Assembly: GCF_000375585.1 (NCBI RefSeq)
Contig: NZ_AQWP01000008.1
Span: 124,001-188,000 of the forward strand
DNA from: Sinorhizobium meliloti 4H41
GTDB lineage: Bacteria; Pseudomonadota; Alphaproteobacteria; Rhizobiales; Rhizobiaceae
DNA: 64,000 nucleotides
Direction: 5' to 3'
Each line of letters opens with the position of its first letter. The first letter of the stretch is position 1. The notes under the pieces are model-generated. The model made no database searches. It had not been told where the DNA came from and was given only the letters and a program-made list of their open reading frames with translations. Positions 1 to 64,000 of this stretch are shown piece by piece. The translations under genes were made by a program, and so were the position numbers.

Positions 1-2827
1 TGCCGTCCTCGGGCCCGACGGCAGCCCGATCCGCAACGATTCCGGCAAGATCGTCTACGACCTTTGGGGCGGCAGCGCCCCCGACTTCAATGCCTTCCGC
101 GATGGCTGGTTCGCCTGCCAGAACAAGCATCTGTCACTCGCCGGCCTTGATATACGGGTCGACGGCCGGTCCTTCGAGAAGCAGGGAATCGAGCTCACGC
201 CGACCATTCATCTCGGCGTCGGGGCCAAGGCGATCGAGCGGAAGTCAGCGGAAGCCGACCGACACATATCGCTGGAACGGCTGGAGTTGCAGGAAGAACG
301 TCGAGCCGAAAACGCCCGCCGCATCCAGCGCCGTCCGGAGGTCGTTCTCGACCTGATCACCCGGGAGAAAAGCGTCTTCGACGAGCGCGATGTCGCCAAG
401 ATCCTGCACCGCTATTTCGCCGATGCCGGCCGGTTCCATAGTCTGATGGCAAGAATCCTGCAGAGCCCGGAAACGCTCCGCCTCGAGCGCGAACGCATTG
501 ATTTTGCGAGCGGGCTTCGTGCACCGGCGAAATACACCACGAGGGAGCTGATCCGGCTCGAAGCGGAGATGGCCGACCGGGCAAACTGGCTCTCTCTACA
601 ATCGTCCCACGGTGTTCGAGACGCCGTGCTGGAGGCGATTTTTGCGCGTCACACTCGTCTGTCGGAAGAGCAGAAGGCCGCTATCGCTCACGTTGTTGCG
701 GGAGAAAGGGTCGCCGCTGTGATCGGCCGTGCCGGCGCCGGCAAGACGACGATGATGAAGGCGGCCCGCGAGGCCTGGGAGGCCGCCGGCTACCGCGTTG
801 TAGGCGGCGCGCTTGCCGGCAAAGCCGCCGAGGGCCTGGAAAAGGAAGCTGGCATTCTGTCCCGCACGCTGTCGTCGTGGGAGCTTCGCTGGAGCGAGGG
901 CCGTGATCTGATCGACGACAAGACCGTCTTCGTGCTTGATGAGGCCGGAATGGTCTCGTCCAGACAGATGGCGCTGTTCGTCGAAACGGCAACCAAGGCC
1001 GGCGCCAAGCTCGTGCTCATCGGCGATCCGCAACAGCTCCAACCGATTGAGGCCGGAGCCGCGTTCCGCGCCATTGCCGATCGTATCGGTTATGCCGAGC
1101 TCGGAACCATCTACCGCCAACGCGAGCAGTGGATGCGCGACGCCTCGCTTGAATTGGCACGCGGGAATGTCGGCAAAGCGGTCGAGGCCTATCGCGCACA
1201 TGGACACGTCAGTGGCTCGGAGCTCAAGACCGAGGCAATGCAGGCGCTGATCACCGATTGGAACCGCGACTACGATCCAACCAGAACTTCGCTGATCCTC
1301 GCTCATCTTCGTCGCGACGTTCGCATGCTCAACGAAATGGCGCGCGCAATGCTCGTCGAGCGCGGCATCGTCGATAAGGGATTTGCCTTCAGGACCGAGG
1401 ACGGAAGCCGCCAGTTCGCCACCGGTGACCAGATTGTCTTCCTGAAGAACGAGGGCGCGCTTGGGGTCAAGAACGGCATGCTGGCGAAGGTAGTCGACGC
1501 AGCGCCCGGCCGCATCGTTGCTGAAGTCGCAGAAGCCGAACACCGGCGGCAGGTTACGGTCGAGAGCCGCTTCTACAATAGCGTCGATCTCGGCTATGCC
1601 ACCACGATTCACAAGAGCCAGGGTGCCACCGTCGATCGGGTCAAGGTGCTGGCGTCCTTGTCGCTCGACCGCCATCTCGCTTACGTCGCCCTGACACGTC
1701 ATCGCGAGGATCTTGCCATATATTACGGCCGCCGGTCTTTCGCCAAGGCCGGCGGCCTGATTCCGATCCTGTCGCGGAAAAACGCCAAGGAAACCACGCT
1801 CGATTATGCGAACGGCCGCTTGTACCGCCAGGCACTCCACTTTGCCAGGGCTCGGGGTTTCCACCTCGTCAGTGTCGCCCGAACGCTCGTCCGCGATCGG
1901 CTCGAATGGACAGTCCGCCAGAAATCGAGATTCGCCGACCTCGGCGCACGTCTCTCAGCGATCGCCGGCAAGCTCGGTTTGTCTGCTGCCGCAGTCGGGA
2001 CCTCTCAACCGCGCACCGTCAAGGAGTTGAAACCTATGGTCTCCGGCATCACCACCTTTGCGAAATCTCTCGAGCAGGCTGTCGAGGACAAGCTCTCCGC
2101 CGACCCCGGCTTGATGAAGCAATGGCAGGAAGTCTCGGCACGTTTCCATCTTGTCTATGCCCAGCCGGAAGTAGCGTTCAAAGCCGCCAATGTCGACGCG
2201 ATGCTAAAGGACGAAGCTGCCGCAAAAACCACGATATCCATGATCGGTTCGGAGCCGAAAATCTTTGGCGCACTGAAGGGCAAGACCGGCATCCTCGCCA
2301 GCCGCGCGGACAAGCAGACCCGTGATACGGCCGGCGCCAACGCTCCCGCGCTGGCGCGGAATCTCGAACGCTATCTGCGTCAACGGACGGTGGCGGCGCG
2401 CAAGTATGAAATCGAAGAACGCGCCCTTCGTCTGAAGGTGGCGGTCCACATCCCGGCTCTGTCGCCGGCGGCAAAGCAGACGCTCGAGCGGGTCCGAGAC
2501 GCCATCGTCCGAAACGATCTTCAGGCAGGGCTCGAATACGCGCTTGCCGACAAGATGGTGAAAGCGGAGCTCGAAGGATTTGGCAGAGCCGTTTCGGAGC
2601 GTTTTGGCGAACGGACCTTCTTGCCTCTTGCCGCCAAGGACACGGACGGACAGGCGTTCCAGTCCGTGACCAACGGCATGTCGGAAGCGCAGAAGGCGGA
2701 GTTGCGATCCGCTTGGAATTCGATGCGGACGGTGCAGCAACTTGCAGCTCATGAGCGCACCACCGAGGCGCTGAAGCAGGCGGCAACGATGCGGCAGACG
2801 AAGAGCCAGGGGCTCTCCCTTAAATGA
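1..2827 (+). CDS. traA: Conjugative relaxase/helicase TraA, 5' end outside the window
   Basis: Open from the left edge (frame begins at base 2), giving about 941 residues; family members are about 1,100, so roughly the first 150 residues, including the relaxase HUH/MobA-MobL catalytic start, lie outside. The visible part begins in the region that closes the relaxase domain. A RecD/TraI-type SF1 helicase follows: Walker [10 protein letters not shown] near 727-753, Walker B VLDEAG near 931-948, and a UvrD-C-like motif [13 protein letters not shown] near 1600-1640. TraA nicks oriT and unwinds the transferred strand in the cytoplasm. Its stop overlaps the traF start by ATGA, so traA-F-B are probably one operon. 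Identification is firm from domain order and neighbours. Confidence 0.95.
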
Positions 2828-3390
2828 GGGCCGGAGCTGAAAAAGACCTACCGATCATCTCGCGACGGAGACGAAGGGCTGGCAATCTGTCGGTGGCCGC
2901 TGCCGCCATCGTCCTCATCCCAGTAACTGGCTTCCTGGGCGGCTATCGGATCAACCAAACCCCGAGCGAGGCTCTCGGTCTCTGGCGCATTGTTCCGCTA
3001 CATCGTCCGCCGGGCGTCGGAGATTTGGTGTTTGTCTGCCCAGCCGAGAAGCCCGGCATACCGGAGGCGAGAGCGCGGGGATATCTCCGCTCCGGTCTTT
3101 GCCCGGGTCGTGTCGCGCCGCTCATCAAGACGGTCGTCGCCGTCGCTGGGCAGCATGTCGAAATCGGCTCAGTAGTGACGATCGATGGGCGCACGCTTCC
3201 TTCCTCCGCTCTGGCAGAGCGTGACGGAACGGGTCGGCCGCTGAGGCCTTTCCCAAGCGGCCGCGTGCCACACGGACACGTCTTCCTGCATTCCTCGTTC
3301 GTCGGCTCCTACGATTCCCGCTACTTCGGGCCTGTGCCGGCTTCCGGCGTTCTCGGCCTGGCGCAGGAGGTGCTAACCTATGCGCCGTGA
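2824..3390 (+). CDS. traF: Conjugal transfer peptidase TraF (S26 family)
   Basis: A 188-residue protein starting with the ATG that overlaps the traA stop. One N-terminal membrane segment (about residues 20-42, after an arginine-rich start) leads into an S26 signal-peptidase fold. The candidate catalytic serine is S48 in [10 protein letters not shown] and the candidate lysine is K102 in PLIKTVV. The C-terminal block ending with YDSRYFGPV is typical of TraF/LepB-like enzymes. In RP4 and Ti plasmids TraF matures and cyclises the TrbC pilin, and a trbC gene is present at 59,264. The gene overlaps traB by 11 bases. Confidence 0.93.
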
Positions 3391-4543
3391 TTGGCTCCAG
3401 CCAACGCTGCTCATCATCACGTCGGTCATCGCCGGTACGGCAGCATGGAGCGGCCATGTTTTGCTGCTGCCGATCGCGCTGGGTTTCCCCGTCCTGTGGT
3501 CGCTGGCGCGAACGAGGTCCGCGGCAACACTCGTCTCGATCGGGTACTTCCTGGCCGCGTCGCGTGGCCTGCCGCAAGGTGTGACAACTTTCTATGCTAC
3601 GGATCTCTGGCCGGGCCTGCTGCTGTGGCTAAGCGCCTCCGCGAGCTTTGTCTCGTTACACGCGCTGCTTTGGACGAAAGATGCCGGTAACCTGCCCTTC
3701 CGCTATGTCCTGGCGGCCGTCCTTATGACGGTTCCGCCTCTCGGTATTACCGGCTGGGCTCATCCCGTCACGGCTGCCGGCGTGTTATTTCCGGGATGGG
3801 GATGGTGGGGCTTGGCGGCGATAACAGCCGGCGCGGCGGGTCTCGTCTCACGCCTAAGGCCGGCTGCTGCTATCGTCCTCGCAGGCTTCTGGCTCGGGTC
3901 CGCCGCGCTCTGGACGGATCCGAAGCTACCGCAAGCGTGGCAGGGCGTCGATCTCGAACTGGGTGCTTCGCTTGGGCGGGACACCAGCATGCAGCGTCAC
4001 CGTGATCTGATTGCCAGGGTGAAGGATCGAGCAGCCGAGGACGTCCGCTACATTGCTCTTCCCGAGAGCACCTTGGGTTTCTGGACGCCGAGGATCGAGC
4101 GGCTGTGGACGCGGTCGCTGGAGGGACGGGACATCACGATTCTCGCGGGCGCCGCGGTCGTCAACGCACGCGGATACGATAACGTGCTCATCGCGCTGTC
4201 TGCCCAAGGCGGTCAGATCCTCTACCGGGAACGGATGCCTGTGCCGGGCTCGATGTGGCAGCCGTGGCGCGCGCTTTTAGAGGAAAGCGGCGGAGCGCGG
4301 GCGCACTTCTTCGCGAACCCGGTCCTCACTCTCGGCGCCAGACGGGTCGCACCACTGATCTGCTATGAGCAACTGATCGTCTGGCCAATCCTTCAATCAA
4401 TGCTTAGTGATCCGGATCTGATCGTGGCTGTCGGCAACGGCTGGTGGACCAAAGGGACGTCCATCATTGCCATCCAGCGTGCCAGCACCGCGGCTTGGGC
4501 GAAGCTGTTCGTAAAACCGGTTGTTTTTTCCTTCAACACCTGA
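3380..4543 (+). CDS. traB: Conjugal transfer protein TraB (nitrilase/Lnt-like membrane protein)
   Basis: A 387-residue protein whose N-terminal half is a string of hydrophobic membrane segments. The C-terminal half resembles the nitrilase/apolipoprotein N-acyltransferase fold, with a glutamate in [10 protein letters not shown] near residue 226 and a cysteine in PLICYEQL near residue 327 at the places expected for catalytic residues. TraB of Ti-type plasmids is needed for efficient transfer but its biochemical role is not settled. The order traA-traF-traB-traH is canonical. The start overlaps traF, which suggests translational coupling. Confidence 0.92.
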
Positions 4544-4578
4544 TGGCCCCCTCAATACCTGATGCCCAAGGAGACACC

Positions 4579-5190
4579 ATGCTCGACGCTGCCCTGATCA
4601 AAGACTGTGCCGACCCCTCCCTGAAGCCTGCGATCGTTGAGCAGTTCGTGACGGCGGCCGGCTCGGCCGATCCCCTCTCCGTGACCGTCAGATCGGGTGG
4701 TCGATTGATCCTTGTACCGACGGCCAAATCAGCCGACGAAGCGATGGAAATCGTGCGTCAATATGCGGGAAACGCGGTGGTCCGTGTCGGTCTGACGCAG
4801 TTTCCAGTTGGCGTGGGAGTCAAGGACCCGGCGGACCTCGAGCGGGATCTGCTCGACGCTTGCCAAAACGTCCGCAAGGGCACGGCGATGTTCGCCAAGA
4901 TCATCAGGATCGTTTTCAAGTGGTATGGCAATCCCACGAACGATGACGCCTTCGCGCAGATCTTCGAAGACGCCGTCTACGCATGGAAAACCGGAGAGTT
5001 CGAGGGAGTGAGGGTGTTTCAAGCTCCCGATCCGGGAGGGAGCGTCACGATGGAAAATGTGTCGCCGGTGCGTGCGGAAAACAAAAACAGCGACATCCAC
5101 CCGGAAGAAGCCACCGCCGAACCGCCCGACGCCGGCAAGATTGGTTCAGCCGAGATGCGGATCGACCTGTCGAGCATAGGCGGCAAATGA
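4579..5190 (+). CDS. traH: Conjugal transfer protein TraH
   Basis: A 203-residue protein. I chose the ATG at 4579 because an AAGGAG ribosome site lies at 4568-4573 and the protein then starts MLDAALIKDCADPSLKPAIV, as TraH proteins do; the reading frame is open back to 4444 but that part overlaps traB. The body (LTQFPVGVGVKDP, WYGNP, AWKTGEFEGV) is recognisably TraH of rhizobial plasmids. No catalytic motif is visible and its molecular role is unknown. It is the last gene of the traAFBH block, and the cargo begins immediately after it. Confidence 0.9.
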   Translation: MLDAALIKDCADPSLKPAIVEQFVTAAGSADPLSVTVRSGGRLILVPTAKSADEAMEIVRQYAGNAVVRVGLTQFPVGVGVKDPADLERDLLDACQNVRKGTAMFAKIIRIVFKWYGNPTNDDAFAQIFEDAVYAWKTGEFEGVRVFQAPDPGGSVTMENVSPVRAENKNSDIHPEEATAEPPDAGKIGSAEMRIDLSSIGGK

Positions 5191-5677
5191 CAATCGCGCG
5201 ACGGAGACAGCCGGGAGTGTCCCGATAAAAAATGTCTGCTCGGACCGGTGCCCCAACAATCGAACTCGGGAAGGAACAGAGGCTACACCCCCGTTGAATT
5301 CAGGCCGAGGCCTCCATTGCCACACCTAAGTGGTTGACGAACCGCAAAACTAGGTGGGGAATTTCCCCCACTGCCCTACCTTTTCGGCTGGTGTGGCAGT
5401 CTGTTCCCGGTTGCATCTCTGCGCCAGCTGCGGTTTAACTCGGCCGCTTTGTTTTGCCGGAACTAAATTAGAAAACCTGCGTTTAGTACCGTCGCACACC
5501 AAAGCGACGTAAATGGCAGATGTAAATAAGGAAGCGGTGTCTGTACACCCCCCAAAAAAGCCGCTCCTGCCGCTCCCCTATCCGGGCGGCTTCCCAGTTC
5601 ATGGCTTGTAACAAGGCAGTGTCCGTGTCGCGCGGGCACTGCCTTAGTAGTGGCAGCTCCCGCCGAAGCAAAGCGAG
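5191..5677. other. Non-coding stretch at the traH/cargo boundary
   Basis: No reading frame here looks like a protein. It contains a near-palindrome around 5354-5371 (GTGGGGAA facing TTCCCCCAC, one base unequal) and a stronger hairpin at 5613-5645 listed separately. This is the left junction of the cargo segment. Confidence 0.6.
5613..5645. promoter_or_regulatory. Strong hairpin upstream of a small gene
   Basis: The arms 5613-5625 and 5633-5645 (AAGGCAGTGTCCG and CGGGCACTGCCTT) pair over 13 positions with one G-T wobble and a 7-base loop. No T-run follows on either strand, so it is not a typical intrinsic terminator. It ends 32 bases before the likely start of the next small gene and could be part of its leader RNA or of a small RNA. 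Confidence 0.45.
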
Positions 5678-5857
5678 ATGCGAAGCATGATGATATTCGA
5701 TGACGACGTAGAGACGGCGCTAGCTTTCGCCTGCGAAGAACTCCAGATGACGCGGGAAGAGTTGATGCGCCTCCTCGTTCGCGAGTGGCTGGAGTCCTAT
5801 GCTTACCTGCCCCTCCGCGACTTGGACGAGGGCAGCGAGACTGCGGGAAGCGCGTAG
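5678..5857 (+). CDS. Hypothetical small acidic protein
   Basis: A short frame of 59 residues from ATG 5678 (56 from ATG 5687); the two are in frame and neither has a strong ribosome site. The protein is acidic and predicted largely helical (ETALAFACEELQMTREELM then LLVREWLESYAYLPL), with a spacing that recalls small ribbon-helix-helix or helical regulatory proteins, but I do not recognise the family. It has coding-like composition and follows the hairpin at 5613-5645. Confidence 0.45.
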   Translation: MRSMMIFDDDVETALAFACEELQMTREELMRLLVREWLESYAYLPLRDLDEGSETAGSA

Positions 5858-5976
5858 GTGCCGCGGCCAAAGCCGAAGCGTGTCGCACCAATTGTGCGCT
5901 AAGCTGCCACCTTTCCTGCGAAGCCGACGAATGCTATCATCCTTCTTCATCGGCCTTCATCGAAGTTCACCTCGCG

Positions 5977-6174
5977 TTGGCGGAGAGACACGTAGCTGAC
6001 GGTCCTAGCCACGTGGTGCTTCAGCGTAAAATCGTGGCCGATCTAGAGAGCGGCGGCCACAACACCAAACCGGCGCGTGAACTCCTTGCGTTCTCGAGCA
6101 ATCGCTTGCCTTTCAATCTTTTCGATCGCGACCGGCTCATCAGAGAGAGAATGCTGGCGATACGCAAACTTTAA
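5977..6174 (+). pseudogene. Remnant of a small rhizobial helical protein
   Basis: The end of an open frame (open back to 5785) encodes AERHVADGPSHVV, IVADLESGGHNTKPARELL and FDRDRLIRE. This is the pattern of a small family common in Rhizobiales, with a conserved RHV.G..HV..Q..IV..LE..GH core. A normal start with a ribosome site is missing. The first usable codon in frame is TTG 5977, giving 65 residues, while the only nearby ATG (5931) is in another frame. I therefore treat it as a probable 5'-damaged gene. Function unknown. Confidence 0.4.
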
Positions 6175-6593
6175 CTGGCGACCGTCCACGAAGCGCGCCG
6201 GTAAGACATGCTTGCACTCCCCTTTCAGCAGATCGATGACCGCCCCCTGCAGCGTCGGAACGCGTGAGGGGTAAGAACCGTCCGGCTGCCTGGCTGGCAC
6301 CGAATCCGACACCGATGAACCTGCTTGAGTGCAGCACAGGTACGATCATTCGGAGCGCTGCTGCCGTCCCTTCGTGGTGTCCGCAAGTGTTCACGAGGAT
6401 TACGATCTGGCCCCGCGGGCTTGTATCTATAAGGCGCACTCGTTCATTTCTAGTTAACGATTGCTACCGCAAAGTGTTGACAAGGCGCGGATGCGCGCAA
6501 CTCGATCAAGTGGTGGACGATTGCGTTCCTCGCCTCCGCGACGGAAGCAAACGCTGCCAGCTTCTCCTTTCAAAATGGATCGTTCAAAGCGCC
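6175..6593. other. Non-coding leader of the GGDEF-EAL gene
   Basis: The frame of the next gene is open through here back to 6264, but the translation before residue MENTQ has no domain character and a composition unlike the PAS region. I see no other credible gene. It probably holds the promoter of the downstream gene. Confidence 0.45.
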
Positions 6594-9080
6594 ATGGAAA
6601 ACACGCAACTCAGCGTATGGGAACAGTTGACGCAGTTCGATAATGCACTCGAGGTAATTTTCGATGCCGTCCCTCAGCCGATCATTGTGAAGGACGAACA
6701 TTCGCGCTTCCGCTTCCTTAACCGTGCCGCCTGTGCTCTTCTCGGTAGAGCACGCAGCGACCTGATCGGACGCACGGATCACGACATCCTACCGGCGGCA
6801 GAGGCCGACCGCATACGTGCGATGGACCAACAGATACTTGAGACCGGGGAAGAATTCTCTTTGGACGAAGAGATCACAGCAGCCGACGGAACCGTCAAAA
6901 GCGTTGTGACACAGAAACGTCGCGTCGAACTCGCCAGTGGCGGCTTGAAGGAGAGGCTGCTGGTGGCGACGATCCTGGATGTGACCGCATGTCGTAGGGC
7001 AGAGGCGGAGCTCCGCGCCAGTGAAGAGCGTTATCGGTCCTTGATCGAGCTCCATCCTCAGGTCCCATGGACCGCCAATCGATCAGGAGAGATTCTCGAA
7101 GTCGGTCCGCGATGGAAAGAGATTACCGGCTTCGAGGTTAGCGATGTGCTCGGTACAAAGCGGGCGAAGGCGGTGCATGCTGATGATCTTGAGACCGTGG
7201 AGCGGCTGTGGTCGAGATCGCTTTCAACGGGAGACCCGCTGGACGTCGAATTCCGGCTGGCGACCGCCGGGGGAGGCCACCGTTGGTTTCGCAGTCGCGC
7301 GGCTGCACGAACGGCGGAGGACGATGCGATCGTCCGGTGGTTCGGGATCCTGGAAGATGTCGATGATCGCCGAAGGGCCTTGGAGTCCGTTAAGGAGAGC
7401 GAGGCCCGTTTCAGGGCAATCGCGGATGACGCGCCGGTGATGATATGGGTGACCGATGAAAGCGGCGCTGCTACTTACCACAGTCGTCTTTGGCTCGAAA
7501 CGACAGGGCAGACAGCCGAGCGGTCCCAAGGTCTTGGCTGGGCCGATGCAGTTCATCCGGACAACCGTCAAGAGGTTGAAGCTGGATTCGACGCGGCGAT
7601 GCGCGACCGAAAACCGGTCCGCGTGGAATACCGTCTCCGGCGCGCCGATGGCAGTTGGGCTTGGGTCATCGACCTCGGTCAGCCACGCTTTTCCACCGAC
7701 GGGCGGTTCCTCGGCTATGTTGGTATTGCCCTGGACATCACCGACCGCCGCAAGGCCGAACAGGAGCGATTGCTTGCGCAAAAGCAAATTCACCACATGG
7801 CACGACACGACGCGTTGACGGGATTGCCGAATTGGCAGTCCCTCCGCGAGGAGTTCGAGCGCATATCGGACAACATCGTTCCGGACACGAAAATCGCAAT
7901 TGTCTGCCTTGATCTCGAGGGCTTCAAGGCGGTCAACAACGCCTATGGTCGAGCCAGCGGCGACCTGCTGCTGCGCCGTGTTGCCGATCGGCTTCGAAGT
8001 TGTGTCAAGCAATCCGACATCCTCTGCCGCCTCGGCGGCGACGATTTCGTCGTCTTGCGCACGGGCATCAAGAGCAATGACGAAGCGCGCAACCTTGCTC
8101 AGCAGCTTATCGATGTCGTTGAAGTACCGTATGAGCTCGCAGGATCGCATGTCGATCTTGGGGTTATTGTCGGACTTGCGGCTGCTCCGAAGGGTGACCA
8201 GTCGATAGACGAGCTTATCCAGGCTGCCAATATTGCGCTTGATCAGGCCAAAGCCGGTGGCCGCGGCACATATATAGAATACGAGCCGGGAATGGACACG
8301 CATCTCCAGGCAAAACATGAGATGAAGGTTTTGCTTCGGCAGGCGCTCGCAAACAATGCGCTTGAAGTCCACTACCAGCCGCTGGTCAACCTCCATACGG
8401 GCAGGCTCACGACATGTGAGGCGCTGGTCCGATGGCCGCAACCAGGACGAGGCCAGATCTCTCCGGCGGAGTTCATACCGGTTGCCGAGGAAGCTGGCCT
8501 GATCGGGCCACTTGGCGAATGGGTCCTTCGTCGGGCCTGCACCGAGGCAGCGAAATGGCCGCTCGATATCAGTGTGGCGGTCAACCTGTCGCCTGTGCAG
8601 TTCGACCGCCGTCTTGCTGCGACTGTCTGCGACATATTGAAAGAGACGGGTCTGAATGCCTCGCGCCTAGAGCTCGAAATCACCGAGTCGGTATTGCTCG
8701 ATGAATGCGACCGCAATTTTCAGATACTGAAGGAGATTCGGCAACTCGGAGTCAAAGTTGCGGTCGACGATTTCGGGACCGGCTATTCGTCGCTGAGCTA
8801 TCTGAGGAGCTTTCGGTTCGACAAAATCAAGATCGACCGCAGCTTCGTTTCCGATCTGCCGGCCGGGAAGGAATCGCTGGCGATCCTCAGGGCGGTTGCC
8901 GGAATTGGACGCACGCTGGGAATCACCACAACCGTGGAAGGCGTCGAGGCTCCAGACCAGCTCGAGATTATCAAGGCTGAAGGCTTCGATGAGGCGCAAG
9001 GTTACCTTTTCTCACGCCCCCTGCCCGCTGCACAGTTGCTCGAGCTAATGCAATCATGGCGTGACAAGTGTTCGCCATAG
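6594..9080 (+). CDS. PAS-PAS-PAS-GGDEF-EAL cyclic di-GMP phosphodiesterase
   Basis: An 828-residue cytoplasmic signalling protein from ATG 6594. Three PAS domains lie at about 10-125, 135-260 and 265-390; the GGDEF domain is at about 395-555 and the EAL domain at about 575-820. The GGDEF signature reads GGDDF (near residue 481) and the usual IND of the metal-binding loop reads VNN, so cyclase activity is doubtful. The EAL domain keeps EALVRW, the Asn of AVNLSPVQF, LEITES, VDDFGTGYSS, KIDRSFV and EGVEAPDQ, all that is needed for c-di-GMP hydrolysis. No membrane segment is visible. Its PAS ligand cannot be inferred. It stands alone, with no partner gene. Confidence 0.88.
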   Translation: MENTQLSVWEQLTQFDNALEVIFDAVPQPIIVKDEHSRFRFLNRAACALLGRARSDLIGRTDHDILPAAEADRIRAMDQQILETGEEFSLDEEITAADGTVKSVVTQKRRVELASGGLKERLLVATILDVTACRRAEAELRASEERYRSLIELHPQVPWTANRSGEILEVGPRWKEITGFEVSDVLGTKRAKAVHADDLETVERLWSRSLSTGDPLDVEFRLATAGGGHRWFRSRAAARTAEDDAIVRWFGILEDVDDRRRALESVKESEARFRAIADDAPVMIWVTDESGAATYHSRLWLETTGQTAERSQGLGWADAVHPDNRQEVEAGFDAAMRDRKPVRVEYRLRRADGSWAWVIDLGQPRFSTDGRFLGYVGIALDITDRRKAEQERLLAQKQIHHMARHDALTGLPNWQSLREEFERISDNIVPDTKIAIVCLDLEGFKAVNNAYGRASGDLLLRRVADRLRSCVKQSDILCRLGGDDFVVLRTGIKSNDEARNLAQQLIDVVEVPYELAGSHVDLGVIVGLAAAPKGDQSIDELIQAANIALDQAKAGGRGTYIEYEPGMDTHLQAKHEMKVLLRQALANNALEVHYQPLVNLHTGRLTTCEALVRWPQPGRGQISPAEFIPVAEEAGLIGPLGEWVLRRACTEAAKWPLDISVAVNLSPVQFDRRLAATVCDILKETGLNASRLELEITESVLLDECDRNFQILKEIRQLGVKVAVDDFGTGYSSLSYLRSFRFDKIKIDRSFVSDLPAGKESLAILRAVAGIGRTLGITTTVEGVEAPDQLEIIKAEGFDEAQGYLFSRPLPAAQLLELMQSWRDKCSP

Positions 9081-9435
9081 CAAGTTGCCGACCGACTGCC
9101 GACAGCGGCCCGATCTTATCCGTCATTGGCACTCTTTGAGAAAGAAAAGAAACCATTGCTGCCAAGACAGCAAGAAGGCTTCGCGCCCGAGCGTTCGAAT
9201 TCAAGGGTCCGCCCGACAATAATAAATCTGAGGCGCAACCGGAAACGGCGCCACGGCGGGCTAGCGGCCGGTGAAGAGACTGACAGTCGCGTTCGGTATC
9301 CCCACCCAAACCTTGTTCATGGCGAATCGCAGCGTCCCCGAGCGTACATACTGAGACTGATAAGAGGCTGGCGATCTCGATCAACCAGCCTAGATTTTCT
9401 AACGGCGCCGCGTCGGCGTCGTCGGAGGGAATACG
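9081..9435. other. Non-coding stretch
   Basis: Several overlapping frames are open on both strands but none has protein-like composition or a recognisable motif. I see no clear RNA gene or repeat. Confidence 0.5.
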
Positions 9436-9641
9436 ATGGATTTCGCGCAACCCTTGAGTTTCGATCCACTTGGATCCGACGCGTTGGAAATGATGGAAAG
9501 GGCGCTCCACGCCGAACTGCAAGGCGCGCATTGTCACGCAAGTCAGAAGAAGCTGAAGCGCTCGCCGTGGAGCTGATTGCGGCCTACCACTCCGGGGTTC
9601 GTGATTCTCTCGGTCTAAGTATTGTTCCAGGGCTGTCTTGA
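9436..9641 (+). pseudogene. Small rhizobial protein gene broken by a frameshift
   Basis: ATG 9436 has a good GGAGG site at 9424-9428 and opens MDFAQPLSFDPLGSDALE, followed by a helical stretch. That frame then runs into a TGA at 9574-9576. A second frame continues the expected sequence (SEEAEALAVELIAAYHSGVRD) to 9641. The two halves together look like one small helical protein of about 65-70 residues, with a frame change near 9525-9540. The family is not named. Confidence 0.4.
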
Positions 9642-9906
9642 GGCCCGGCGTGCTCGGCGACGAATGTTTCCTATTCTGCGGAGACTTCTTGCACGTCGAA
9701 TTTTTTAGCATGGTCCAGATGCCTTCGCGACTTCGCCTCTACCTCGCAGGACAAACACAGCGATCAGGAAAGCTTACCCGCCGATCGGCAGGGCCAGGCC
9801 CGTGCGTTGATTTCTGCGAACGATGGCGTGAAGGCTTTACTTGGGATAGCCTACACTTCATGACTAGGCACAACCTTCTTTTGTATCCCCTTGGTAGAAG
9901 TTTCCA

Positions 9907-10716
9907 ATGACCGATCGTCCGAACAATCCGCGGGCATTTGCAGAGGTAGTATCCATCGACGTGTGGAGAACGCCCTACGCAGATGGCACCGGCGAAGCCG
10001 ACCTGCATATCGATGTCGGTTTCTTCGAAGGTCGTCTAGGCTCCGACGATGTGGCTGGATCTCCGGTTCGGTTCCGGCTCAGTCTCAAACGTGCCGAAAT
10101 CTATGTGTTTCGCGATCAAGCGAGTATTATTGAAATTCCCGCAAGCAGTGTCGCGCGGGAGGCTCTTGTCGCGAGTAAAGCAAAAACCACCACGACTCAG
10201 TCGAGATCGATTAAGGGCGCGGTAAGGGCGGCGTTGGGGAATGGAAAGCCTCGCCTCGATCTGGACCTCGCTGCCAAGGGCGGCACAGAAATCACCAAAC
10301 GGATCGAGCGGGACGAAGATCTCGGCGAGATGCGCATAGCGCATCGAAAAATGCCCGACGGTCGCGGATATGTTTTCACAATCCAGCCCGCAACGTCACG
10401 AACGCTCGACGGGTCGGCGTGGGATCCGGCCGTACCTCGAATGAGGCTTCGTGACACAAAGGCCGGACGAAAGCGCGGCGATCCTCCGGAGGTAACAGTT
10501 CAGATTCATTGCAGACGCGAGGACCTCCACATCGAGGATCCCACAATCATTGACGCGACGGTGTGGAATGGCGGTCTGCTCAGCAGAAACAAGCAAATCG
10601 CAGTGGAACAGTACATCAAGAAGGAGGTACTCGCCATGGGCTTGCCTTGCGGCGATCTGTCGGACTCCTTTGCAACGGTCATCATGGCCGACGCCGTGTC
10701 CGTGGAAGAGCGATGA
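9907..10716 (+). CDS. Hypothetical protein, first gene of a two-gene unit
   Basis: A 269-residue soluble protein that I do not recognise. It has a beta-rich first third (SPVRFRLSLKRAEIYVF), a central basic linker rich in K, T and R, and a second beta-rich part. There is no signal peptide, membrane segment or obvious catalytic motif. Its stop overlaps the start of the pentapeptide-repeat gene by ATGA (10713-10716), so the two are co-translated and probably act together. It lies inside the defence-rich cargo, which makes a role in conflict or stress possible but unproven. Confidence 0.7.
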   Translation: MTDRPNNPRAFAEVVSIDVWRTPYADGTGEADLHIDVGFFEGRLGSDDVAGSPVRFRLSLKRAEIYVFRDQASIIEIPASSVAREALVASKAKTTTTQSRSIKGAVRAALGNGKPRLDLDLAAKGGTEITKRIERDEDLGEMRIAHRKMPDGRGYVFTIQPATSRTLDGSAWDPAVPRMRLRDTKAGRKRGDPPEVTVQIHCRREDLHIEDPTIIDATVWNGGLLSRNKQIAVEQYIKKEVLAMGLPCGDLSDSFATVIMADAVSVEER

Positions 10717-11654
10717 TCTTCGACCGGTTGCGGGCGCTTTGCGCTGCCAGGACAGATAACCTTGCCGAATTGGCAGAAATCGCCGCACCCGGCGACCCAG
10801 CATTTTTCGACGGCGCCCAATTTTTTGGAGCCGACCTGCGCGCCACAAACCTGACTGGGTATCATCTGCAGGGAGCCGCATTGGGAGGGGCAGAAGTCGA
10901 CGAAACGACTATCCTGCCGGACACGACGTCGCTACTCGACCTCAAACGAAGTGATAAGGACACCCCGTTTGCCGTTCATGTCGTCGACGGTATTTCGTCG
11001 GCCATTCAGAAAGAGGTGATTGCCTCGCTCGATCATCTTGAAAGAAAGGCAGGCAGACAGGCAGGCTCTAATATAAGGGGCCTGGTTTCGCGCCGATCGT
11101 CAGATATCCCCCTGAAGAACGACCACGAACGGAATTTCAGACTGAGCGCGATCAGACGCATGCGCCGCCTCGCCAACGATATCGTCGCATCAAGGGAACG
11201 CGATCTGACGATCGGCGGCGTCTTGAAAAACGTAGAGCGCCTGGTGGCGATGATCGAAATTTGCGAGAGCGTCCTGAAGAAATACGAGCCGCGGATTTAT
11301 CAGCGTATTTCGCAATCCATGAAAGCAGAGATGGAAAAGGTTGGTGTGCTGGTCGCCAGTCATGACGCACAAGTCTCTGTTACAAGACAGCAATGGAAAG
11401 CGATCTTGTCTCTCCTGCCGACGACGGTTTCCAGTCTGGAGTACATTGGCGAATTTGCGTCGAAAAGCGGCTCGGGAGACATTCTCGCCAACTTGCTTTT
11501 CAGGGTTTTCTTCCTGCTAGAAGACGTCAAGGACCTTTATATGGCCCTCCCGGCAGATCAACAGAAAATTGACCCGATCAGTTTCCAGATTCAACTCGAG
11601 ACAGTGGACGAAGGTCGCGAACCATACGGATTTCGCGAACCCCACGTGATGTGA
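10713..11654 (+). CDS. Pentapeptide-repeat-containing hypothetical protein
   Basis: A 313-residue protein from the ATG overlapping the upstream stop; the frame is open further back to 10563 but that is inside the neighbour. Residues about 27-58 contain six pentapeptide repeats of the A(D/N)LxX type (for example GADLRATNLTGYHLQGAALG), which form a short right-handed beta-helix. The remaining 250 residues are mainly helical and charged, with no motif I can name. The partner gene is the unknown protein at 9907. Pentapeptide modules often serve as interaction or targeting domains in bacterial conflict proteins; that application here is inference. Confidence 0.7.
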   Translation: MIFDRLRALCAARTDNLAELAEIAAPGDPAFFDGAQFFGADLRATNLTGYHLQGAALGGAEVDETTILPDTTSLLDLKRSDKDTPFAVHVVDGISSAIQKEVIASLDHLERKAGRQAGSNIRGLVSRRSSDIPLKNDHERNFRLSAIRRMRRLANDIVASRERDLTIGGVLKNVERLVAMIEICESVLKKYEPRIYQRISQSMKAEMEKVGVLVASHDAQVSVTRQQWKAILSLLPTTVSSLEYIGEFASKSGSGDILANLLFRVFFLLEDVKDLYMALPADQQKIDPISFQIQLETVDEGREPYGFREPHVM

Positions 11655-12109
11655 CACGCACGTGATTTCGTCTCGCCGGTCGAGGCAAGCTCCTTTTGGG
11701 CCTGGTCGGTGACAGGTCTCCGACGAGGTCACGCAACTGTCGCGCAACGGAAGACCTACCTATCGATCAGCCAGGCCTCACTGATCGAAACGTGCACCGT
11801 CGAGTGGAAACTTGTCGCAATGATCGGACTAACCCATCCGGAAGAGGAGCGATTGCCCGTGGGGCGTTCGCATCCGACCCTCCTCAGTCGCCTGTGAGAG
11901 CCCTGTCGCGGGCTCACCACATAGAAATGGTGCTGGCTGGCGGACTTGCTCTGCAGGTATTTTAAGTTGACTTTCGAGTGGCGACTAGTGATGAGTTAGA
12001 CGTTAAGCTTCGGGTTTTTTGAGTCAATTATGGGGACCCATCAGCCGGCCGATTTCCCCGCCTCGGGCGGACGTCGCTGATGGTCGAAATGCTGATAGTG
12101 GGGTATGGG
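11655..12109. other. Non-coding stretch upstream of the Trypco1 gene
   Basis: Two short overlapping frames on the plus strand (about 60-90 codons near 11,700-11,960) have no recognisable content. The segment probably holds the promoter of the Trypco1/trypsin-NACHT operon, but I could not pick out a convincing -35/-10 pair. Confidence 0.45.
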
Positions 12110-12427
12110 ATGGCAGTGCTTGTCGAATTTTCGGGAGACGTCCCAATCTTGATCGAGGCGGCAGACGTCCCCGTCGCATCAGGTGTTCGACCCTCTGGGA
12201 TTGACACAGGGTCCGTGCATCAGAAGGCGGCGAACACGTTAAAAGAAGGCCTCCGCATGATCAGTGCAATTGGAGATGCGGTCCGCGGCTCGCTGGTTGA
12301 GGCAAAGGTCGACGAGGCTGAAGTAAAGATCGGTCTGAAAGTCTCCGGAACTGGACAATTTGTTGTTGCCCAGTCCACCGTCGAAGGAGCTATTGAGGTA
12401 ACCTTTAAGGTTAAGGTAGCGAATTGA
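12110..12427 (+). CDS. Trypco1 (trypsin-co-occurring domain 1) protein
   Basis: About 105 residues from ATG 12110; an in-frame ATG at 12080 would add ten. The sequence has the Trypco1 layout: an N-terminal beta-strand pair (MAVLVEFSGDVPILIEA), a helix (AANTLKEGLRMISAIGDAV), then strands containing EAEVKIGLKVSGTG and a closing VTFKVKV. This small domain is named for its genomic association with trypsin-like proteases in predicted NTP-dependent conflict systems. The next gene starts within its stop codon (TTGA, 12424-12427) and encodes exactly such a trypsin-NTPase, so this is the sensor, adaptor or regulator of a two-gene module. Its precise action is unknown. Confidence 0.8.
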   Translation: MAVLVEFSGDVPILIEAADVPVASGVRPSGIDTGSVHQKAANTLKEGLRMISAIGDAVRGSLVEAKVDEAEVKIGLKVSGTGQFVVAQSTVEGAIEVTFKVKVAN

Positions 12428-15400
12428 AATTCGCGGCGGCCAGTGCCCTTGAAAGCCATATCGCTCAGGGTCTGTTCCGAATTACTGACGACGCTGGCAA
12501 TACTTTGGGTTCGGGATACGCCCTAGACTGCGGGCTTTTGACTTGCGCACATGTGATTGGCGCACGTCGACCTGATCAGCTGCATGCTGTCAGCGGGACA
12601 ACTATCACCCGGATTGTTGACTTGGTGGTAAGCTGGAAACTCGACGTTGCACTGCTTCTCCTCGATCGAGAGCATGAAGGGCTCGCGGTCAGTGAAAGCC
12701 GACCCGATGCGCTTATTGTTGGTGGGTATCCGAGCCAACCGGGCCTGAGCGGACCTTTGTTGGCGCGCACGACAATAGATGGCCTCACCGCCATAACATA
12801 TGAGGCAAATGGTACGAAGTACGAATTGGAACAAGTCTGGGCGCTCCCAGGCGGCCTGATCCTACCGGGCATGAGTGGAGGTCCCGCGATTGATGTTGCT
12901 TCCGGCGCAGTCGTAGGAATGGTGGTCGCCGATTTCGTTCTCCCTGCCGGCAAGATCGGGCTATCGGGCTTTGTTCAACCGCACCAACGGCTGGCTGACG
13001 ACCCCCAGATTGGGCCTCTTTTTGCACAAAGCATGCAGGCACGGCCGCGCTTCGGCGCTACGCCTAATGCACTTGGCGCGCTCATATGGTGCCGGGCGGC
13101 AACGAAGGCTGAACTCGCCCGCATGCACGATGAATGTCGTTATGACCCAGAGGCGGTCGTTCCGCGCGAGGCGCTTACCGCCCAAGTTGCCCGCTTCCTT
13201 GAGAGCGACGATCGTGCACTCGCGATCATCGACAGATCAGGTCTCGGCAAATCAACTGCGCTCGCTGCAATTGCAGATGTTTGCGTCGACCGGCCGACCC
13301 TCTTCATTAGAGCGATGGAGATCGATGAGACTTCCGTCGGGCTTGATCGGCTCGTCCGACGGAAGCTTGAGGCAGTGACCCCGCCCTACGTCAGCGACGC
13401 TCCAGATCTAACCGGCATCACCGAAGCTGGCGGGCTGATGCCTCTGATCATTATCGACGGCCTGAATGAGGCACGGATAAGTACAAAGGATATGCGCGAT
13501 CGCTGGCTACCCGATGCGGTGCGGCATGCTAGAGGCTGCAAAATCGTGGTGTCTTGCCGTCCCGAGAGCTGGGAAGAGATCAGCGCGCACCTACCGCGAG
13601 ACCTCTTTGGATCCTCAAAAGCGATGGGGCCGCGGAGCGGGATTGGCGAGTTCACTGAGACTGAGCAAAGGCGCTATCTCTCCGAGCGCTTCAAGCGGGT
13701 GCCTGCCTTCGCAGCCACCCTTTACGATCCACTACTTCTGGGCCTAGCCGCTGACCTACAAAACGAATTACCGGATCAGCCGCTGAGCCGCTGGGTTCTG
13801 ATGTCGCAGTGGGTTGCGCACGGTTGCCGCCGCGCGGCGGACACAGGGCAAACCAGCGCCAGACTCATCGAAGAACTGCTCAGTCGGGTAGCGCAAACCT
13901 CTCTGCAGCAGGGTTCGCAGGTGATTAGCAGACACGACACTCTGGCGCGTGAGGCCGGATTTGAAGGTCTACTGCGTGAACACTTGGTAATCGCCGAAGG
14001 CGAGAGTTTTGGTTTTCGCTATGATCTTCTTTTCGAGCACCTGGCGGCTCGCACTATCGACGTTCGTCGCCTTACTCTAAAAGATGGCAGCTGGTATCAA
14101 GACTCTCTCAAGATAAGCTGGTCAGTAATCTTTGCGCTCTGTGAGAGAGTCGCACAAGATAGCGCGGGTATAGAACTCGGTGTGCTTTGGAACCATCTCG
14201 TCGCGCCCAACCCTCCGGGCAATTTCAATCTGATCCGCTGCATCGCGGCACTGCCAGTAACACCCGAGCGCGAGCCAGCGGCCGCTGCAGTTTTCGCGGC
14301 GATGGCGCGCCACGGTGCCTACATATTCCAGCTGGCTGCGTCGGAGCTTGCCGACGCTCGTTGGTCGCGCGATTTTGCTGAAAGCGTCCTCCGGCTGATC
14401 GTGAGGGCATCATCAGGCTATGACTACCGTGAGAACGACCTCACGACGCCGCTGCGTTTTGTCCGAGCCCAACAGCTATTCCATTCGCAGGGGTTCCCGG
14501 CACTGGTTGCCGGGCTTTTGGAACGTGGTAGAGAGACATTCCTTAATTCACTCGGCAAGTGGCACCACGAAGAAGAGAAGCTGGGCATAATCAGTGGCGA
14601 TAAAACGCTTGAGAGCAGCATATCCTCCTGGACCAGTTGCTGCTTCGTCTTTTGCTCCGGTCTTTTGACCGACGCTGAACTCTTGAGGGCGCCGGCGGCG
14701 CACCGGAGCGGAACAGTATTTGGCGGCTTGGCGTTGCATTCTCCACAACGTTTGCTCAGCTTGGTTTCTCAGCTGGCAGCTTCAAAGCCTTTGGACCACC
14801 GAAAGCTGGCAGCTGCGCTGACGACCTTATACACAATGGGCGACGAAGTTCCTGAGTCCGTGGCGGAACGCTTTCATGAGGCGGCTTGTCGCCTCGGATT
14901 GCATTGTTTTGACAACCTGCAGAGCCAGGTCATTCAGAACAACGTGGTTGAGCGATCGGCAGAGCGATCAGAGTATAGAGAGTCGGCATGGCAGCGTTTG
15001 ATCGAACTCGCGGTAAACGGTGTCGCGGAGGGATCCGCTCTGACGGCCTTTCTGATTCACAAGCCAGAAGAGGTCCTCGCATTGGCCACGCGCTATCCTC
15101 GCGGTTTCACGAGCCAGTATGGATCTATCAAGCTCGACTTAGCCAGACCTCCCTTTCATGGAACCAGCGCTGCGCCGTCATGGTTGATCGACCTAAGGAT
15201 AGCCATTCTTAACGAGGAAGTCGCTGCGAAGGGTTACTTCACCCGGCAGGTTTGCCTCGTCCTGGAATTGCTTTGCTTCGAACTCGCTGCCAACGAGACC
15301 AGTTGGGACAGGTTGGCTGAGATGGCCGCGGCAGCAATCTCTGAAGGTCCGACGGCGGCACCTCTCCTCTACTTTGCCGGTGACCAGAATGCGCTTTTAA

Positions 15401-15714
15401 AGAAAGACGAACTCGAGTTATCGGATAGGGTGGCCCGTGCCTTCGTAACGGCCAGTCCTGATGTCGAGATCGTAAAGGACCTCCTTGCCAAGCGAATTAA
15501 GCGCGCCGCACGATCAACCGTCCTGACCTATGACCTGAGGATCCTGCACGAATTGGCAGCGGCAGCGGCTAAGCGGTTCGGCGGCGACTTAATCATTGAG
15601 GCATATGTCGCGGCCATGCGGTTCATTAGTTTCTGCGGAACTGACCGTCGCACCGCGATCCTTGATGCCTGTCAAATAGACGGCAAAGATCCGAGGCTGA
15701 CTGCCGAGATCTAA
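12424..15714 (+). CDS. Trypsin-like protease fused to a NACHT/STAND NTPase
   Basis: A 1,096-residue protein from a TTG start overlapping the Trypco1 stop. Residues about 1-190 are a chymotrypsin-fold serine protease: His43 in LTCAHVIG, Asp near 74 in WKLDVALL and Ser near 150 in PGMSGGPAID. An NTPase follows, with Walker A RSGLGKST near 270-278, the NACHT-like Walker B IIIDGLNEA near 345-352, and VVSCRPESW as a sensor-like block. The C-terminal 550 residues are helical, probably repeats that sense a trigger. There is no signal peptide, so it acts in the cytoplasm. The layout of effector, switch and sensor is that of NLR/STAND-like antiphage proteins. The substrate and trigger are unknown. Confidence 0.85.
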   Translation: MKFAAASALESHIAQGLFRITDDAGNTLGSGYALDCGLLTCAHVIGARRPDQLHAVSGTTITRIVDLVVSWKLDVALLLLDREHEGLAVSESRPDALIVGGYPSQPGLSGPLLARTTIDGLTAITYEANGTKYELEQVWALPGGLILPGMSGGPAIDVASGAVVGMVVADFVLPAGKIGLSGFVQPHQRLADDPQIGPLFAQSMQARPRFGATPNALGALIWCRAATKAELARMHDECRYDPEAVVPREALTAQVARFLESDDRALAIIDRSGLGKSTALAAIADVCVDRPTLFIRAMEIDETSVGLDRLVRRKLEAVTPPYVSDAPDLTGITEAGGLMPLIIIDGLNEARISTKDMRDRWLPDAVRHARGCKIVVSCRPESWEEISAHLPRDLFGSSKAMGPRSGIGEFTETEQRRYLSERFKRVPAFAATLYDPLLLGLAADLQNELPDQPLSRWVLMSQWVAHGCRRAADTGQTSARLIEELLSRVAQTSLQQGSQVISRHDTLAREAGFEGLLREHLVIAEGESFGFRYDLLFEHLAARTIDVRRLTLKDGSWYQDSLKISWSVIFALCERVAQDSAGIELGVLWNHLVAPNPPGNFNLIRCIAALPVTPEREPAAAAVFAAMARHGAYIFQLAASELADARWSRDFAESVLRLIVRASSGYDYRENDLTTPLRFVRAQQLFHSQGFPALVAGLLERGRETFLNSLGKWHHEEEKLGIISGDKTLESSISSWTSCCFVFCSGLLTDAELLRAPAAHRSGTVFGGLALHSPQRLLSLVSQLAASKPLDHRKLAAALTTLYTMGDEVPESVAERFHEAACRLGLHCFDNLQSQVIQNNVVERSAERSEYRESAWQRLIELAVNGVAEGSALTAFLIHKPEEVLALATRYPRGFTSQYGSIKLDLARPPFHGTSAAPSWLIDLRIAILNEEVAAKGYFTRQVCLVLELLCFELAANETSWDRLAEMAAAAISEGPTAAPLLYFAGDQNALLKKDELELSDRVARAFVTASPDVEIVKDLLAKRIKRAARSTVLTYDLRILHELAAAAAKRFGGDLIIEAYVAAMRFISFCGTDRRTAILDACQIDGKDPRLTAEI

Positions 15715-15893
15715 GCCCTACAACTCGTAGTAGGCCCACGAGACGCGGCTATCCGCACTTCCTGGAAGGCGGCGACGCGCGTTCATCTAGCAAGAAAAGT
15801 CAGCCCCTTATCCCTCGCCTAAGCCTTGAAGGGACTCGAACTGCAGACCAGGAAAAAAAGGCTGTGCTGAGCGTGCCCTGAGAGCTTCGGCAA

Positions 15894-15929
15894 TTTCGTT
15901 TATTTCGTTTATTGCGCCTATTGCGAATA
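15894..15929. repeat. Four tandem 9-bp repeats upstream of an antitoxin gene
   Basis: Two identical TTTCGTTTA units (15894-15902, 15903-15911) are followed by TTGCGCCTA (15912-15920) and TTGCGAATA (15921-15929), an exact 9-base period. The array lies 37-72 bases before the antitoxin start and overlaps the likely promoter region. It may be an operator for autoregulation. Confidence 0.55.
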
Positions 15930-15965
15930 TAGGGTCGAAATGGATTTCAATGGAGGGTTATCAAA

Positions 15966-16424
15966 ATGACAGTTCCAGCAGCGGCTCAGGAACTGGGCGG
16001 GCGCTTGCCGTCGGCCTCCGAAAAAGCTACCGCAAACCACCTGCGGAAGATACTGGCGGCACATGCTACCGGCGATGCAAAATTGCGCGTACTCGATGAT
16101 GAGACGCAGCAGCCAACGGAGATTACCCTCACCCCAGCGCTGTCCAGTCTACTAATGGAGCTGTTGCGTCACATCGGAAAAGGTGACGCGGTGACGCTCG
16201 TTCCCGTCAGCAAGATGCTGACGACACAGCAAGCGGCGGACATCCTCAATGTATCGCGGCCATTCCTGATTTCCCTCCTCGATAGGGGCGAGATCGAGTA
16301 CTCGCTTGTTGGTCGACATCGAAGGATTCAGGCGGATCTCCTTTTTAAATACAAGAACGAGCGCGACGAGAAGCGGAGTAAGGCCCTTGCAGATCTTGCC
16401 GAGTTGGACGCGGAGTATCTGTAG
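15966..16424 (+). CDS. Excisionase-family helix-turn-helix antitoxin of a PIN toxin
   Basis: A 152-residue protein with a GGAGGG ribosome site at about 15951-15957. Residues about 85-130 form an excisionase/MerR-like helix-turn-helix: MLTTQQAADILNVSRPFLIS, then LLDRGEIEYSLVGRHRRI. The N-terminal region (KLRVLDDETQQPTEITLTPA) matches the type of antitoxin that carries this HTH and precedes a PIN-domain toxin in proteobacteria. The toxin frame begins 3 bases after its stop. It should bind and neutralise the toxin and repress the operon, possibly through the 9-bp repeats upstream. As the toxin is broken, this may now be an orphan. Confidence 0.75.
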   Translation: MTVPAAAQELGGRLPSASEKATANHLRKILAAHATGDAKLRVLDDETQQPTEITLTPALSSLLMELLRHIGKGDAVTLVPVSKMLTTQQAADILNVSRPFLISLLDRGEIEYSLVGRHRRIQADLLFKYKNERDEKRSKALADLAELDAEYL

Positions 16425-16426
16425 GC

Positions 16427-17105
16427 TTGTTCGCTAATCGCTTCACTGCCTTCGTAGACGCATGCACACTAACAAGTGCACTAAAGCGAAATCTGCTGCT
16501 GACCCTTGCGGAAGCGGAATTTTTCCGCCTCCGCTGGTCCGAAGTCCATCGAGAAGATCCTAGCCGACAAGGACGTCGCCGATGCTGCCGTACGGGCATC
16601 GCGCGCAAGAGCAAGCATGGAGGCTACATTCGAGGAAGCGATGGTTTTTGATTTTGATCAGTTCCTCTCCGCTTGCGCAGGTCTCCCCGACCAGAACGAC
16701 GCGCATGTAGTTGCAGCCGCTCTGAAAATGCAGGCCGCTGTAATCGTGACCGATAATCTGAGAGACTTCCCCGAGGAATTGCTTCGCCGGCTGAACCTTG
16801 AAGCAAGGTCGGCGGATGCTTTTATCGCTGATACAATCGCCTTGGGTACCGGCAGAGCGGTTGCGGCGATCAGGCGCACGAGAGAGCGCTTGAGAAAGCC
16901 GGAAAAAACCGCCGATGTCCTGCTGTTAGATATGGAGGCGAACGGCCTTACAGAAACCGTGGACGTCCTAAAGGCCCACATCCTGTCGCTTTTTTTTAAG
17001 GAGGAACCCTCTGCCCTCACCTGCGGCGGCGGGCCGCAACAGTCGTGTTCCACTCGATACGTTATGCGATCTTGGAAGCACATCACGAGAACAACGTTCG
17101 CATAA
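16427..17105 (+). pseudogene. PIN-domain toxin gene with a frameshift
   Basis: A TTG start at 16427 opens FANRFTAFVDACTLTSALKR and LTLAEAEFFRLRWS, the N-terminus of a PIN RNase with its first acidic residue in VDAC. After about 16,545 the frame is lost. The rest (SIEKILADK, then PDQNDAHVVAAALKM with the second acidic residue and VTDNLRDF with the third) continues in another frame and stays open to 17105. The few residues normally present after RWS seem to be missing, so a small deletion near 16,545-16,555 is likely. Intact, it would be a VapC-like ribonuclease paired with the upstream antitoxin. Confidence 0.7.
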
Positions 17106-17655
17106 GCGCCCGCGGATGATTTTCAATCAGCAGCCCGCCGGACCCCTTTCCGACAGCCCGCGTTGTTGAGCAGTGCCTTTGAGGGGCGAGGCTGACTAGC
17201 GGCCACCCAGAAGAATGCAAACCGCAGCGTCGCGATCGTATCGGCAGTGGCACGGCCCTTGTTGGTCACCCTTTCGCCTCTCGATCGCCGCCGCTGTTCG
17301 TCTGCAAACCGATCTCTGGGCCGCAATTTCACGGACCGTCACCACGAAATCCACCTTGCTCGAACAGTCGTCGCAGTTCCAAGGCGCGGGCCGTCGTTGC
17401 TGCTGACCTCCACATCGTCATCAACTGGCCGGATGCAGTCTCATCAGGTCTGGCGCATTTGGTTCTACCGAAAGCCCGCGCTCACAGCCTCCGGCACCCG
17501 ATCCTGGATCGTCGGGTAACGCCAGTTTCCCAGGTGCCGGCCAGGCAATGGCGCCCGCCCGATTCCTGGCGGTGGTCCGCCAAAACGAGACTCGAGTTGT
17601 TGGGCTCATCACATCGGTAAGTCACCCGCTGTTACCTACCTGCTTGGGTCTCATA
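17106..17655. other. Stretch without a recognisable gene
   Basis: Short frames on both strands (for example minus 17123-17332 and 17421-17612) look like degraded coding sequence but match nothing I know. It lies between a broken toxin and a convergent hydrolase gene. Confidence 0.4.
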
Positions 17656-19293
17656 TTATTTTTTGGGCCGTTGCTGCAGGATTTCCGCCACGCGTTGAGC
17701 AATCCTTTCAATAGCGTCATCTCCAATTGCCGGCGTACTCCATCTACCGAATTTCTGCCCGTCATCACGCGGATCTTCAAGGTCATTCGTATCTTCGTCC
17801 TCGAACGGGTAGATTGAGTAATCGAGGTCCTCAAGGTCATCCATGTCCCTAAAGAGTCGCATCCCAGGCGCCCGCAGGAAGTATTCAGTACGGGTCCTTC
17901 CTCGGCCACTGGCGTATCGTTCGTGGGGCCTAGGAGCCTGATTATCCGCAATTGTCATCAGATCCGCGTCGTGGACATCAACCACTAGATAGACATGATC
18001 GGCGCCACTTGGCGCGGTGTTGTCAAAGGTTACCCCCAAGTCGCCGGGCTTCTGTCGACCAACCCGAATCCGATCCCAGTTTCGGTCCCTCTCAATTTGC
18101 GCCGCCAACCTCCCAGCGCCGAGCATGGTCCTTACTGGGATGCCGGCCGTCTGCAGAAAAGCGCTCAAAGTCGCCGCGCACGCATTACGAGGGAATCGGA
18201 ACCCGGACCCCTCCATGTAGCGCCCAGCTATTCTGTGAACTTCTTCAATGCTGCGCCGGCTGCTTCCGAGTTCGACAAGTCTCCCTATGTAATCCGCGTC
18301 CATCTGTGACCTCCCTATAAGGTTTGTTACTCCCGCGGTCATTTCATGATGTTTTGACACCTTAAGCATCGACTCGATGAACTTCCGTGCAACGAGTCTT
18401 GCGGCTGGAAGATTAGGATGCAATTCGTCATGCCAATTTTCTTGGCAACAACCTCGAACGTTAACCACGTGGACTCGCCGGTTTTCAGCCGAGATCTGAT
18501 CGAGCAAGTCATACATTCGATCGACGAGAAGCTTTACGATCTCGGCGCAAATCTTGTCACTTGGATCGTAGCCCCGAGAAGAAAATGGATCTCCCAACCA
18601 GCGACCGCCCGCGCGTGGGATGGCATGGTCGTAGCCATGTAGAAAAATGTGCGTCTTCCTGGACCAAAGGTTAACGGCCTGGATTAATCTCAGGTATGCG
18701 GTTCGAATTCGAGAGAATACGCGGTCAACTTTTTGCTTATCTAAGCAATCCCAGGGATCGTCGACACCGGCTACAAACGGCTTAAGGAACTTCTTTAGCT
18801 CGCCGCCGCCCAGGAAATCATTGCCACCACCAGAAAGGATAAGGAAATCGAATATCCCGCTTTGGATCGGCACACGCAGTCCCCTGCCATTTTGTCCCTG
18901 AATGCCAATCGAGAATGTTTCGTGCACAACGTTCTCAAGTGTGTCTCCAGGCCAACCAACATTGTTGATATAGAAGCGGTCATCCTCGTCGATAATGTTT
19001 GAGAATGCTTGGTTGTATCCGAATATTTTACTCCAAGGCCATAATATGTTCGCCCACGAATCCCCTTCTATCGCCAGTCGAAACTTGTACGTCCCGGGTT
19101 GCGGTGCGGTCCTGAGAAACGGAGGATGTTGAGGGCGGTATCCTTCAACCTCATACACGAGGCTCTGATCGGTCTTGGTCATCCGCTCTGTTGGCAAGGT
19201 CTTGTCCCCCCACAACACGCCGTTACTCCGGAGTGCCCTTGCAAGAATGGACTTAATGGGTGGCCCGGTTACACCGACCGTCTCAAGCCGCAT
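17656..19293 (-). CDS. SGNH hydrolase fused to an NlpC/P60-like domain
   Basis: A 545-residue protein. The N-terminal domain carries the SGNH/GDSL signatures: GDS at residues 77-79 (AIEGDSWAN), GGGND at 155-159, and HDELHP with His292. After a linker, residues about 365-475 look like an NlpC/P60-type cysteine peptidase or amidase: Cys372 in NACAATLS, PGDLGV, His433 in GADHVYLVV and a later ADNQ. The C-terminal 70 residues are acidic and end in a helix. No signal peptide is evident. SGNH enzymes act on esters or acetyl groups and NlpC/P60 enzymes on peptide or amide bonds, so a two-step attack on a glycopeptide such as peptidoglycan is possible. It is a single gene with no operon partner. Confidence 0.65.
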   Translation of the reverse strand: MRLETVGVTGPPIKSILARALRSNGVLWGDKTLPTERMTKTDQSLVYEVEGYRPQHPPFLRTAPQPGTYKFRLAIEGDSWANILWPWSKIFGYNQAFSNIIDEDDRFYINNVGWPGDTLENVVHETFSIGIQGQNGRGLRVPIQSGIFDFLILSGGGNDFLGGGELKKFLKPFVAGVDDPWDCLDKQKVDRVFSRIRTAYLRLIQAVNLWSRKTHIFLHGYDHAIPRAGGRWLGDPFSSRGYDPSDKICAEIVKLLVDRMYDLLDQISAENRRVHVVNVRGCCQENWHDELHPNLPAARLVARKFIESMLKVSKHHEMTAGVTNLIGRSQMDADYIGRLVELGSSRRSIEEVHRIAGRYMEGSGFRFPRNACAATLSAFLQTAGIPVRTMLGAGRLAAQIERDRNWDRIRVGRQKPGDLGVTFDNTAPSGADHVYLVVDVHDADLMTIADNQAPRPHERYASGRGRTRTEYFLRAPGMRLFRDMDDLEDLDYSIYPFEDEDTNDLEDPRDDGQKFGRWSTPAIGDDAIERIAQRVAEILQQRPKK

Positions 19294-19958
19294 CGATCTT
19301 TTCTTCCGGGAGAGTTCCTTCCAATCATCCGATCGTTAACTCCCGCACTTTCCCCAACGCTGGCCGGCTCGAATCCTCGCGCACGCTTAATGCAGGGCAC
19401 ACACCTAAACAGCCGCGTGCAGTACACCCTAGCTACTTGCAATTTATTGATGAAACAGCCGGCGCGAAGCGCAAGCAGCATGTAACCATGTACAACATTA
19501 CTATATGCAGTTTTTGTAATATGTAAACTAAGAATTCCCCGTCAGGATTGCATTTTTAGCGCGGTGGTTGCTAACCAACGGAATACACTCGCTTTTTTTT
19601 GGAAGAGAACCCTGCCTTGCCTGGACAAGGGCGAGCAACACACACTGATGAGCTCAACGGCGGCGCCTGCGCGAAACCGTGGCTGCAGAAGCAACGTGTG
19701 TGAGCGGCCCCAGATCGGCAATGCCGACGTTCAAATTGCCTCGCCTTGCGAGGATTCGAACGGCGGGCCCCACAATCGACGAAGCGGTCTTACCGGAGTG
19801 CATTAGTCTAAATTTACCCTCTTCGGCTTTAGTGTGACGGCATGACGCGCTTGCGTCTGGGATCAACTCACCGCTGCTCGGGTGCGGCGCGTACATCGGT
19901 CAGGTCTGATGTCCTGATGCGTGAGCAACTCCGCAAATTGCTCGTTGGCAGGTCCAAC
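19294..19958. other. Stretch between the SGNH gene and the Sel1 pseudogene
   Basis: No convincing coding frame. The part near 19,480-19,560 is AT-rich compared with its surroundings. A tRNA-like T-arm string occurs on the minus strand near 19,745-19,760 but no full cloverleaf can be folded around it. The likely promoter of the leftward SGNH gene lies here. Confidence 0.4.
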
Positions 19959-20938
19959 CTATCGAATAAACAGGTCGGGCCGGCGCAGGTTTCTTCTATA
20001 CAGAACACCGAGACTGTTATCAGCCTCGGGGTGACCTTGTTCGGCAGCCTTGCGGTCCCAAACGGCTGCTTCCACGTCGTCTTGAGCAACGCCCCTGCCG
20101 CCAGCGAACATGTTGCCAAGGGCGAATTGCGCATCGACATGGCCCTGTTCGGCTGCAGCGTAGTACCAGGCGACTGCCTGCGCATCGTCTCCCGGCACCC
20201 CTTCACCGTCATCATACATGATGCCGAGGCTGTATTGAGCGTTCGCATGGCCCTGCTCGGCGGCCTTGCGGTACCAGAGGACTGCTTGGCTATCATCTTT
20301 AGGCAGGCCTTTGCCCTCGTCGTACATGATGCCGACATTGTATTGAGCAAGGGCATAGCCCTGATCGGCCGCCTTGCGAGACCATGCGGCTGCCTCAGCG
20401 GTGTCTGCAGGCACGCCTCGCCGCTGGCATACATATTTCCTAGATTGTTCTGAGCTTTGGCGTGACCCTGATTGGCGGCCTTGCGATACCAGGCGACTGC
20501 CAGCCCCTGATCCTTGGGGACGCCTTCTCCCTTAACATACCTGAGCCCGAGGCTGTATTGGGCATTAGCGTGGCCCTGGTCGGCGGCCTTGCGAAACCAC
20601 ATGGCTGCCCGGGTGTCGTCCTCTGGGACGCCCTCGCCCCTAGCGTACCTTATGCCGAGACTGTATTGCGCTTTTGAGTGGCCATGGTCGGCCGCCCTGC
20701 GGCACCAGAGAAGCGCCTGCACGTCGTCCTTGGGCACGCCTTCACCCTTGGTATATAACACCGCGAGCGCGTACTGCGCATCGGCATCGTGCTGTTCCGC
20801 AAGAGGGAGCTAGATCCTGAGAGCAGTCGCATAGTCTCCCCGTGAATAAGCCGCGCGTGCTTCGTCTGCTTGCACCGGCAAAGCAGCAATCAGGCTAAGC
20901 GAGAGTGCGAGGAGACCGCCGACCGTGTTCTGTTTCAT
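19959..20938 (-). pseudogene. Sel1-repeat protein gene with a nonsense codon and a frameshift
   Basis: Reading leftward from ATG at 20938, a signal peptide (MKQNTVGGLLALSLSLIAAL) is followed by the start of a Sel1-like repeat protein. An in-frame TAG at 20810-20812 falls in the sequence ALRI-stop-LPLAEQ, where homologues usually have a tryptophan or similar residue. Repeats of the form QYSLGIRYARGEGVPEDD continue to about 20,420. There a single G seems to be missing (GEA instead of GEGVP) and the frame switches; repeats then run on in the other frame to 19959. Intact, it would be a secreted or periplasmic helical repeat protein of about 320 residues. Confidence 0.8.
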
Positions 20939-21255
20939 GTAAAGTCCCTGAGTGTCCACCTAGCGTTTGCGCAAACCGCATTAGAGCGACCAAGCTCCTC
21001 GTTGGCGGCTTCTCGCAGACAGCCATACCCTATTGCTGCAACCGCGATCTCTTGCAAGATTTGATTGAGTACCTATCCTCGATCCGGATCAGGCACAAAA
21101 ATGCGGCTGTTCGCCTCCCAGTGTTCGCAGAGCCAAACTCCCCTACCCCCCCCCGGGCTACTTCCCGATGATACATTATGCGATCTTAGAGGCACAAAGC
21201 GGGAACATCGGATGAACATGGCCCTTCATCAAAAGCAGGGCGCAGGTGCCGCGGT
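20939..21255. other. Non-coding stretch
   Basis: It contains a run of nine C at 21147-21155 and one copy (21170-21206) of a short sequence also found at 17056-17092. No gene recognised. Confidence 0.4.
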
Positions 21256-24048
21256 TTAACGCCTTCTTCGCAGTCTGGGCGCTGACCGCACTGGACCTCG
21301 TTCAGCCCGACTGCAATCGGGAAACTGATTGCACCCACAAAATACCGAGCCGTCACGATTGCGGATTTCGATGATCTGGCCGACGAGGCAGGTGGGACAC
21401 TGGCGTAAAACAGCCCCTTCGGTCGTCTCGAAGCGGACCTCAGCGCCCGCGATCTCGCAAAGTTCGCGGATGTATCGTGACGGCTGGCGGCTGTTGGTGA
21501 CGATGTACACGCCGCGGCTGGCGCGTGTCAGCGCAACGTAGAACAGACGCCTTTCTTCGGCGTAGGCAAACGTTTCGGGGCGGGGTATCACCAGATTAAG
21601 AAGTTCGTCGTCTTCGACCCGGCTCGGCATACCGTAATCGCCCTCGCTGACATCAAGCAGGATCGTATAGTCCGCTTCGAGTCCCTTCGCCCGATGAAAC
21701 GATTGGCCGGAAACCTCGATGTTCGCAAAGGACGGTAGGGTTCCTTGAAACGGGTCAACGTGATTGTATCGCCACAGCACCAAAACCTTGAGCGTGGTGC
21801 CTGGTGCACTCCGCCATTGCGACGCAATATCTTCCAAGAACGCATCAAGCCGCTCGAGAATGCGATGACAGGCCAACCCGAAGTCTGGCCTGCCGCCTTT
21901 GCCATCGATGGGTATCACCCGTATCGAGCGAGGTACCGCAGCACGTATCGAATGCACCGATTTCGTGATCTGTTCCGGATTCCGTTGGACGAACTTCGCG
22001 GCCGTCTCGGCAATGAGCTGGTTGCACCGATAGGTCTGCTCAAGGCGCCCCTGCCAACTGGCTCCGAAATTCGCCTCGAACTGCGTGAAGATCGTGATGT
22101 CAGAGCCGGCGAAGCGATAGATCGACTGCCAGTCGTCTCCGACCGCGAATACCTTGCTGAACGCCTTCTGCTGCTTGAGCGCCTTGATAAGGTTGGCCCG
22201 CGGCTCGGAAATGTCCTGGAACTCGTCCACGAGAATCAGAGAATACGGGCTTTGATATCGGCCGGTCTGGATCAGACTTACAGCATCGGCGATCATCGAG
22301 TCGAAATCGATCCGCTGGGATTCTTCTAGTCTCCGGGAATACCCTTGCGTGATCGTCCACACGACGCGCGCATAGAGCTTCCCACGCTCCTTGTCGTGCA
22401 GGGTCTTGGCGCGCTCGAGCAGCATTTCGAGCGTCAGATGACTGGCGCGGATATGCTTGATGGAGGTGGATATAAGCTTGTGATAGTGCTTGATCACGAC
22501 CGGCTCGAGGGCCTTGGTGATTTCTTTATAGCTCTTGCGCTCGAAGGGCATGGCGCGCCGCACCAGTTCCGCTTCAAGAGTGCTGAGCATCGTTTCGCTG
22601 CTGGCCTGCGCCGAGGTGGTCTCGAAAAAATCGATCTCTTTCCGGCGATACGCCTGCCGTTTGCTGTCGGCGTGTTGGACATAATCTGTGAAGGGCGAGG
22701 TGCCGTCGGCGTTGAGCGCAAAGTGCTCATGCACCGTGTCGGTCAGCGGATAGTAGAAATCGGGATGCAGGTGTCGAAGGGTGCCATCCTCATTTTCGAT
22801 CTTGATCTGCCGCTCATATTCGAACGCGACGGAGTGCAGCCATAACCAGTTGGCGATCTTCTGTTCCTGCAACGATTTGACGGTCACCCCGGAAAGCGAT
22901 CCTATCGTGGCGGCGCCCTTCCTGATGCGATCCGACACGTAGCGGCGAAAATCCATCTCGATGTCGAAAACTGCGGCCGGGATGTCTGCTTTGGGGTGGA
23001 CCACAAGCAGGTCGCTCCACAATCTGGCAAACTCCAGATCTGTCTCGACAAGGCCTCGGATGATCTCTTCTATTACCTTGGTCTCGCCGCCAGGATGATC
23101 TACCCAGTTGGCAAGCTGGGGCGGGCGTCCCTCCACGTCTTCAATTATACCGCGTCCAAGCGCATGAAACGTCGTGACGCGGCACTCCAGCGCGCTTTCC
23201 TCGACTCCGAGCTGTCTGGCGATCCTGGTCCTGAGTTCATCGGCGGCGCTTTTGTTGAAGGCGAGAAGCAGAATCTCGTCTGGTCGATAGAGCTTCTTTT
23301 CCAACACATAGGCGACCTTGCCGACCATAGTCGCCGATTTGCCGGACCCGGCCGAGGCAACCAGCAGGTTGTTGTCTTCGAGACGGATACAGGCCTCGCG
23401 CTGCTGGTCGGATAGGGAGCGCCCATCGAGATTATCGAAGAAAAGCTGGAATTTTAGCAGCTCGGAGGTGACGAACGTTTCATTATAGGCCTGGCGAACG
23501 CCCGGGTCAGTCAGCATGGCGAACGAAGCCGGGAGAGAATTCTTAAGTCCGACCGGCATCAACTGTGGATCGAGAAGCGGGTGCGAGAGGGCTGCGGCGG
23601 CGTTGCCGGGCACGCTCGCAATAGCCCGGCCGAGATCGGCTTGCGCGAGATATTGCCGGTTGCCTGCTGTGATTTCTTGAAGCTTGGCATCGACATCGAA
23701 CAAGCGCTCTCTCTCGTTGCCGATGAGGCCAAAGAGGTAGGTGTTGATGAATCCATGAATGTCTGCGACTAGCTGTGATGCAGAGTCAGCCGTTAGACCT
23801 GACAGGGTCTCCGTTCTGTTGCGTGTGCGGACCTCGACAGCATGCCAGAGTAGAGCCTTGCTCGTGGAAATCGACGCGATCTCGAGGCAGCGGAACTCTT
23901 CGTCGCCAGCCTGACGCAGCCGGACGCTTTCAGGTCGCCTGGGGTCCAAGGTCAGCTTCCAGTTTCTTGAAGAAAACAATCTCGCAAGCAAACTGGGGCG
24001 GTATGTACGCGCCCGGCCAGAGAACAAGTTACTTAAAGCCACATTCAA
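21256..24048 (-). CDS. UvrD/Rep-like SF1 helicase with C-terminal zinc finger
   Basis: A 930-residue protein; the first usable codon is a TTG at 24048, so the exact start is uncertain. After an N-terminal domain of about 215 residues comes the SF1A core: Q-motif LSDQQREA, Walker A ASAGSGKSA, LLLAFNKSAADEL, Walker B LVDEFQD, DDWQSIYRF, and the late motifs FHRAKGLEADY and YVALTRAS. The last 60 residues hold a topoisomerase-type C4 zinc finger (CPTC, then CGCNQFPDC). This layout resembles helicase IV. The gene lies 136 bases after mcrC on the same strand, so it probably belongs to the McrBC operon, perhaps processing cut DNA. Confidence 0.85.
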   Translation of the reverse strand: MNVALSNLFSGRARTYRPSLLARLFSSRNWKLTLDPRRPESVRLRQAGDEEFRCLEIASISTSKALLWHAVEVRTRNRTETLSGLTADSASQLVADIHGFINTYLFGLIGNERERLFDVDAKLQEITAGNRQYLAQADLGRAIASVPGNAAAALSHPLLDPQLMPVGLKNSLPASFAMLTDPGVRQAYNETFVTSELLKFQLFFDNLDGRSLSDQQREACIRLEDNNLLVASAGSGKSATMVGKVAYVLEKKLYRPDEILLLAFNKSAADELRTRIARQLGVEESALECRVTTFHALGRGIIEDVEGRPPQLANWVDHPGGETKVIEEIIRGLVETDLEFARLWSDLLVVHPKADIPAAVFDIEMDFRRYVSDRIRKGAATIGSLSGVTVKSLQEQKIANWLWLHSVAFEYERQIKIENEDGTLRHLHPDFYYPLTDTVHEHFALNADGTSPFTDYVQHADSKRQAYRRKEIDFFETTSAQASSETMLSTLEAELVRRAMPFERKSYKEITKALEPVVIKHYHKLISTSIKHIRASHLTLEMLLERAKTLHDKERGKLYARVVWTITQGYSRRLEESQRIDFDSMIADAVSLIQTGRYQSPYSLILVDEFQDISEPRANLIKALKQQKAFSKVFAVGDDWQSIYRFAGSDITIFTQFEANFGASWQGRLEQTYRCNQLIAETAAKFVQRNPEQITKSVHSIRAAVPRSIRVIPIDGKGGRPDFGLACHRILERLDAFLEDIASQWRSAPGTTLKVLVLWRYNHVDPFQGTLPSFANIEVSGQSFHRAKGLEADYTILLDVSEGDYGMPSRVEDDELLNLVIPRPETFAYAEERRLFYVALTRASRGVYIVTNSRQPSRYIRELCEIAGAEVRFETTEGAVLRQCPTCLVGQIIEIRNRDGSVFCGCNQFPDCSRAERGPVRSAPRLRRRR

Positions 24049-24184
24049 TATGCCCAGAACAGCGATCTTCAGAAGCCTGTAGCATCAACATATTGAGATG
24101 TTCCAAATCTCCGGAGGTCAGCGACGAAATCCGCACTTCCCCCTTCCTGCGATCGGACACATTCAGGGGCGCTGCAGGCCGGCA

Positions 24185-25426
24185 TTAGCCTTCGAGGAAG
24201 GTGTAGGGAGCCCGCCGGCGCTCCAAGTCGAACGGCAAAACATGCAATAGCAAACTCTCTGACAGTTTGAAGGGTGCCCGTATCATCGGGAAATCCGGCG
24301 TCACCGGGTAGACGAGGTACATTTCACCAGTACCACCAAGGTATTTTTGCCCGTATGCAAAGAGCTGGTAAAAATCAGCTTGGCTCAGCTCGTAATTTTT
24401 GTCGCGATCGGTGCTCAGCCGTTTCCATTTCGCGTCGATAATCCATCTTTGGCTACCATTCTTGACGAGGATATCTGGTTTCATCTGAAACCAATCCTCT
24501 CCTTCCTGTGAACAGAGGTGCATGGCACCGTGCTGAGGATGGATCTCGAAATCATCAGGCGCAATCATCCGCAATGAGCCCAGCACGTAGCGCTCAAACA
24601 GCCGCTCCATCGGAAACAGCATACTCATGCCGTGATAATCTCCGCCAAGCGCGAATGGCAGCCGTTGTGTCAGTAGAAGCTCGCATAGCGGCCTGATATC
24701 TGCGTAGTCAGCCAAATGACGGTCGCGCCCCCAACACTTAAGGTCCGCAGCAATATTGCGGCTTTCCGAAACGTCGCCGAACAAAATCGAAAGCTCGCGC
24801 GCCAGACGCCAGTTGTCGCTCGTCATCGATCGTCGCGCGATGTGTTCAATGGCCGAACGAATGAGACGGTTCTCCGGCCTGTCCAGCGAATAGACATCGT
24901 GAGTGACGTGAAACATATGCGCGCCGCCTGCTGCGGCGCGAAGCTGCCGGTTGAAATCGAGCCTACCTCGCAGAAATGGCTCTCTCGCTTCGACGAAACG
25001 ATACGCCTGGCGTGGGCCGCACCTGGCCAATTCAAGTGCCTTCGCCAGGAAGCTGGCGGCCAACCACTCCGTCATCGGGAGATCGAACGCCTCGATCGTG
25101 GCTCCGCCGCCAATCCGAGGCGTGAGGTTCAAAGCTTCAGAAATCATTTTGATCAGGAGACGGCGGGCCTGCGCCACCCCCTCCGATGAACCGATGTGTT
25201 TTGGTAAGATCTCAATTCGAGTTCCGCACGGTGTCTCCACCACGCCGACGTAGTTCCGAAGCTTAAGGGTCCGCGGCCCCTCCAGTTTCACAAGCGATGG
25301 CGCCCCTCCTCGATCGCGGCCGTGACGCGCGAGCCATTCGAAGGCGCTCGTGGGAATAGTCGCCAGGTCCATGGACCCGGCCACCTCGTCAGTCGTAAGC
25401 CTGGCAAACTCCCTGACCGTCAGCAT
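24185..25426 (-). CDS. McrC-like nuclease subunit of a type IV restriction system
   Basis: A 413-residue protein of the McrC/5-methylcytosine restriction family. The N-terminal half has the conserved LKLRNYVGVVETPCGTRIEI region, which binds the McrB ring. The C-terminal half is a PD-(D/E)xK nuclease: the aspartate of MKPDILV and the DAK of WIIDAKWK, near residues 315-335, followed by QLFAYGQKYL. It starts 5 bases after mcrB and is certainly co-transcribed. With McrB it should cut DNA bearing modified cytosines; the specificity cannot be read from sequence. Confidence 0.85.
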   Translation of the reverse strand: MLTVREFARLTTDEVAGSMDLATIPTSAFEWLARHGRDRGGAPSLVKLEGPRTLKLRNYVGVVETPCGTRIEILPKHIGSSEGVAQARRLLIKMISEALNLTPRIGGGATIEAFDLPMTEWLAASFLAKALELARCGPRQAYRFVEAREPFLRGRLDFNRQLRAAAGGAHMFHVTHDVYSLDRPENRLIRSAIEHIARRSMTSDNWRLARELSILFGDVSESRNIAADLKCWGRDRHLADYADIRPLCELLLTQRLPFALGGDYHGMSMLFPMERLFERYVLGSLRMIAPDDFEIHPQHGAMHLCSQEGEDWFQMKPDILVKNGSQRWIIDAKWKRLSTDRDKNYELSQADFYQLFAYGQKYLGGTGEMYLVYPVTPDFPMIRAPFKLSESLLLHVLPFDLERRRAPYTFLEG

Positions 25427-25431
25427 GCTGG

Positions 25432-27582
25432 CTAACCGATGATTTGCTGATAGGCCGACGGTCTGTTCAGAGCTTCGGTGTTCAACCGCCAGACTCTGTT
25501 TGTTGGCACAGAAATCTCGCCCGCCCCGAACAGAGAGACCGAGCCATCAGCACTCTCGACGATGAATCGATCTGCCGGATCCGCTTTTCGGTGATCATTC
25601 AAGACGAGACGGATACGCTGCCAGTCGTCAAAGAAATACTCCTTCAGAAGGGGCAGAATACGCCGCGAGAAGAGCTGTTTCAGCTGGCTAACATCGTCCG
25701 CGGCTTCAAGATGCAGGAAGTAGGCGTGGCCAAGTCTGTGTTCGCGGTCGAGCAGTGCCTCAATTCGAGCGTTCATCACGCTCAACAAGGCGCCTACGTT
25801 AACTCCGGCGAGCTCGATCTCATCCAAGGTTTCAGGTTGTGGTTCAATTTCCTCGAACACGAAGCGCCGGCGCAATGCCATGTCGATCGAGGCCAAAGCG
25901 CGATCCGCTGTGTTCATCGTGCCGATAATGTGTACGCCGACCGGGACTCCGAAGGGAGTTTTGGAATAGGGCAGCATCGTCGTCAGTGCTTCGTCAGCGC
26001 CAAGCCGTTTCGATGGTTCTATCAACGTGATGAGTTCGCCAAGGATCTTGGAGATGTTGCCTCGGTTGATCTCGTCAATGATCAGTACCTTCTTGCGCTC
26101 ATGATCTTCGAGCCTGGCTTCGCTCGCGATCAACCGCTCGACGATTAGCGGGATGATGTTGTTATAGCCATTCACAAGGAACTTCTCGAGGCGGCTGTCG
26201 GGTACCCGATCGAAGACGAGCTTGTCGCGAATCTCTGCGATTGAGATGCGGCCATGGCGAACCAAGCCCGCGAGTTCATCGAGAAGTTCCCATGGAAGCG
26301 GCAAGCTCGAACCGTTCGGCTTTTCGAGCCAGAGGATCTCAGGTGTTGACCTCGTGACCACGTAGCCACTGGAGAAGCGCTCACCGACGGGGATACGGGC
26401 CTGACCGGCTGACGGCTGACAGAGTGCTTTGAAGATACCGTCCTGTACGTGGTAGCGGATCGCGCCGTCGGGAGTCGTCTCGGCTCGCAATCCCTCGACA
26501 AACTCTTCGTAGCTGAAGCTCTGGTGGAAGGTCACGAAGCGAATAAGCCCCTCGGTAACGAGATCATCGAAACGCTCTTTCAGTGCGTCGCGATCGTTCT
26601 CCCATTTGGCAGCGAACTCAGGATCAAGGATCGCCAGGGCTCGATCGACGACACGATAGGTCTTTCCCGTACCAGGTGGGCCGTAGAGAATTTGATTGAG
26701 TGGAGCGGCGACTTTGCTAACGGAAGAGGGAGCATTGGCCGCCAAAGCCTCGCTCGCTGCGGACTCCTCGACCTCCTGCTCCTTCAGCCACTTTTCCTTG
26801 ATATCCTGCTGATAGAAATCAATCGGACCACCGCGCTCCCGCTCGAGGTTGTGCCGAACAGTCAACAGCTGGCGGTCCTGCTTCACCTTCGACATGCGTC
26901 GAAGAGCCTGACGGTCAACACCGCCAAGTTCTGAAAGGATCTTCCGGACGTGCCCAGGGCTCGCAATGCGTTCAAACTCGTCTGGAAACATGAGATGCGG
27001 CAGGATGTGCCGCAATTGCCGATATCCTTCGTCCGGCACCCCGTCAATCCACTCCGCGAACGCCCAGGGGTCGCCCAGGATAGGATCGCGCTCTGACGCG
27101 CTCATGGCTTTCAGTGCGATCATGGATTTAATCAAGAACCGAAGCTCTCGCGGCTTATGGTTCATGAATCCGGGACCAGCTGAACCAAGGCCACGCAAAA
27201 CGTCGTCGGCCATCAACTCATCGGCGAGAGTGCCCGAAAGGGTCTCTCCTGACCATCCCCATGCGGTCAAGATTGGCCGCCGCTTTGCATCCGGCCCCAT
27301 GTTCGTGGGGAAAAGGTTTAGTATCCAAAGCATCTCTGCCAGAAGCTTGCAGGTGGCCGGCGACGCATCATGAAACTGGCGCTCGAGCTTGACATGAAAG
27401 CTGTCCTTGCTTCCATCCGGCCGACCATTGAAGCAGCGATCTGCTTCGGACAGAGCCTCGGTTGTCCAAAGTCGCTCTTCGCCGAAAAGTGAGCCATCTA
27501 CCCTTAGGCAGCGGTCGAACCATACGGCGGCGGCGCTAAGCGTCGCCTCGGAGTTCGGATGAAACGGACTGTATCTCGTCAT
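25432..27582 (-). CDS. McrB-like GTP-dependent AAA+ restriction subunit
   Basis: A 716-residue protein. The N-terminal 280 residues are a variable target-recognition region that I cannot assign. The AAA+ motor follows: Walker A YGPPGTGKTY, Walker B VLIIDEINRGNISKI, and the McrB signature GTMNTADRALASIDMALRRR. The start ATG at 27582 is preceded by a G-rich ribosome site. McrB forms a hexamer powered by GTP that loads McrC on DNA. It is the first gene of the leftward mcrB-mcrC-helicase operon. The divergent gene at 27740 shares its promoter region. Confidence 0.87.
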   Translation of the reverse strand: MTRYSPFHPNSEATLSAAAVWFDRCLRVDGSLFGEERLWTTEALSEADRCFNGRPDGSKDSFHVKLERQFHDASPATCKLLAEMLWILNLFPTNMGPDAKRRPILTAWGWSGETLSGTLADELMADDVLRGLGSAGPGFMNHKPRELRFLIKSMIALKAMSASERDPILGDPWAFAEWIDGVPDEGYRQLRHILPHLMFPDEFERIASPGHVRKILSELGGVDRQALRRMSKVKQDRQLLTVRHNLERERGGPIDFYQQDIKEKWLKEQEVEESAASEALAANAPSSVSKVAAPLNQILYGPPGTGKTYRVVDRALAILDPEFAAKWENDRDALKERFDDLVTEGLIRFVTFHQSFSYEEFVEGLRAETTPDGAIRYHVQDGIFKALCQPSAGQARIPVGERFSSGYVVTRSTPEILWLEKPNGSSLPLPWELLDELAGLVRHGRISIAEIRDKLVFDRVPDSRLEKFLVNGYNNIIPLIVERLIASEARLEDHERKKVLIIDEINRGNISKILGELITLIEPSKRLGADEALTTMLPYSKTPFGVPVGVHIIGTMNTADRALASIDMALRRRFVFEEIEPQPETLDEIELAGVNVGALLSVMNARIEALLDREHRLGHAYFLHLEAADDVSQLKQLFSRRILPLLKEYFFDDWQRIRLVLNDHRKADPADRFIVESADGSVSLFGAGEISVPTNRVWRLNTEALNRPSAYQQIIG

Positions 27583-27739
27583 ATGCCCCCCAGCGCGCCC
27601 GACTATTTGGGCGAGTGTACCCTGGATACCGAGAGGGATGTACGGTGCGCAACCAGAAATTTCGCGCGACTCGATTGACCCCTACTGATCAATCGCGTGA
27701 AATAGACAAGCAAGCGTTCTTCGGCTGTGGAGGAAGTAA

Positions 27740-28171
27740 GTGAAGATCAATGGACGATCTGCGGCAGCTAGGCGCCGTGCGGCAGAGTTGTATCCCGGCG
27801 AAAGCCTGCCCATTTCCGTCGTGAAACAAAGCGACCAACCGCTTAGCCTGGAATGGTGGCAGTCAAATCCACAAGCAGAAAGCTCGGGCAGTACTAGGCA
27901 TACTGCGGCACTTACCCTCTACCTCGAGATATCTAAGGCGTCAAAGATACCTTTACCGAAGGACACGTTTCCTGCGCGATTAGACTTTGATGACGAGATG
28001 ATGCGGCCCGACAAGGGCGTAATGAAGGTTTTTCTCGATGAAGGGCTGGTAACAGCCCGTTTCATGGGAGCGCAGCTGGTGTTCGAGGTTACGGCTGCGG
28101 GCCATCGTTACCTAGCGAGTACTGAGGTAAAGGGGGATCAAGTTGCGGTTCGTTCTTCCTCTTCGCCTTGA
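27740..28171 (+). CDS. Hypothetical protein with winged-helix-like C-terminus
   Basis: A 143-residue protein from GTG 27740 with an AGGAAG ribosome site just upstream. The C-terminal half (VMKVFLDEGLVTARFMGAQLVFEVTAAGHRYL) has the spacing of a winged-helix strand pair, with a typical TxAGxxYL ending. It is divergent from mcrB across 157 bases, so it could be a regulator of the restriction operon. I do not recognise the family; the winged-helix assignment is an inference. Confidence 0.5.
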   Translation: MKINGRSAAARRRAAELYPGESLPISVVKQSDQPLSLEWWQSNPQAESSGSTRHTAALTLYLEISKASKIPLPKDTFPARLDFDDEMMRPDKGVMKVFLDEGLVTARFMGAQLVFEVTAAGHRYLASTEVKGDQVAVRSSSSP

Positions 28172-28245
28172 GATCCCATCAGGGGTGAGTAGCGGCCTGC
28201 GCAGTGGCAGAGTGAGGTCGCTAGAAAACTCTCTGGAGGCCAATC

Positions 28246-28590
28246 ATGCCGATCACAGCAGATCAAACTCAAGCACAGACCGCTACCCCCGTCGATCTTG
28301 GCGCATATGTGGACGACCCCCTCCTTGCAAGGATTTTTGGCAGTGATTTGAGATCGCTTGCGTGCATATGTTCGGCCTGTTGTCGCGCTCACAAACGAAC
28401 GCTGGCCAAGATGGGGTTCGCGACTCGTGTTCCAAACAATTTTGCGACCTGCAGTGCCATTGCGACTACAGCGACCATTGCGCCAAGCGGAATGTCACGA
28501 GTCCCGAATCGATCGATCATACCATCTGCTGTTTCTTGCAAGTTCACGCATCAGATCAGCACGGTAGCTTTGTCTCTCCGCTCACCGTGA
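28246..28590 (+). CDS. Possible truncated small protein
   Basis: ATG 28246 has a clear GGAGG site six bases upstream, and the first 33 residues (MPITADQTQAQTATPVDLGA, then YVDDPLLARIFG) look like a real N-terminus. The rest of the 114-codon frame is Cys/Arg/Ser-rich and unlike protein. The gene may have been cut when the neighbouring insertion sequence moved, or a frameshift may lie near 28,345. Low certainty. Confidence 0.25.
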   Translation: MPITADQTQAQTATPVDLGAYVDDPLLARIFGSDLRSLACICSACCRAHKRTLAKMGFATRVPNNFATCSAIATTATIAPSGMSRVPNRSIIPSAVSCKFTHQISTVALSLRSP

Positions 28591-28602
28591 CCGACTGATC
28601 AA

Positions 28603-28818
28603 TTAAGCTGCACATGCCAGGTCTGGCTGAACAGCAGGTTTTCGATAATTTTCGCCGGTGACCATCATCTTCCAGGCGATGCGGGCGATCTTGTTGGCCA
28701 GCGCCACGGCTGCCAGCTTGGGTGGCTTGCGCTTGAGCAGGTCGACAAGCCAGGGCAAGGCGTTCTTGCCACGACCAGCACGAACCTGGCGAAGAAGTGA
28801 AGTCGCACCTACCACCAT
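28603..28818 (-). mobile_element. IS110-family transposase remnant (C-terminal end only)
   Basis: A 71-codon minus-strand frame reads VVGATSLLRQVRAGRG, LLKRKPPKLAAVALANK and ARIAWKMMVTGENYR. This is the conserved C-terminal end of IS110/IS1111-type DEDD transposases. The catalytic N-terminal and central regions are absent. It sits between the McrBC locus and the AAA/HNH pair, marking an old insertion or rearrangement point. Confidence 0.7.
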
Positions 28819-29066
28819 TGCGCAGGCTTGGTTGAGGGAACCAGGAGGAGCCGACTTCCGTCTTGGAAGGAGCTAAGACACACTGGACCAGAAGAAAATC
28901 CAGCCGTCTCGAGAGATGGTGCGGTTCGGTATCGGGGAAGTATGGATAAATCTCAGCCTCATGATCGGCTGTAGCCCTTATCCCGGATCGAAAGGCTTGG
29001 AATCGGTTCTTCCGGTAGATAACGTATGTGTGATTTTCGCTCAACACGTGTCGTCCAGGATATCAC

Positions 29067-30239
29067 ATGGCTTCTTCTCACTTGGGAGCTCTCGGTCTTG
29101 CGGACAGGTGGCCGGCCACGGAAGGCGTGGCCATCCTGGTTGGACCCAATGGATCCGGGAAGAGCCGCTTTCTTCGCGAGCTTGCAATCCAAATTCGTGG
29201 CGACCGCGACATAGCAATTATCTCGAACACGGCACATGATCGGTTTTCGGGCTTGCGCGGTTTCAAGCGTATCTCTGCTGGGAGAGGCAGCACGTCCCCA
29301 AAAAGCATTGTTAAGCGCGCAATCGGAAGAACAATCGACCAATCGGACTCGCGGTTTTTTCAGATTGGCGCAATCCTTGATTAGCGCGGTTATCGGCCAA
29401 GGTTCGGGTTCCTCGTTGATGTTGACCCGTACACGGCACACCTAGACCCAAAGGACTATCTATTCGACCCAAATGATTACGATGCCGTCGTCGCATTCTT
29501 GCGCCGGCACAATCCAAAAGAAATTCTCTGGGTCGATCAAGGAGAATCCGCGCTTTCGTTTTCTTTTGGACGAGAGTTCGGAGCAATACTCCGAAGCGAA
29601 GATAGCCTTCGCCGGCTAGGACGCATGCGCGGAATCCAGGTGTTCCTGGAACGACACGACGGGGAGATCATAGAGCTTCTGAATGCCAGCTCTGGTGAAT
29701 TGGCGTTGATTTCCTCCCTGGTATTCTTAGTAAGCTCGATCGGGCATGAGCCGGTGATCCTCATTGACGAGCCGGAGAATAGCCTCCATCCGCGGTGGCA
29801 GCGGGAGTATCTTGAAAAGATCGTCGCCGCAGCATCCTATCGTAACGCCACCATCGTCGTGGCGACCCATGCTCCGCTTATCGTAATAGGCGCTCTTGGA
29901 ATGCTGCCCGATATCGTCTCTGTATTTCAGCTCAGAGAGGGGGAACCGTCCGCACTTGATCTGAACGAGGCCAAGGCCTCGGCTGCCAACGTGGAAGGTG
30001 TTCTCTGGCGAGCATTTGATGTGATCACTCCTGCCAGCCACTTTGTTAGCGAAGAAATGGTGGGGGTGGTGACTCGGGTAGAACGTGGCGAGATCACTCA
30101 CGACAGCGCAATAGCGCTGGTCAACGATATGGCAAGCAACAGCTTTGATGAACAGCAACAGAAATTTTTCAGTGCCGTCCGAGACCTAATCGGACAGGTA
30201 GATGCTCAGCGGCGCAAGGATGAAAAGCGCGATGGCTGA
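29067..30239 (+). pseudogene. AAA ATPase (Septu PtuA-like) interrupted by an in-frame TAG
   Basis: ATG 29067 follows an AGGA site. The first 105 codons hold Walker A (VGPNGSGKSRFL) of an ABC/OLD-type ATPase. A TAG at 29382-29384 then interrupts the frame (GAILD-stop-RGYRPRFGF). The same frame continues without shift to 30239 and contains the signature-like LNASSGELALISS, Walker B VILIDEPENSLHP and the switch histidine in VVATHAPL. Read through, the protein would be 390 residues. The HNH nuclease gene overlaps its end by 8 bases. Septu pairs such an ATPase (PtuA) with an HNH nuclease (PtuB), and this pair fits that layout. Whether the TAG kills the gene or is read through is open. Confidence 0.75.
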
Positions 30240-30891
30240 TCCTTATCTGCCGGCGCTAAAGGACTTTGACCTCGATGACGATGAAGCTGCCGCCGTCGCG
30301 AGCGCACTCGCTAGCGACGAACCCTGGAATTGCAAGCCGGAGAACCAGGACGAAATGGCGGCGCTCAAAAGTGCCAAGGACAAAATCCTCGCCTATCATC
30401 TCTCGCGGCATGGAGGGAACTGTTGCTATTGCCGTCTCAACCTCAATGGGGCAGGCCCTTACATGACGGACCGTGAACATATTCTGCCGAAGGGAAAACA
30501 AGTCTACAAACCGTTCAGTTACTCGATGTGGAACCTCGCTGCGGCGTGCAAGCGTTGCAATATGCAGTTCAAGCGAAGTGGGGACGCATTTGTAATCGAT
30601 CCAGATGATCCGTCCAAGTTTCAGGACAGCGGGAACTATCGCTTCGTTCACCCGAATTTCGACGCCTATAGCGAGCACCTGACGCGTCTCCAGGCCCAGG
30701 TTGACACCAAAAACATCGTTATCTTCGTCAAAACACCCGGAAGTGCGAAGGCGGCTTATACACACGACTTTTTCGCCTTGCATGAACTTCAAGTCGACAG
30801 TTTCGACAAAGCACAGGGTCTCGAGGGCGAAAGCCTCGAGACAGAGTTGGCGGTCAAAGTTCGCACGCTTGCCAAGGAGTTCAAACAGTGA
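30232..30891 (+). CDS. HNH endonuclease (Septu PtuB-like)
   Basis: A 219-residue protein from ATG 30232, which overlaps the ATPase stop by 8 bases; in-frame ATGs at 30202 and 30220 are alternatives. The HNH core is clear: CCYC near residues 64-67, MTDREHILPKGK with the catalytic DREH near 79-82, and WNLAAACKRCNMQFK with the second CxxC. The C-terminal 90 residues are helical and end in LAKEFKQ. It should nick or cut DNA when the partner ATPase senses invasion. Because the ATPase has an internal TAG, the pair may be inactive unless that codon is suppressed. Confidence 0.8.
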   Translation: MADPYLPALKDFDLDDDEAAAVASALASDEPWNCKPENQDEMAALKSAKDKILAYHLSRHGGNCCYCRLNLNGAGPYMTDREHILPKGKQVYKPFSYSMWNLAAACKRCNMQFKRSGDAFVIDPDDPSKFQDSGNYRFVHPNFDAYSEHLTRLQAQVDTKNIVIFVKTPGSAKAAYTHDFFALHELQVDSFDKAQGLEGESLETELAVKVRTLAKEFKQ

Positions 30892-30998
30892 TTCGTCCTG
30901 AGCGCGCTTGCCTAAGGCTCGCGCGCAACACGCAGGCCCATACCAGTTACTGAAGCGCGCGAGCCGCTCAGACCAACAACAAAAATGGGGACAACAGA

Positions 30999-31955
30999 GT
31001 GCATTTCACTTCTTCGTTGGTGACGCAGCTGCAAACGGCCGCGGATGCCGACCTCAATACAGTCCTGCGGAGATGCAGCACCCCGCCGCCAAGTGGCGAG
31101 GTCGCTACCGTTGCCGACCTCGTGTTGAACGGCACACCGGCGATCGCGGCGAGCTGGCAATCCATATTGGCGCCGCAGTACAGCGTGACCTTTCACGCCG
31201 TATTCTGTCATGGATCGCCCTATGTCGATTTCACGCATGGCGGCACATCGCGGACATGCGAACTGGCGGACCTGCTGGTCGTCATGGATTATCTCGACAG
31301 TTCCGGCTGGACGCGACAGGCCGCCTTGATACAGGCGAAGATAGCCAAAGGCGGCCTAATCGCCATTTCGGCAGTCGGGCCGGGCACGCAGTTGGATCTT
31401 TATCAAAACTGGCCATCCTTCACTTTTCAATCTAACGCGTATAGCAGGCATCCGCGGGATTTCGGCACGGCAATAAACCCTGTCACCGATTCTGGACGCT
31501 ATGGCGGGATTGACCTCACATTCCAAGCGGAGGAATGGAGTCAGATCAATCCGCTTTTGCAAACGCCGTTCCGCAACTCAGCGGGTGTGGCACTCAGCGA
31601 ATTTCTTGCACGGCTTGCCGACGGCCAGACCGGCGTCGGCGCCACTGCAACGCACGTGATGGGCAAGCCCACATCGAATTTGGATGACTGGTCATTCACG
31701 GTTGCGGAATTGCTCGATGTTACGGGGCAGCTTCCACATGCCATGATAACTCGCGCGGGCGGGCCAGGGACGGTTCGCGGCCGGTCTCATTCAATCAAGG
31801 CGCCTGCTCAACCCAATCAGGCACCAGCTACAGGCGGAACGACACGGATCGCCTTCGCCACCTCAGGCTTCCGCCTTCCTCCCGATGGCGGAGGCGGCAG
31901 ACCTTGGTCGAGCGGCATCAGCTATATTCATGGGATCGTTGAACCCGCCCTGTGA
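30999..31955 (+). CDS. Hypothetical protein, possible restriction-like nuclease
   Basis: A 318-residue protein from GTG 30999 that I do not recognise. Residues about 85-115 contain CELADLLVVMDYL and, 13 residues on, ALIQAKIAKGG. An acidic residue followed by QxK on a strand is the active-site layout of Mrr-type PD-(D/E)xK nucleases, which makes that fold plausible. The C-terminal region is rich in Pro and Gly. It lies 107 bases after the HNH gene on the same strand and could be a third member of that locus or an independent one. Confidence 0.5.
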   Translation: MHFTSSLVTQLQTAADADLNTVLRRCSTPPPSGEVATVADLVLNGTPAIAASWQSILAPQYSVTFHAVFCHGSPYVDFTHGGTSRTCELADLLVVMDYLDSSGWTRQAALIQAKIAKGGLIAISAVGPGTQLDLYQNWPSFTFQSNAYSRHPRDFGTAINPVTDSGRYGGIDLTFQAEEWSQINPLLQTPFRNSAGVALSEFLARLADGQTGVGATATHVMGKPTSNLDDWSFTVAELLDVTGQLPHAMITRAGGPGTVRGRSHSIKAPAQPNQAPATGGTTRIAFATSGFRLPPDGGGGRPWSSGISYIHGIVEPAL

Positions 31956-32256
31956 GGCGACGATGTGTATCCCAAGCCTGCTGCGGAGCACGGGGAAGGG
32001 CGCTCCAACAACGGCAGACGAAGCGAGAGCTCAGAACAGTTCCCCATGCTGATTGTTTCCACTGCCCTTAGTCAGCCGCATCTTGGGGCACGTGATCGAC
32101 TGCCCGTTCCTGCTAGGCCCCCAAGCGGCCAGAGAGGCTATCTCAATCGTTGATTGCGAACGCAATCTCCCTTTCGAGAAATAGTCGAATAGTCGATGCT
32201 GCCCGGGAGGAGCTTATCCCGGGCCACGATGACCGAGATCTAGGTCCCCGCGCCAG
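31956..32256. other. Non-coding stretch between convergent genes
   Basis: It lies between the possible nuclease and the end of the leftward hydrolase pseudogene. Only very short frames are open. I see no clear terminator with a T-run. Confidence 0.4.
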
Positions 32257-33422
32257 TTACGGTCGATCTTTTGAACCCGCGGCAGGCGGCCAAACCTCCG
32301 ATGCCTTGCGAGCGCCGCTTGGGAGTTGGTAGTTTCGCAATGTCCAGACACTATCGTGAAGAATCGGATCGGCTCCCGGATTTCTCCGGCCGAAGAGATT
32401 GATACGCCAACTCTGCTGCCGGTCGAGTGGTTGTACCGACGCTTGGGAACGAACTCTGCAAGCCACCATTTCCAGGTCAAGGAAGCATGAACCGGTAGGT
32501 CATGGTTTTCCGCATCGCGGGCGATCCGTTTAAGAAGGCCCACTTGAGCCGCTGGGTCGATTAAAAGACCATGCTCGGCCGCTTCATCGAGCATCCAACC
32601 TAAAGCAATGCGCGACAATCCGCTTTGAGCATCCTTGTAGCCACCGCCGACGTCACCATGGGCGCCGGCAAACTAGACTTGCCGAACATCCTGATTTTCT
32701 GGCGTCGCAGCGAGGTTGGAGCGAAAAAATGCCCGCCTCTCATCTAGAGAGACTGCGTGCCGTAACACCGCGATATCTGGATTGTCGTGCGTATAAGGCA
32801 GTGCCGTAGGTGAACCGATCCATCCAACCGAACTGACGGTGTCCCAGACTCCGACGAAATACGGCCGGCAATATTGAGTCCCAAGCTCCAGCTTGAAATC
32901 AGCTGCAAGCTTGAAATAGGCGTCGCGGCGCTCCTCATTTCCCCCCACTTTGTCGATTGCCCAGAACATGTCTACCAGATAGGGGACCATCGCATCGTTG
33001 CCTGGCATCAGAAGGCCGTACATCTTGATCAAGGCAACCAGCGCACGGGCGGTATAGGCGCCGCGGCTAAAGCCAAAGACGAAAAGCTTATCGCCCGGGC
33101 GAAAATGCGTCATGATGAAGACATAGGCGTCAACAATGTCGCGCTTCAGACCGTAACCGAAGGCCAGCCCAGCGAGCTTTGCTACTTTCGTGCCGAGGCC
33201 TGTGACAAATCCGGGTGGGGCTTTGGTGCCGACGCCGGGATGATAATAAACGAGCTGTCGATCGCGGTCCTTTCGCAGGATGCGGCAAAGTTTGGCGACG
33301 TTGGTGCGATCTTCACTGAACTGGTTGGAGGTCCCGTCGCAGCAGACGACGAGGTTTCGTCCGCCGGTCAACGGCTCAGATGCAGGAAGGGCTGGCACTT
33401 CACTCATGACAAATCCAGACAA
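32257..33422 (-). pseudogene. DUF2235 (Tle1-like) alpha/beta hydrolase gene with TAG and frameshift
   Basis: Reading leftward from 33422, residues 1-249 are a DUF2235/Tle1-type hydrolase: LVVCCDGTSN near the start and the nucleophile elbow FGFSRGAYTA. An in-frame TAG at 32673-32675 falls where homologues have QVWFAG (RQV-stop-FAGAHGDVGGGY), most simply a TGG to TAG change. The same frame continues (ALGWMLDEA, WWLAEFVPKRRY) to about 32,420. There it shifts into another frame encoding INLFGRRNPGADPILHDSV and ends at 32257. Its start overlaps the upstream metallo-beta-lactamase gene by 19 bases. Related enzymes are phospholipases or toxins; the intact role here is unknown. Confidence 0.8.
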
Positions 33423-34690
33423 GTTTCGTGGAACAGCTCGTCCCCTTTGAGGCTCTGGGTGGTGAAGAACGCGCTTTGGCGGTCCAGAGCTTGCACCAGC
33501 GTTCGGCGGGGAACTTCGGTGCGCCGTTCTTCGTCGCCATGTTTGTGAGCCATCGTCGACATCAAGGTCTGAAGGCGATCGGGACCATTTTCATCAGATC
33601 TCCGGTCAAACAGATCCCAAAGCGACTTGGGTGTGGCGTTCAGGCTTCCGTGATGGCCGACCTTGTAAAGATCGACCTTTTTGAGTTTTTCCCGCACGGC
33701 CGCCTGGCTTAGCGCGTATGACCAGTTTTCGATCTGCGCATCACCTGGAAAAAGAAGACTCTTCGATCCACAGCGAAACAGCAGGATCAGGCTCGTATTA
33801 TTGAGCACGTTGTCAAGGATGCGTACCAACCGTAGCATCTGGTCCGAGCGCAGGCGCCGCGCCTGGCTTACGACCCAGCGTGCGTCAATCGGAAAATGCG
33901 AGCCCATCCGCTCGACCGTAAAGCCTGGGAAGAGTGGCGCAACCTTTTGCGCCTTGGTTGGACCGAGAGAGGCGGCGGCATTGGCCATCAGATGCCAGAA
34001 TTCGTCCTGGTCGCGACTGCGCTGCTTGGTAATCTTTTCTGATTGCTCGATCGAGGGTGGCCCGAGGATGTCGACCTTCACGCCTGGAAGCAGGTCTTCG
34101 AGTGCGGTCTTATCGCCGGCTTTGGCATATTCGCGGGTGGCCGACATCGTCATCAGGTTTTCGACGGCCTCAAGGTTGGCGAGATTGTTCTCGCCCATGA
34201 AGGAAAGCTCCCGTCGCAGTGAGGGCGACAGATAGCGGACGCGCTTGACCTCGCTGAAGATCGCGCCGGCCGCCTGCTGCATGGCCGCGAGCGAGGAAAT
34301 GTGGTGGGCGGCGAGCGACGTGCCGGGCGGTAGGGGCCCCCTGGCGTTAACGGCGAGCTTCGGATCCTCCGTCCATGGCTGCAAGACCAGCTCCGGCTTC
34401 AGGTCCGCGATCGTCTTTCCGGATGACGGCCGCTGCTTCTTCGTTGCGAATCCGGATATATGGTCCTTGTGGCGGTGGGTGGCCACAACCGCCAGCCGCT
34501 GGTTCTTTGTGCGCTCGGCAATGTTGCTGGCAATTAGATCGAGCTGGTTTTTCGGGACACCGTCAGGCAGTCCGGTCGAACCGAAATCGATCAGAACATG
34601 CCGTTTCTCGTTCGGGTAGTCGAACGACAGCAGGAAACAGTCGCCAAAGCCCACCTGATAGGAGGTGATGACCACGCGGTTTGGCTTCAT
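33404..34690 (-). CDS. Metallo-beta-lactamase-fold hydrolase
   Basis: A 428-residue protein with the MBL motif T-H72-R-H74-K-D76-H77, LIDFGS near residue 34 as the first strand/aspartate, SLLFPGDA as the second aspartate and GHHGSLNATP as the late histidine. The layout, a ComEC-like MBL domain without membrane segments and with a long middle insertion, is that of proteins found next to toxins and proteases. Its start overlaps the upstream peptidase gene stop by ATGA (34687-34690). It probably works in the cytoplasm with the peptidase; the substrate (nucleotide, ester or nucleic acid) is not predictable. Confidence 0.75.
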   Translation of the reverse strand: MKPNRVVITSYQVGFGDCFLLSFDYPNEKRHVLIDFGSTGLPDGVPKNQLDLIASNIAERTKNQRLAVVATHRHKDHISGFATKKQRPSSGKTIADLKPELVLQPWTEDPKLAVNARGPLPPGTSLAAHHISSLAAMQQAAGAIFSEVKRVRYLSPSLRRELSFMGENNLANLEAVENLMTMSATREYAKAGDKTALEDLLPGVKVDILGPPSIEQSEKITKQRSRDQDEFWHLMANAAASLGPTKAQKVAPLFPGFTVERMGSHFPIDARWVVSQARRLRSDQMLRLVRILDNVLNNTSLILLFRCGSKSLLFPGDAQIENWSYALSQAAVREKLKKVDLYKVGHHGSLNATPKSLWDLFDRRSDENGPDRLQTLMSTMAHKHGDEERRTEVPRRTLVQALDRQSAFFTTQSLKGDELFHETCLDLS

Positions 34691-36420
34691 CCGGCCCTCT
34701 CTTGCACACCGCTGCGCGCCAAATGCAGGGCGGAGAAATATCCTGCCCCATCCTTTCTCTTGTCGAGAAACCCCTGCTTCCAGAGATAGCTAAGCCGGTC
34801 GCCTTGCCGCTTCCTATCGCCCCGATCCTTTAATAGATGATTGGCGATTTGATATTTCAACTGGCCATATTCGTCGAAGACCAGCGTCCCGCCACCAAGC
34901 AGCCGCAGCGAACGCCAGAATTCTATGCCTTCCGGGACGTCAACCTTTAAATCCTGACGAAGTTCGCCGGCGGTGACCGTAAGGACCTGCACATATTCAG
35001 CGATCGTCTCGCGCAGGACGAATCCGTCCGGCGCAATGCGCACGCTCGGGCGCACCGATTGCACCTCAATGTAACCGATGTCGCCAATCTTCAGAGCTTT
35101 GCGGTTTTCCCAGACGAACCGGAACACTTCCTCGTTGTCCCGCAGCATGGAATCGAAATGCGTCCGGCTGTAAATCATATCCTCGTCGCAACGCAACCAG
35201 CTGCCGTCCGTATCAGCGCGCCTGCTGGGATCGATCCCAAAGTCTCTGAAGTTCGAAAGCAATGCCTCCCGGTAGCCGTAGCGGTCGTCGGGGACGACCT
35301 CACGATCGACAGTCAAAAGCGCGGAAAGATAGTCGGAAAAGGAAAGGTCGACCGGTGGACAATAGTCGATAGCGCGAATGGCCATTGTCAGCAGATGGTC
35401 TGCTGCGCGCGCACCCTCCTCAATGACCAGCGACCGGTCCTTCTTGCCGTCGACGATTGTGCCGATTCGGCTGAGGCGACTGACCCAGATATCGAGGAAT
35501 GACCGCATCATGGCGGCGACGAGCAGTTCCCCCCGATTGTGAACCTCCTGCCAGGCCGGGTCATTCATGTAATCCTTGCCGGGCGGCAGCACGATTGAAT
35601 GGCGAAGCGCTGAGCCACGGACGCCGCTCATTTCCTGTCCCATTTCATCAGCCAGGCGGAAGAGGACCGAATTGGCGAGCTTGTCCTTTTCGAGCAGTGC
35701 CTGGTCGATCAGGGCCGCACCTGTCGTTGCATCCAGTGCGGCACCGACCACGTCGGGAAGCGCGAAGACGGACAGCAGCGCGACGACGTCTGCAAGGCCC
35801 TCGTGGAAGGCGCCCTGATCCGGTGACGACGGTTCGAGATATCGCGATCGCAGCCCGTCTAAGATCGCGTGCGTTGTCTCATGCGCGATGACATCGTGCG
35901 ACAGGCAGGAGAAAACCGTGTGCGTGTTGCCTTGCTTATCCGGAAAACTCTCGAAATAGCCGAAAAACAGCGAGCGATCGTCGCGCGAATAAAAGGCGTT
36001 TGGCTCGGCAAAGGCATGCGGCAAAATGTTGAGCTGGTGCCCCTCGCATCCCCACTGCACGCGGCGGCCAAGCGCGAACTCGAAACGCGCCAAAATACGC
36101 ATGGCGATGGCATAGACGTTCTGGGCGTGAAAGCGTGGATCAGAGAGAAGAGTTTCATCCGGCGCGTCCGCGAAAGGGTCGTGATATTCTCCATCCAATC
36201 CCGAGGGCAGATCTGCCGGCTGATAAAGGGCATTGGCGGTCACGTCATAGTCGACGACCGCAACCCGATAGCCGCGTGGACCCGACAACAGCTCCTCGGC
36301 GGGGACGTCGATCGACGCGGTAACGATCCGGCCGTCAATTTTGACCGAGGGATCCTGGGCAATGATTGACAGCTTCCGGGAGCTTCGGAGGCTGTGGCGT
36401 GTCCCCTTCACATTACGCAT
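34687..36420 (-). CDS. Gluzincin-type zinc metallopeptidase
   Basis: A 577-residue protein. HETTH at residues 180-184 with E207 in FHEGLADV about 22 residues later is the gluzincin zinc site (HExxH...E, thermolysin/M4-M36-like). No signal peptide or propeptide is visible, so it is probably cytoplasmic, unusual for M4-like enzymes. The C-terminal half is a long region of unknown fold. It is the first gene of a leftward three-gene unit (peptidase, MBL protein, DUF2235 hydrolase) with overlapping coding ends. The start ATG at 36420 faces a divergent helicase gene across about 300 bases, so both promoters lie there. Confidence 0.75.
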   Translation of the reverse strand: MRNVKGTRHSLRSSRKLSIIAQDPSVKIDGRIVTASIDVPAEELLSGPRGYRVAVVDYDVTANALYQPADLPSGLDGEYHDPFADAPDETLLSDPRFHAQNVYAIAMRILARFEFALGRRVQWGCEGHQLNILPHAFAEPNAFYSRDDRSLFFGYFESFPDKQGNTHTVFSCLSHDVIAHETTHAILDGLRSRYLEPSSPDQGAFHEGLADVVALLSVFALPDVVGAALDATTGAALIDQALLEKDKLANSVLFRLADEMGQEMSGVRGSALRHSIVLPPGKDYMNDPAWQEVHNRGELLVAAMMRSFLDIWVSRLSRIGTIVDGKKDRSLVIEEGARAADHLLTMAIRAIDYCPPVDLSFSDYLSALLTVDREVVPDDRYGYREALLSNFRDFGIDPSRRADTDGSWLRCDEDMIYSRTHFDSMLRDNEEVFRFVWENRKALKIGDIGYIEVQSVRPSVRIAPDGFVLRETIAEYVQVLTVTAGELRQDLKVDVPEGIEFWRSLRLLGGGTLVFDEYGQLKYQIANHLLKDRGDRKRQGDRLSYLWKQGFLDKRKDGAGYFSALHLARSGVQERAG

Positions 36421-36716
36421 GCGCTTCCCCCACGCGTTGCAAAGGCAGGATGGCGAAAAGCTTTAAGAAAAGCAACTATGTGGCGAATCCACCGCGCTAT
36501 GATTGCGAGCGTTTTCACGCGGAACGCTCTGTGTTTCAGCCCAAGTGTCCACAATAATCTAATGCGACCACTGAACTTGGCGATTAAGCGGCTCCAGTCC
36601 ATCGCGGCTGCGCCAGAGGGCGTGGCTATCAGCAACGGACGTGGTCGCATGCGGACCCCACACTTGCAGCAATATCTGTCATTTGCTATCAGATGCTATT
36701 AAATGATGGTGGACTG
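36421..36716. promoter_or_regulatory. Divergent promoter region
   Basis: This spacer separates the leftward peptidase operon from the rightward helicase operon. Short open frames here have no protein character. The part just before 36717 is AT-rich (36670-36712). Confidence 0.4.
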
Positions 36717-38750
36717 ATGACCAAGCTCGAGGAAAACTGGCTCTCCCTGGAAGAAACCGCCACCTACATTGGTGTTGGTAAAACGGTACTATATGGGATG
36801 GCCCGAGAGGGTACCATTCCAGCCCGCAAAGTCGGGAAAAAATGGACCTTTGAGAAAGCGGGGCTGGACGCATGGATGCGCGGCCATCGGCCCGTGCAAT
36901 CGTTCTTCACCGATATGGAATTCAAGATCGAGGGCAATGAAGAACTCCGCGACCCGCAACGCGAAGGATACCTGCGCACCTACGAGTTTTTTCACGCTGG
37001 AAAGAACAAAGCCATCCTGCAGATTCCGGTTGGCTGTGGCAAAACCGGGCTCGCGTCGTTGTTGCCGCTCGGCCTTGCGGAAGGCCGTGTCCTTGTCATC
37101 GCTCCCAACCTGACTATCAAGCAAGGCCTCTACGAGGCGATGGATGTCACCAATCGCCAGAAATGCTTCTGGCGAAAAGCGGCCGTACTCACCGCCGACC
37201 AGATGATCTCGGGCCCGCTTGCGACCACGCTCGACACCGGCAACATCACCGTCGCGACTAAGTCACACGTCGTCATAACCAATGTGCAGCAGCTTGCCAC
37301 GGATCTCGACAAGTGGCTGAATCAGTTCCCCGACAACTTCTTCGACATGATTATCGTCGACGAGGCGCATCACAGCGCGGCTGCGAGCTGGCAGCGGGTG
37401 ATTGAGCGGTTTCCCCAGGCAAAGGTGATCCTGCTCACCGCAACACCGTTCCGCAGTGACAGGCAGGAACTCGACGGTGAATTGGTCTATCGCTACCCGT
37501 TCCGCAACGCGACCCTCAAGGGCTACATCAAGCGCCTAAAGTCGACCTACGTCGCCCCCTCGACAATTGAGCTAGGCTTCGCCGACGATCGCGGCCGCGC
37601 CTACACGCTTGATGAGGTAATGAAGCTCAAGGAGGAGGAGTGGTTCAGCCGCGGGGTTGCGTTGGCGTCACTGTGCAACCGGCATATCGTCGACACCAGC
37701 CTAGAGCGGCTAGAGCAGCTCCGCCAAACCGGGACGCAGCATCAGCTCATCGCAGTTGCGTGCTCCATCAATCATGCCCGGCAAATCAGTTCGCTCTATA
37801 GGGAGCGTGGATTTACGGCCGAGGTCATTCACAGCAAGCAGCGAGACGACGAGCAGGCCGCCATCCTCGCCGCTCTGCGCAATGGAACACTTGACTGCAT
37901 TATCCAGGTTCAGATGCTTGGCGAGGGGTTTGACCATCCCAAGCTCAGCGTTGCGGCGATCTTCCGGCCGTTCAGGTCGCTTGGTCCATACCTTCAGTTC
38001 GTGGGCCGGATCATGCGCGTGGTGGTCCAGAACAGTCCCGGGCATCCCGATAATCTCGGGCACATCGTGACGCACCTTGGCATGAATCTCGACGCCCGCT
38101 TTCAGGAGTTCAAGGATTTTGAGAACGACGATAAGGCGTTCTGGGACAAGGTTATTGGCGGCGAGGAACCGGAACCGCCGCAGGCTGTACTCGATGGCAT
38201 GACGCGCTTGCGTGCCGGTGATCTAGTTGTCGTTCACGATGAGATCGTCGACTCCCTGTGGGAAGAGGACTTCACCAGCCACGAAGACCAGCAAATCGTC
38301 GACGACCTGCGCGAGCGGTTCAAGCTTCTTGGCCTCGACGATAGCAAAGTCGAAGAGATGGTACGGATGGCTCAGAAGACATCCGTCCGAAAACTCTCGC
38401 CCACTGCGCCATTTGCGGTCCAGCCACAACGCGAGTGGGAGGAGGCGCGAAAGCGACTCAACGAAGAAGCCAAGCGCCTCGCGACGGTGGTGCTCAATCA
38501 CGTTGAGCTAACGGTCGCGGGCACCGAGCTGATTTACAAATACCGGTCACTGAAATTGAGCGGGCGGTCGAACTTCATTGCTGCCCTGACCATGGTGAAT
38601 CACGAAATCAACAAGCGCCTGGGAAAAGACCGTCAGGCCGCCTCGATCGAGGAATTCCGGTCAGTTTTGGACAATCTCGAAGACCTTGTCCAGACGCTGG
38701 CCAGGAGGGTCAGAAAGGCAAAGGCGGACTATGACCAAGAAAACTCCTAA
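36717..38750 (+). CDS. SF2 DEAH-box helicase with N-terminal excisionase-like HTH
   Basis: A 677-residue protein. I chose ATG 36717 (MTKLEENWLSL) because a GGTGG site precedes it; the frame is open to 36693. Residues about 8-55 are an excisionase/MerR-type HTH (WLSLEETATYIGVGKTVLYG, IPARKVGKKW). The SF2 core follows: Walker A PVGCGKTGL near 104-112, DEAH near 214-217, LLTATPFRSD, and motif VI QFVGRIMR near 427. The C-terminal 200 residues are helical and charged. The combination of a sequence-reading HTH with a translocating helicase is unusual. It opens a rightward five-gene unit with an OLD nuclease and a UvrD helicase, so a role in DNA-targeting immunity is likely. Confidence 0.78.
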   Translation: MTKLEENWLSLEETATYIGVGKTVLYGMAREGTIPARKVGKKWTFEKAGLDAWMRGHRPVQSFFTDMEFKIEGNEELRDPQREGYLRTYEFFHAGKNKAILQIPVGCGKTGLASLLPLGLAEGRVLVIAPNLTIKQGLYEAMDVTNRQKCFWRKAAVLTADQMISGPLATTLDTGNITVATKSHVVITNVQQLATDLDKWLNQFPDNFFDMIIVDEAHHSAAASWQRVIERFPQAKVILLTATPFRSDRQELDGELVYRYPFRNATLKGYIKRLKSTYVAPSTIELGFADDRGRAYTLDEVMKLKEEEWFSRGVALASLCNRHIVDTSLERLEQLRQTGTQHQLIAVACSINHARQISSLYRERGFTAEVIHSKQRDDEQAAILAALRNGTLDCIIQVQMLGEGFDHPKLSVAAIFRPFRSLGPYLQFVGRIMRVVVQNSPGHPDNLGHIVTHLGMNLDARFQEFKDFENDDKAFWDKVIGGEEPEPPQAVLDGMTRLRAGDLVVVHDEIVDSLWEEDFTSHEDQQIVDDLRERFKLLGLDDSKVEEMVRMAQKTSVRKLSPTAPFAVQPQREWEEARKRLNEEAKRLATVVLNHVELTVAGTELIYKYRSLKLSGRSNFIAALTMVNHEINKRLGKDRQAASIEEFRSVLDNLEDLVQTLARRVRKAKADYDQENS

Positions 38751-38982
38751 AGGGAAAACGCCATCACTCATCGGCGGCGCCAGTGGGCGCCCCGTCCGCG
38801 TTGACGTTCAACGCCGCTCCGAATGCTATCGTTGCAATGACGAGCTTTCGGCCGGAACGTCCTGCATCGCAATTCCCAAGCTTGGAGGCGCCTTCACGAC
38901 CGAGCGCCGCGTATGCAACACCTGCTACGAAGCGATCTTGAAGCAGACGGCCGACGACTTGGAAGAACTGCGTCAGCTCTAG
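38731..38982 (+). CDS. Small zinc-ribbon protein
   Basis: An 83-residue protein starting inside the end of the helicase gene (20-base overlap), so it is translationally coupled. It contains two cysteine pairs, CYRC and CNTC, with an extra Cys between them (SCIAIP), forming a zinc ribbon. The N-terminus is basic (TKKTPKGKTPS) and the C-terminus acidic. It probably helps the helicase or the OLD nuclease bind DNA or each other. Family not recognised. Confidence 0.65.
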   Translation: MTKKTPKGKTPSLIGGASGRPVRVDVQRRSECYRCNDELSAGTSCIAIPKLGGAFTTERRVCNTCYEAILKQTADDLEELRQL

Positions 38983-39063
38983 CGGGAACCGAGATGGGAG
39001 ATGGCTACCATCTCCTGCAGCTCAAGGCGCACAAACGCAACTCGCTGGGGGGAAAGCGCGCAA

Positions 39064-41052
39064 ATGTTTATTGAACAGCTTCATTTAACAAATTTCCGTT
39101 GCTTCGGGCCGGCTGGCACATCGATCGATCTGGCGGGCGGCCTTACGACGTTCGTGGGCGTCAATGGCGCCGGCAAGACGGCCGTACTGCAAGCGCTGCA
39201 GCGTCTCTTTGGTATCACCGGCGAGCAACGCCGCCTTCGGCGCCAAGACTTCCATGTACCTGCCGCTGAACCCGCGCCACCAATCCAGCGCACACTCACG
39301 CTCGAGGCGATCCTGGCGTTTCCGGAACTAGACGCGGGAGGCGTCAATGCCGCCGCGATCCCGGAATTCTTCCAGCAAATGGCGGCCGACGATGCCGGGC
39401 GCCTGAAGTGCCGGTTGCGGCTTGAAGCGACGTGGACCGACGACGGCTCGCTGGAAGGCGCCCTCGAGCAGAAATATTGGGCTGTTCGTACCTTTGGCCC
39501 CTTCGCCGAGGCCGACTGCATCGAGCTCAAGGCGCTCGACCGTGCTCGTATCCAAATGATCTATGTCCCCGCGTCACGTGATGGTGCCTCGCAGGTGACA
39601 GCCTTCCTGCGGGGACGTCTTTGGCGGGCCATCAATTGGTCGCAGGGCGTCAGGCAAAGCTTCGCCGACGCTGGCACGGCACTGAACGGCGCCTTCGCAG
39701 CAGAACCCGCGGTCGATATCGTCGTCGGCGCTGTCACTAGACGATGGCAACAAGTCCATACAGCGGGCACCGACACGACGCCGTTGTTTCGTCCAATCGA
39801 TTTGCGCTTCGAAGAGGCCATTCGCAAGGTTGAGGTGGTCTTCCGTCCCGATGAAGTGGGCCGGGAGAGAGGGCTCGAAGACCTCAGCGACGGACAGCGT
39901 TCGCTCTTCCATCTGGCAATGACGGCCGCCACCTTGGATATTGAAGCCAGTATCGCCGTGAACCCTGCCGCAGGCTTTCAACCGGGTGGCGTTCCTCTAC
40001 CAGCCCTGACACTCATCGCGGTGGAGGAGCCTGAGAACAATCTCGCTCCGTTTTATCTGTCACGCATCGTCCGCCAGATTGAAGAGCTAACCGCAGGACC
40101 GCGGGCGCAAGCCGTGATCTCAAGCCACTCCGCAAGTATCCTCGCACGCGTCGATCCCGCTCAGGTGAGGCATTTCCGGTTGAACGCGGGGGATCGCACG
40201 GCGCACGTGCGGGCGATCCGTCTTCCGCCCGGCGAAGAGGATGCATCAAAATTTGTACGCGAGGCTGTCCGGACCTATCCAGAACTCTACTTCGCACGTT
40301 TTGTCGTCCTGGGAGAAGGTGCGTCGGAGGAAGTGGTGTTGCCGCGCCTCGCGGAAGCGATGGGTCTCGACATTGACCGTTCCTTCGTCTCGGTGGTTCC
40401 GCTTGGTGGCCGTCACGTCAATCATCTTTGGCGACTTCTGACCGATCTCAATATTCCGCACGCCACCCTCCTCGACCTCGATTGGGGACGCGACGGCGGC
40501 GGCTGGGGACGCATCAAAACCGCCTGCGCCCAGCTCCTTTCGGTAGGCGTCGCGCCCCAGGCCATCTTTGCACAACCCGATCCGGCCGGTCCGGCTGCTA
40601 ACCTCGCGATATTTGACAGGAATGCCCCCGAGGACGTTGCAGGTTTGACCAACTGGGCAAATGCGCTTCGCCAGCACAACGTATTCTTCTGCACGCCGCT
40701 CGATCTTGACTACTCGATGTTGCGTGCATTCCCGGCGGCCTATCAAGTTGCCGAACCCGGACGACAAGGTCCGTCTCAACGCGGAGATCCACGCACCGCC
40801 GTGCTTGGCGAGGAAGGTCGCCATGACCTTTATGGCGCGGACCACGAGCTGGCGCTGCGCTGGTATCGCTATTTGTTCCTCGGTCGCGGCAAGCCCAGCA
40901 CGCACGTTCGCGTATTGAGCGACCAGGCCGCACAAGCGCTGACGGCTGGCGCGCCAGAAGAACTGCGGGCCCTTCTGACCTTGATCTCCGCCCGCCTCAC
41001 GCCGCCACCGCCCCCACCGCAGCAGAACCAACAGCAACCTCCGGCGATCTGA
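39064..41052 (+). CDS. OLD-family ATPase-TOPRIM nuclease (GajA-like)
   Basis: A 662-residue protein from ATG 39064 (MFIEQLHLTNFRCF), the typical OLD start; the frame is open to 39001 but those residues are atypical. Walker A VGVNGAGKTA is at about residues 31-40, the signature EDLSDGQRSLF near 277, and Walker B LIAVEEPENNLAP with the switch SSHSASIL follow. The TOPRIM nuclease comes after: GEGASEE near 417 and DLDWGRD near 472. Class 2 OLD proteins like this one pair with a UvrD-like helicase; that pair is the Gabija antiphage system. The next gene is such a helicase, 2 bases after the stop. Confidence 0.85.
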   Translation: MFIEQLHLTNFRCFGPAGTSIDLAGGLTTFVGVNGAGKTAVLQALQRLFGITGEQRRLRRQDFHVPAAEPAPPIQRTLTLEAILAFPELDAGGVNAAAIPEFFQQMAADDAGRLKCRLRLEATWTDDGSLEGALEQKYWAVRTFGPFAEADCIELKALDRARIQMIYVPASRDGASQVTAFLRGRLWRAINWSQGVRQSFADAGTALNGAFAAEPAVDIVVGAVTRRWQQVHTAGTDTTPLFRPIDLRFEEAIRKVEVVFRPDEVGRERGLEDLSDGQRSLFHLAMTAATLDIEASIAVNPAAGFQPGGVPLPALTLIAVEEPENNLAPFYLSRIVRQIEELTAGPRAQAVISSHSASILARVDPAQVRHFRLNAGDRTAHVRAIRLPPGEEDASKFVREAVRTYPELYFARFVVLGEGASEEVVLPRLAEAMGLDIDRSFVSVVPLGGRHVNHLWRLLTDLNIPHATLLDLDWGRDGGGWGRIKTACAQLLSVGVAPQAIFAQPDPAGPAANLAIFDRNAPEDVAGLTNWANALRQHNVFFCTPLDLDYSMLRAFPAAYQVAEPGRQGPSQRGDPRTAVLGEEGRHDLYGADHELALRWYRYLFLGRGKPSTHVRVLSDQAAQALTAGAPEELRALLTLISARLTPPPPPPQQNQQQPPAI

Positions 41053-41054
41053 CC

Positions 41055-42938
41055 ATGGTGCTCGTCCGGCCAGAAGAGTGGCGCCCGAGGGGCATCGAAG
41101 ATCTAGAACCTGATGCGTGGCGGGCATTACGCCAGCCGGGCTCCGCCTGTGTTGTTGCCGGTCCTGGCGCCGGAAAAACCGAGTTTCTCGCCCAGCGCGC
41201 GGCGTTCCTGCTTGAGACGGGCCTCTGCCCTGCGCCGTTCCGCGTTCTCGCGATCTCATTCAAGAGCGACGCCGCCGACAACTTGGCTGCGCGCGTGCGC
41301 AAGCGCTGCCCACCCGAGCTTTCGCACCGCTTCACGTCATTGACCTTTGACGCTTTCACCAAAAGCCTGGTCGACCGATTTCTGACGGCTATACCTGTCG
41401 ATTGGCGCCCGAGCCGGCCCTATGACATAGCGTTTACGAACTTTCGCCAGGTCACAGGCTTCCTGCAAGATGCGCTTTTTAACGCGCCCAACGCGTGGAA
41501 GGCAGACGTCGCTGGTCTCAGCGCAAGCGATTTCGAGTCTCGCCACGTTGGGGCCTATCGTCTTCCGGTGGCACGCGCAGCGGCTCAATCTGGAACCGAG
41601 GTGACAATCCAACGATGGTGGGCGAGCCAGCTTGGCGCTCAACCACGATCAAGCATGACGTTTGTCAGCCTTAATCGGTTGGCCGAACTCCTGTTGCGCG
41701 CCGGCCCGCACGTTCGACGGGCGCTGCAGATCACCTATCCCTTCGTGTTCGTCGACGAGTTTCAGGACACCACCTACGCGCAGTACGACTTCTTGCTGTC
41801 GGCATTCCAGGGCGCCAACGTTGCCATCACTGCCGTGGGAGACGACAAGCAACGGATTATGACCTGGGCGGGGGCGCGCGCGGATGCATTCGAGCGTTTT
41901 GAAGCGGAATTCGGAGCGGTCCGTATCCCGCTTCTCTTCAATTTCAGATCCTCGCCCGATCTCGTCCGCATTCAGCATGTCGTCGCTCGGGCTCTCGATC
42001 CGAATGCTGCTGCTACCGTCGCCCAAGCCGCGCGGCAAGTCGATGGCGAGGTCGCCCAGGTCTGGAACAGCCCTACCAAGGCCCGCGAGGCCGAGCACCT
42101 CGGGCAATGGCTGGCGAACGATATGGCTGCTCGCGGCCGCGCACCGCGGGACTACGCCATTCTCGTCAAACAGAAGTCCGACGACTTCGAGGCCGATCTC
42201 GCCGGAGCGCTTGCAAGAGCGGGCTTGCGGCTCCGCAATGAAAGTCATGCGCTCAGTCGCACGACGTTGCAGGACCTTCTCACCGACACCTTCGCCAAGA
42301 TCGTCGTTGCGCTCCTTCGGCTAGGGTCGACACGGCGGGCCGCGCAGGCCTGGCAACTTGCCTCTATGGCTCTGCTCGAAATTCGAGCCATTGCCGAAAG
42401 CGATGACAACGGAGAGGCGCGCACTGAGGATGAGCTGACGACATTCCTTGCAGCACTGCGCGCCGACATGACTAACACGCCGCCGTCTGCAGCCAGCGCG
42501 CAGACATTCGCTGACCGTATCTTTGCCTTCCTGGATTTTGCCGCCGTGGCGCGGACATATGTCGAATACTCGACCGGCGATCTTCTCCCAATCATGGCGG
42601 AAGCATTAAAACTTCACCTTGCCGCCTCCGCGAATGGAGCGCAGGCATGGACCACAGCGCTCGACGCCTTCGAAGGTGTGAGCCAGATTCCATTGATGAC
42701 GGTCCACAAGAGCAAGGGCCTTGAGTACGACACGATCGTCTTTGTCGGTCTCGACGATCAGGCATGGTGGGCGCACAGGCCCGGAAACCCGGAGGGCCTT
42801 GCAACATTCTTCGTGGCGCTCTCCCGCGCGAAGCAGCGCGCTATCTTTGCGTTCTGTCGCGAACGCGGACCGCGGCAGCGCGTGGCCGAGCTGTTCCAGC
42901 TCCTCACGGATGCCGGTGTACCGGAGATCGCGATATGA
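41055..42938 (+). CDS. UvrD-like helicase (GajB-like)
   Basis: A 627-residue SF1A helicase: Walker A VAGPGAGKTEF near 34-44, LAISFKSDAADNL, Walker B FVDEFQDT near 232, GDDKQRIMTWAGA, and the late motifs MTVHKSKGLEYD and FFVALSRAK. It is shorter than housekeeping UvrD, in keeping with GajB. Its start lies 2 bases after the OLD stop and its own stop overlaps the next gene by ATGA, so the set is one operon. In Gabija, GajB is thought to act on DNA ends made by GajA. Confidence 0.83.
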   Translation: MVLVRPEEWRPRGIEDLEPDAWRALRQPGSACVVAGPGAGKTEFLAQRAAFLLETGLCPAPFRVLAISFKSDAADNLAARVRKRCPPELSHRFTSLTFDAFTKSLVDRFLTAIPVDWRPSRPYDIAFTNFRQVTGFLQDALFNAPNAWKADVAGLSASDFESRHVGAYRLPVARAAAQSGTEVTIQRWWASQLGAQPRSSMTFVSLNRLAELLLRAGPHVRRALQITYPFVFVDEFQDTTYAQYDFLLSAFQGANVAITAVGDDKQRIMTWAGARADAFERFEAEFGAVRIPLLFNFRSSPDLVRIQHVVARALDPNAAATVAQAARQVDGEVAQVWNSPTKAREAEHLGQWLANDMAARGRAPRDYAILVKQKSDDFEADLAGALARAGLRLRNESHALSRTTLQDLLTDTFAKIVVALLRLGSTRRAAQAWQLASMALLEIRAIAESDDNGEARTEDELTTFLAALRADMTNTPPSAASAQTFADRIFAFLDFAAVARTYVEYSTGDLLPIMAEALKLHLAASANGAQAWTTALDAFEGVSQIPLMTVHKSKGLEYDTIVFVGLDDQAWWAHRPGNPEGLATFFVALSRAKQRAIFAFCRERGPRQRVAELFQLLTDAGVPEIAI

Positions 42939-44208
42939 CCGAATTGGCCGACCTAGCCGAGCGCCCTGCCGCGATCATTCAGCAGCGCGCGACCAATGCG
43001 CAGATGCCGGCTCTTGGGCTCAGCGCTGGCCATGCCATTCCGCCTACGAGGAGGCGTAAGCAAGCGCGACCGGGCGCGAGAGGCGCTCTGCGGCAGGAGT
43101 GCGCGAGAGCTCGCGGAAGTCGCCCGCCGCATGGATGTCCACCTTGGCGACTACGCCTTGGAGAGAAACCGTTCTTGCCCTGCTTGAGGAGCGCCAAGCA
43201 CCGATCACCGAAATCACCCGGCGCTATGTCGCCAAATGCTTCGGCGATGATTTTTGTGCGGCCAGCAAGATCTCGTTGCGCTTCTCGGCCGGCTCTTTCC
43301 GATCCAGAACATTACGGCTGAAATATTTTCGGGCCGAAGCCTGGCGAGCGACATCGAAAAACACATGGCCCGAAATCCCGGGGACCGGGATGTCGAATAT
43401 CTGTTCGAGCAGATAGCCGCCTTGAAATGTTCGCGCGACCGCTTCGGCCGCCTCCTCGAAGCGACGCCCCATCCCCTCGGCCACCGCGGATGCGATCAGA
43501 TCGAGTTGGCCGATACGCTCAATCACGTGCTGCGACGCGATGGTTACGTCCTGAACATCGGAGGCGAAAAGTCCGGCTACCCCATTTATCGACTTCAGCC
43601 GATGAGCCGCGGTCCCGCCGGTAGTCCCAAGAACCTGATCTTCGCATTTAACGGGCCAAGCCGGAGCTCGGCTTCAGCGATGCAATCAACAACGACATCG
43701 TTATCCTTCCGATGCAACAAGCTGCCTCATCTACGAAAGGCCCGGCGTCGACGCCGACGATGCCGCTCGAACCCTCTGCGGACCTCTCTCGCATCCGATG
43801 CTGAACGCAATCTGTTCGACACCTAGTTCAGGCTCTACCGACCGAAGCTCGCAGACAGGCTCCCGGCCCTCGTCCCGCAGGTCTATCTCCACTACGATCC
43901 CGCCGCTGTGAAGCTTCTGCGCCATCGCGCCGGCCTTCGGCGCCAGCGCATGGATTTTCTTCTTCTGCTGCCGAACAACCAGCGTATCGTCAATGAGGTC
44001 GATGGGTCGCAGCACTGCGCCCGCCACGGAGAGCCATCGCTGGCCGCCTATTCGGAAATGGTCTCGGCCGATCGCGACCTGCGCTTGGCGGGATATCTAC
44101 AGGTTTGGCTCAAACGAGCTTGTCGGCGATGGCGCGCCCGATCTTGTAAGCCGGTTCTTCGATCGGCTTTGGACGCTGCATACGATCAATCCGCCAGCCG
44201 TGGCGTAA
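42935..44208 (+). pseudogene. Heavily decayed gene with a DUF559-like nuclease end
   Basis: It starts with an ATG overlapping the UvrD-like stop (MTELADLAERPA) but no frame runs through. Protein-like pieces are spread over all three frames: RDRAREALCGRSARELAEVA near 43,055, ETVLALLEERQAPITEITRR near 43,170, LVALLGRLFPIQNITAEIFS near 43,275, then RMDFLLLLPNNQRIVNEVDG near 43,950 and RFGSNELVGDGAPDLVSRFF near 44,110. At least five frame changes are needed to join them. The last part has the D...ExD spacing of a DUF559/PD-(D/E)xK nuclease (MDFLLLLP...VNEVDGSQH). Intact, it would be about 415 residues and the fifth gene of the operon. Confidence 0.8.
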
Positions 44209-44210
44209 CC

Positions 44211-45824
44211 CTACCGGCGTTGAACCTTGCGGCGTGCCGGTGCGGGAGCGGGCTGAGGACGCGGCGGCGCCAGCATCGGGCTCGCACGGCTGGTGCCGAG
44301 TTGAAATTTCTGTGCGGCGTCGACCAATTCAAGCGTTCCCGACCGTCCGAACGAGATTTCGAGCCGGCGCTTTTTCAGATCGAACGTGAAGGTGATGCCG
44401 TCTCGCTCATACGTGGCACGCTTCGAGCGGTCATCATCATGGACGTCACCGCCTTGGCTCTCCTGGATGTCCTCAAGCTTTTCGACCAGGCCGTCGAAGG
44501 TGTCGTCTATACGTTCGAACTCAACGACCAGATAGTCGAACTCGGTGTCGAAAATTTCCTCGATCGCTGCACGATGGTTGTCCCAACCCTGGCGAAACTC
44601 CAGCCGGCGGCGAATGATGTATTCGGAAGGATCGTCGGGATTCTGTCCTGTCTCAACCGAGTACCGAAACGCAGCAGTATCCAAGTCGCCGCCGCCGCTG
44701 TCCTCCGCCTTCCGCACATCTTTGCGTCGCGCATTGAGCGCTTTTCGCGAAGCTTCATAGAGCTCCTGCAACTCCTGCGCCACTTGCTCAGTGAGGAGGC
44801 GCTGACACCAAGCTTCCGCCGACTCGCTCGCCTCTGTCGGCACTTTGTGGTACCCGCGCTTAAAGCCTGAAAGGGTGCGAATTTCGCCAGTTTCGGTCCC
44901 TTCAAGGAACTCACTGTTGTTCCGCAGGGTGATTCCGGCCAACGCCTCGTCTGCAGGAACCGCGGGAGCTCTCGGGACGTAGCGGATCTGGAAGCTATTG
45001 GTTCCCGACAGTATGGCCTGGGGCGTTTGACTTCCCCGCACCTGCATCTCGCGAGTGATATATCGTGGGGTTTCCTGACGGAGATGATCCCGCAAGCCGA
45101 AGTCGGTCAGCCAGCGATCCCGCGTCAACGCGTCGGGTGCTCGGCCTTCAATCGCTTCGAGCAGGAAGTAAGTCCACACGCCATGCTTCAGCGTCGTTGA
45201 CGGATAGGATTTCTCGCCTGGCGAGCACGAGAGGAAGACGCCGAGGTACCAGCCGCTGTCAAGGAATTCCCTGACCTCGGCCGCATCGAGATTGGAAATG
45301 ACGTCGCGCGACTTGACCACGCCGCTGAACTTCTCGGCGCATGCATCGACAAAAACGAGTGCTTGACGGCACGCGCTTTCCATCAGCGGCTCCAGGAGAT
45401 CGTCGCGCATCGGCAGCGACGTATCCTCAATGTTGGTACGGTTCGTGTCGTAAGTGCTTAGGCGGTTCCCGCCTGCGCCGTGAAATCCGTGGCCGGCGTA
45501 GTAGAAAATGAAGAGCTCGTCTTGTGCGAGATTCTGGATTGTGTACTTCAGCTCATCTCGCAAAGCGGCGAGGCTCGCCTGTGCATCCTTGAGCACGTGC
45601 ACCGAAAGAGCATCTTCAGGTAGGTCGGCATAGATCCGCCGGATGGCATCAGCAAATCCGTCGCCATCGGCATGCGCAAAATCGACAGACGGCAACGCGT
45701 CGCCATTCGAAGGTTTTCGATAGTTCTCAAGCGCCACGACAAAGGCGGTCACACGAGAAAAACTGCGCTTCGATAGAGCTGCTTCCTTTACCAATTCCGC
45801 ACCAACACCTCCCCGCTTAGCCAT
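44211..45824 (-). CDS. Caspase-like (C14) protease with a C-terminal unknown domain
   Basis: A 537-residue protein from ATG 45824, which has a GAGGGT site; a GTG at 45848 in frame is weaker. The caspase fold spans residues about 20-290 with His112 in YYAGHGFHG and Cys162 in FVDACAEKF, the expected dyad. The C-terminal 230 residues are charged and helical, followed by a strand-rich end and a Pro/Arg-rich tail. No signal peptide. Bacterial caspase-like proteins often act as suicide effectors in immunity, activated by a partner. The gene ends 3 bases from the end of the decayed nuclease gene and is convergent with the Gabija-like operon, so it may be independent. Confidence 0.8.
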   Translation of the reverse strand: MAKRGGVGAELVKEAALSKRSFSRVTAFVVALENYRKPSNGDALPSVDFAHADGDGFADAIRRIYADLPEDALSVHVLKDAQASLAALRDELKYTIQNLAQDELFIFYYAGHGFHGAGGNRLSTYDTNRTNIEDTSLPMRDDLLEPLMESACRQALVFVDACAEKFSGVVKSRDVISNLDAAEVREFLDSGWYLGVFLSCSPGEKSYPSTTLKHGVWTYFLLEAIEGRAPDALTRDRWLTDFGLRDHLRQETPRYITREMQVRGSQTPQAILSGTNSFQIRYVPRAPAVPADEALAGITLRNNSEFLEGTETGEIRTLSGFKRGYHKVPTEASESAEAWCQRLLTEQVAQELQELYEASRKALNARRKDVRKAEDSGGGDLDTAAFRYSVETGQNPDDPSEYIIRRRLEFRQGWDNHRAAIEEIFDTEFDYLVVEFERIDDTFDGLVEKLEDIQESQGGDVHDDDRSKRATYERDGITFTFDLKKRRLEISFGRSGTLELVDAAQKFQLGTSRASPMLAPPRPQPAPAPARRKVQRR

Positions 45825-46021
45825 CGTCACCCTCGTCAAGAAACTCACGCTCCAGCGGCTGCACTCCGGCGCGAAGGCGATCAGTCGCTACACCGACGTT
45901 TGAGATGTTGGCAGAGTTGCATTCTATCCGAGAGAGAGACACACTTCTCCCCTTTTGCTTGTTGATGCAGTCGGTGCGCGCTGTGATAGACCGTGTAAAG
46001 AACAAGATTCCGTATAGTGCG

Positions 46022-48028
46022 TTAATCGATGCCTAGTTTTTTGAAAAATATCTTGTTTCTCATCTCTGCATCCCTGAGTAACTTCGTCCAGCTCAGCACT
46101 TCCATATATAGGCTATTGTTCCCAAACCAGCGGAACCATCCGAGCCCATCAGGCATGGGCGTAAACTCTTTCTCGAATTCAAGCCACTTTCTGACTTTTG
46201 TAGTCAAATCGCAAACAACGTACCCGTAGAATGGCGTCGTACCGTTGACGATAATGTCGCGACCAGTGGGCGTCTTGAACTTGCCTTCTCTGATCTGATT
46301 GACGTAGCGGACGATCTGCTGAACCGGATCTTCCTTCGAGGAAGGATCGACAAAATTGTCTCGTTGTGGCTTCTTGAACTCGAAGATAGTGATGGGATTG
46401 CTCGCTTCGTTCTCACCACGAAATGCAACACGCCGGTTGTATATCGTGATATCCGTTCGGTCTCCGTTTGGCTTGTTCAGCGGCTTATCGGATGAGACGT
46501 AGGAGGAAAAGTTCAGCCGTTCGTCCAGCATCCAGAGATTGTGCGATTCGTAATCAAGGCCTTCTGAATCTTTCTTACGTCGCATGATTATATCATGCAC
46601 GTCGCCTTCCGATTTATGCTTTCCATCGGAATCGATTTCTAGAGATTTGGAAAAGAGGTCGAGAACGCATTTTCTCATGGAAACGTAGTGGATGAGGTCA
46701 TTCTTGCTGGTATCGGAAATGCTGTCCATAAGCTGAGTGATTTTCTCACCCAACTCATCGGGATTTTCTGATTTCAGCAGCGCGGCCACCTGTGATCGCG
46801 TCTGGATTTCCTTTTCGTACTTCTTCTTTTGAAGATGAAGCTCGATATCCTGGTTGGACGGCCGCATGGGCAGGGCATCGAAATCGACCTCATTCGCGAG
46901 CGTCCGGTGCCAGGGCGCATCGGCCGACACATAGTCGGCGATGCGCGCCTGCTTGCGCCTCTTTCGCTCGGTAATTTCCGAGCCCACTGCCGACTGCGCG
47001 ATTTCGGCGGCCTTCTGCTCGATCTCGCTTTGGGAGATGCCGCTCAGCAGGTCGTTGTCGGTTTGGAAGCGGAATTCGCCTCTTTCGAGCGACACGTTGT
47101 CATTAAGGTAGTCGCCGAAAACATAGGATTTGACGACGAAATTGCGCCCCTTGGACAGATCCTGGTCGGGACCGGCCTCATAAAACTCCTCGGCGAATTC
47201 AGGTATATAGGCCTGAAGCGGGTTGTCAGTCACTTCGCGCCGATGCGCGACGAGGCTAACTTTGCTCTTGGCCGACCTCGGCGCATAGAATTTGAAGACC
47301 CGGACCTGAAAGTCCTTGGCCTCTTCGTTGGCTGTGAGTGTGAACGTGCCCTGTTCAACCCGCATCTCGACAATCTGGCTATTCTCCTTCCCCAGATAAT
47401 CGTTGAGAGAGGCGCCTCCGGAAGGCTCCTTCGCTTCCCGGATCACGATACGCGGACACGCCCGATCCTTGTCTACGAAATATGGTAATAGCCGTTCGAC
47501 GATAACGCGGCTGACGGTATCGAGGCGCTTGTCCGGGAACTTGACGGACTTGATACCTGAAATCTCGACTGCCGTACCCGTCTCCCGCTTTTCGGAAGCG
47601 GACGTTTTCTCGTCAACGATGATGTCTTTATCTAAGCCCATCCTGAAGGATCGATCGTGGAACGCATCGCCGACGGCGAAGGTGCTCGCCACCTTCACAT
47701 GGTTGAAATATTTGAGGCAGGTGAATCGGCCGAACCCTTTACCCCCATCGGCTATTTTCTGTTCGGTATAAAGGGTATCAAATGAATCCCGGTTGCTCTT
47801 CGTGAAGCCGACCCCGTTGTCCTTGACAATAAACCCATCGATATCCTCGAGGCGGTCAATGATGTCCGCCTGTCCGCTTCGCAGGATTTCGATCTGGATC
47901 AGGCCATTCTTGACGCCCTTTTGGTCGATGGCCTGAATGGCGTTGACCACTAGTTCCACCAGTGGCGTATAGACGTTGGTCCCGGATCGGATGTTCTCGA
48001 CCAGCCGCCTAACGTTGACATTGCTCAT
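46022..48028 (-). CDS. GHKL ATPase fused to a PD-(D/E)xK nuclease-like domain
   Basis: A 668-residue protein. The N-terminal GHKL (HSP90/MutL/histidine-kinase) ATPase is clear: N-box ELVVNAIQAID with E25 and N29, G1 box DNGVGF from D70, and the lid GGKGFGRF near 95-102. A transducer-like region follows. Residues about 530-570 read RTDITIYNRR and TIFEFKKPQ, the D...ExK active site of a restriction-like nuclease. GHKL-nuclease combinations are known from MORC-like proteins in predicted restriction systems. A small RHH regulator lies 27 bases upstream on the same strand. Confidence 0.75.
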   Translation of the reverse strand: MSNVNVRRLVENIRSGTNVYTPLVELVVNAIQAIDQKGVKNGLIQIEILRSGQADIIDRLEDIDGFIVKDNGVGFTKSNRDSFDTLYTEQKIADGGKGFGRFTCLKYFNHVKVASTFAVGDAFHDRSFRMGLDKDIIVDEKTSASEKRETGTAVEISGIKSVKFPDKRLDTVSRVIVERLLPYFVDKDRACPRIVIREAKEPSGGASLNDYLGKENSQIVEMRVEQGTFTLTANEEAKDFQVRVFKFYAPRSAKSKVSLVAHRREVTDNPLQAYIPEFAEEFYEAGPDQDLSKGRNFVVKSYVFGDYLNDNVSLERGEFRFQTDNDLLSGISQSEIEQKAAEIAQSAVGSEITERKRRKQARIADYVSADAPWHRTLANEVDFDALPMRPSNQDIELHLQKKKYEKEIQTRSQVAALLKSENPDELGEKITQLMDSISDTSKNDLIHYVSMRKCVLDLFSKSLEIDSDGKHKSEGDVHDIIMRRKKDSEGLDYESHNLWMLDERLNFSSYVSSDKPLNKPNGDRTDITIYNRRVAFRGENEASNPITIFEFKKPQRDNFVDPSSKEDPVQQIVRYVNQIREGKFKTPTGRDIIVNGTTPFYGYVVCDLTTKVRKWLEFEKEFTPMPDGLGWFRWFGNNSLYMEVLSWTKLLRDAEMRNKIFFKKLGID

Positions 48029-48055
48029 GCCAACTCCCTCACATCGGTCGAGCCG

Positions 48056-48292
48056 TCATCTATCTTCTCTCTGGACGGGCTCGCCGATGTCATTCTTCGT
48101 TTCCTCTCGATTCTCGTTAGGGAGTTCTGGCGTTCTGGCGGCAGAGGACGCAACGCTTTCGCGGACGTATTCGCGCATGAACTCCCGAAGCACTTGTGCC
48201 GCTGGACGATCATGGACCTGGCACGCCGCGACGAATTCGTCCCGCAAATCCCGGTCCAACCTGATGCGCAACCCGACATCCTTTTTGGTCAT
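48056..48292 (-). CDS. Ribbon-helix-helix regulator or antitoxin
   Basis: A 78-residue protein with an N-terminal strand (GLRIRLDRDLRDEF) followed by two helices (VAACQVHDRPAAQVLREFMR), the RHH/CopG pattern. The C-terminal tail is acidic and polar, as in antitoxins. It ends 27 bases before the GHKL-nuclease gene, so the two form an operon. A near-perfect palindrome (48300-48318) sits 8-26 bases before its start and is the likely operator for self-repression. It may restrain the nuclease at transcription level or by binding it. Confidence 0.7.
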   Translation of the reverse strand: MTKKDVGLRIRLDRDLRDEFVAACQVHDRPAAQVLREFMREYVRESVASSAARTPELPNENREETKNDIGEPVQREDR

Positions 48293-48299
48293 GTCGAGA

Positions 48300-48318
48300 G
48301 TGTACCCAATGGATACAC
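48300..48318. promoter_or_regulatory. Palindromic operator candidate for the RHH gene
   Basis: GTGTACCC-AAT-GGATACAC: 8-base arms with 7 matching positions and a 3-base centre. The TACACT on the minus strand inside it could be a -10 box, so a bound RHH dimer would block the promoter. Confidence 0.55.
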
Positions 48319-49438
48319 AACTGCCTAGAGAGTTCGTTCCAGAAAGAGCGGTGATCAGGGTGCATGATTTTCAAGTTCGGCTGTTTTGCACCTCGTGATC
48401 TGATTCTCGTGCCCTCCTCCCGCTATCGCTCACGCCTGGCGAGTTTCTTGAGGGCTCCGCCCCCTGGCGCGGCGCACTCTCGCGTGTCGCTTCGATCCGC
48501 TCCTGCAGCCCGGGGATCCCCGTCTGTCCCGGTCGCCCTTGCACCTTGCACCCCCGGTCTCGGCGTCGGCCCGGGTTGCAGCGCAGCGCTGCGCTTCAGT
48601 TCAAGCCCATACGAGAAAGACCAGGGCCACGACCGCGACCAACACCCCGGCCGTCGAAAACGTTGCAACGGTTTTCATTCCGCTTAACAAGCTCAAGAAG
48701 CACCCGCAAAACCCCCCACAGCGAGGCGTCTATCGAGGCAAAGGCGCCGAGCATCGCCGCAAAGGGTATCCTGCAAAATCTGGTGGTGGAGCCAGAACTG
48801 GACGCCGATGCCTGGTTAAATCCGACCATGAGCAGTTGGCAACACAGCGAGAGGGCACTGAATATATGCCGAAACGGATTTCGCCATCCACGGTCGCGCG
48901 CAACAATTGACACAAAAATTGCCCGTCTCCAAGCTATCGCCACCGATTCCGCTCCACGTACCCGAAATTTCGACGGACTTGGTATTTTCACCTTCTATTA
49001 ACCCTCATAATTAACGCCAGAAACTCCGAATAAGGAAGCTAATACGGCAATTATTTCCGTCGTCCGGACGCCGTTTTCCACACCTTCTCAGTATCGATAG
49101 GGATCAAGTATCGATATCATGGTTGGCCGTGTACATCTTCTGCTCCAGGCGGGATATTATACATGACTCTATTCCCAAGGCGGCGACTTAATCGGGATAC
49201 ATCCGAACACCGTGCTTCTGCAAATCTACGCGGTTCCGCAGCAAACGGCACTCTTGGGATTTAGATGCCGGCACGGTAAGCAATCTTGCCGTCCCAACTA
49301 AACTAAAAATGCGACGCCCACCCAGGAGATGCCACGGCCGACATCGGCAATATCGGCTTGCCGATAGACCTGTTGAGGATCGGCGGCAACTGATGATGAT
49401 CCACCGATTGCAAATAAGATCTGCTCGCCTCGCGCAAG
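48319..49438. other. Gene-poor right edge of the cargo
   Basis: Apart from the ParB remnant listed separately, I see no gene. The part at 48,420-48,600 is very GC-rich. Two copies of AGTATCGAT (49090-49098 and 49107-49115) lie 17 bases apart. The stretch forms the transition between the defence cargo and the tra/trb block. Confidence 0.45.
48605..48815 (+). pseudogene. ParB/RepB-like nuclease-partition gene remnant
   Basis: One frame encodes VFIPLNKLKKHPQNP; after a frame change near 48,700-48,715 the sequence continues as KTPHSEASIEAKAPSIAAKG and ILQNLVVEPELDAD. Together they are the N-terminal region of plasmid ParB-like proteins (KKHPQNPRKT...I..LA.SI...G.LQNLVV). The rest of the gene, with the ExxRR motif and HTH, is absent. 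It is a leftover from another mobile element. Confidence 0.6.
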
Positions 49439-49651
49439 TCAGCCGGATTTGGTCACGAGCGCGGCTGGGTCGACACCCAAAGCGTCTGCGATCTGACCGA
49501 GAACGGTGACGCTTGCTGAAGCATCAGCGCGCTCAATTTTTCCGATGTAGCGCGCGCTCAGCCCCGTGAGGTCTGCCAGTTCTTCCTGCGTGAGGTGTTT
49601 GCCATGACGTATCCGACGCAGGTTGATCGCCATGACCTCCTTGAGATCCAT
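49439..49651 (-). CDS. XRE-family helix-turn-helix regulator
   Basis: A 70-residue protein from ATG 49651 (MDLKEVMAINLRRIR); the frame stays open to 49741 but the extra residues are atypical. It is essentially a single Cro/C1-type HTH: LTQEELADLTGLSARYIGKI with the recognition helix near residues 30-42. A perfect 17-bp palindrome at 49679-49695, 28 bases upstream, is a likely binding site. It stands alone beside traM and may influence the tra regulon or an adjacent lost module. Confidence 0.75.
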   Translation of the reverse strand: MDLKEVMAINLRRIRHGKHLTQEELADLTGLSARYIGKIERADASASVTVLGQIADALGVDPAALVTKSG

Positions 49652-49678
49652 GACGTGAGCGGAACTGAAATAGGAAGA

Positions 49679-49695
49679 ATCGTTCCAGGAACGAT
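49679..49695. promoter_or_regulatory. Perfect palindrome upstream of the XRE gene
   Basis: ATCGTTCC-A-GGAACGAT: 8-base arms, no mismatch. A second half-site-like AGTTCC follows at 49696-49701. The position fits an autoregulatory operator. Confidence 0.55.
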
Positions 49696-49787
49696 AGTTC
49701 CGATTCGTTTCCGCACGTGTTATTGGTTGACCGCCGCGCATTACTTTTAAGTTCGATGAGCTGGCGATTCAGACCGTGCAGTCACGG

Positions 49788-49807
49788 CGCAAACGATATA
49801 TTGCGCA
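49788..49807. promoter_or_regulatory. Inverted repeat upstream of traM
   Basis: GCGCAA (49788-49793) faces TTGCGC (49802-49807) across 8 bases, 29 bases before the traM start. It does not match the motif found at traI-repA. It may bind a regulator or form a leader hairpin. Confidence 0.35.
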
Positions 49808-49835
49808 CGTAGTGTTCCTGTGAGTGGGTGGCGAA

Positions 49836-50180
49836 ATGAAAGTTGAGGACAAGCGGATGGCCGAGTGTAACGCCTCCGGGAAAGCCGAGGAAACCACAGA
49901 GGGAGGATCTCGCTACAGCTCACTGAAAAAAGAAGAACTGGCGGACTTAGCGGTTTCTGCAATCCTCCAGCACCGGCGTCTTCTCAACGCTGATGAAGTT
50001 GTCTATCAGGAATGGCTCCGCGCCAGCGCTGATCCCTCCGTCTCGAGCGCCGTTCTTGAGAGCCTGCAGGACGAACATTTGGCTCGGCAGAAAAAGTCGC
50101 AAGCCCAACAGGAAGAACTCTCTGAAATCGTCGAGGCTCTCGGGTATGTCCCTGATGTTCCCCCGGAGGATGAGGACTGA
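49836..50180 (+). CDS. traM: TraR antiactivator TraM
   Basis: A 114-residue helical protein; I chose ATG 49836 (a GTG at 49824 is in frame). The core LADLAVSAILQHRRLLNADEVVYQEWLR and the ending EIVEALGYVPDVP match TraM of rhizobial plasmids. TraM binds the quorum regulator TraR in the cytoplasm and blocks its DNA binding, which prevents conjugation at low signal levels. It is convergent with traR, the two stops being 3 bases apart, the arrangement seen in related plasmids. Confidence 0.88.
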   Translation: MKVEDKRMAECNASGKAEETTEGGSRYSSLKKEELADLAVSAILQHRRLLNADEVVYQEWLRASADPSVSSAVLESLQDEHLARQKKSQAQQEELSEIVEALGYVPDVPPEDED

Positions 50181-50183
50181 TGC

Positions 50184-51002
<819 letters not shown>

Positions 51003-51092
51003 CTAAAACACGAGAAAGCAATGTAATACTTCTGTCGCGGTGTGGCTCGACGCGATGCTAACGAATGAACAATGAGCCGGCCCTCTTCCGGT

Positions 51093-52394
51093 CTAGCGGC
51101 CGTTATAGGCTGAAAGAAAAACAATGTCTTGATCCACTAGCACATTGAACTTGTAGCCGGGGCGTATGCGGATCGTCGGCTGAATACTCAAGTTCTTCGA
51201 GATCGTCTCTTCAGCCACGCGACCGAAGCTCTGCGCGAAATTCCGCCGTGCCGCGTCCGATGCCGTATCCTGAGACGCCAATGTCGAGCTTTCGGGCATG
51301 GACATATCGATTCCGGTCCCGATCAGTGCGATCAATGCGGCCGAACCGAATGCCCGCCAGAGATGGCGATCCACCTTGTCCTTGAATCCGCCGTAGCCTT
51401 CCACGTCGGTGCCGGCCATTCCGCCGAGCTGCAGCGTCGACCCGTTCGGAAAGATAAGGTCGGTCCAGACGACAAGTACCCGCTCCTGGCCGAAGGAGAT
51501 CTTCGAATCGTAGCGCCCGAAGAGTTTCGCACCCTGCGGGATAAGCAGCCGATAGCCTGTGCCGCTGTCGTAGACGTTCTGGCTGACCTGCGCGGTAATC
51601 CGGCCCGGCAGATCAGAATTGATGCCCGTGATCAATGTCGCCGGAATGACTGAGCCGCGCTTCAGCTCATAAGGCGACATCTGCGGCACGACCTGGTCCG
51701 GCAAATAACCGAGATCCTTGATATCCTGGTTGAAGAAGTCCTGCTTCGAGCTCTGGGCGTTCGGATCGACGTTCTGTCCCATCAACCCAGATTTCATGGC
51801 TGCGGCATAAAGATCGGAGGCGCTGGTCCCCGTTGTGTCCGTGTTGTGGCGGCCGCTGTCGGTGGCATCTTCCGACGCCTCCTCAGCCTCGGAGATATCC
51901 ACCTTCAGCGGCGAGTCGAGAGCGGTTGCACGCGCCTGGAGGCGAGCCATTCTCTGGCGCTGAGTTTCACGCATATATTGTTCGTCCTGCTCTCGTTTGA
52001 GGCGCCCCTTCCAGTCCTCCTCGGACTCCATGCGTGGCCGCCTTTCTTCGCGCTCGACCAGGCGGGGCTCTACGACCGGCTCCTCCTTCTCGACTTCCTG
52101 CTCGGCAACGGGCGTTGGCTGAAACGCTTCGCGTTCAACCGGCTCGCCGATGATGCCGTCGGTGACCCCGCGTTTGAGCTGGTCGCCGAAGGTCGTCGCC
52201 GGCGTGTTAGAGGCGCTGTCGATATCGTCGCCACGGTTGAGGGAAAGACCGCGCCAGGACAGGCCGATCACGATGATGCCGCAGAACAGCACCACGAGGA
52301 CGATGGCGAAAACGATTGGCAGGCGATTGAGGCGGCGGATACCCTTCTGATTATCAGCCGGATTGGACGCGCCGAGCTGGAGCGATTGCACCAT
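51093..52394 (-). CDS. trbI: Mating-pair formation protein TrbI (VirB10-like)
   Basis: A 433-residue inner-membrane protein with a single transmembrane segment at about residues 28-48, a Pro/Glu/Arg-rich periplasmic linker, and a C-terminal VirB10-type beta-barrel (IPATLITGINSDLPGRITAQ, GTGYRLLIPQGAKLFG). It energises and bridges the inner and outer membrane parts of the type IV secretion channel. It is the last gene of the traI-trb operon; its start is 12 bases after trbH. Confidence 0.93.
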   Translation of the reverse strand: MVQSLQLGASNPADNQKGIRRLNRLPIVFAIVLVVLFCGIIVIGLSWRGLSLNRGDDIDSASNTPATTFGDQLKRGVTDGIIGEPVEREAFQPTPVAEQEVEKEEPVVEPRLVEREERRPRMESEEDWKGRLKREQDEQYMRETQRQRMARLQARATALDSPLKVDISEAEEASEDATDSGRHNTDTTGTSASDLYAAAMKSGLMGQNVDPNAQSSKQDFFNQDIKDLGYLPDQVVPQMSPYELKRGSVIPATLITGINSDLPGRITAQVSQNVYDSGTGYRLLIPQGAKLFGRYDSKISFGQERVLVVWTDLIFPNGSTLQLGGMAGTDVEGYGGFKDKVDRHLWRAFGSAALIALIGTGIDMSMPESSTLASQDTASDAARRNFAQSFGRVAEETISKNLSIQPTIRIRPGYKFNVLVDQDIVFLSAYNGR

Positions 52395-52406
52395 AAGCTC
52401 CTCCCC

Positions 52407-52850
52407 TCAGTTGCGCTGCATGATCGAGAGCGGACTCGCCGGCGTGGCGCCGGCCGCTTTCGGCCTATAGGCGCGGCTGAGTACGATCGAGGGTGTCGTC
52501 AGTCGAGCAAGAATCTGGCCATCGATCCCCTCGATCGCATAGGCAAGGTTTACCGGCTGGACGTCCTTTGCGGTGTTCCCGTCGATGATGACGGTGTATC
52601 CCCAGCCCTTCAGGGCAGCCTCGAGCGCAGTCGCGAATTCCGAACTGTCATTCTCCATCCTGATCCTCGTCGTGCCGGCAGGGCCGATCTGTTCGGCAAG
52701 CCGACTTGCCATGTCGCCGGCAATGGCGCTTGCAGTTGGTCCGGAAAGAGAGACCGGAGCGGTACCGGCGGTCAGTGCCTTGTCGACCGTCTGGCAGCCG
52801 GAAAGAAGTGTGGCAGCGATGATGGTGAGCTGCAGTTTTCGCACGGTCAT
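52407..52850 (-). CDS. trbH: Lipoprotein TrbH
   Basis: A 147-residue protein with a lipoprotein signal peptide whose lipobox is LLSGC with Cys19. The mature part ([28 protein letters not shown]) matches TrbH. It anchors in the membrane and is part of the Trb channel, in a position comparable to VirB7. Its start overlaps the trbG stop by four bases. Confidence 0.9.
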
Positions 52851-53659
52851 CCTCCCCGCCGAATCGTGATCTTCTGCTGCCGCCAGCCAACGCCGGAAAC
52901 GAGGATCGCCTTGTCGACCGCGTAGTCGACGATCATCATGTCGTTCTTCATCCGATAGTTGACGATACGGTTCTGCCCGCCGGAAACGACGAAAAGAACC
53001 GGTGCATCCTGGCCGGAAATCGACTTCGGGAACTGGATGTAGGTCTTGGCGCCATCCGAATAGACCCGCTTCGGCTTCCAGGATGCGACGCCGCTCACCG
53101 AATAAGAGAAGTTGAGCTTGTCGGGCGCCGGCCCTGGAATGCCGCCTGCCTCCAGACGGGCATTAATGTCGGCGAGCCTGGTGGAGACATCCTCGGGATA
53201 TTCGAAACCGATCCGGGCCATATACTGGCTCGGATGGGACTTCAGCTGAATGTGATAGGTGCGCCGGGATGTCGTGACGACCATCGAGGTCACAAGCCCC
53301 GGTTCGGAGGGTTTCACGATCAGGTGGATCGCCTGTCCGCCGGTCGCGCCGGAGGTCGCCGGCTCGACCTTCCAGCGAACCGTGTCGCCGACGAGGACGT
53401 CGCGAACGATTTCCCCGCCCTGCAGTTCGATGTCGCAGACCTGCAGCGGCGAGCAGACGACGGAGGGCTGGGTTTGGCCGAAGAGGAAGATGACCTTTCC
53501 GTCGGGGCCGGTGGTAACGAGGCCTGGCTTTCCCCGCCACTTCCTGGAAATGTTCGTTCCCTTCATCTCATTCGTGGTCATGCTCTGCGCCTGGGCGCAA
53601 TCTACGAAAACGAGCCCGGCCACGCAGCCGGCGGCTGCGATCAATCCTGTTTTGTGCAT
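52847..53659 (-). CDS. trbG: Mating-pair formation protein TrbG (VirB9-like)
   Basis: A 270-residue protein with a cleavable signal peptide (residues about 1-25, ending AQAQS). The VirB9/TrbG fold follows: [31 protein letters not shown], then [10 protein letters not shown]-like and [13 protein letters not shown] blocks. The protein forms part of the outer-membrane core complex with TrbI and TrbH. Start 17 bases after trbF. Confidence 0.93.
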
Positions 53660-53676
53660 CGAAAAAATCCCCGCCC

Positions 53677-54339
53677 TTAAAGCTGTGCCGTCCAGTCGAA
53701 ATCCCGGACATAAAGACCGATCGGATTGAGGCGGATCGTTGCCTCGTCCTGCGGCGCCGTCAGCGTAACCGTTGCGATGCCCCGAAACCGGCGCGTGCCG
53801 GTTTCCTTTCCCTTGCGGTCGCGCTCGTATTCGGTCCAGTCGATCTGATAGGTCTGGTTGGAGAGCGCCACGATGTTGTTGACCTCGATGGCGACCGTCG
53901 AGGTCTTTGCCTTCTCGAACGGCGAGTTGGCGCGGAACCAGGCGTTGATCTTCTCCGTGGATGGGTCTGACGTCCTGAGAAGCGCGTAGGTCCGGTCGAT
54001 GTACTGCTTCTGCACCACGCCATCCGGCGTGATCGAGCGGAAGCTGGTGACGAAGTTGCCGAGCGTCGCGCGCACCACGCGGGCGTCGGCATACTCGATC
54101 TGCTCAGGAAAGCCGGCTGTTACCGACGTCCCGAGTTTGTCGACCTCGACGATGTAGGGCACGAGCCTGACCTGGATGCTCAGGTACATCGCGTAACTGA
54201 AGCCGATCACGGCAATGGACAGGCCAAGGATCCCGACAAGACGCCAGGCTGCCGCGGCTTTGACATAGGAGCCGTATCGTTCCGACCATTCGTGGCGCGC
54301 GGCGAGATACGGGTTCTCGGGGGCGCGGTTCGCTGCCAT
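53677..54339 (-). CDS. trbF: Mating-pair formation protein TrbF (VirB8-like)
   Basis: A 220-residue bitopic protein with one transmembrane segment at about 33-53 and a periplasmic VirB8 domain ([55 protein letters not shown]). It nucleates assembly of the secretion channel at the inner membrane. The order trbL-F-G-H-I is canonical. Confidence 0.93.
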
Positions 54340-54363
54340 CGATCCATCCCTTTCCTTATGCTG

Positions 54364-55539
54364 TTAGTCGTTGCGTTCGGGAGGTCGCTTTGGAGCGCTG
54401 TGCCCGCTGCGGTTCTCGTCGAGCTTGGCGTTGGCAAGTCCGAGGAGCGAACCTGCATAGGCACCCGGAGAGCCGATGGCCTTCTCCTTCGCCGCGGATC
54501 CCATAGCCTTGCCGGCCGAGCCGATAGCGGCTCCGGCGCCTCTGACCGCGGATCCCATGATCGAGGAGCCGGCGGCTCGGGCGGCTTGCCGCGCCGCGAA
54601 TCCTGCCCCTGCCGCACCCGCTGCGAGGAATCCGGCCCCAGCAACAAAGGACGTCGCCTGGCCAGCATGGCGGATCGCTTCCATCCCCCCGGAGACGGAC
54701 GCGCCCTGGACGACGCCCTGGATGATCCCTGGAACGTACATGGCGATGATGAAGACCACGACGGAAATACCGGCGATGGCCAGGGTCGTGACGAACTGAT
54801 CCGACGTCGCCGTGGGAGCCTGGGCTAGGCCAAGCAGGACGCTCGATCCGATCCTGGCGATCATCACCAGGGCCATGAGCTTCATGCCGACGCCAAAGGC
54901 ATAGACGAGATAGCGAACGGCAAAGTCTTTCGTGAATGACGTACCGCCCAATCCGAGCATGATCATACCTGCAAGCAGGCCGACATACATCTCAACCATC
55001 ACCGACACGAAAAACGCTGCCACAAGCGAGAAGCAGATGACGACAACGCTCATCGCCAACACTGCAGCGATCGCCAGCGCATTGTCTTCAAACACACCGA
55101 ACTGCGCCTGTTGCGACATTTGCGAGGCAACCCGTATGCCGGCGTCAAACACTTCCGCGGGCGAGGCTGAACCGCCACCGGCTCCGATCTGGAAAAGGCT
55201 ATCGACGACGGCTCGGGCGAATGTCGGACCCTTATCGAGAACAAAGGCGAAGAAGCCGACGAACATGATCCGCCTGACCAGCTCGGCAAACCAGCTATCA
55301 AGCGCAGCAGCCTGGATTGCGAGCCAGACAGCCGCAATACCGATCTCGATTGCGGCGAGAATCCAGAAAAGCGATCTCGCCGCATCCATGATGGTGCTTT
55401 CCCACCCCTTCGCTGCGGACGACACCTGATTTTCCAGCTCAGTGAGAACCTGTCCCTCCTGTGCGAAAGCCGGAACGGCACATGCGACGCAAAAGAGCCC
55501 CGTGATCAGGTGCAGACGCGTGAAAGTTACATTCACCAT
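54364..55539 (-). CDS. trbL: Mating-pair formation protein TrbL (VirB6-like)
   Basis: A 391-residue polytopic membrane protein with a signal-like N-terminus and about six hydrophobic segments between residues 50 and 270. An Ala/Gly-rich cytoplasmic tail follows (AAGAAGAGFAARQAARAAGS), ending in a polar KRPPERND. It forms the inner-membrane pore region of the channel. It overlaps trbK by 7 bases. Confidence 0.92.
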   Translation of the reverse strand: MVNVTFTRLHLITGLFCVACAVPAFAQEGQVLTELENQVSSAAKGWESTIMDAARSLFWILAAIEIGIAAVWLAIQAAALDSWFAELVRRIMFVGFFAFVLDKGPTFARAVVDSLFQIGAGGGSASPAEVFDAGIRVASQMSQQAQFGVFEDNALAIAAVLAMSVVVICFSLVAAFFVSVMVEMYVGLLAGMIMLGLGGTSFTKDFAVRYLVYAFGVGMKLMALVMIARIGSSVLLGLAQAPTATSDQFVTTLAIAGISVVVFIIAMYVPGIIQGVVQGASVSGGMEAIRHAGQATSFVAGAGFLAAGAAGAGFAARQAARAAGSSIMGSAVRGAGAAIGSAGKAMGSAAKEKAIGSPGAYAGSLLGLANAKLDENRSGHSAPKRPPERND

Positions 55540-55733
55540 CTCGGACGCAGCTCCTGACCATCTTTAAAGGGAGGCGACCCGCTGCCGGAACCGAAGAACA
55601 TCTGCCCGGCAGAGCGCTGCTCGTCCGTGAGGCCAAGTTTGCTGCTGTCTCTGGAATTGACAATCAGCGCGATCGCCGCCATCGCAAGAGACAGGATCAC
55701 GAGCAAAAGGGCGAAGAGGATAGCGCGGTTCAC
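55533..55733 (-). CDS. trbK: Entry-exclusion-type protein TrbK
   Basis: A 66-residue protein with an N-terminal membrane anchor (ILFALLLVILSLAMAAIALI) and a short exported tail (TDEQRSAGQMFFGSGS...GQELRPRW). The ending and gene position between trbJ and trbL match TrbK of Ti-type plasmids, which prevents redundant uptake from similar donors. It overlaps trbJ by four bases. Confidence 0.85.
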   Translation of the reverse strand: MNRAILFALLLVILSLAMAAIALIVNSRDSSKLGLTDEQRSAGQMFFGSGSGSPPFKDGQELRPRW

Positions 55734-56533
55734 CAGCGGGGCCCCATCTTTTGACCTTCGGGAATGCTCTTGACCTCGGCGTTGAAGAACTTTTCACGCC
55801 GAGCTTGGGCCAGATCCTTGTCGGTCTGTTCAGCTTGGAGCCAGGTGCCCATCATGGTCATCTGCTGGGAAACGAGGCCACGAAGCTTCTGCATCTGCGC
55901 GACTTGTTGAGCAGCGATCTGGTGCCCGACCTGCAAGGCCCTCATCTGGCCGTCCGCCGTTTCGGACATCGATCGCAACGACGACATCGTGCTTTCCTCG
56001 CTGTCGAATTGATCGGCCGTGAGGCTTGCCGCCTTTAGCGTGCTGCCGATGGTGTCGCGGTTGGTATCCGACCATGTTTCGTACGTGGACGAGAAGCTCG
56101 CTGCATTCGGCAGATTGGTCTTGAGGTTGGCATAGCTCTGGAACCGTTGCTGAAGCAGGTCGTCGGCATTCGCCATCGAAAACGAAATGCTCTGACCCTG
56201 GTCGACGATGCTGCGGAGCTGATTGAGATCGCTCTCGACATCACCCCAGATATGGTACGGCAGCGTGGCCGTGTTTTGGAGCAGGTTTTGATAGATGTTC
56301 AGCTGGGTTTCGATCTGCTGGGCAAGTTGGCTGATCTGCGTGAGCTGGTTCTGGATTTGCTCGCCGGATTGCCCGACGAGCGAAACCAGTTCGCCGTTGT
56401 TGAGCACCTGGGTCCATTCGGTGGCGACACCTGTCGCCGTGCCGGCTTGCACTGGAATTGTTGCGGTGATGGACGCCCCGGCGGCGAGCAGCCCGGCGAG
56501 CAGGTTAGTCGAAGTTGAGTAGCCATGCGGCAT
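55730..56533 (-). CDS. trbJ: Mating-pair formation protein TrbJ (VirB5-like)
   Basis: A 267-residue exported protein with a signal peptide (cleavage near VQAG, residue 29) and long coiled helices (GQSGEQIQNQLTQISQLAQQ, MRALQVGHQIAAQQVAQMQK). TrbJ is the minor pilus or adhesin component. Its start lies inside the end of trbE (29-base overlap). Confidence 0.92.
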   Translation of the reverse strand: MPHGYSTSTNLLAGLLAAGASITATIPVQAGTATGVATEWTQVLNNGELVSLVGQSGEQIQNQLTQISQLAQQIETQLNIYQNLLQNTATLPYHIWGDVESDLNQLRSIVDQGQSISFSMANADDLLQQRFQSYANLKTNLPNAASFSSTYETWSDTNRDTIGSTLKAASLTADQFDSEESTMSSLRSMSETADGQMRALQVGHQIAAQQVAQMQKLRGLVSQQMTMMGTWLQAEQTDKDLAQARREKFFNAEVKSIPEGQKMGPRW

Positions 56534-58961
56534 CGTGAACTCCTCGCGTTTTCAGCCAATGGATCGGCCATTCGCGGCCATGTTCGGATTTCAGCGCGCG
56601 GACGCGCTTCAGGTCGTCCTTTCCGGAAGCGCCGACAAAGCTCAGCGCCACTGGACCCAGCGCCATGTCGAAGAGCCGTCTACCTTCCGAGGTGGCAACG
56701 TAGTATTCGCGTTTGGGGGTCGCGCCGGCGACGATCTCGATCTGACGATCGTTGAAACCCAACCGCTCATAGAACTCCCGCGTTCCCGGCTCGCGGGCAG
56801 CGCCGTTCGGGAGGCAGATCTTCGTAGGGCACGATTCCTTCAGCACGTCGATGATGCCGGAGCGCTCCGCATCCGAAATGGATTGGGTAGCAAGGACCAC
56901 AGCGCAGTTCGCCTTGCGGAGCACCTTCAGCCACTCGCGGATCTTGGCTCGAAACACGGGATGACCGAGCATCAGCCAGGCTTCGTCGAGGATGATCAGG
57001 CTTGGCGAGCCATCGAGGCGCTTTTCGATGCGATGGAAGAGGCAGGTGAGCACTGGCACAAGATTGCGCTCACCCATGTTCATGAGACGCTCGATCTCGA
57101 AAGTCTGAAACAAACCGAGCGAGAGGCCGTCCTGCTCGGCATCGAGCAACTGACCCATTGGCCCGTCGACTGTATAGTGGTGCAGCGCATCCTTCATCTC
57201 GCGCATCTGAACGCCGCTCAGGAAATCTGATAGCGATCGTCCCGGAGCGCTTGCCATCAGTCCTATTTGCCGGGAGATGGCATTGCGGTGATCGGGCGTA
57301 ACGCGCACGCCTTGCAGCGCGACCAGCATCTCGATCCATTCCGCCGCCCAAGCGCGGTCTGCATCGCTGTCCAGATCGGAGAGCGGGCAGAAGGCGAGCA
57401 CCCTCCCCTCACCATCGTTGTCGCCGCCGATCTCGTAGTGGTCACCGTCGACAGCCAGCGTCAACGGCAGAAGAGAATTTCCCTTGTCGAAGGCGAAGAT
57501 CTGAGCCCCCGCGTAACGCCGAAACTGCGCAGCGATCAGCGCCAGAAGCGTTGACTTGCCCGACCCGGTTGGACCGAAGACGAGGGTGTGGCCGACGTCG
57601 TCAACATGCAGGTTGAGGCGGAACGGTGTTGAACCGCTCGAAACCTGGATCAATGGGGGTGAATTCGCCGGATAGAAGGGGCATGGCGCGACCGGATTGC
57701 CAGACCAGACCGAGTTCAGCGGAATAAGATCGGCAAGGTTGCAGGTGTTGATCAGCGGCTCGCGGATATTGCAGTACCAGTTGCCCGGCAGGCTGCCGAG
57801 GTAGGCGTCGGTGGCATTGAGCGTCTCGATCCTTGCTCCAAAACCTTCCGCCTGGATCAGCCGGCGTATCGACTCCGCCTTTTCCTGAAGTGCCTCGCTG
57901 TCTTCATCGAAGAGCACGATGACTGGCGTGTAGTAGCCGTAAGCGACCAGCTGCGACGAGGCCTGTGCGATCGCATCCTCGGTCTCGGCCACCATGGTCA
58001 CGGCGTCCTGGTCGACCGACCGGCTCTCTGTCTGGAATAACTGGTCGAAAAACGGCCGAACCTTCTGCTGCCACTTCTTGCGCGTGCGTTCAAGCGTCTG
58101 GCGGGCTTCTTCCGCGTCGAGAAAGATGAATCGCGATGACCAGCGATAGGTGTGCGGCATCAGGTCGAGACTGTTGAGGATCCCGGGCCAGCTTTCTGCC
58201 GGCAAACCGTCAATCGCGACGACGCCGAGAAACCTGTTCTCGATCTTCGGCGTGAGGCCGTGCTCGAGCTCGGCTGTCGCGATCCAATCGAGATACATGG
58301 GGACGTCCGGCAGCCGGATCGGATGGTTCTCGCCGGTCACGCAGAAGCGAATGAACTGCAGCAGCTCATCATACCGGGCAAGCCGCGTCCCTCCCCTTTC
58401 GCTGACCTCGCGCGTTTCCATCCGTCGGATCGAGAGCGTGTTCGCCAAATACTGCTCGATCTCCCGAACGGCGTTCTTGAACATGAAGAGCACGGTGTCC
58501 GCGTAGGATTTCTTGCGGCTTTCCTCGTCGGAGTAGATGTATTTGCTGAGCGCGGTCTTCGTGGACTCCAGCGGCCGGTAGGTCAGTATCAGCGCGTGTT
58601 TGCTCTCAAAATGCCCCTGTTCACGCGCAAAATGCGTCCGGCGCTCGGCGTCGATCGCACGTGTGACCGGATCGGGGAAATGGCAGCGATTCTCTGATGG
58701 GTAATCGATCGTCGGAATGCGGATGGCTTCGACCTGAATCATCCAGCCGCTCCCAAGCCGCGACAGGATCGCATTGATCTGCCGCGACAGCTCGTTGCGT
58801 TCGAGGGCGCTCGCACTTTCAGAATCCGGGCCTGCAAAATACCAGCCGGCCATTAGACTCCCGTCCTTGAGCAGGAGAACGCCATTGTCGACGAGGCCGG
58901 CGTAAGGAACGAGATCGGCGAAGGAAGGGCCTGTGGCCCGGAAGCGTTTCAACGCGACCAC
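56505..58961 (-). CDS. trbE: Conjugal transfer ATPase TrbE (VirB4-like)
   Basis: An 818-residue ATPase. I chose GTG 58961 (MVALKRFRATGP) because an AGGAGG site lies five bases before it, just after the trbD stop at 58972, and the length then equals that of TrbE homologues; the frame is open to 59024 inside trbD. It carries Walker A FGPTGSGKSTL (about residues 454-464) and Walker B LIILDEAWLML. TrbE powers assembly and substrate transfer at the inner membrane. Confidence 0.94.
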   Translation of the reverse strand: MVALKRFRATGPSFADLVPYAGLVDNGVLLLKDGSLMAGWYFAGPDSESASALERNELSRQINAILSRLGSGWMIQVEAIRIPTIDYPSENRCHFPDPVTRAIDAERRTHFAREQGHFESKHALILTYRPLESTKTALSKYIYSDEESRKKSYADTVLFMFKNAVREIEQYLANTLSIRRMETREVSERGGTRLARYDELLQFIRFCVTGENHPIRLPDVPMYLDWIATAELEHGLTPKIENRFLGVVAIDGLPAESWPGILNSLDLMPHTYRWSSRFIFLDAEEARQTLERTRKKWQQKVRPFFDQLFQTESRSVDQDAVTMVAETEDAIAQASSQLVAYGYYTPVIVLFDEDSEALQEKAESIRRLIQAEGFGARIETLNATDAYLGSLPGNWYCNIREPLINTCNLADLIPLNSVWSGNPVAPCPFYPANSPPLIQVSSGSTPFRLNLHVDDVGHTLVFGPTGSGKSTLLALIAAQFRRYAGAQIFAFDKGNSLLPLTLAVDGDHYEIGGDNDGEGRVLAFCPLSDLDSDADRAWAAEWIEMLVALQGVRVTPDHRNAISRQIGLMASAPGRSLSDFLSGVQMREMKDALHHYTVDGPMGQLLDAEQDGLSLGLFQTFEIERLMNMGERNLVPVLTCLFHRIEKRLDGSPSLIILDEAWLMLGHPVFRAKIREWLKVLRKANCAVVLATQSISDAERSGIIDVLKESCPTKICLPNGAAREPGTREFYERLGFNDRQIEIVAGATPKREYYVATSEGRRLFDMALGPVALSFVGASGKDDLKRVRALKSEHGREWPIHWLKTRGVHDAAWLLNFD

Positions 58962-58971
58962 CACCGCCTCC

Positions 58972-59271
58972 TCAATGCCGCCGCCACGGCGAACTGGTCG
59001 CCTTGTAGTAGGAGCAGTAGCCAATGTGCCTGATGTAGATTTGCCGCATCAGTGGATCTAATTTCGCCATCATCCTGAGCAGCCCGACGATTACGACCCA
59101 GACGGCGATACCGAAGAGCACCGAATACACCGTCAGGACGACGAAGATCAGGATGACGGCAGCGAGCCCGGTGAGCAGCACCAGCTCCCGGTCGGAGCCA
59201 ATCAGCAGGTTCGGGCGGGACAGTGCGCGATGAATGCGATTGCGCTGCAGGCCGGACAGGGAATCAGCCAT
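58972..59271 (-). CDS. trbD: Mating-pair formation protein TrbD (VirB3-like)
   Basis: A 99-residue membrane protein from ATG 59271 ([20 protein letters not shown]); the frame is open to 59319 inside trbC. It has a double hydrophobic segment at about 29-66 ([20 protein letters not shown]) and the conserved ending [11 protein letters not shown]. It partners TrbE. It overlaps trbC by 8 bases. Confidence 0.92.
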
Positions 59272-59644
59272 GGGCCCCCTCCCCTTCTCCGCTAAAGCCG
59301 AACGACTGCCTCTGCTCATCCGTCAGTCCGATCGACGCGCCGGTCGCGCCGAACAGACCGACGATTTGGGTGGCGCCGAGCAGGATGCCGGCGACGAGGA
59401 CGACATAGACGAGCCGCCGCGCAAAATCGTTGAGCTCGCCGCCGAAAATGAGCATGCCCCCGGCGATTGCCATCGCGGCAAGGGCAATGGCGCCCGCGAC
59501 GGGGCCGGTGATCGACTCCTGAATTTGCTCCAGCGGCGCTTCCCACGGCAGCCCCCCGCCGCCAGAGCTTGCGAGCGCGGAAGCAAACGACGCGAGAACG
59601 ATGGGCGCCGCAAGGAGTGCGACAATGGCGACTTTACGCGACAT
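59264..59644 (-). CDS. trbC: Conjugative pilin TrbC (VirB2-like)
   Basis: A 126-residue prepilin with a long signal peptide (residues 1-25, ALASSGGG) and two hydrophobic segments ([34 protein letters not shown]). The C-terminal tail is polar and is removed in homologues. TraF at 2824 is the expected maturation and cyclisation enzyme. It overlaps trbB by 11 bases. Confidence 0.92.
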
Positions 59645-60611
59645 GACGCACCTCCTGCTCTTCGGTCGGCTGGTCTGATTCGATCGCGTACTCGCCGCCC
59701 GCGAACCGCTCGACCTGAATGACGTCGCGTATGCGCCGTCCGCGCGAAGTTCGTTCGATGGAGACGATAAGGTCGACCGCCTCGCCGATGACCGCTTGCA
59801 TCGGCTGCTGGCTTGCCTCAGCGGTCAGCTGTTCGAGCCTGCGTAGCGCCGACACGGCGGTATTCGAGTGGATTGTCGCCACGCCACCGGGATGGCCGGT
59901 GTTCCACGCCTTGAGCAGTGTGAGGGCAGCACCGTCGCGGACCTCGCCGACGACGATCCTGTCCGGCCGAAGCCGCATCGTGCTCTTTAGGAGCCGCGCC
60001 ATGTCGACAGTATCGCTCGTGTGCAGGAGCACGGCGTTCTCCGCCGCGCATTGGATTTCAGCGGTGTCCTCGAGGATGACGAGGCGGTCCTGGGGCGCTG
60101 ACTTGACGATTTCGTCGATGATCGTATTAGCCAGCGTTGTCTTGCCAGACCCCGTTCCTCCGGAAATGATGATATTGAGCCTGGCGGCAATGGCGCTGCG
60201 GATCGTCGACGCCTGATGGGCGGTCATCACGCCAGAACGCTCAAAGTCGTCGAGCGGGATCAACCGTGAGGCCCGACGGCGAATGGTAAAAGCCGGCTTC
60301 GCCACCACCGGAGGCAGCAGTCCTTCAAAACGGTGGCCGCCGATGGGCAGTTCGCCGGAGATGATTGGTTGCTCATCATCCACCTCCGTCTGAAGGGCAT
60401 GAGCGACGGTTCCGATCACCATCTCCGCGGCGGCGGTAGACATTTCGCCGGCTGGCGCAACACCGTGACCTAGCCGCTCGATGAACAGCCTACCATCGGG
60501 ATTGAGCATGATCTCGACCACAGTCGTATCGTCCAGGGCGGCGCACAGGTGATCGCCGAGCGCGTCCTGAAGTTTGCGCACGAGTCGCGAATGGGAACGA
60601 AGCTGGTTCAA
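59634..60611 (-). CDS. trbB: Conjugal transfer ATPase TrbB (VirB11-like)
   Basis: A 325-residue secretion ATPase with Walker [12 protein letters not shown] near 150-160, the Asp box VILEDTAEI, Walker [15 protein letters not shown] and the His box [12 protein letters not shown]. It forms a hexamer on the cytoplasmic face and drives pilus biogenesis. It is the first trb gene after traI, 11 bases downstream of it. Confidence 0.94.
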
Positions 60612-60622
60612 GGCGATCTCCT

Positions 60623-61243
60623 TTACGCTACCTGGCTGATGGTGAGTTCGGATCGGTAGTTCGGTGGCCGCAGCTTCTGGAATGTGTCCGCATCCGCGGG
60701 CAATGTGCCCGCTACGGCCATCGTTACACCGATCTTCTCGGGAGCACCCATTCGCTGCAGCGGCCAGCCGACGCGAGCGAGGATTCGCTCGAACCGGAGA
60801 TCGGTCACGGTGACGATCTCGGTGTAGTTATTCCCCATGCACCATTCGATGATGCCCGCGAACATGGTCAGCGTGGCTTCATGCACGGAGCCGTCTCCCC
60901 TCCCCTCTTCGAGAGTAGTGTCGACGCAGAACCGGGAGCTCTCGATCATCGACGAATGGGCGGTCAGGCGTCCTTGCGGAAGTAATGAGGGAAACACATC
61001 TGCCAGCATGGTCGGGCCTGTGGCAGGAAGTAGCCGTGCACATCCCGCCAATCGGCCGGCCGTAGAGACGGCCAGGATATAGGTCGGTTGCAGATGGTCG
61101 AATGCGTCGGCCTCACGGCCTGCCGCAACGTCGACGCTCCAGTTCAGACGGCCCGAAAAGACCTTGGCGCGCAGCTCGTGATGACTGAGGAGAAGCTCGG
61201 CTTCTCGGATATTCCTCGGTCTTGAGATCGCGAGAACCTGCAT
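60623..61243 (-). CDS. traI: Acyl-homoserine-lactone synthase TraI (LuxI family)
   Basis: A 206-residue autoinducer synthase with the conserved LuxI residues: R25 and the VFSGRLNW block with W34, the acidic pair in AGREADAFDH, ARLLP near 69-73 and ESSRFCVD with its Glu and Arg. It makes the acyl-homoserine lactone read by TraR from SAM and acyl carrier protein; chain length is not predictable. It heads the traI-trb operon and is divergent from repA across 352 bases holding candidate TraR sites. Confidence 0.95.
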   Translation of the reverse strand: MQVLAISRPRNIREAELLLSHHELRAKVFSGRLNWSVDVAAGREADAFDHLQPTYILAVSTAGRLAGCARLLPATGPTMLADVFPSLLPQGRLTAHSSMIESSRFCVDTTLEEGRGDGSVHEATLTMFAGIIEWCMGNNYTEIVTVTDLRFERILARVGWPLQRMGAPEKIGVTMAVAGTLPADADTFQKLRPPNYRSELTISQVA

Positions 61244-61303
61244 GAATCTCTCCGTCGTTGTTGGACGACGGGGAAATCAGCACGAATCTCAATCAGGCGG
61301 CAG

Positions 61304-61319
61304 TTGTAGAATCCTACAA
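61304..61319. promoter_or_regulatory. Candidate TraR box, site 1
   Basis: TTGTAG-AATC-CTACAA: a perfect 6-base inverted repeat with a 4-base centre, 61 bases upstream of the traI start. The placement fits a quorum-regulator site just upstream of the traI promoter. It is not identical to the known Ti tra box, so the assignment rests on position and symmetry. Confidence 0.5.
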
Positions 61320-61403
61320 GGTTTTTTCAGACCGATTCGCTTGGCAACGCGGTTTTGCTCCGCGTCGGGGGGACTTCGCGAATTTTTCGAGGAGGCAAAC
61401 CTA

Positions 61404-61416
61404 TGTAGGATTCACA
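61404..61416. promoter_or_regulatory. Candidate TraR box, site 2 (imperfect)
   Basis: TGTAGGATTCACA is a near copy of site 1 in reverse (shared GAATCCTACA on the other strand) with a one-base loss in one arm. It lies about 100 bases from site 1 on the repA side. Confidence 0.4.
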
Positions 61417-61595
61417 CTAAAACAGAAGGGGAACGTAGAAGGCCTGTGTTTCCGCTAAACATTGGATTTTGCACGACAATCTTCATGTGCCTCGGGCAGC
61501 CGGCATGGTGTCTGTTAACCGTTCGTTAACCAAGCAGCGTTTGACGCCACACGGGAATCGGTTAACTGTAGCGCGACGGAAATTGGGCGACGATC

Positions 61596-62834
61596 ATGAA
61601 AAAAGCGTCGCGAGTGATGACAACCATGAATATGCGGCCAGAAAACATGATCGAATCGTCCGCCGAGAAGATTAGCAGGCAGTCTCAATTGCTGTCCGCA
61701 CAGCTGCAATCGCTGCGGGAGCGGATATACGAACCGAATGCGATCAAAACGTTGAAAACCTACACCTCACGCGAGGTGGCGGGACTGCTCGGAATAGCCG
61801 AATCGACTCTGCGGCAAATGTCGTTGGATGGCGAGGGCGTCATCCCTGACCGCCACGACAACGGCCGTCGCGCCTACACACTTGAGCAGATCAATGAGAC
61901 ACGTGAACACTTGGCGCGAAAGCGACCTCACGACGCGCTGGAATTTCTGCCCCGTCGAAGAGGCTCGGACAAGCTGCAGGTAATTGCGGTCGCGAACTTC
62001 AAGGGAGGCTCGGCCAAGACGACAACGACTGTTCATCTCGCTCACTATCTGGCCATAGCCGGGTTACGTGTTCTGGCCCTCGACCTCGACCCACAGGCCT
62101 CGCTGTCGGCCATGTTCGGCTATCAACCAGAATTCGATGTCGATGAGAATGAGACAGTCTATGCGGCAATCAGATACGATGACCGGCGGCGCCCGATACG
62201 AGATGTCATCCGGAAAACCTACTTTTCTGGTATCGATCTGATCCCCGCTAACCTGGAACTCATGGAGTATGAGCACGAGACCCCACAGGCAATTGCCGAT
62301 GGTCACGGTCGTGGAGATGAAATTTTTTTTCGGCGTCTGTCTTCTGTCATTCGCGAAGTGGAAGCTGACTACGACGTGGTCTTGATCGACGCGCCACCGC
62401 AGCTCGGCTACCTGACGCTCGGGGCATTATGCGCCGCGACCGGACTTCTGATTACCATTCATCCGGCGATGATAGACGTCGCGAGCATGAACCAGTTCTT
62501 GGCGATGATGAGCGACCTTATGTATGTCATCGAGGAACGCGGTGGCGTGCTGAAGCACGACTTCATTCGATATGTCATAACTCGCCACAATCCAAACGAC
62601 GGTCCGCAGGTCAATGTCGTAACTTTGCTTCGCTCTCTGTTCAAAGAGGATGTTCTTGCGCCAGCAGTTGTCGAGACCACCGCGATCGCGAGCGCCGGCC
62701 TTGAGAAGAAAAGCCTCTATGAGATGAGCCGAGGAAGCGTAGGCCGCGATACTCTCAATCGCGCGTTGGAGTCAGTCGATTCTGTCAACAAAGAGATTCT
62801 TCGGCACATCAAAGAGGTGTGGGGCAGGTCATGA
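61596..62834 (+). CDS. repA: Plasmid partition ATPase RepA (ParA family)
   Basis: A 412-residue protein; ATGs at 61596, 61617, 61626 and 61632 are all in frame and the true start is uncertain. Residues about 50-100 form the HTH (YTSREVAGLLGIAESTLRQM) used for autorepression. The ParA core has the deviant Walker A FKGGSAKTTT near 133-142, DLDPQASLS and VLIDAPPQLGY. RepA with RepB partitions the plasmid and represses repABC. Its stop overlaps the repB start by ATGA. Confidence 0.95.
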   Translation: MKKASRVMTTMNMRPENMIESSAEKISRQSQLLSAQLQSLRERIYEPNAIKTLKTYTSREVAGLLGIAESTLRQMSLDGEGVIPDRHDNGRRAYTLEQINETREHLARKRPHDALEFLPRRRGSDKLQVIAVANFKGGSAKTTTTVHLAHYLAIAGLRVLALDLDPQASLSAMFGYQPEFDVDENETVYAAIRYDDRRRPIRDVIRKTYFSGIDLIPANLELMEYEHETPQAIADGHGRGDEIFFRRLSSVIREVEADYDVVLIDAPPQLGYLTLGALCAATGLLITIHPAMIDVASMNQFLAMMSDLMYVIEERGGVLKHDFIRYVITRHNPNDGPQVNVVTLLRSLFKEDVLAPAVVETTAIASAGLEKKSLYEMSRGSVGRDTLNRALESVDSVNKEILRHIKEVWGRS

Positions 62835-63868
62835 CCAATCCGCGCGACCGCAATCAGCGAATGAAAAGCCTGTTCGCCAACGTCAATCCTGACGATTTGG
62901 TCAGACCGTCGGCTACCATGTCCGCTGACGCGGAGAAGCGGCGTGTGGGCTCGGCCGCTGTCAAATCAATGGACAGGGCATTTGTCTCCATCGAGGAAGA
63001 AAACAAACGGCTCCATGAGCAGCTGCTGTCGGCCGAGTCTATAATCGAAATCGATCCCGACAAAGTAGTTCCCTCGTTCGTCAGCGATCGGCTCGATATT
63101 GAGGGAGACCCGACGTTTGAAGCGTTTGTCGAGGGAATAAGGGAGGCTGGACAAAAGCTTCCCATCCTCGTCCGCCCCCTCCCCGGCCGACCGGGCCACT
63201 ATCAGGCGGCGTATGGCCATAGACGGCTTCGGGCGTGTCGGATCCTCAAGCGTCCGGTGAAAGCGATTGTACGAGATCTTTCCGATGAAGAACTGATCAT
63301 CTCTCAGGGTGTCGAGAACTCTGAGCGCCTGAACCTCTCCTTCATCGAGCAGGCTCTTTTCGCGCTCACTCTTAAGGAGAAGGGTTACAGCCGCGAGACG
63401 ATCTCCGAAGCGCTCGGCCGAAAGGAACAGAAAAACGTCGCCTATATTTCCTTTCTGACAAACGCCGCGGCGGCGCTCCCCGAAGATCTCATCCGGCTGA
63501 TAGGCTCGGCGCCTTCAATCGGCAGACCCAAGTGGGAAAAACTTGGCTCTCTCATTCAGAACCGGTCGCTCAATACGACGCAGCGCCGTGCTGTCGAAGC
63601 CCTCACCTCGAACGAAGACTGGGCGTCGGCCGACAGCGATCAGCGCTTCTCGTTGGTTTTGGGGGCATTGGACAATCGAGGGAAGTCGGAGAGTGCCGTC
63701 ACCGAGATAGCGATAGCAGATGGCAGCGTAGTCGTCGCCAAACGATCTGGGAATGCAATGACTATCTCGATCCCTGAGAAGCGTATCCCAGGTCTATCGG
63801 CATGGCTTCTGGAACGCCTTCCAGATCTCGTGCAGGAATATCGCGCCACACAGAAAGAGGACTCTTAG
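62831..63868 (+). CDS. repB: Plasmid partition protein RepB (ParB family)
   Basis: A 345-residue protein from ATG 62831 (MTNPRDRNQRMKSLF), overlapping the repA stop. The ParB N-domain runs from about residue 60: GQKLPILVRPLPG, YGHRRLRACR (arginine box) and ENSERLNLS. A KorB-like HTH region (LKEKGYSRETISEALGR) follows, with a dimerisation end. It binds the parS centromere and works with RepA. repC should follow after the antisense RNA region. Confidence 0.95.
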   Translation: MTNPRDRNQRMKSLFANVNPDDLVRPSATMSADAEKRRVGSAAVKSMDRAFVSIEEENKRLHEQLLSAESIIEIDPDKVVPSFVSDRLDIEGDPTFEAFVEGIREAGQKLPILVRPLPGRPGHYQAAYGHRRLRACRILKRPVKAIVRDLSDEELIISQGVENSERLNLSFIEQALFALTLKEKGYSRETISEALGRKEQKNVAYISFLTNAAAALPEDLIRLIGSAPSIGRPKWEKLGSLIQNRSLNTTQRRAVEALTSNEDWASADSDQRFSLVLGALDNRGKSESAVTEIAIADGSVVVAKRSGNAMTISIPEKRIPGLSAWLLERLPDLVQEYRATQKEDS

Positions 63869-63888
63869 ATGAGGTGACAACCGAGACG

Positions 63889-63923
63889 AAAAAGGGCCTA
63901 CCGACGCCAATCGGTAGACCCTT
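63889..63923 (-). terminator. Intrinsic terminator of the antisense RNA
   Basis: The arms 63892-63904 and 63911-63923 pair over 13 positions with one mismatch around a 6-base loop, followed on the minus strand by TTTTT. In the sense repABC transcript the same segment forms a hairpin upstream of repC, which is part of the control mechanism in this family. Confidence 0.8.
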
Positions 63924-63955
63924 GATCCATTAGCCAGCAGACCGAAACCGATCCG
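63889..63955 (-). ncRNA. Countertranscribed antisense RNA of repABC (IncA/ctRNA)
   Basis: The repB-repC spacer of repABC plasmids encodes a small antisense RNA that limits RepC synthesis. Here the minus strand carries its intrinsic terminator (63889-63923) and the preceding conserved segment (63924-63955, minus strand TGCTGGCTAATGGATC). The 5' end near 63,955-63,970 is estimated; I could not fix the promoter. It controls copy number and incompatibility. Confidence 0.75.
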
Positions 63956-64000
63956 CGACATCACTTTAGCAATCTGATTCTAGGACGGCCCGGCCAAACA

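What the first reader, a model, noticed from the sequence alone, without database searches (positions are those of the whole stretch)
12110..15714. Trypco1 plus trypsin-NACHT/STAND protein: an NLR-like protease immune module
Seen: catalytic His, Asp and Ser of a trypsin-like protease, then a NACHT-type NTPase (Walker A RSGLGKST, Walker B IIIDGLNEA), then a long helical sensor region. The gene is coupled by TTGA to a Trypco1 gene. Known: such pairs are predicted in NTP-dependent conflict systems analogous to animal and fungal NLRs. Inference: sensing triggers proteolysis of host targets and abortive infection. Finding it intact on a conjugative rhizobial plasmid is notable.
Basis: partly seen in the sequence, partly recalled or inferred. 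Interest (0 to 1): 0.78.

Follow-up and report, generated by a model that had tools for sequence, protein, structure and literature searches.

The report
Plasmid-borne protease immune receptor with partner
A conjugative rhizobial plasmid carries a rare two-gene module, a small helper protein and a one-piece sensor that joins a molecular switch to a protein-cutting enzyme, which probably guards the cell against phages or rival plasmids, much as inflammasome proteins guard animal cells.

Summary
Window 12110-12427 encodes Trypco1 and 12424-15714 an intact 1096-aa trypsin-NACHT/STAND-type protein, overlapping at TTGA. The triad is H43/D74/S151 (not Ser150); Walker A and B are variants (DRSGLGKST, DGLNE). 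A full-length homologue (44%) with its own Trypco1 and a GTGA overlap in another alphaproteobacterial order shows a conserved pair. That copy, too, lies among defence genes (RT, PIWI-nuclease, HEPN-MNT); the window copy lies with McrBC, Gabija, Septu and a caspase, in a slot where three other Sinorhizobium loci carry TIR-SIR2-TIR. Residues 14-549 align by profile with Trypco1-linked trypsin-NACHT-FGE proteins; 550-1096 match nothing outside the family and look all-helical. In 17 of 24 Trypco1 genes inspected a trypsin follows, fused to NACHT, nSTAND1, WD40 or VMAP, so the protease is its most constant partner. Best reading: a cytosolic NLR-like protease receptor whose protease is held or licensed by Trypco1 and released when the STAND part assembles. 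Not shown: defence, trigger, substrate, Trypco1's role. Cleavage of host targets is one option; activation of a pro-effector is as open. New variant of a known kind; very rare.

The parts
12110..12427 (+). Trypco1 (trypsin-co-occurring domain 1) gene, 105 aa, stop TGA
   Evidence: PF19493 E=1.1e-11; NF041216 CU044_2847 family; 61% identical in the G1040 locus
12424..15714 (+). trypsin-like protease + NACHT/STAND-type NTPase + helical C-terminal region, 1096 aa, TTG start overlapping the Trypco1 stop
   Evidence: full-length homologues GR64 (98%) and G1040 (43-44%)
12451..12993 (+). chymotrypsin-fold protease domain, about residues 10-190
   Evidence: Trypsin_2 residues 37-166; profile matches HtrA/DegP structures, residues 28-189 in the best
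12550..12552 (+). catalytic His43
   Evidence: His in 15 of 15 aligned Trypco1-linked proteases
12643..12645 (+). catalytic Asp74
   Evidence: Asp in 15 of 15
12874..12876 (+). catalytic Ser151 (GMSGGP)
   Evidence: Ser in 15 of 15
13156..14070 (+). NACHT/STAND-type NTPase and the following helical part, about residues 245-549
   Evidence: hhalign with NACHT proteins of G799/G855 over residues 14-549, probability 95, E 3.7e-8
13231..13257 (+). variant Walker A DRSGLGKST, residues 270-278
   Evidence: invariant in 3 of 3 family members; aligned with the Walker A of the NACHT proteins
13444..13470 (+). variant Walker B LIIIDGLNE, residues 341-349
   Evidence: DGLNE invariant in 3 of 3; aligned with FDGLDE
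14071..15711 (+). family-specific, predicted all-helical C-terminal region, residues 550-1096 (putative sensor)
   Evidence: no Pfam hit that passes a cut-off; helices only in a low-confidence model; plasmid search with residues 560-1096 gives 1 of 72,556 records at E<=1
11655..12109 (+). left junction and upstream region of the cassette; similarity to the S. americanum loci stops at 11654, the stop of the gene upstream
   Evidence: blastn

Best explanation
It is an exchangeable two-gene immune cassette. The large protein is a cytosolic NLR-like receptor in one chain: the C-terminal helical region senses an invader or its effect, the variant NACHT/STAND module keeps the protein off and, on sensing, lets it assemble, and the N-terminal protease is thereby switched on. 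Trypco1, translated first and coupled to the protease, binds the protease domain and holds or licenses it, since the protease is its most constant partner across very different receptors. The active protease then cuts a limited set of proteins, either a pro-effector or host or invader proteins, and stops growth or kills the infected cell. Shown: domains, intact catalytic residues, purifying selection, conserved pairing and gene overlap, defence-gene surroundings in two independent places. Inferred: sensing, assembly, Trypco1 binding, cleavage, defence.
For: Trypco1, trypsin and NACHT-type assignments. Full-length homologue with its own Trypco1 in another alphaproteobacterial order. Coupling: in 14 of 16 Trypco1-protease pairs the protease lies in the frame that a 4-nt overlap needs (one in three expected), and 11 of 16 have a start codon in exactly that overlap. 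A trypsin directly downstream of 17 of 24 Trypco1 genes, fused to NACHT-FGE, nSTAND1 with WD40, WD40 or VMAP. Triad in 15 of 15 aligned partners; Trypco1 and protease distances correlate, r=0.77, 0 of 5000 permutations reach it. Defence genes around the window copy and the G1040 copy. Same slot with TIR-SIR2-TIR in L007, L008, L049. Selection. Fused immune trypsins need oligomerisation to act in the Hachiman case of PMC12799240 (results section read).
Against: No functional data. Pfam NACHT is below cut-off and both Walker motifs deviate, so nucleotide use may be altered. Seven of 24 Trypco1 genes have no trypsin next to them (one is cut by a contig end), so Trypco1 may have other partners. 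The distance correlation is confounded by relatedness of the hosts. The 11 overlaps rest on available start codons; of 9 annotated plasmid partners the annotators use that start in 3 (L003, L037b, L041). The Trypco1 model is unusable (pLDDT 47), so no fold supports an inhibitor or adaptor. Only 3 full-length sequences exist here, and no promoter-like site was found.
Confidence: 0.6

Rival explanations
1. Initiator protease: the receptor does not kill by itself but cuts and activates one specific pro-effector encoded elsewhere (for example an MBL-type pro-nuclease), as in nuclease-protease Hachiman and Avs1. (This may be the last step of the best explanation and does not exclude it.)
For: The protease domain is distantly like the RT-Protease_XI immune proteases (E 3.2e-6). 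An MBL protein similar to LmuA and Avs1a models lies in the same island at 33404-34690. Precedent: PMC12799240 (abstract, results through the AVAST part, discussion read).
Against: No MBL gene is adjacent to the protease, unlike the known pairs; the island's MBL gene overlaps another gene with a putative peptidase motif, and that pair occurs together on other plasmids, on which the search with this Trypco1 found nothing. No Avs model matches the receptor.
Confidence: 0.35
2. Trypco1 is the substrate or released signal: the protease cuts Trypco1 on activation and the fragment acts or relieves inhibition.
For: Where the two are paired, Trypco1 is a separate small gene placed first; in this family it is more conserved (61%) than the receptor (43%) between window and G1040.
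Against: Of 15 aligned Trypco1 proteins, 9 columns hold the same residue in 12 or more: seven are Met, hydrophobic or Gly and two are Glu (E16, E69). The stretch before the helix varies in length, so no conserved cleavage site stands out.
Confidence: 0.2
3. Regulatory or plasmid-biology role instead of phage defence, for example control of conjugation or of lysis, as LypABC controls gene transfer agent release.
For: LypABC, a trypsin plus NLR-like system, is used for GTA lysis (PMC13236601, abstract and section 9 read). Both known contexts lie near conjugation genes.
Against: Of 6 loci with the same two upstream genes, 2 carry this cassette, 3 carry TIR-SIR2-TIR and 1 other genes; a backbone regulator should not be exchangeable. 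Both contexts are rich in defence genes.
Confidence: 0.12
4. Decaying passenger genes without function.
For: Only 1 of 72,556 plasmid records has it; TTG start; no consensus promoter found.
Against: Intact frames, invariant catalytic residues, dN/dS 0.31 and 0.13; overlap kept at 44% identity.
Confidence: 0.04

Closest known systems
   Same: Trypco1 upstream, N-terminal trypsin with intact triad, central STAND-type NTPase, variable C-terminal region
   Different: C-terminal FGE or WD40 instead of the orphan helical region; similarity of the L025/L027 proteins to this one is not significant by BLAST and clear only by profile; the nSTAND1 proteins were not aligned over the NTPase
VMAP/MoxR/vWA ternary conflict systems (PMC7159879, passages read), for which Trypco1 was named
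   Same: Trypco1 gene next to a trypsin
   Different: no VMAP domain in the protein; no MoxR or vWA found in the neighbouring genes scanned
NucA-trypsin systems of alphaproteobacteria (System 3 of PMC7159879, passages read), some with a STAND NTPase fused to a Death-like domain and an N-terminal trypsin
   Same: trypsin and STAND NTPase in one protein, in alphaproteobacteria
   Different: no NucA nuclease found beside this gene among those scanned; only about 50 residues between protease and NTPase, little room for a Death-like domain (not tested with a model); Trypco1 partner instead
Avs1 and nuclease-protease Hachiman, Lamassu, DRT systems (PMC12799240)
   Same: trypsin-like protease at the N-terminus of a defence protein
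   Different: the small upstream gene is Trypco1, not an MBL pro-nuclease; no Avs model match
CARD-NLR systems and LypABC (PMC13236601)
   Same: trypsin-like protease and NLR-type ATPase working together
   Different: there they are separate proteins joined by a CARD; here one chain without room for a CARD before the protease
bNACHT antiphage proteins (bNACHT25 paper PMC12169576, listing and start of abstract only)
   Same: NACHT-type switch in one polypeptide
   Different: N-terminal protease and Trypco1 partner; NACHT score below Pfam's cut-off

Membership tests
Trypco1 (PF19493) | score above the curated cut-off | tested here: met
   45.7 vs 24.6 bits
Trypsin-like (S1/Trypsin_2) protease | Pfam cut-off and intact His/Asp/Ser triad | tested here: met
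   33.2 vs 27.6 bits; triad 15 of 15 in the alignment
Trypsin-like (S1/Trypsin_2) protease | proteolytic activity | not testable with these tools
   needs an enzyme assay
NACHT clade of STAND NTPases | Pfam NACHT cut-off | tested here: not met
   19.1 bits, 25.3 bits in the G1040 homologue against 26.7
NACHT clade of STAND NTPases | Walker A/B and domain homology to proteins that pass the cut-off | tested here: inconclusive
   aligned in register, probability 95, but the first Gly of Walker A and the second Asp of DGLDE are replaced. I therefore call it NACHT/STAND-type, not a NACHT member
VMAP ternary system | VMAP-C domain with MoxR and vWA genes adjacent | tested here: not met
   no VMAP hit in the receptor, whereas two cyanobacterial partners score VMAP-C; no MoxR or vWA in the two upstream genes; downstream, genes between 15966 and 17105 were not scanned, and the AAA_5 hit at 25435-27582 is the McrB-like gene beside the McrBC gene
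NucA-trypsin system (System 3) | NucA nuclease beside the trypsin; Death-like domain between trypsin and STAND | tested here: inconclusive
   no NucA hit in the neighbours scanned and no Pfam hit between protease and NTPase, but genes 15966-17105 and a Death-like model were not run
Avs1 / nuclease-protease pair | adjacent MBL pro-nuclease and Avs-type NTPase | tested here: not met
   no Avs model among hits at E<=1; upstream gene is Trypco1; the island's MBL gene is about 18 kb away
CARD-NLR (LypABC type) | CARD in front of the protease, separate NLR protein | tested here: not met
   protease alignment starts at residue 14; NTPase in the same chain. No CARD model was run
Anti-phage defence system | protects against phage or plasmid | not testable with these tools
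   context only

The most novel reading that the evidence does not exclude
Trypco1 is a general licensing subunit for immune trypsins: one small protein that gates the protease whatever receptor it is fused to (NACHT, nSTAND1, WD40, VMAP), and this family adds a new receptor whose orphan helical C-terminus is an unknown kind of invader sensor, carried as an exchangeable cassette by conjugative plasmids.
Probability: 0.35. Interest if true: 0.72.

Novelty: new variant of a known kind. Interest (0 to 1): 0.5.

Why it matters
Trypco1 was named in 2020 for its neighbourhood, and I found no paper on its function in the library (2 papers hold the name). This compact pair, one receptor and one Trypco1 without MoxR or vWA, is a minimal system in which its role could be settled. 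If it works, it is a bacterial receptor that joins sensor, switch and protease in one chain, which animals split between an NLR and a caspase.

Tried and rejected
Led nowhere: scans of genome contigs and viral contigs for relatives (none confirmed; these scans need an exact short peptide pattern); phage records (none); PDB sequence matches for Trypco1 (one chance-level hit; designed helical proteins only); structure of Trypco1 alone (pLDDT 47) and of residues 560-1096 (pLDDT 49). No fold search was run because the models are too poor.

Considered and rejected: that the two upstream genes (9907-10716, 10713-11654) belong to the module. Of 6 loci with both, 4 lack Trypco1-protease, and relatives of the first gene occur with other partners. 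Also rejected: that Trypco1 is always next to a trypsin (7 of 24 are not), and that the C-terminal region is a known repeat family (the FPN1 hit at E 0.02 is below its cut-off).

Limits: the genome search with whole proteins scored at most 2 or 3 candidates per genome, so weak or second copies can be missed. The trypsin model was built from partner proteins themselves, so only its misses inform; a shuffled control gave no hit. Of the 17 trypsin partners, Pfam Trypsin_2 is printed for 9 (window, L025, L027, L029, L032, L037a, L039, L041, L043); L040, L042 and L044 have Pfam lists cut at 25 rows; the rest rest on the triad alignment, the home-made model or 98% identity. In one search the L025 and L027 proteins were given with extra residues before the true start. 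The partner frame in L045 ends after 471 aa and may be incomplete. Recalled, from no call: the Walker and NACHT motif definitions, HETTH as a zinc-peptidase motif, the DUF2235, CHAT and MoxR readings of unscanned ORFs. An idea about the protease's cutting preference from the residue six before the Ser (Leu145) was dropped: that column is not reliably aligned.
Full report
What is there. The two ORFs are real and intact. Trypco1 (12110-12427) scores 45.7 bits against PF19493 (cut-off 24.6); the large protein (12424-15714, 1096 aa) scores above cut-off for Trypsin_2 but below it for NACHT (19.1 vs 26.7). They share TTGA: TTG starts the receptor, TGA ends Trypco1. The own genome has one copy of each.

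A conserved family. A tblastn of 72,556 plasmid records found one relative, S. fredii GR64 pSfreGR64b, 97.5% identical, on a plasmid typed as conjugative. A Trypco1 search of 398 genomes of the phylum found 9 with a match at E<=0.001, the own genome included, 8 of them over the cut-off. One is G1040, an alphaproteobacterium of another order (class and order by kinship to the own genome, whose genus I take from the 98% GR64 match), with a full-length homologue (44% over 1032 aa), its own Trypco1 (61%) and a GTGA overlap in the same place. The triad and both Walker motifs are invariant in the three members. dN/dS to GR64 is 0.31 for the receptor and 0.13 for Trypco1, on 49 and 7 substitutions. 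Elsewhere the family is very rare: only the own genome in 397 of the order (E<=1e-10); G1040 itself plus one protease-only match in 196 of G1040's order; the own genome plus one protease-only match in 33 of the genus; the own genome at full length in 367 of the class, where the 30 other matches are partial (29 in the protease part, 1 in the NTPase part); none in 50,697 phage records. Trypco1 itself is rare: 4 of 385 genomes of the class, own included.

Anatomy. Profile-profile comparison with two Trypco1-linked proteins that pass the NACHT cut-off aligns residues 14-549 (probability 95, E 3.7e-8): protease and switch are homologous, and the alignment stops at 549. Residues 550-1096 match no Pfam family above a cut-off, and residues 560-1096 match no plasmid record except GR64 at E<=1. 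A single-sequence model of residues 560-1096 is all-helical but of low confidence (pLDDT 49). Identity to G1040 is 45-47% over protease and NTPase, 29% over 550-640, 51% over 641-800, 40% over 801-1030 and 14% over 1031-1096, so the very end is freest to vary. The protease profile is closest to HtrA/DegP among solved structures. The most hydrophobic 19-residue stretch (mean 1.94, residues 155-173) lies inside the protease fold just after Ser151, so I read the protein as cytosolic; no signal-peptide or membrane predictor was run.

Trypco1's most constant partner. In 17 of 24 a protein with a trypsin domain follows directly (which tests cover which protein is told under limits). Seven lack it: L022 (cut by a contig end), L023, L024, L026, L028, L030, L031. 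A 25th match, below the cut-off (L033), also lacks it. The trypsins are fused to NACHT-FGE (L025, L027), nSTAND1 (4 of the 7 plasmid partners scanned, two of them with strong WD40 matches), WD40 (L040) or VMAP (L041, L043). His, Asp and Ser are present in 15 of 15 aligned partners, and the two families' distances correlate (r=0.77, 0 of 5000 permutations), although shared ancestry of the hosts can produce that too. In 14 of 16 pairs the protease lies in the one frame that allows a 4-nt overlap, where one in three is expected, and in 11 of 16 a start codon sits in exactly that overlap. As a rough yardstick, 17 of 43 window ORFs of 150 aa or more end in [AGT]TGA, which with the frame gives about 2 of 16 by chance; some pairs are close relatives, and annotators chose that start in only 3 of 9 annotated plasmid partners (L003, L037b, L041). 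Since the receptor part changes and the protease does not, Trypco1 most likely acts on the protease domain. Of 9 well-conserved Trypco1 columns only two are polar (Glu16, Glu69), which argues for a binding protein, not an enzyme. Against this, L026 and L028 hold Trypco1 beside genes that look like MoxR (read by eye, not scanned) without any trypsin.

Context. The window island holds a McrBC-type pair (24185-27582), a complete Gabija pair (39001-42938), Septu (29499-30891, PtuA short) and a caspase (44211-45848). The cassette has sharp edges: similarity to the S. americanum plasmids ends at the stop of the gene before it (11654), where these two plasmids carry annotated TIR-SIR2-TIR genes and a further genome of the genus has three ORFs of the same lengths (158, 482, 183 aa). 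The S. meliloti plasmid with the same two upstream genes has other genes there. Similarity to GR64 ends at 15730, where GR64 has IS66 genes. The G1040 copy has different neighbours that are again defence-type genes: a reverse transcriptase, a PIWI protein with a DpnII/MboI-type nuclease, HEPN with nucleotidyltransferase, a ResIII helicase, and a type IV coupling protein about 9 kb away; its contig is 2.48 Mb, so that copy is probably chromosomal, perhaps in an integrated element. Two independent placements among defence genes are the best evidence for a defence role.

How it would work. By analogy with STAND receptors and with the fused immune trypsin of Hachiman, which needs oligomerisation (PMC12799240: abstract, results through the AVAST part, and discussion read), sensing by the C-terminus would drive nucleotide-dependent assembly that brings proteases together; Trypco1 would hold or license them. 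Whether the protease then activates a pro-effector, as in Hachiman and Avs1, or destroys host or invader proteins cannot be told from sequence. LypABC (PMC13236601: abstract and section 9 read) warns that such systems can serve lysis control.

Known or new. Trypco1 was defined beside trypsins of VMAP systems (PMC7159879, passages read) and is called an adapter in PMC10907252 (passages read). The same 2020 paper reports alphaproteobacterial STAND NTPases with a Death-like domain and an N-terminal trypsin in NucA systems, the nearest described architecture. PMC8195603 (12 of 15 passages seen) lists trypsin among domains that can precede STAND NTPases. Searches for Trypco1 by name gave only two papers, and searches on trypsin with NACHT, STAND, Avs or CARD showed no description of this family among the papers listed; supplements were not readable. 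It is a new variant of a known kind: known parts, a known general logic, a new receptor with an orphan sensor, and a clean minimal system for an untested partner protein.

Noticed in passing
window 32673-36420, minus strand: Operon of three overlapping genes: a 577-aa protein with HETTH (putative zinc-peptidase motif, recalled; some relatives are annotated S8 peptidase), an MBL protein like LmuA/Avs1a/RTasMBL models, and a DUF2235-like protein (name recalled). By coordinates the first two stay adjacent on R. phaseoli, A. vitis, R. gallicum, Isosphaeraceae, Methylorubrum, Hymenobacter and Phyllobacterium plasmids: possibly another protease class paired with a gated nuclease.
   Followed up: partly
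window 39001-42938, plus strand: Complete Gabija pair: GajA (E 4.8e-238) and GajB (E 1.5e-217).
   Followed up: yes
window 29499-30891, plus strand: Septu: PtuB is present, but PtuA matches only from position 158 of 386, so its N-terminal part is missing or in another frame.
   Followed up: no
window 21256-27582, minus strand: McrBC-type pair followed by a UvrD-like helicase with a topoisomerase zinc ribbon.
   Followed up: no
window 9907-11654, plus strand: Two overlapping genes of unknown function (the second with weak pentapeptide repeats), conserved in Sinorhizobium plasmids; relatives of the first on three other plasmids are followed by a different gene of about 600 aa.
   Followed up: partly
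window 44211-45848, minus strand: Caspase (Peptidase_C14, E 1.4e-8) of 545 aa in the same island.
   Followed up: no
L026 and L028: Trypco1 genes beside genes that look like MoxR ATPases (by eye) with no trypsin nearby, so Trypco1 may serve other effectors as well.
   Followed up: partly
window 15823-17082: Stretch just right of the cassette that recurs at 86-94% identity on many S. meliloti replicons and one S. americanum replicon, annotated in some as HTH and PIN proteins, perhaps a toxin-antitoxin pair.
   Followed up: no
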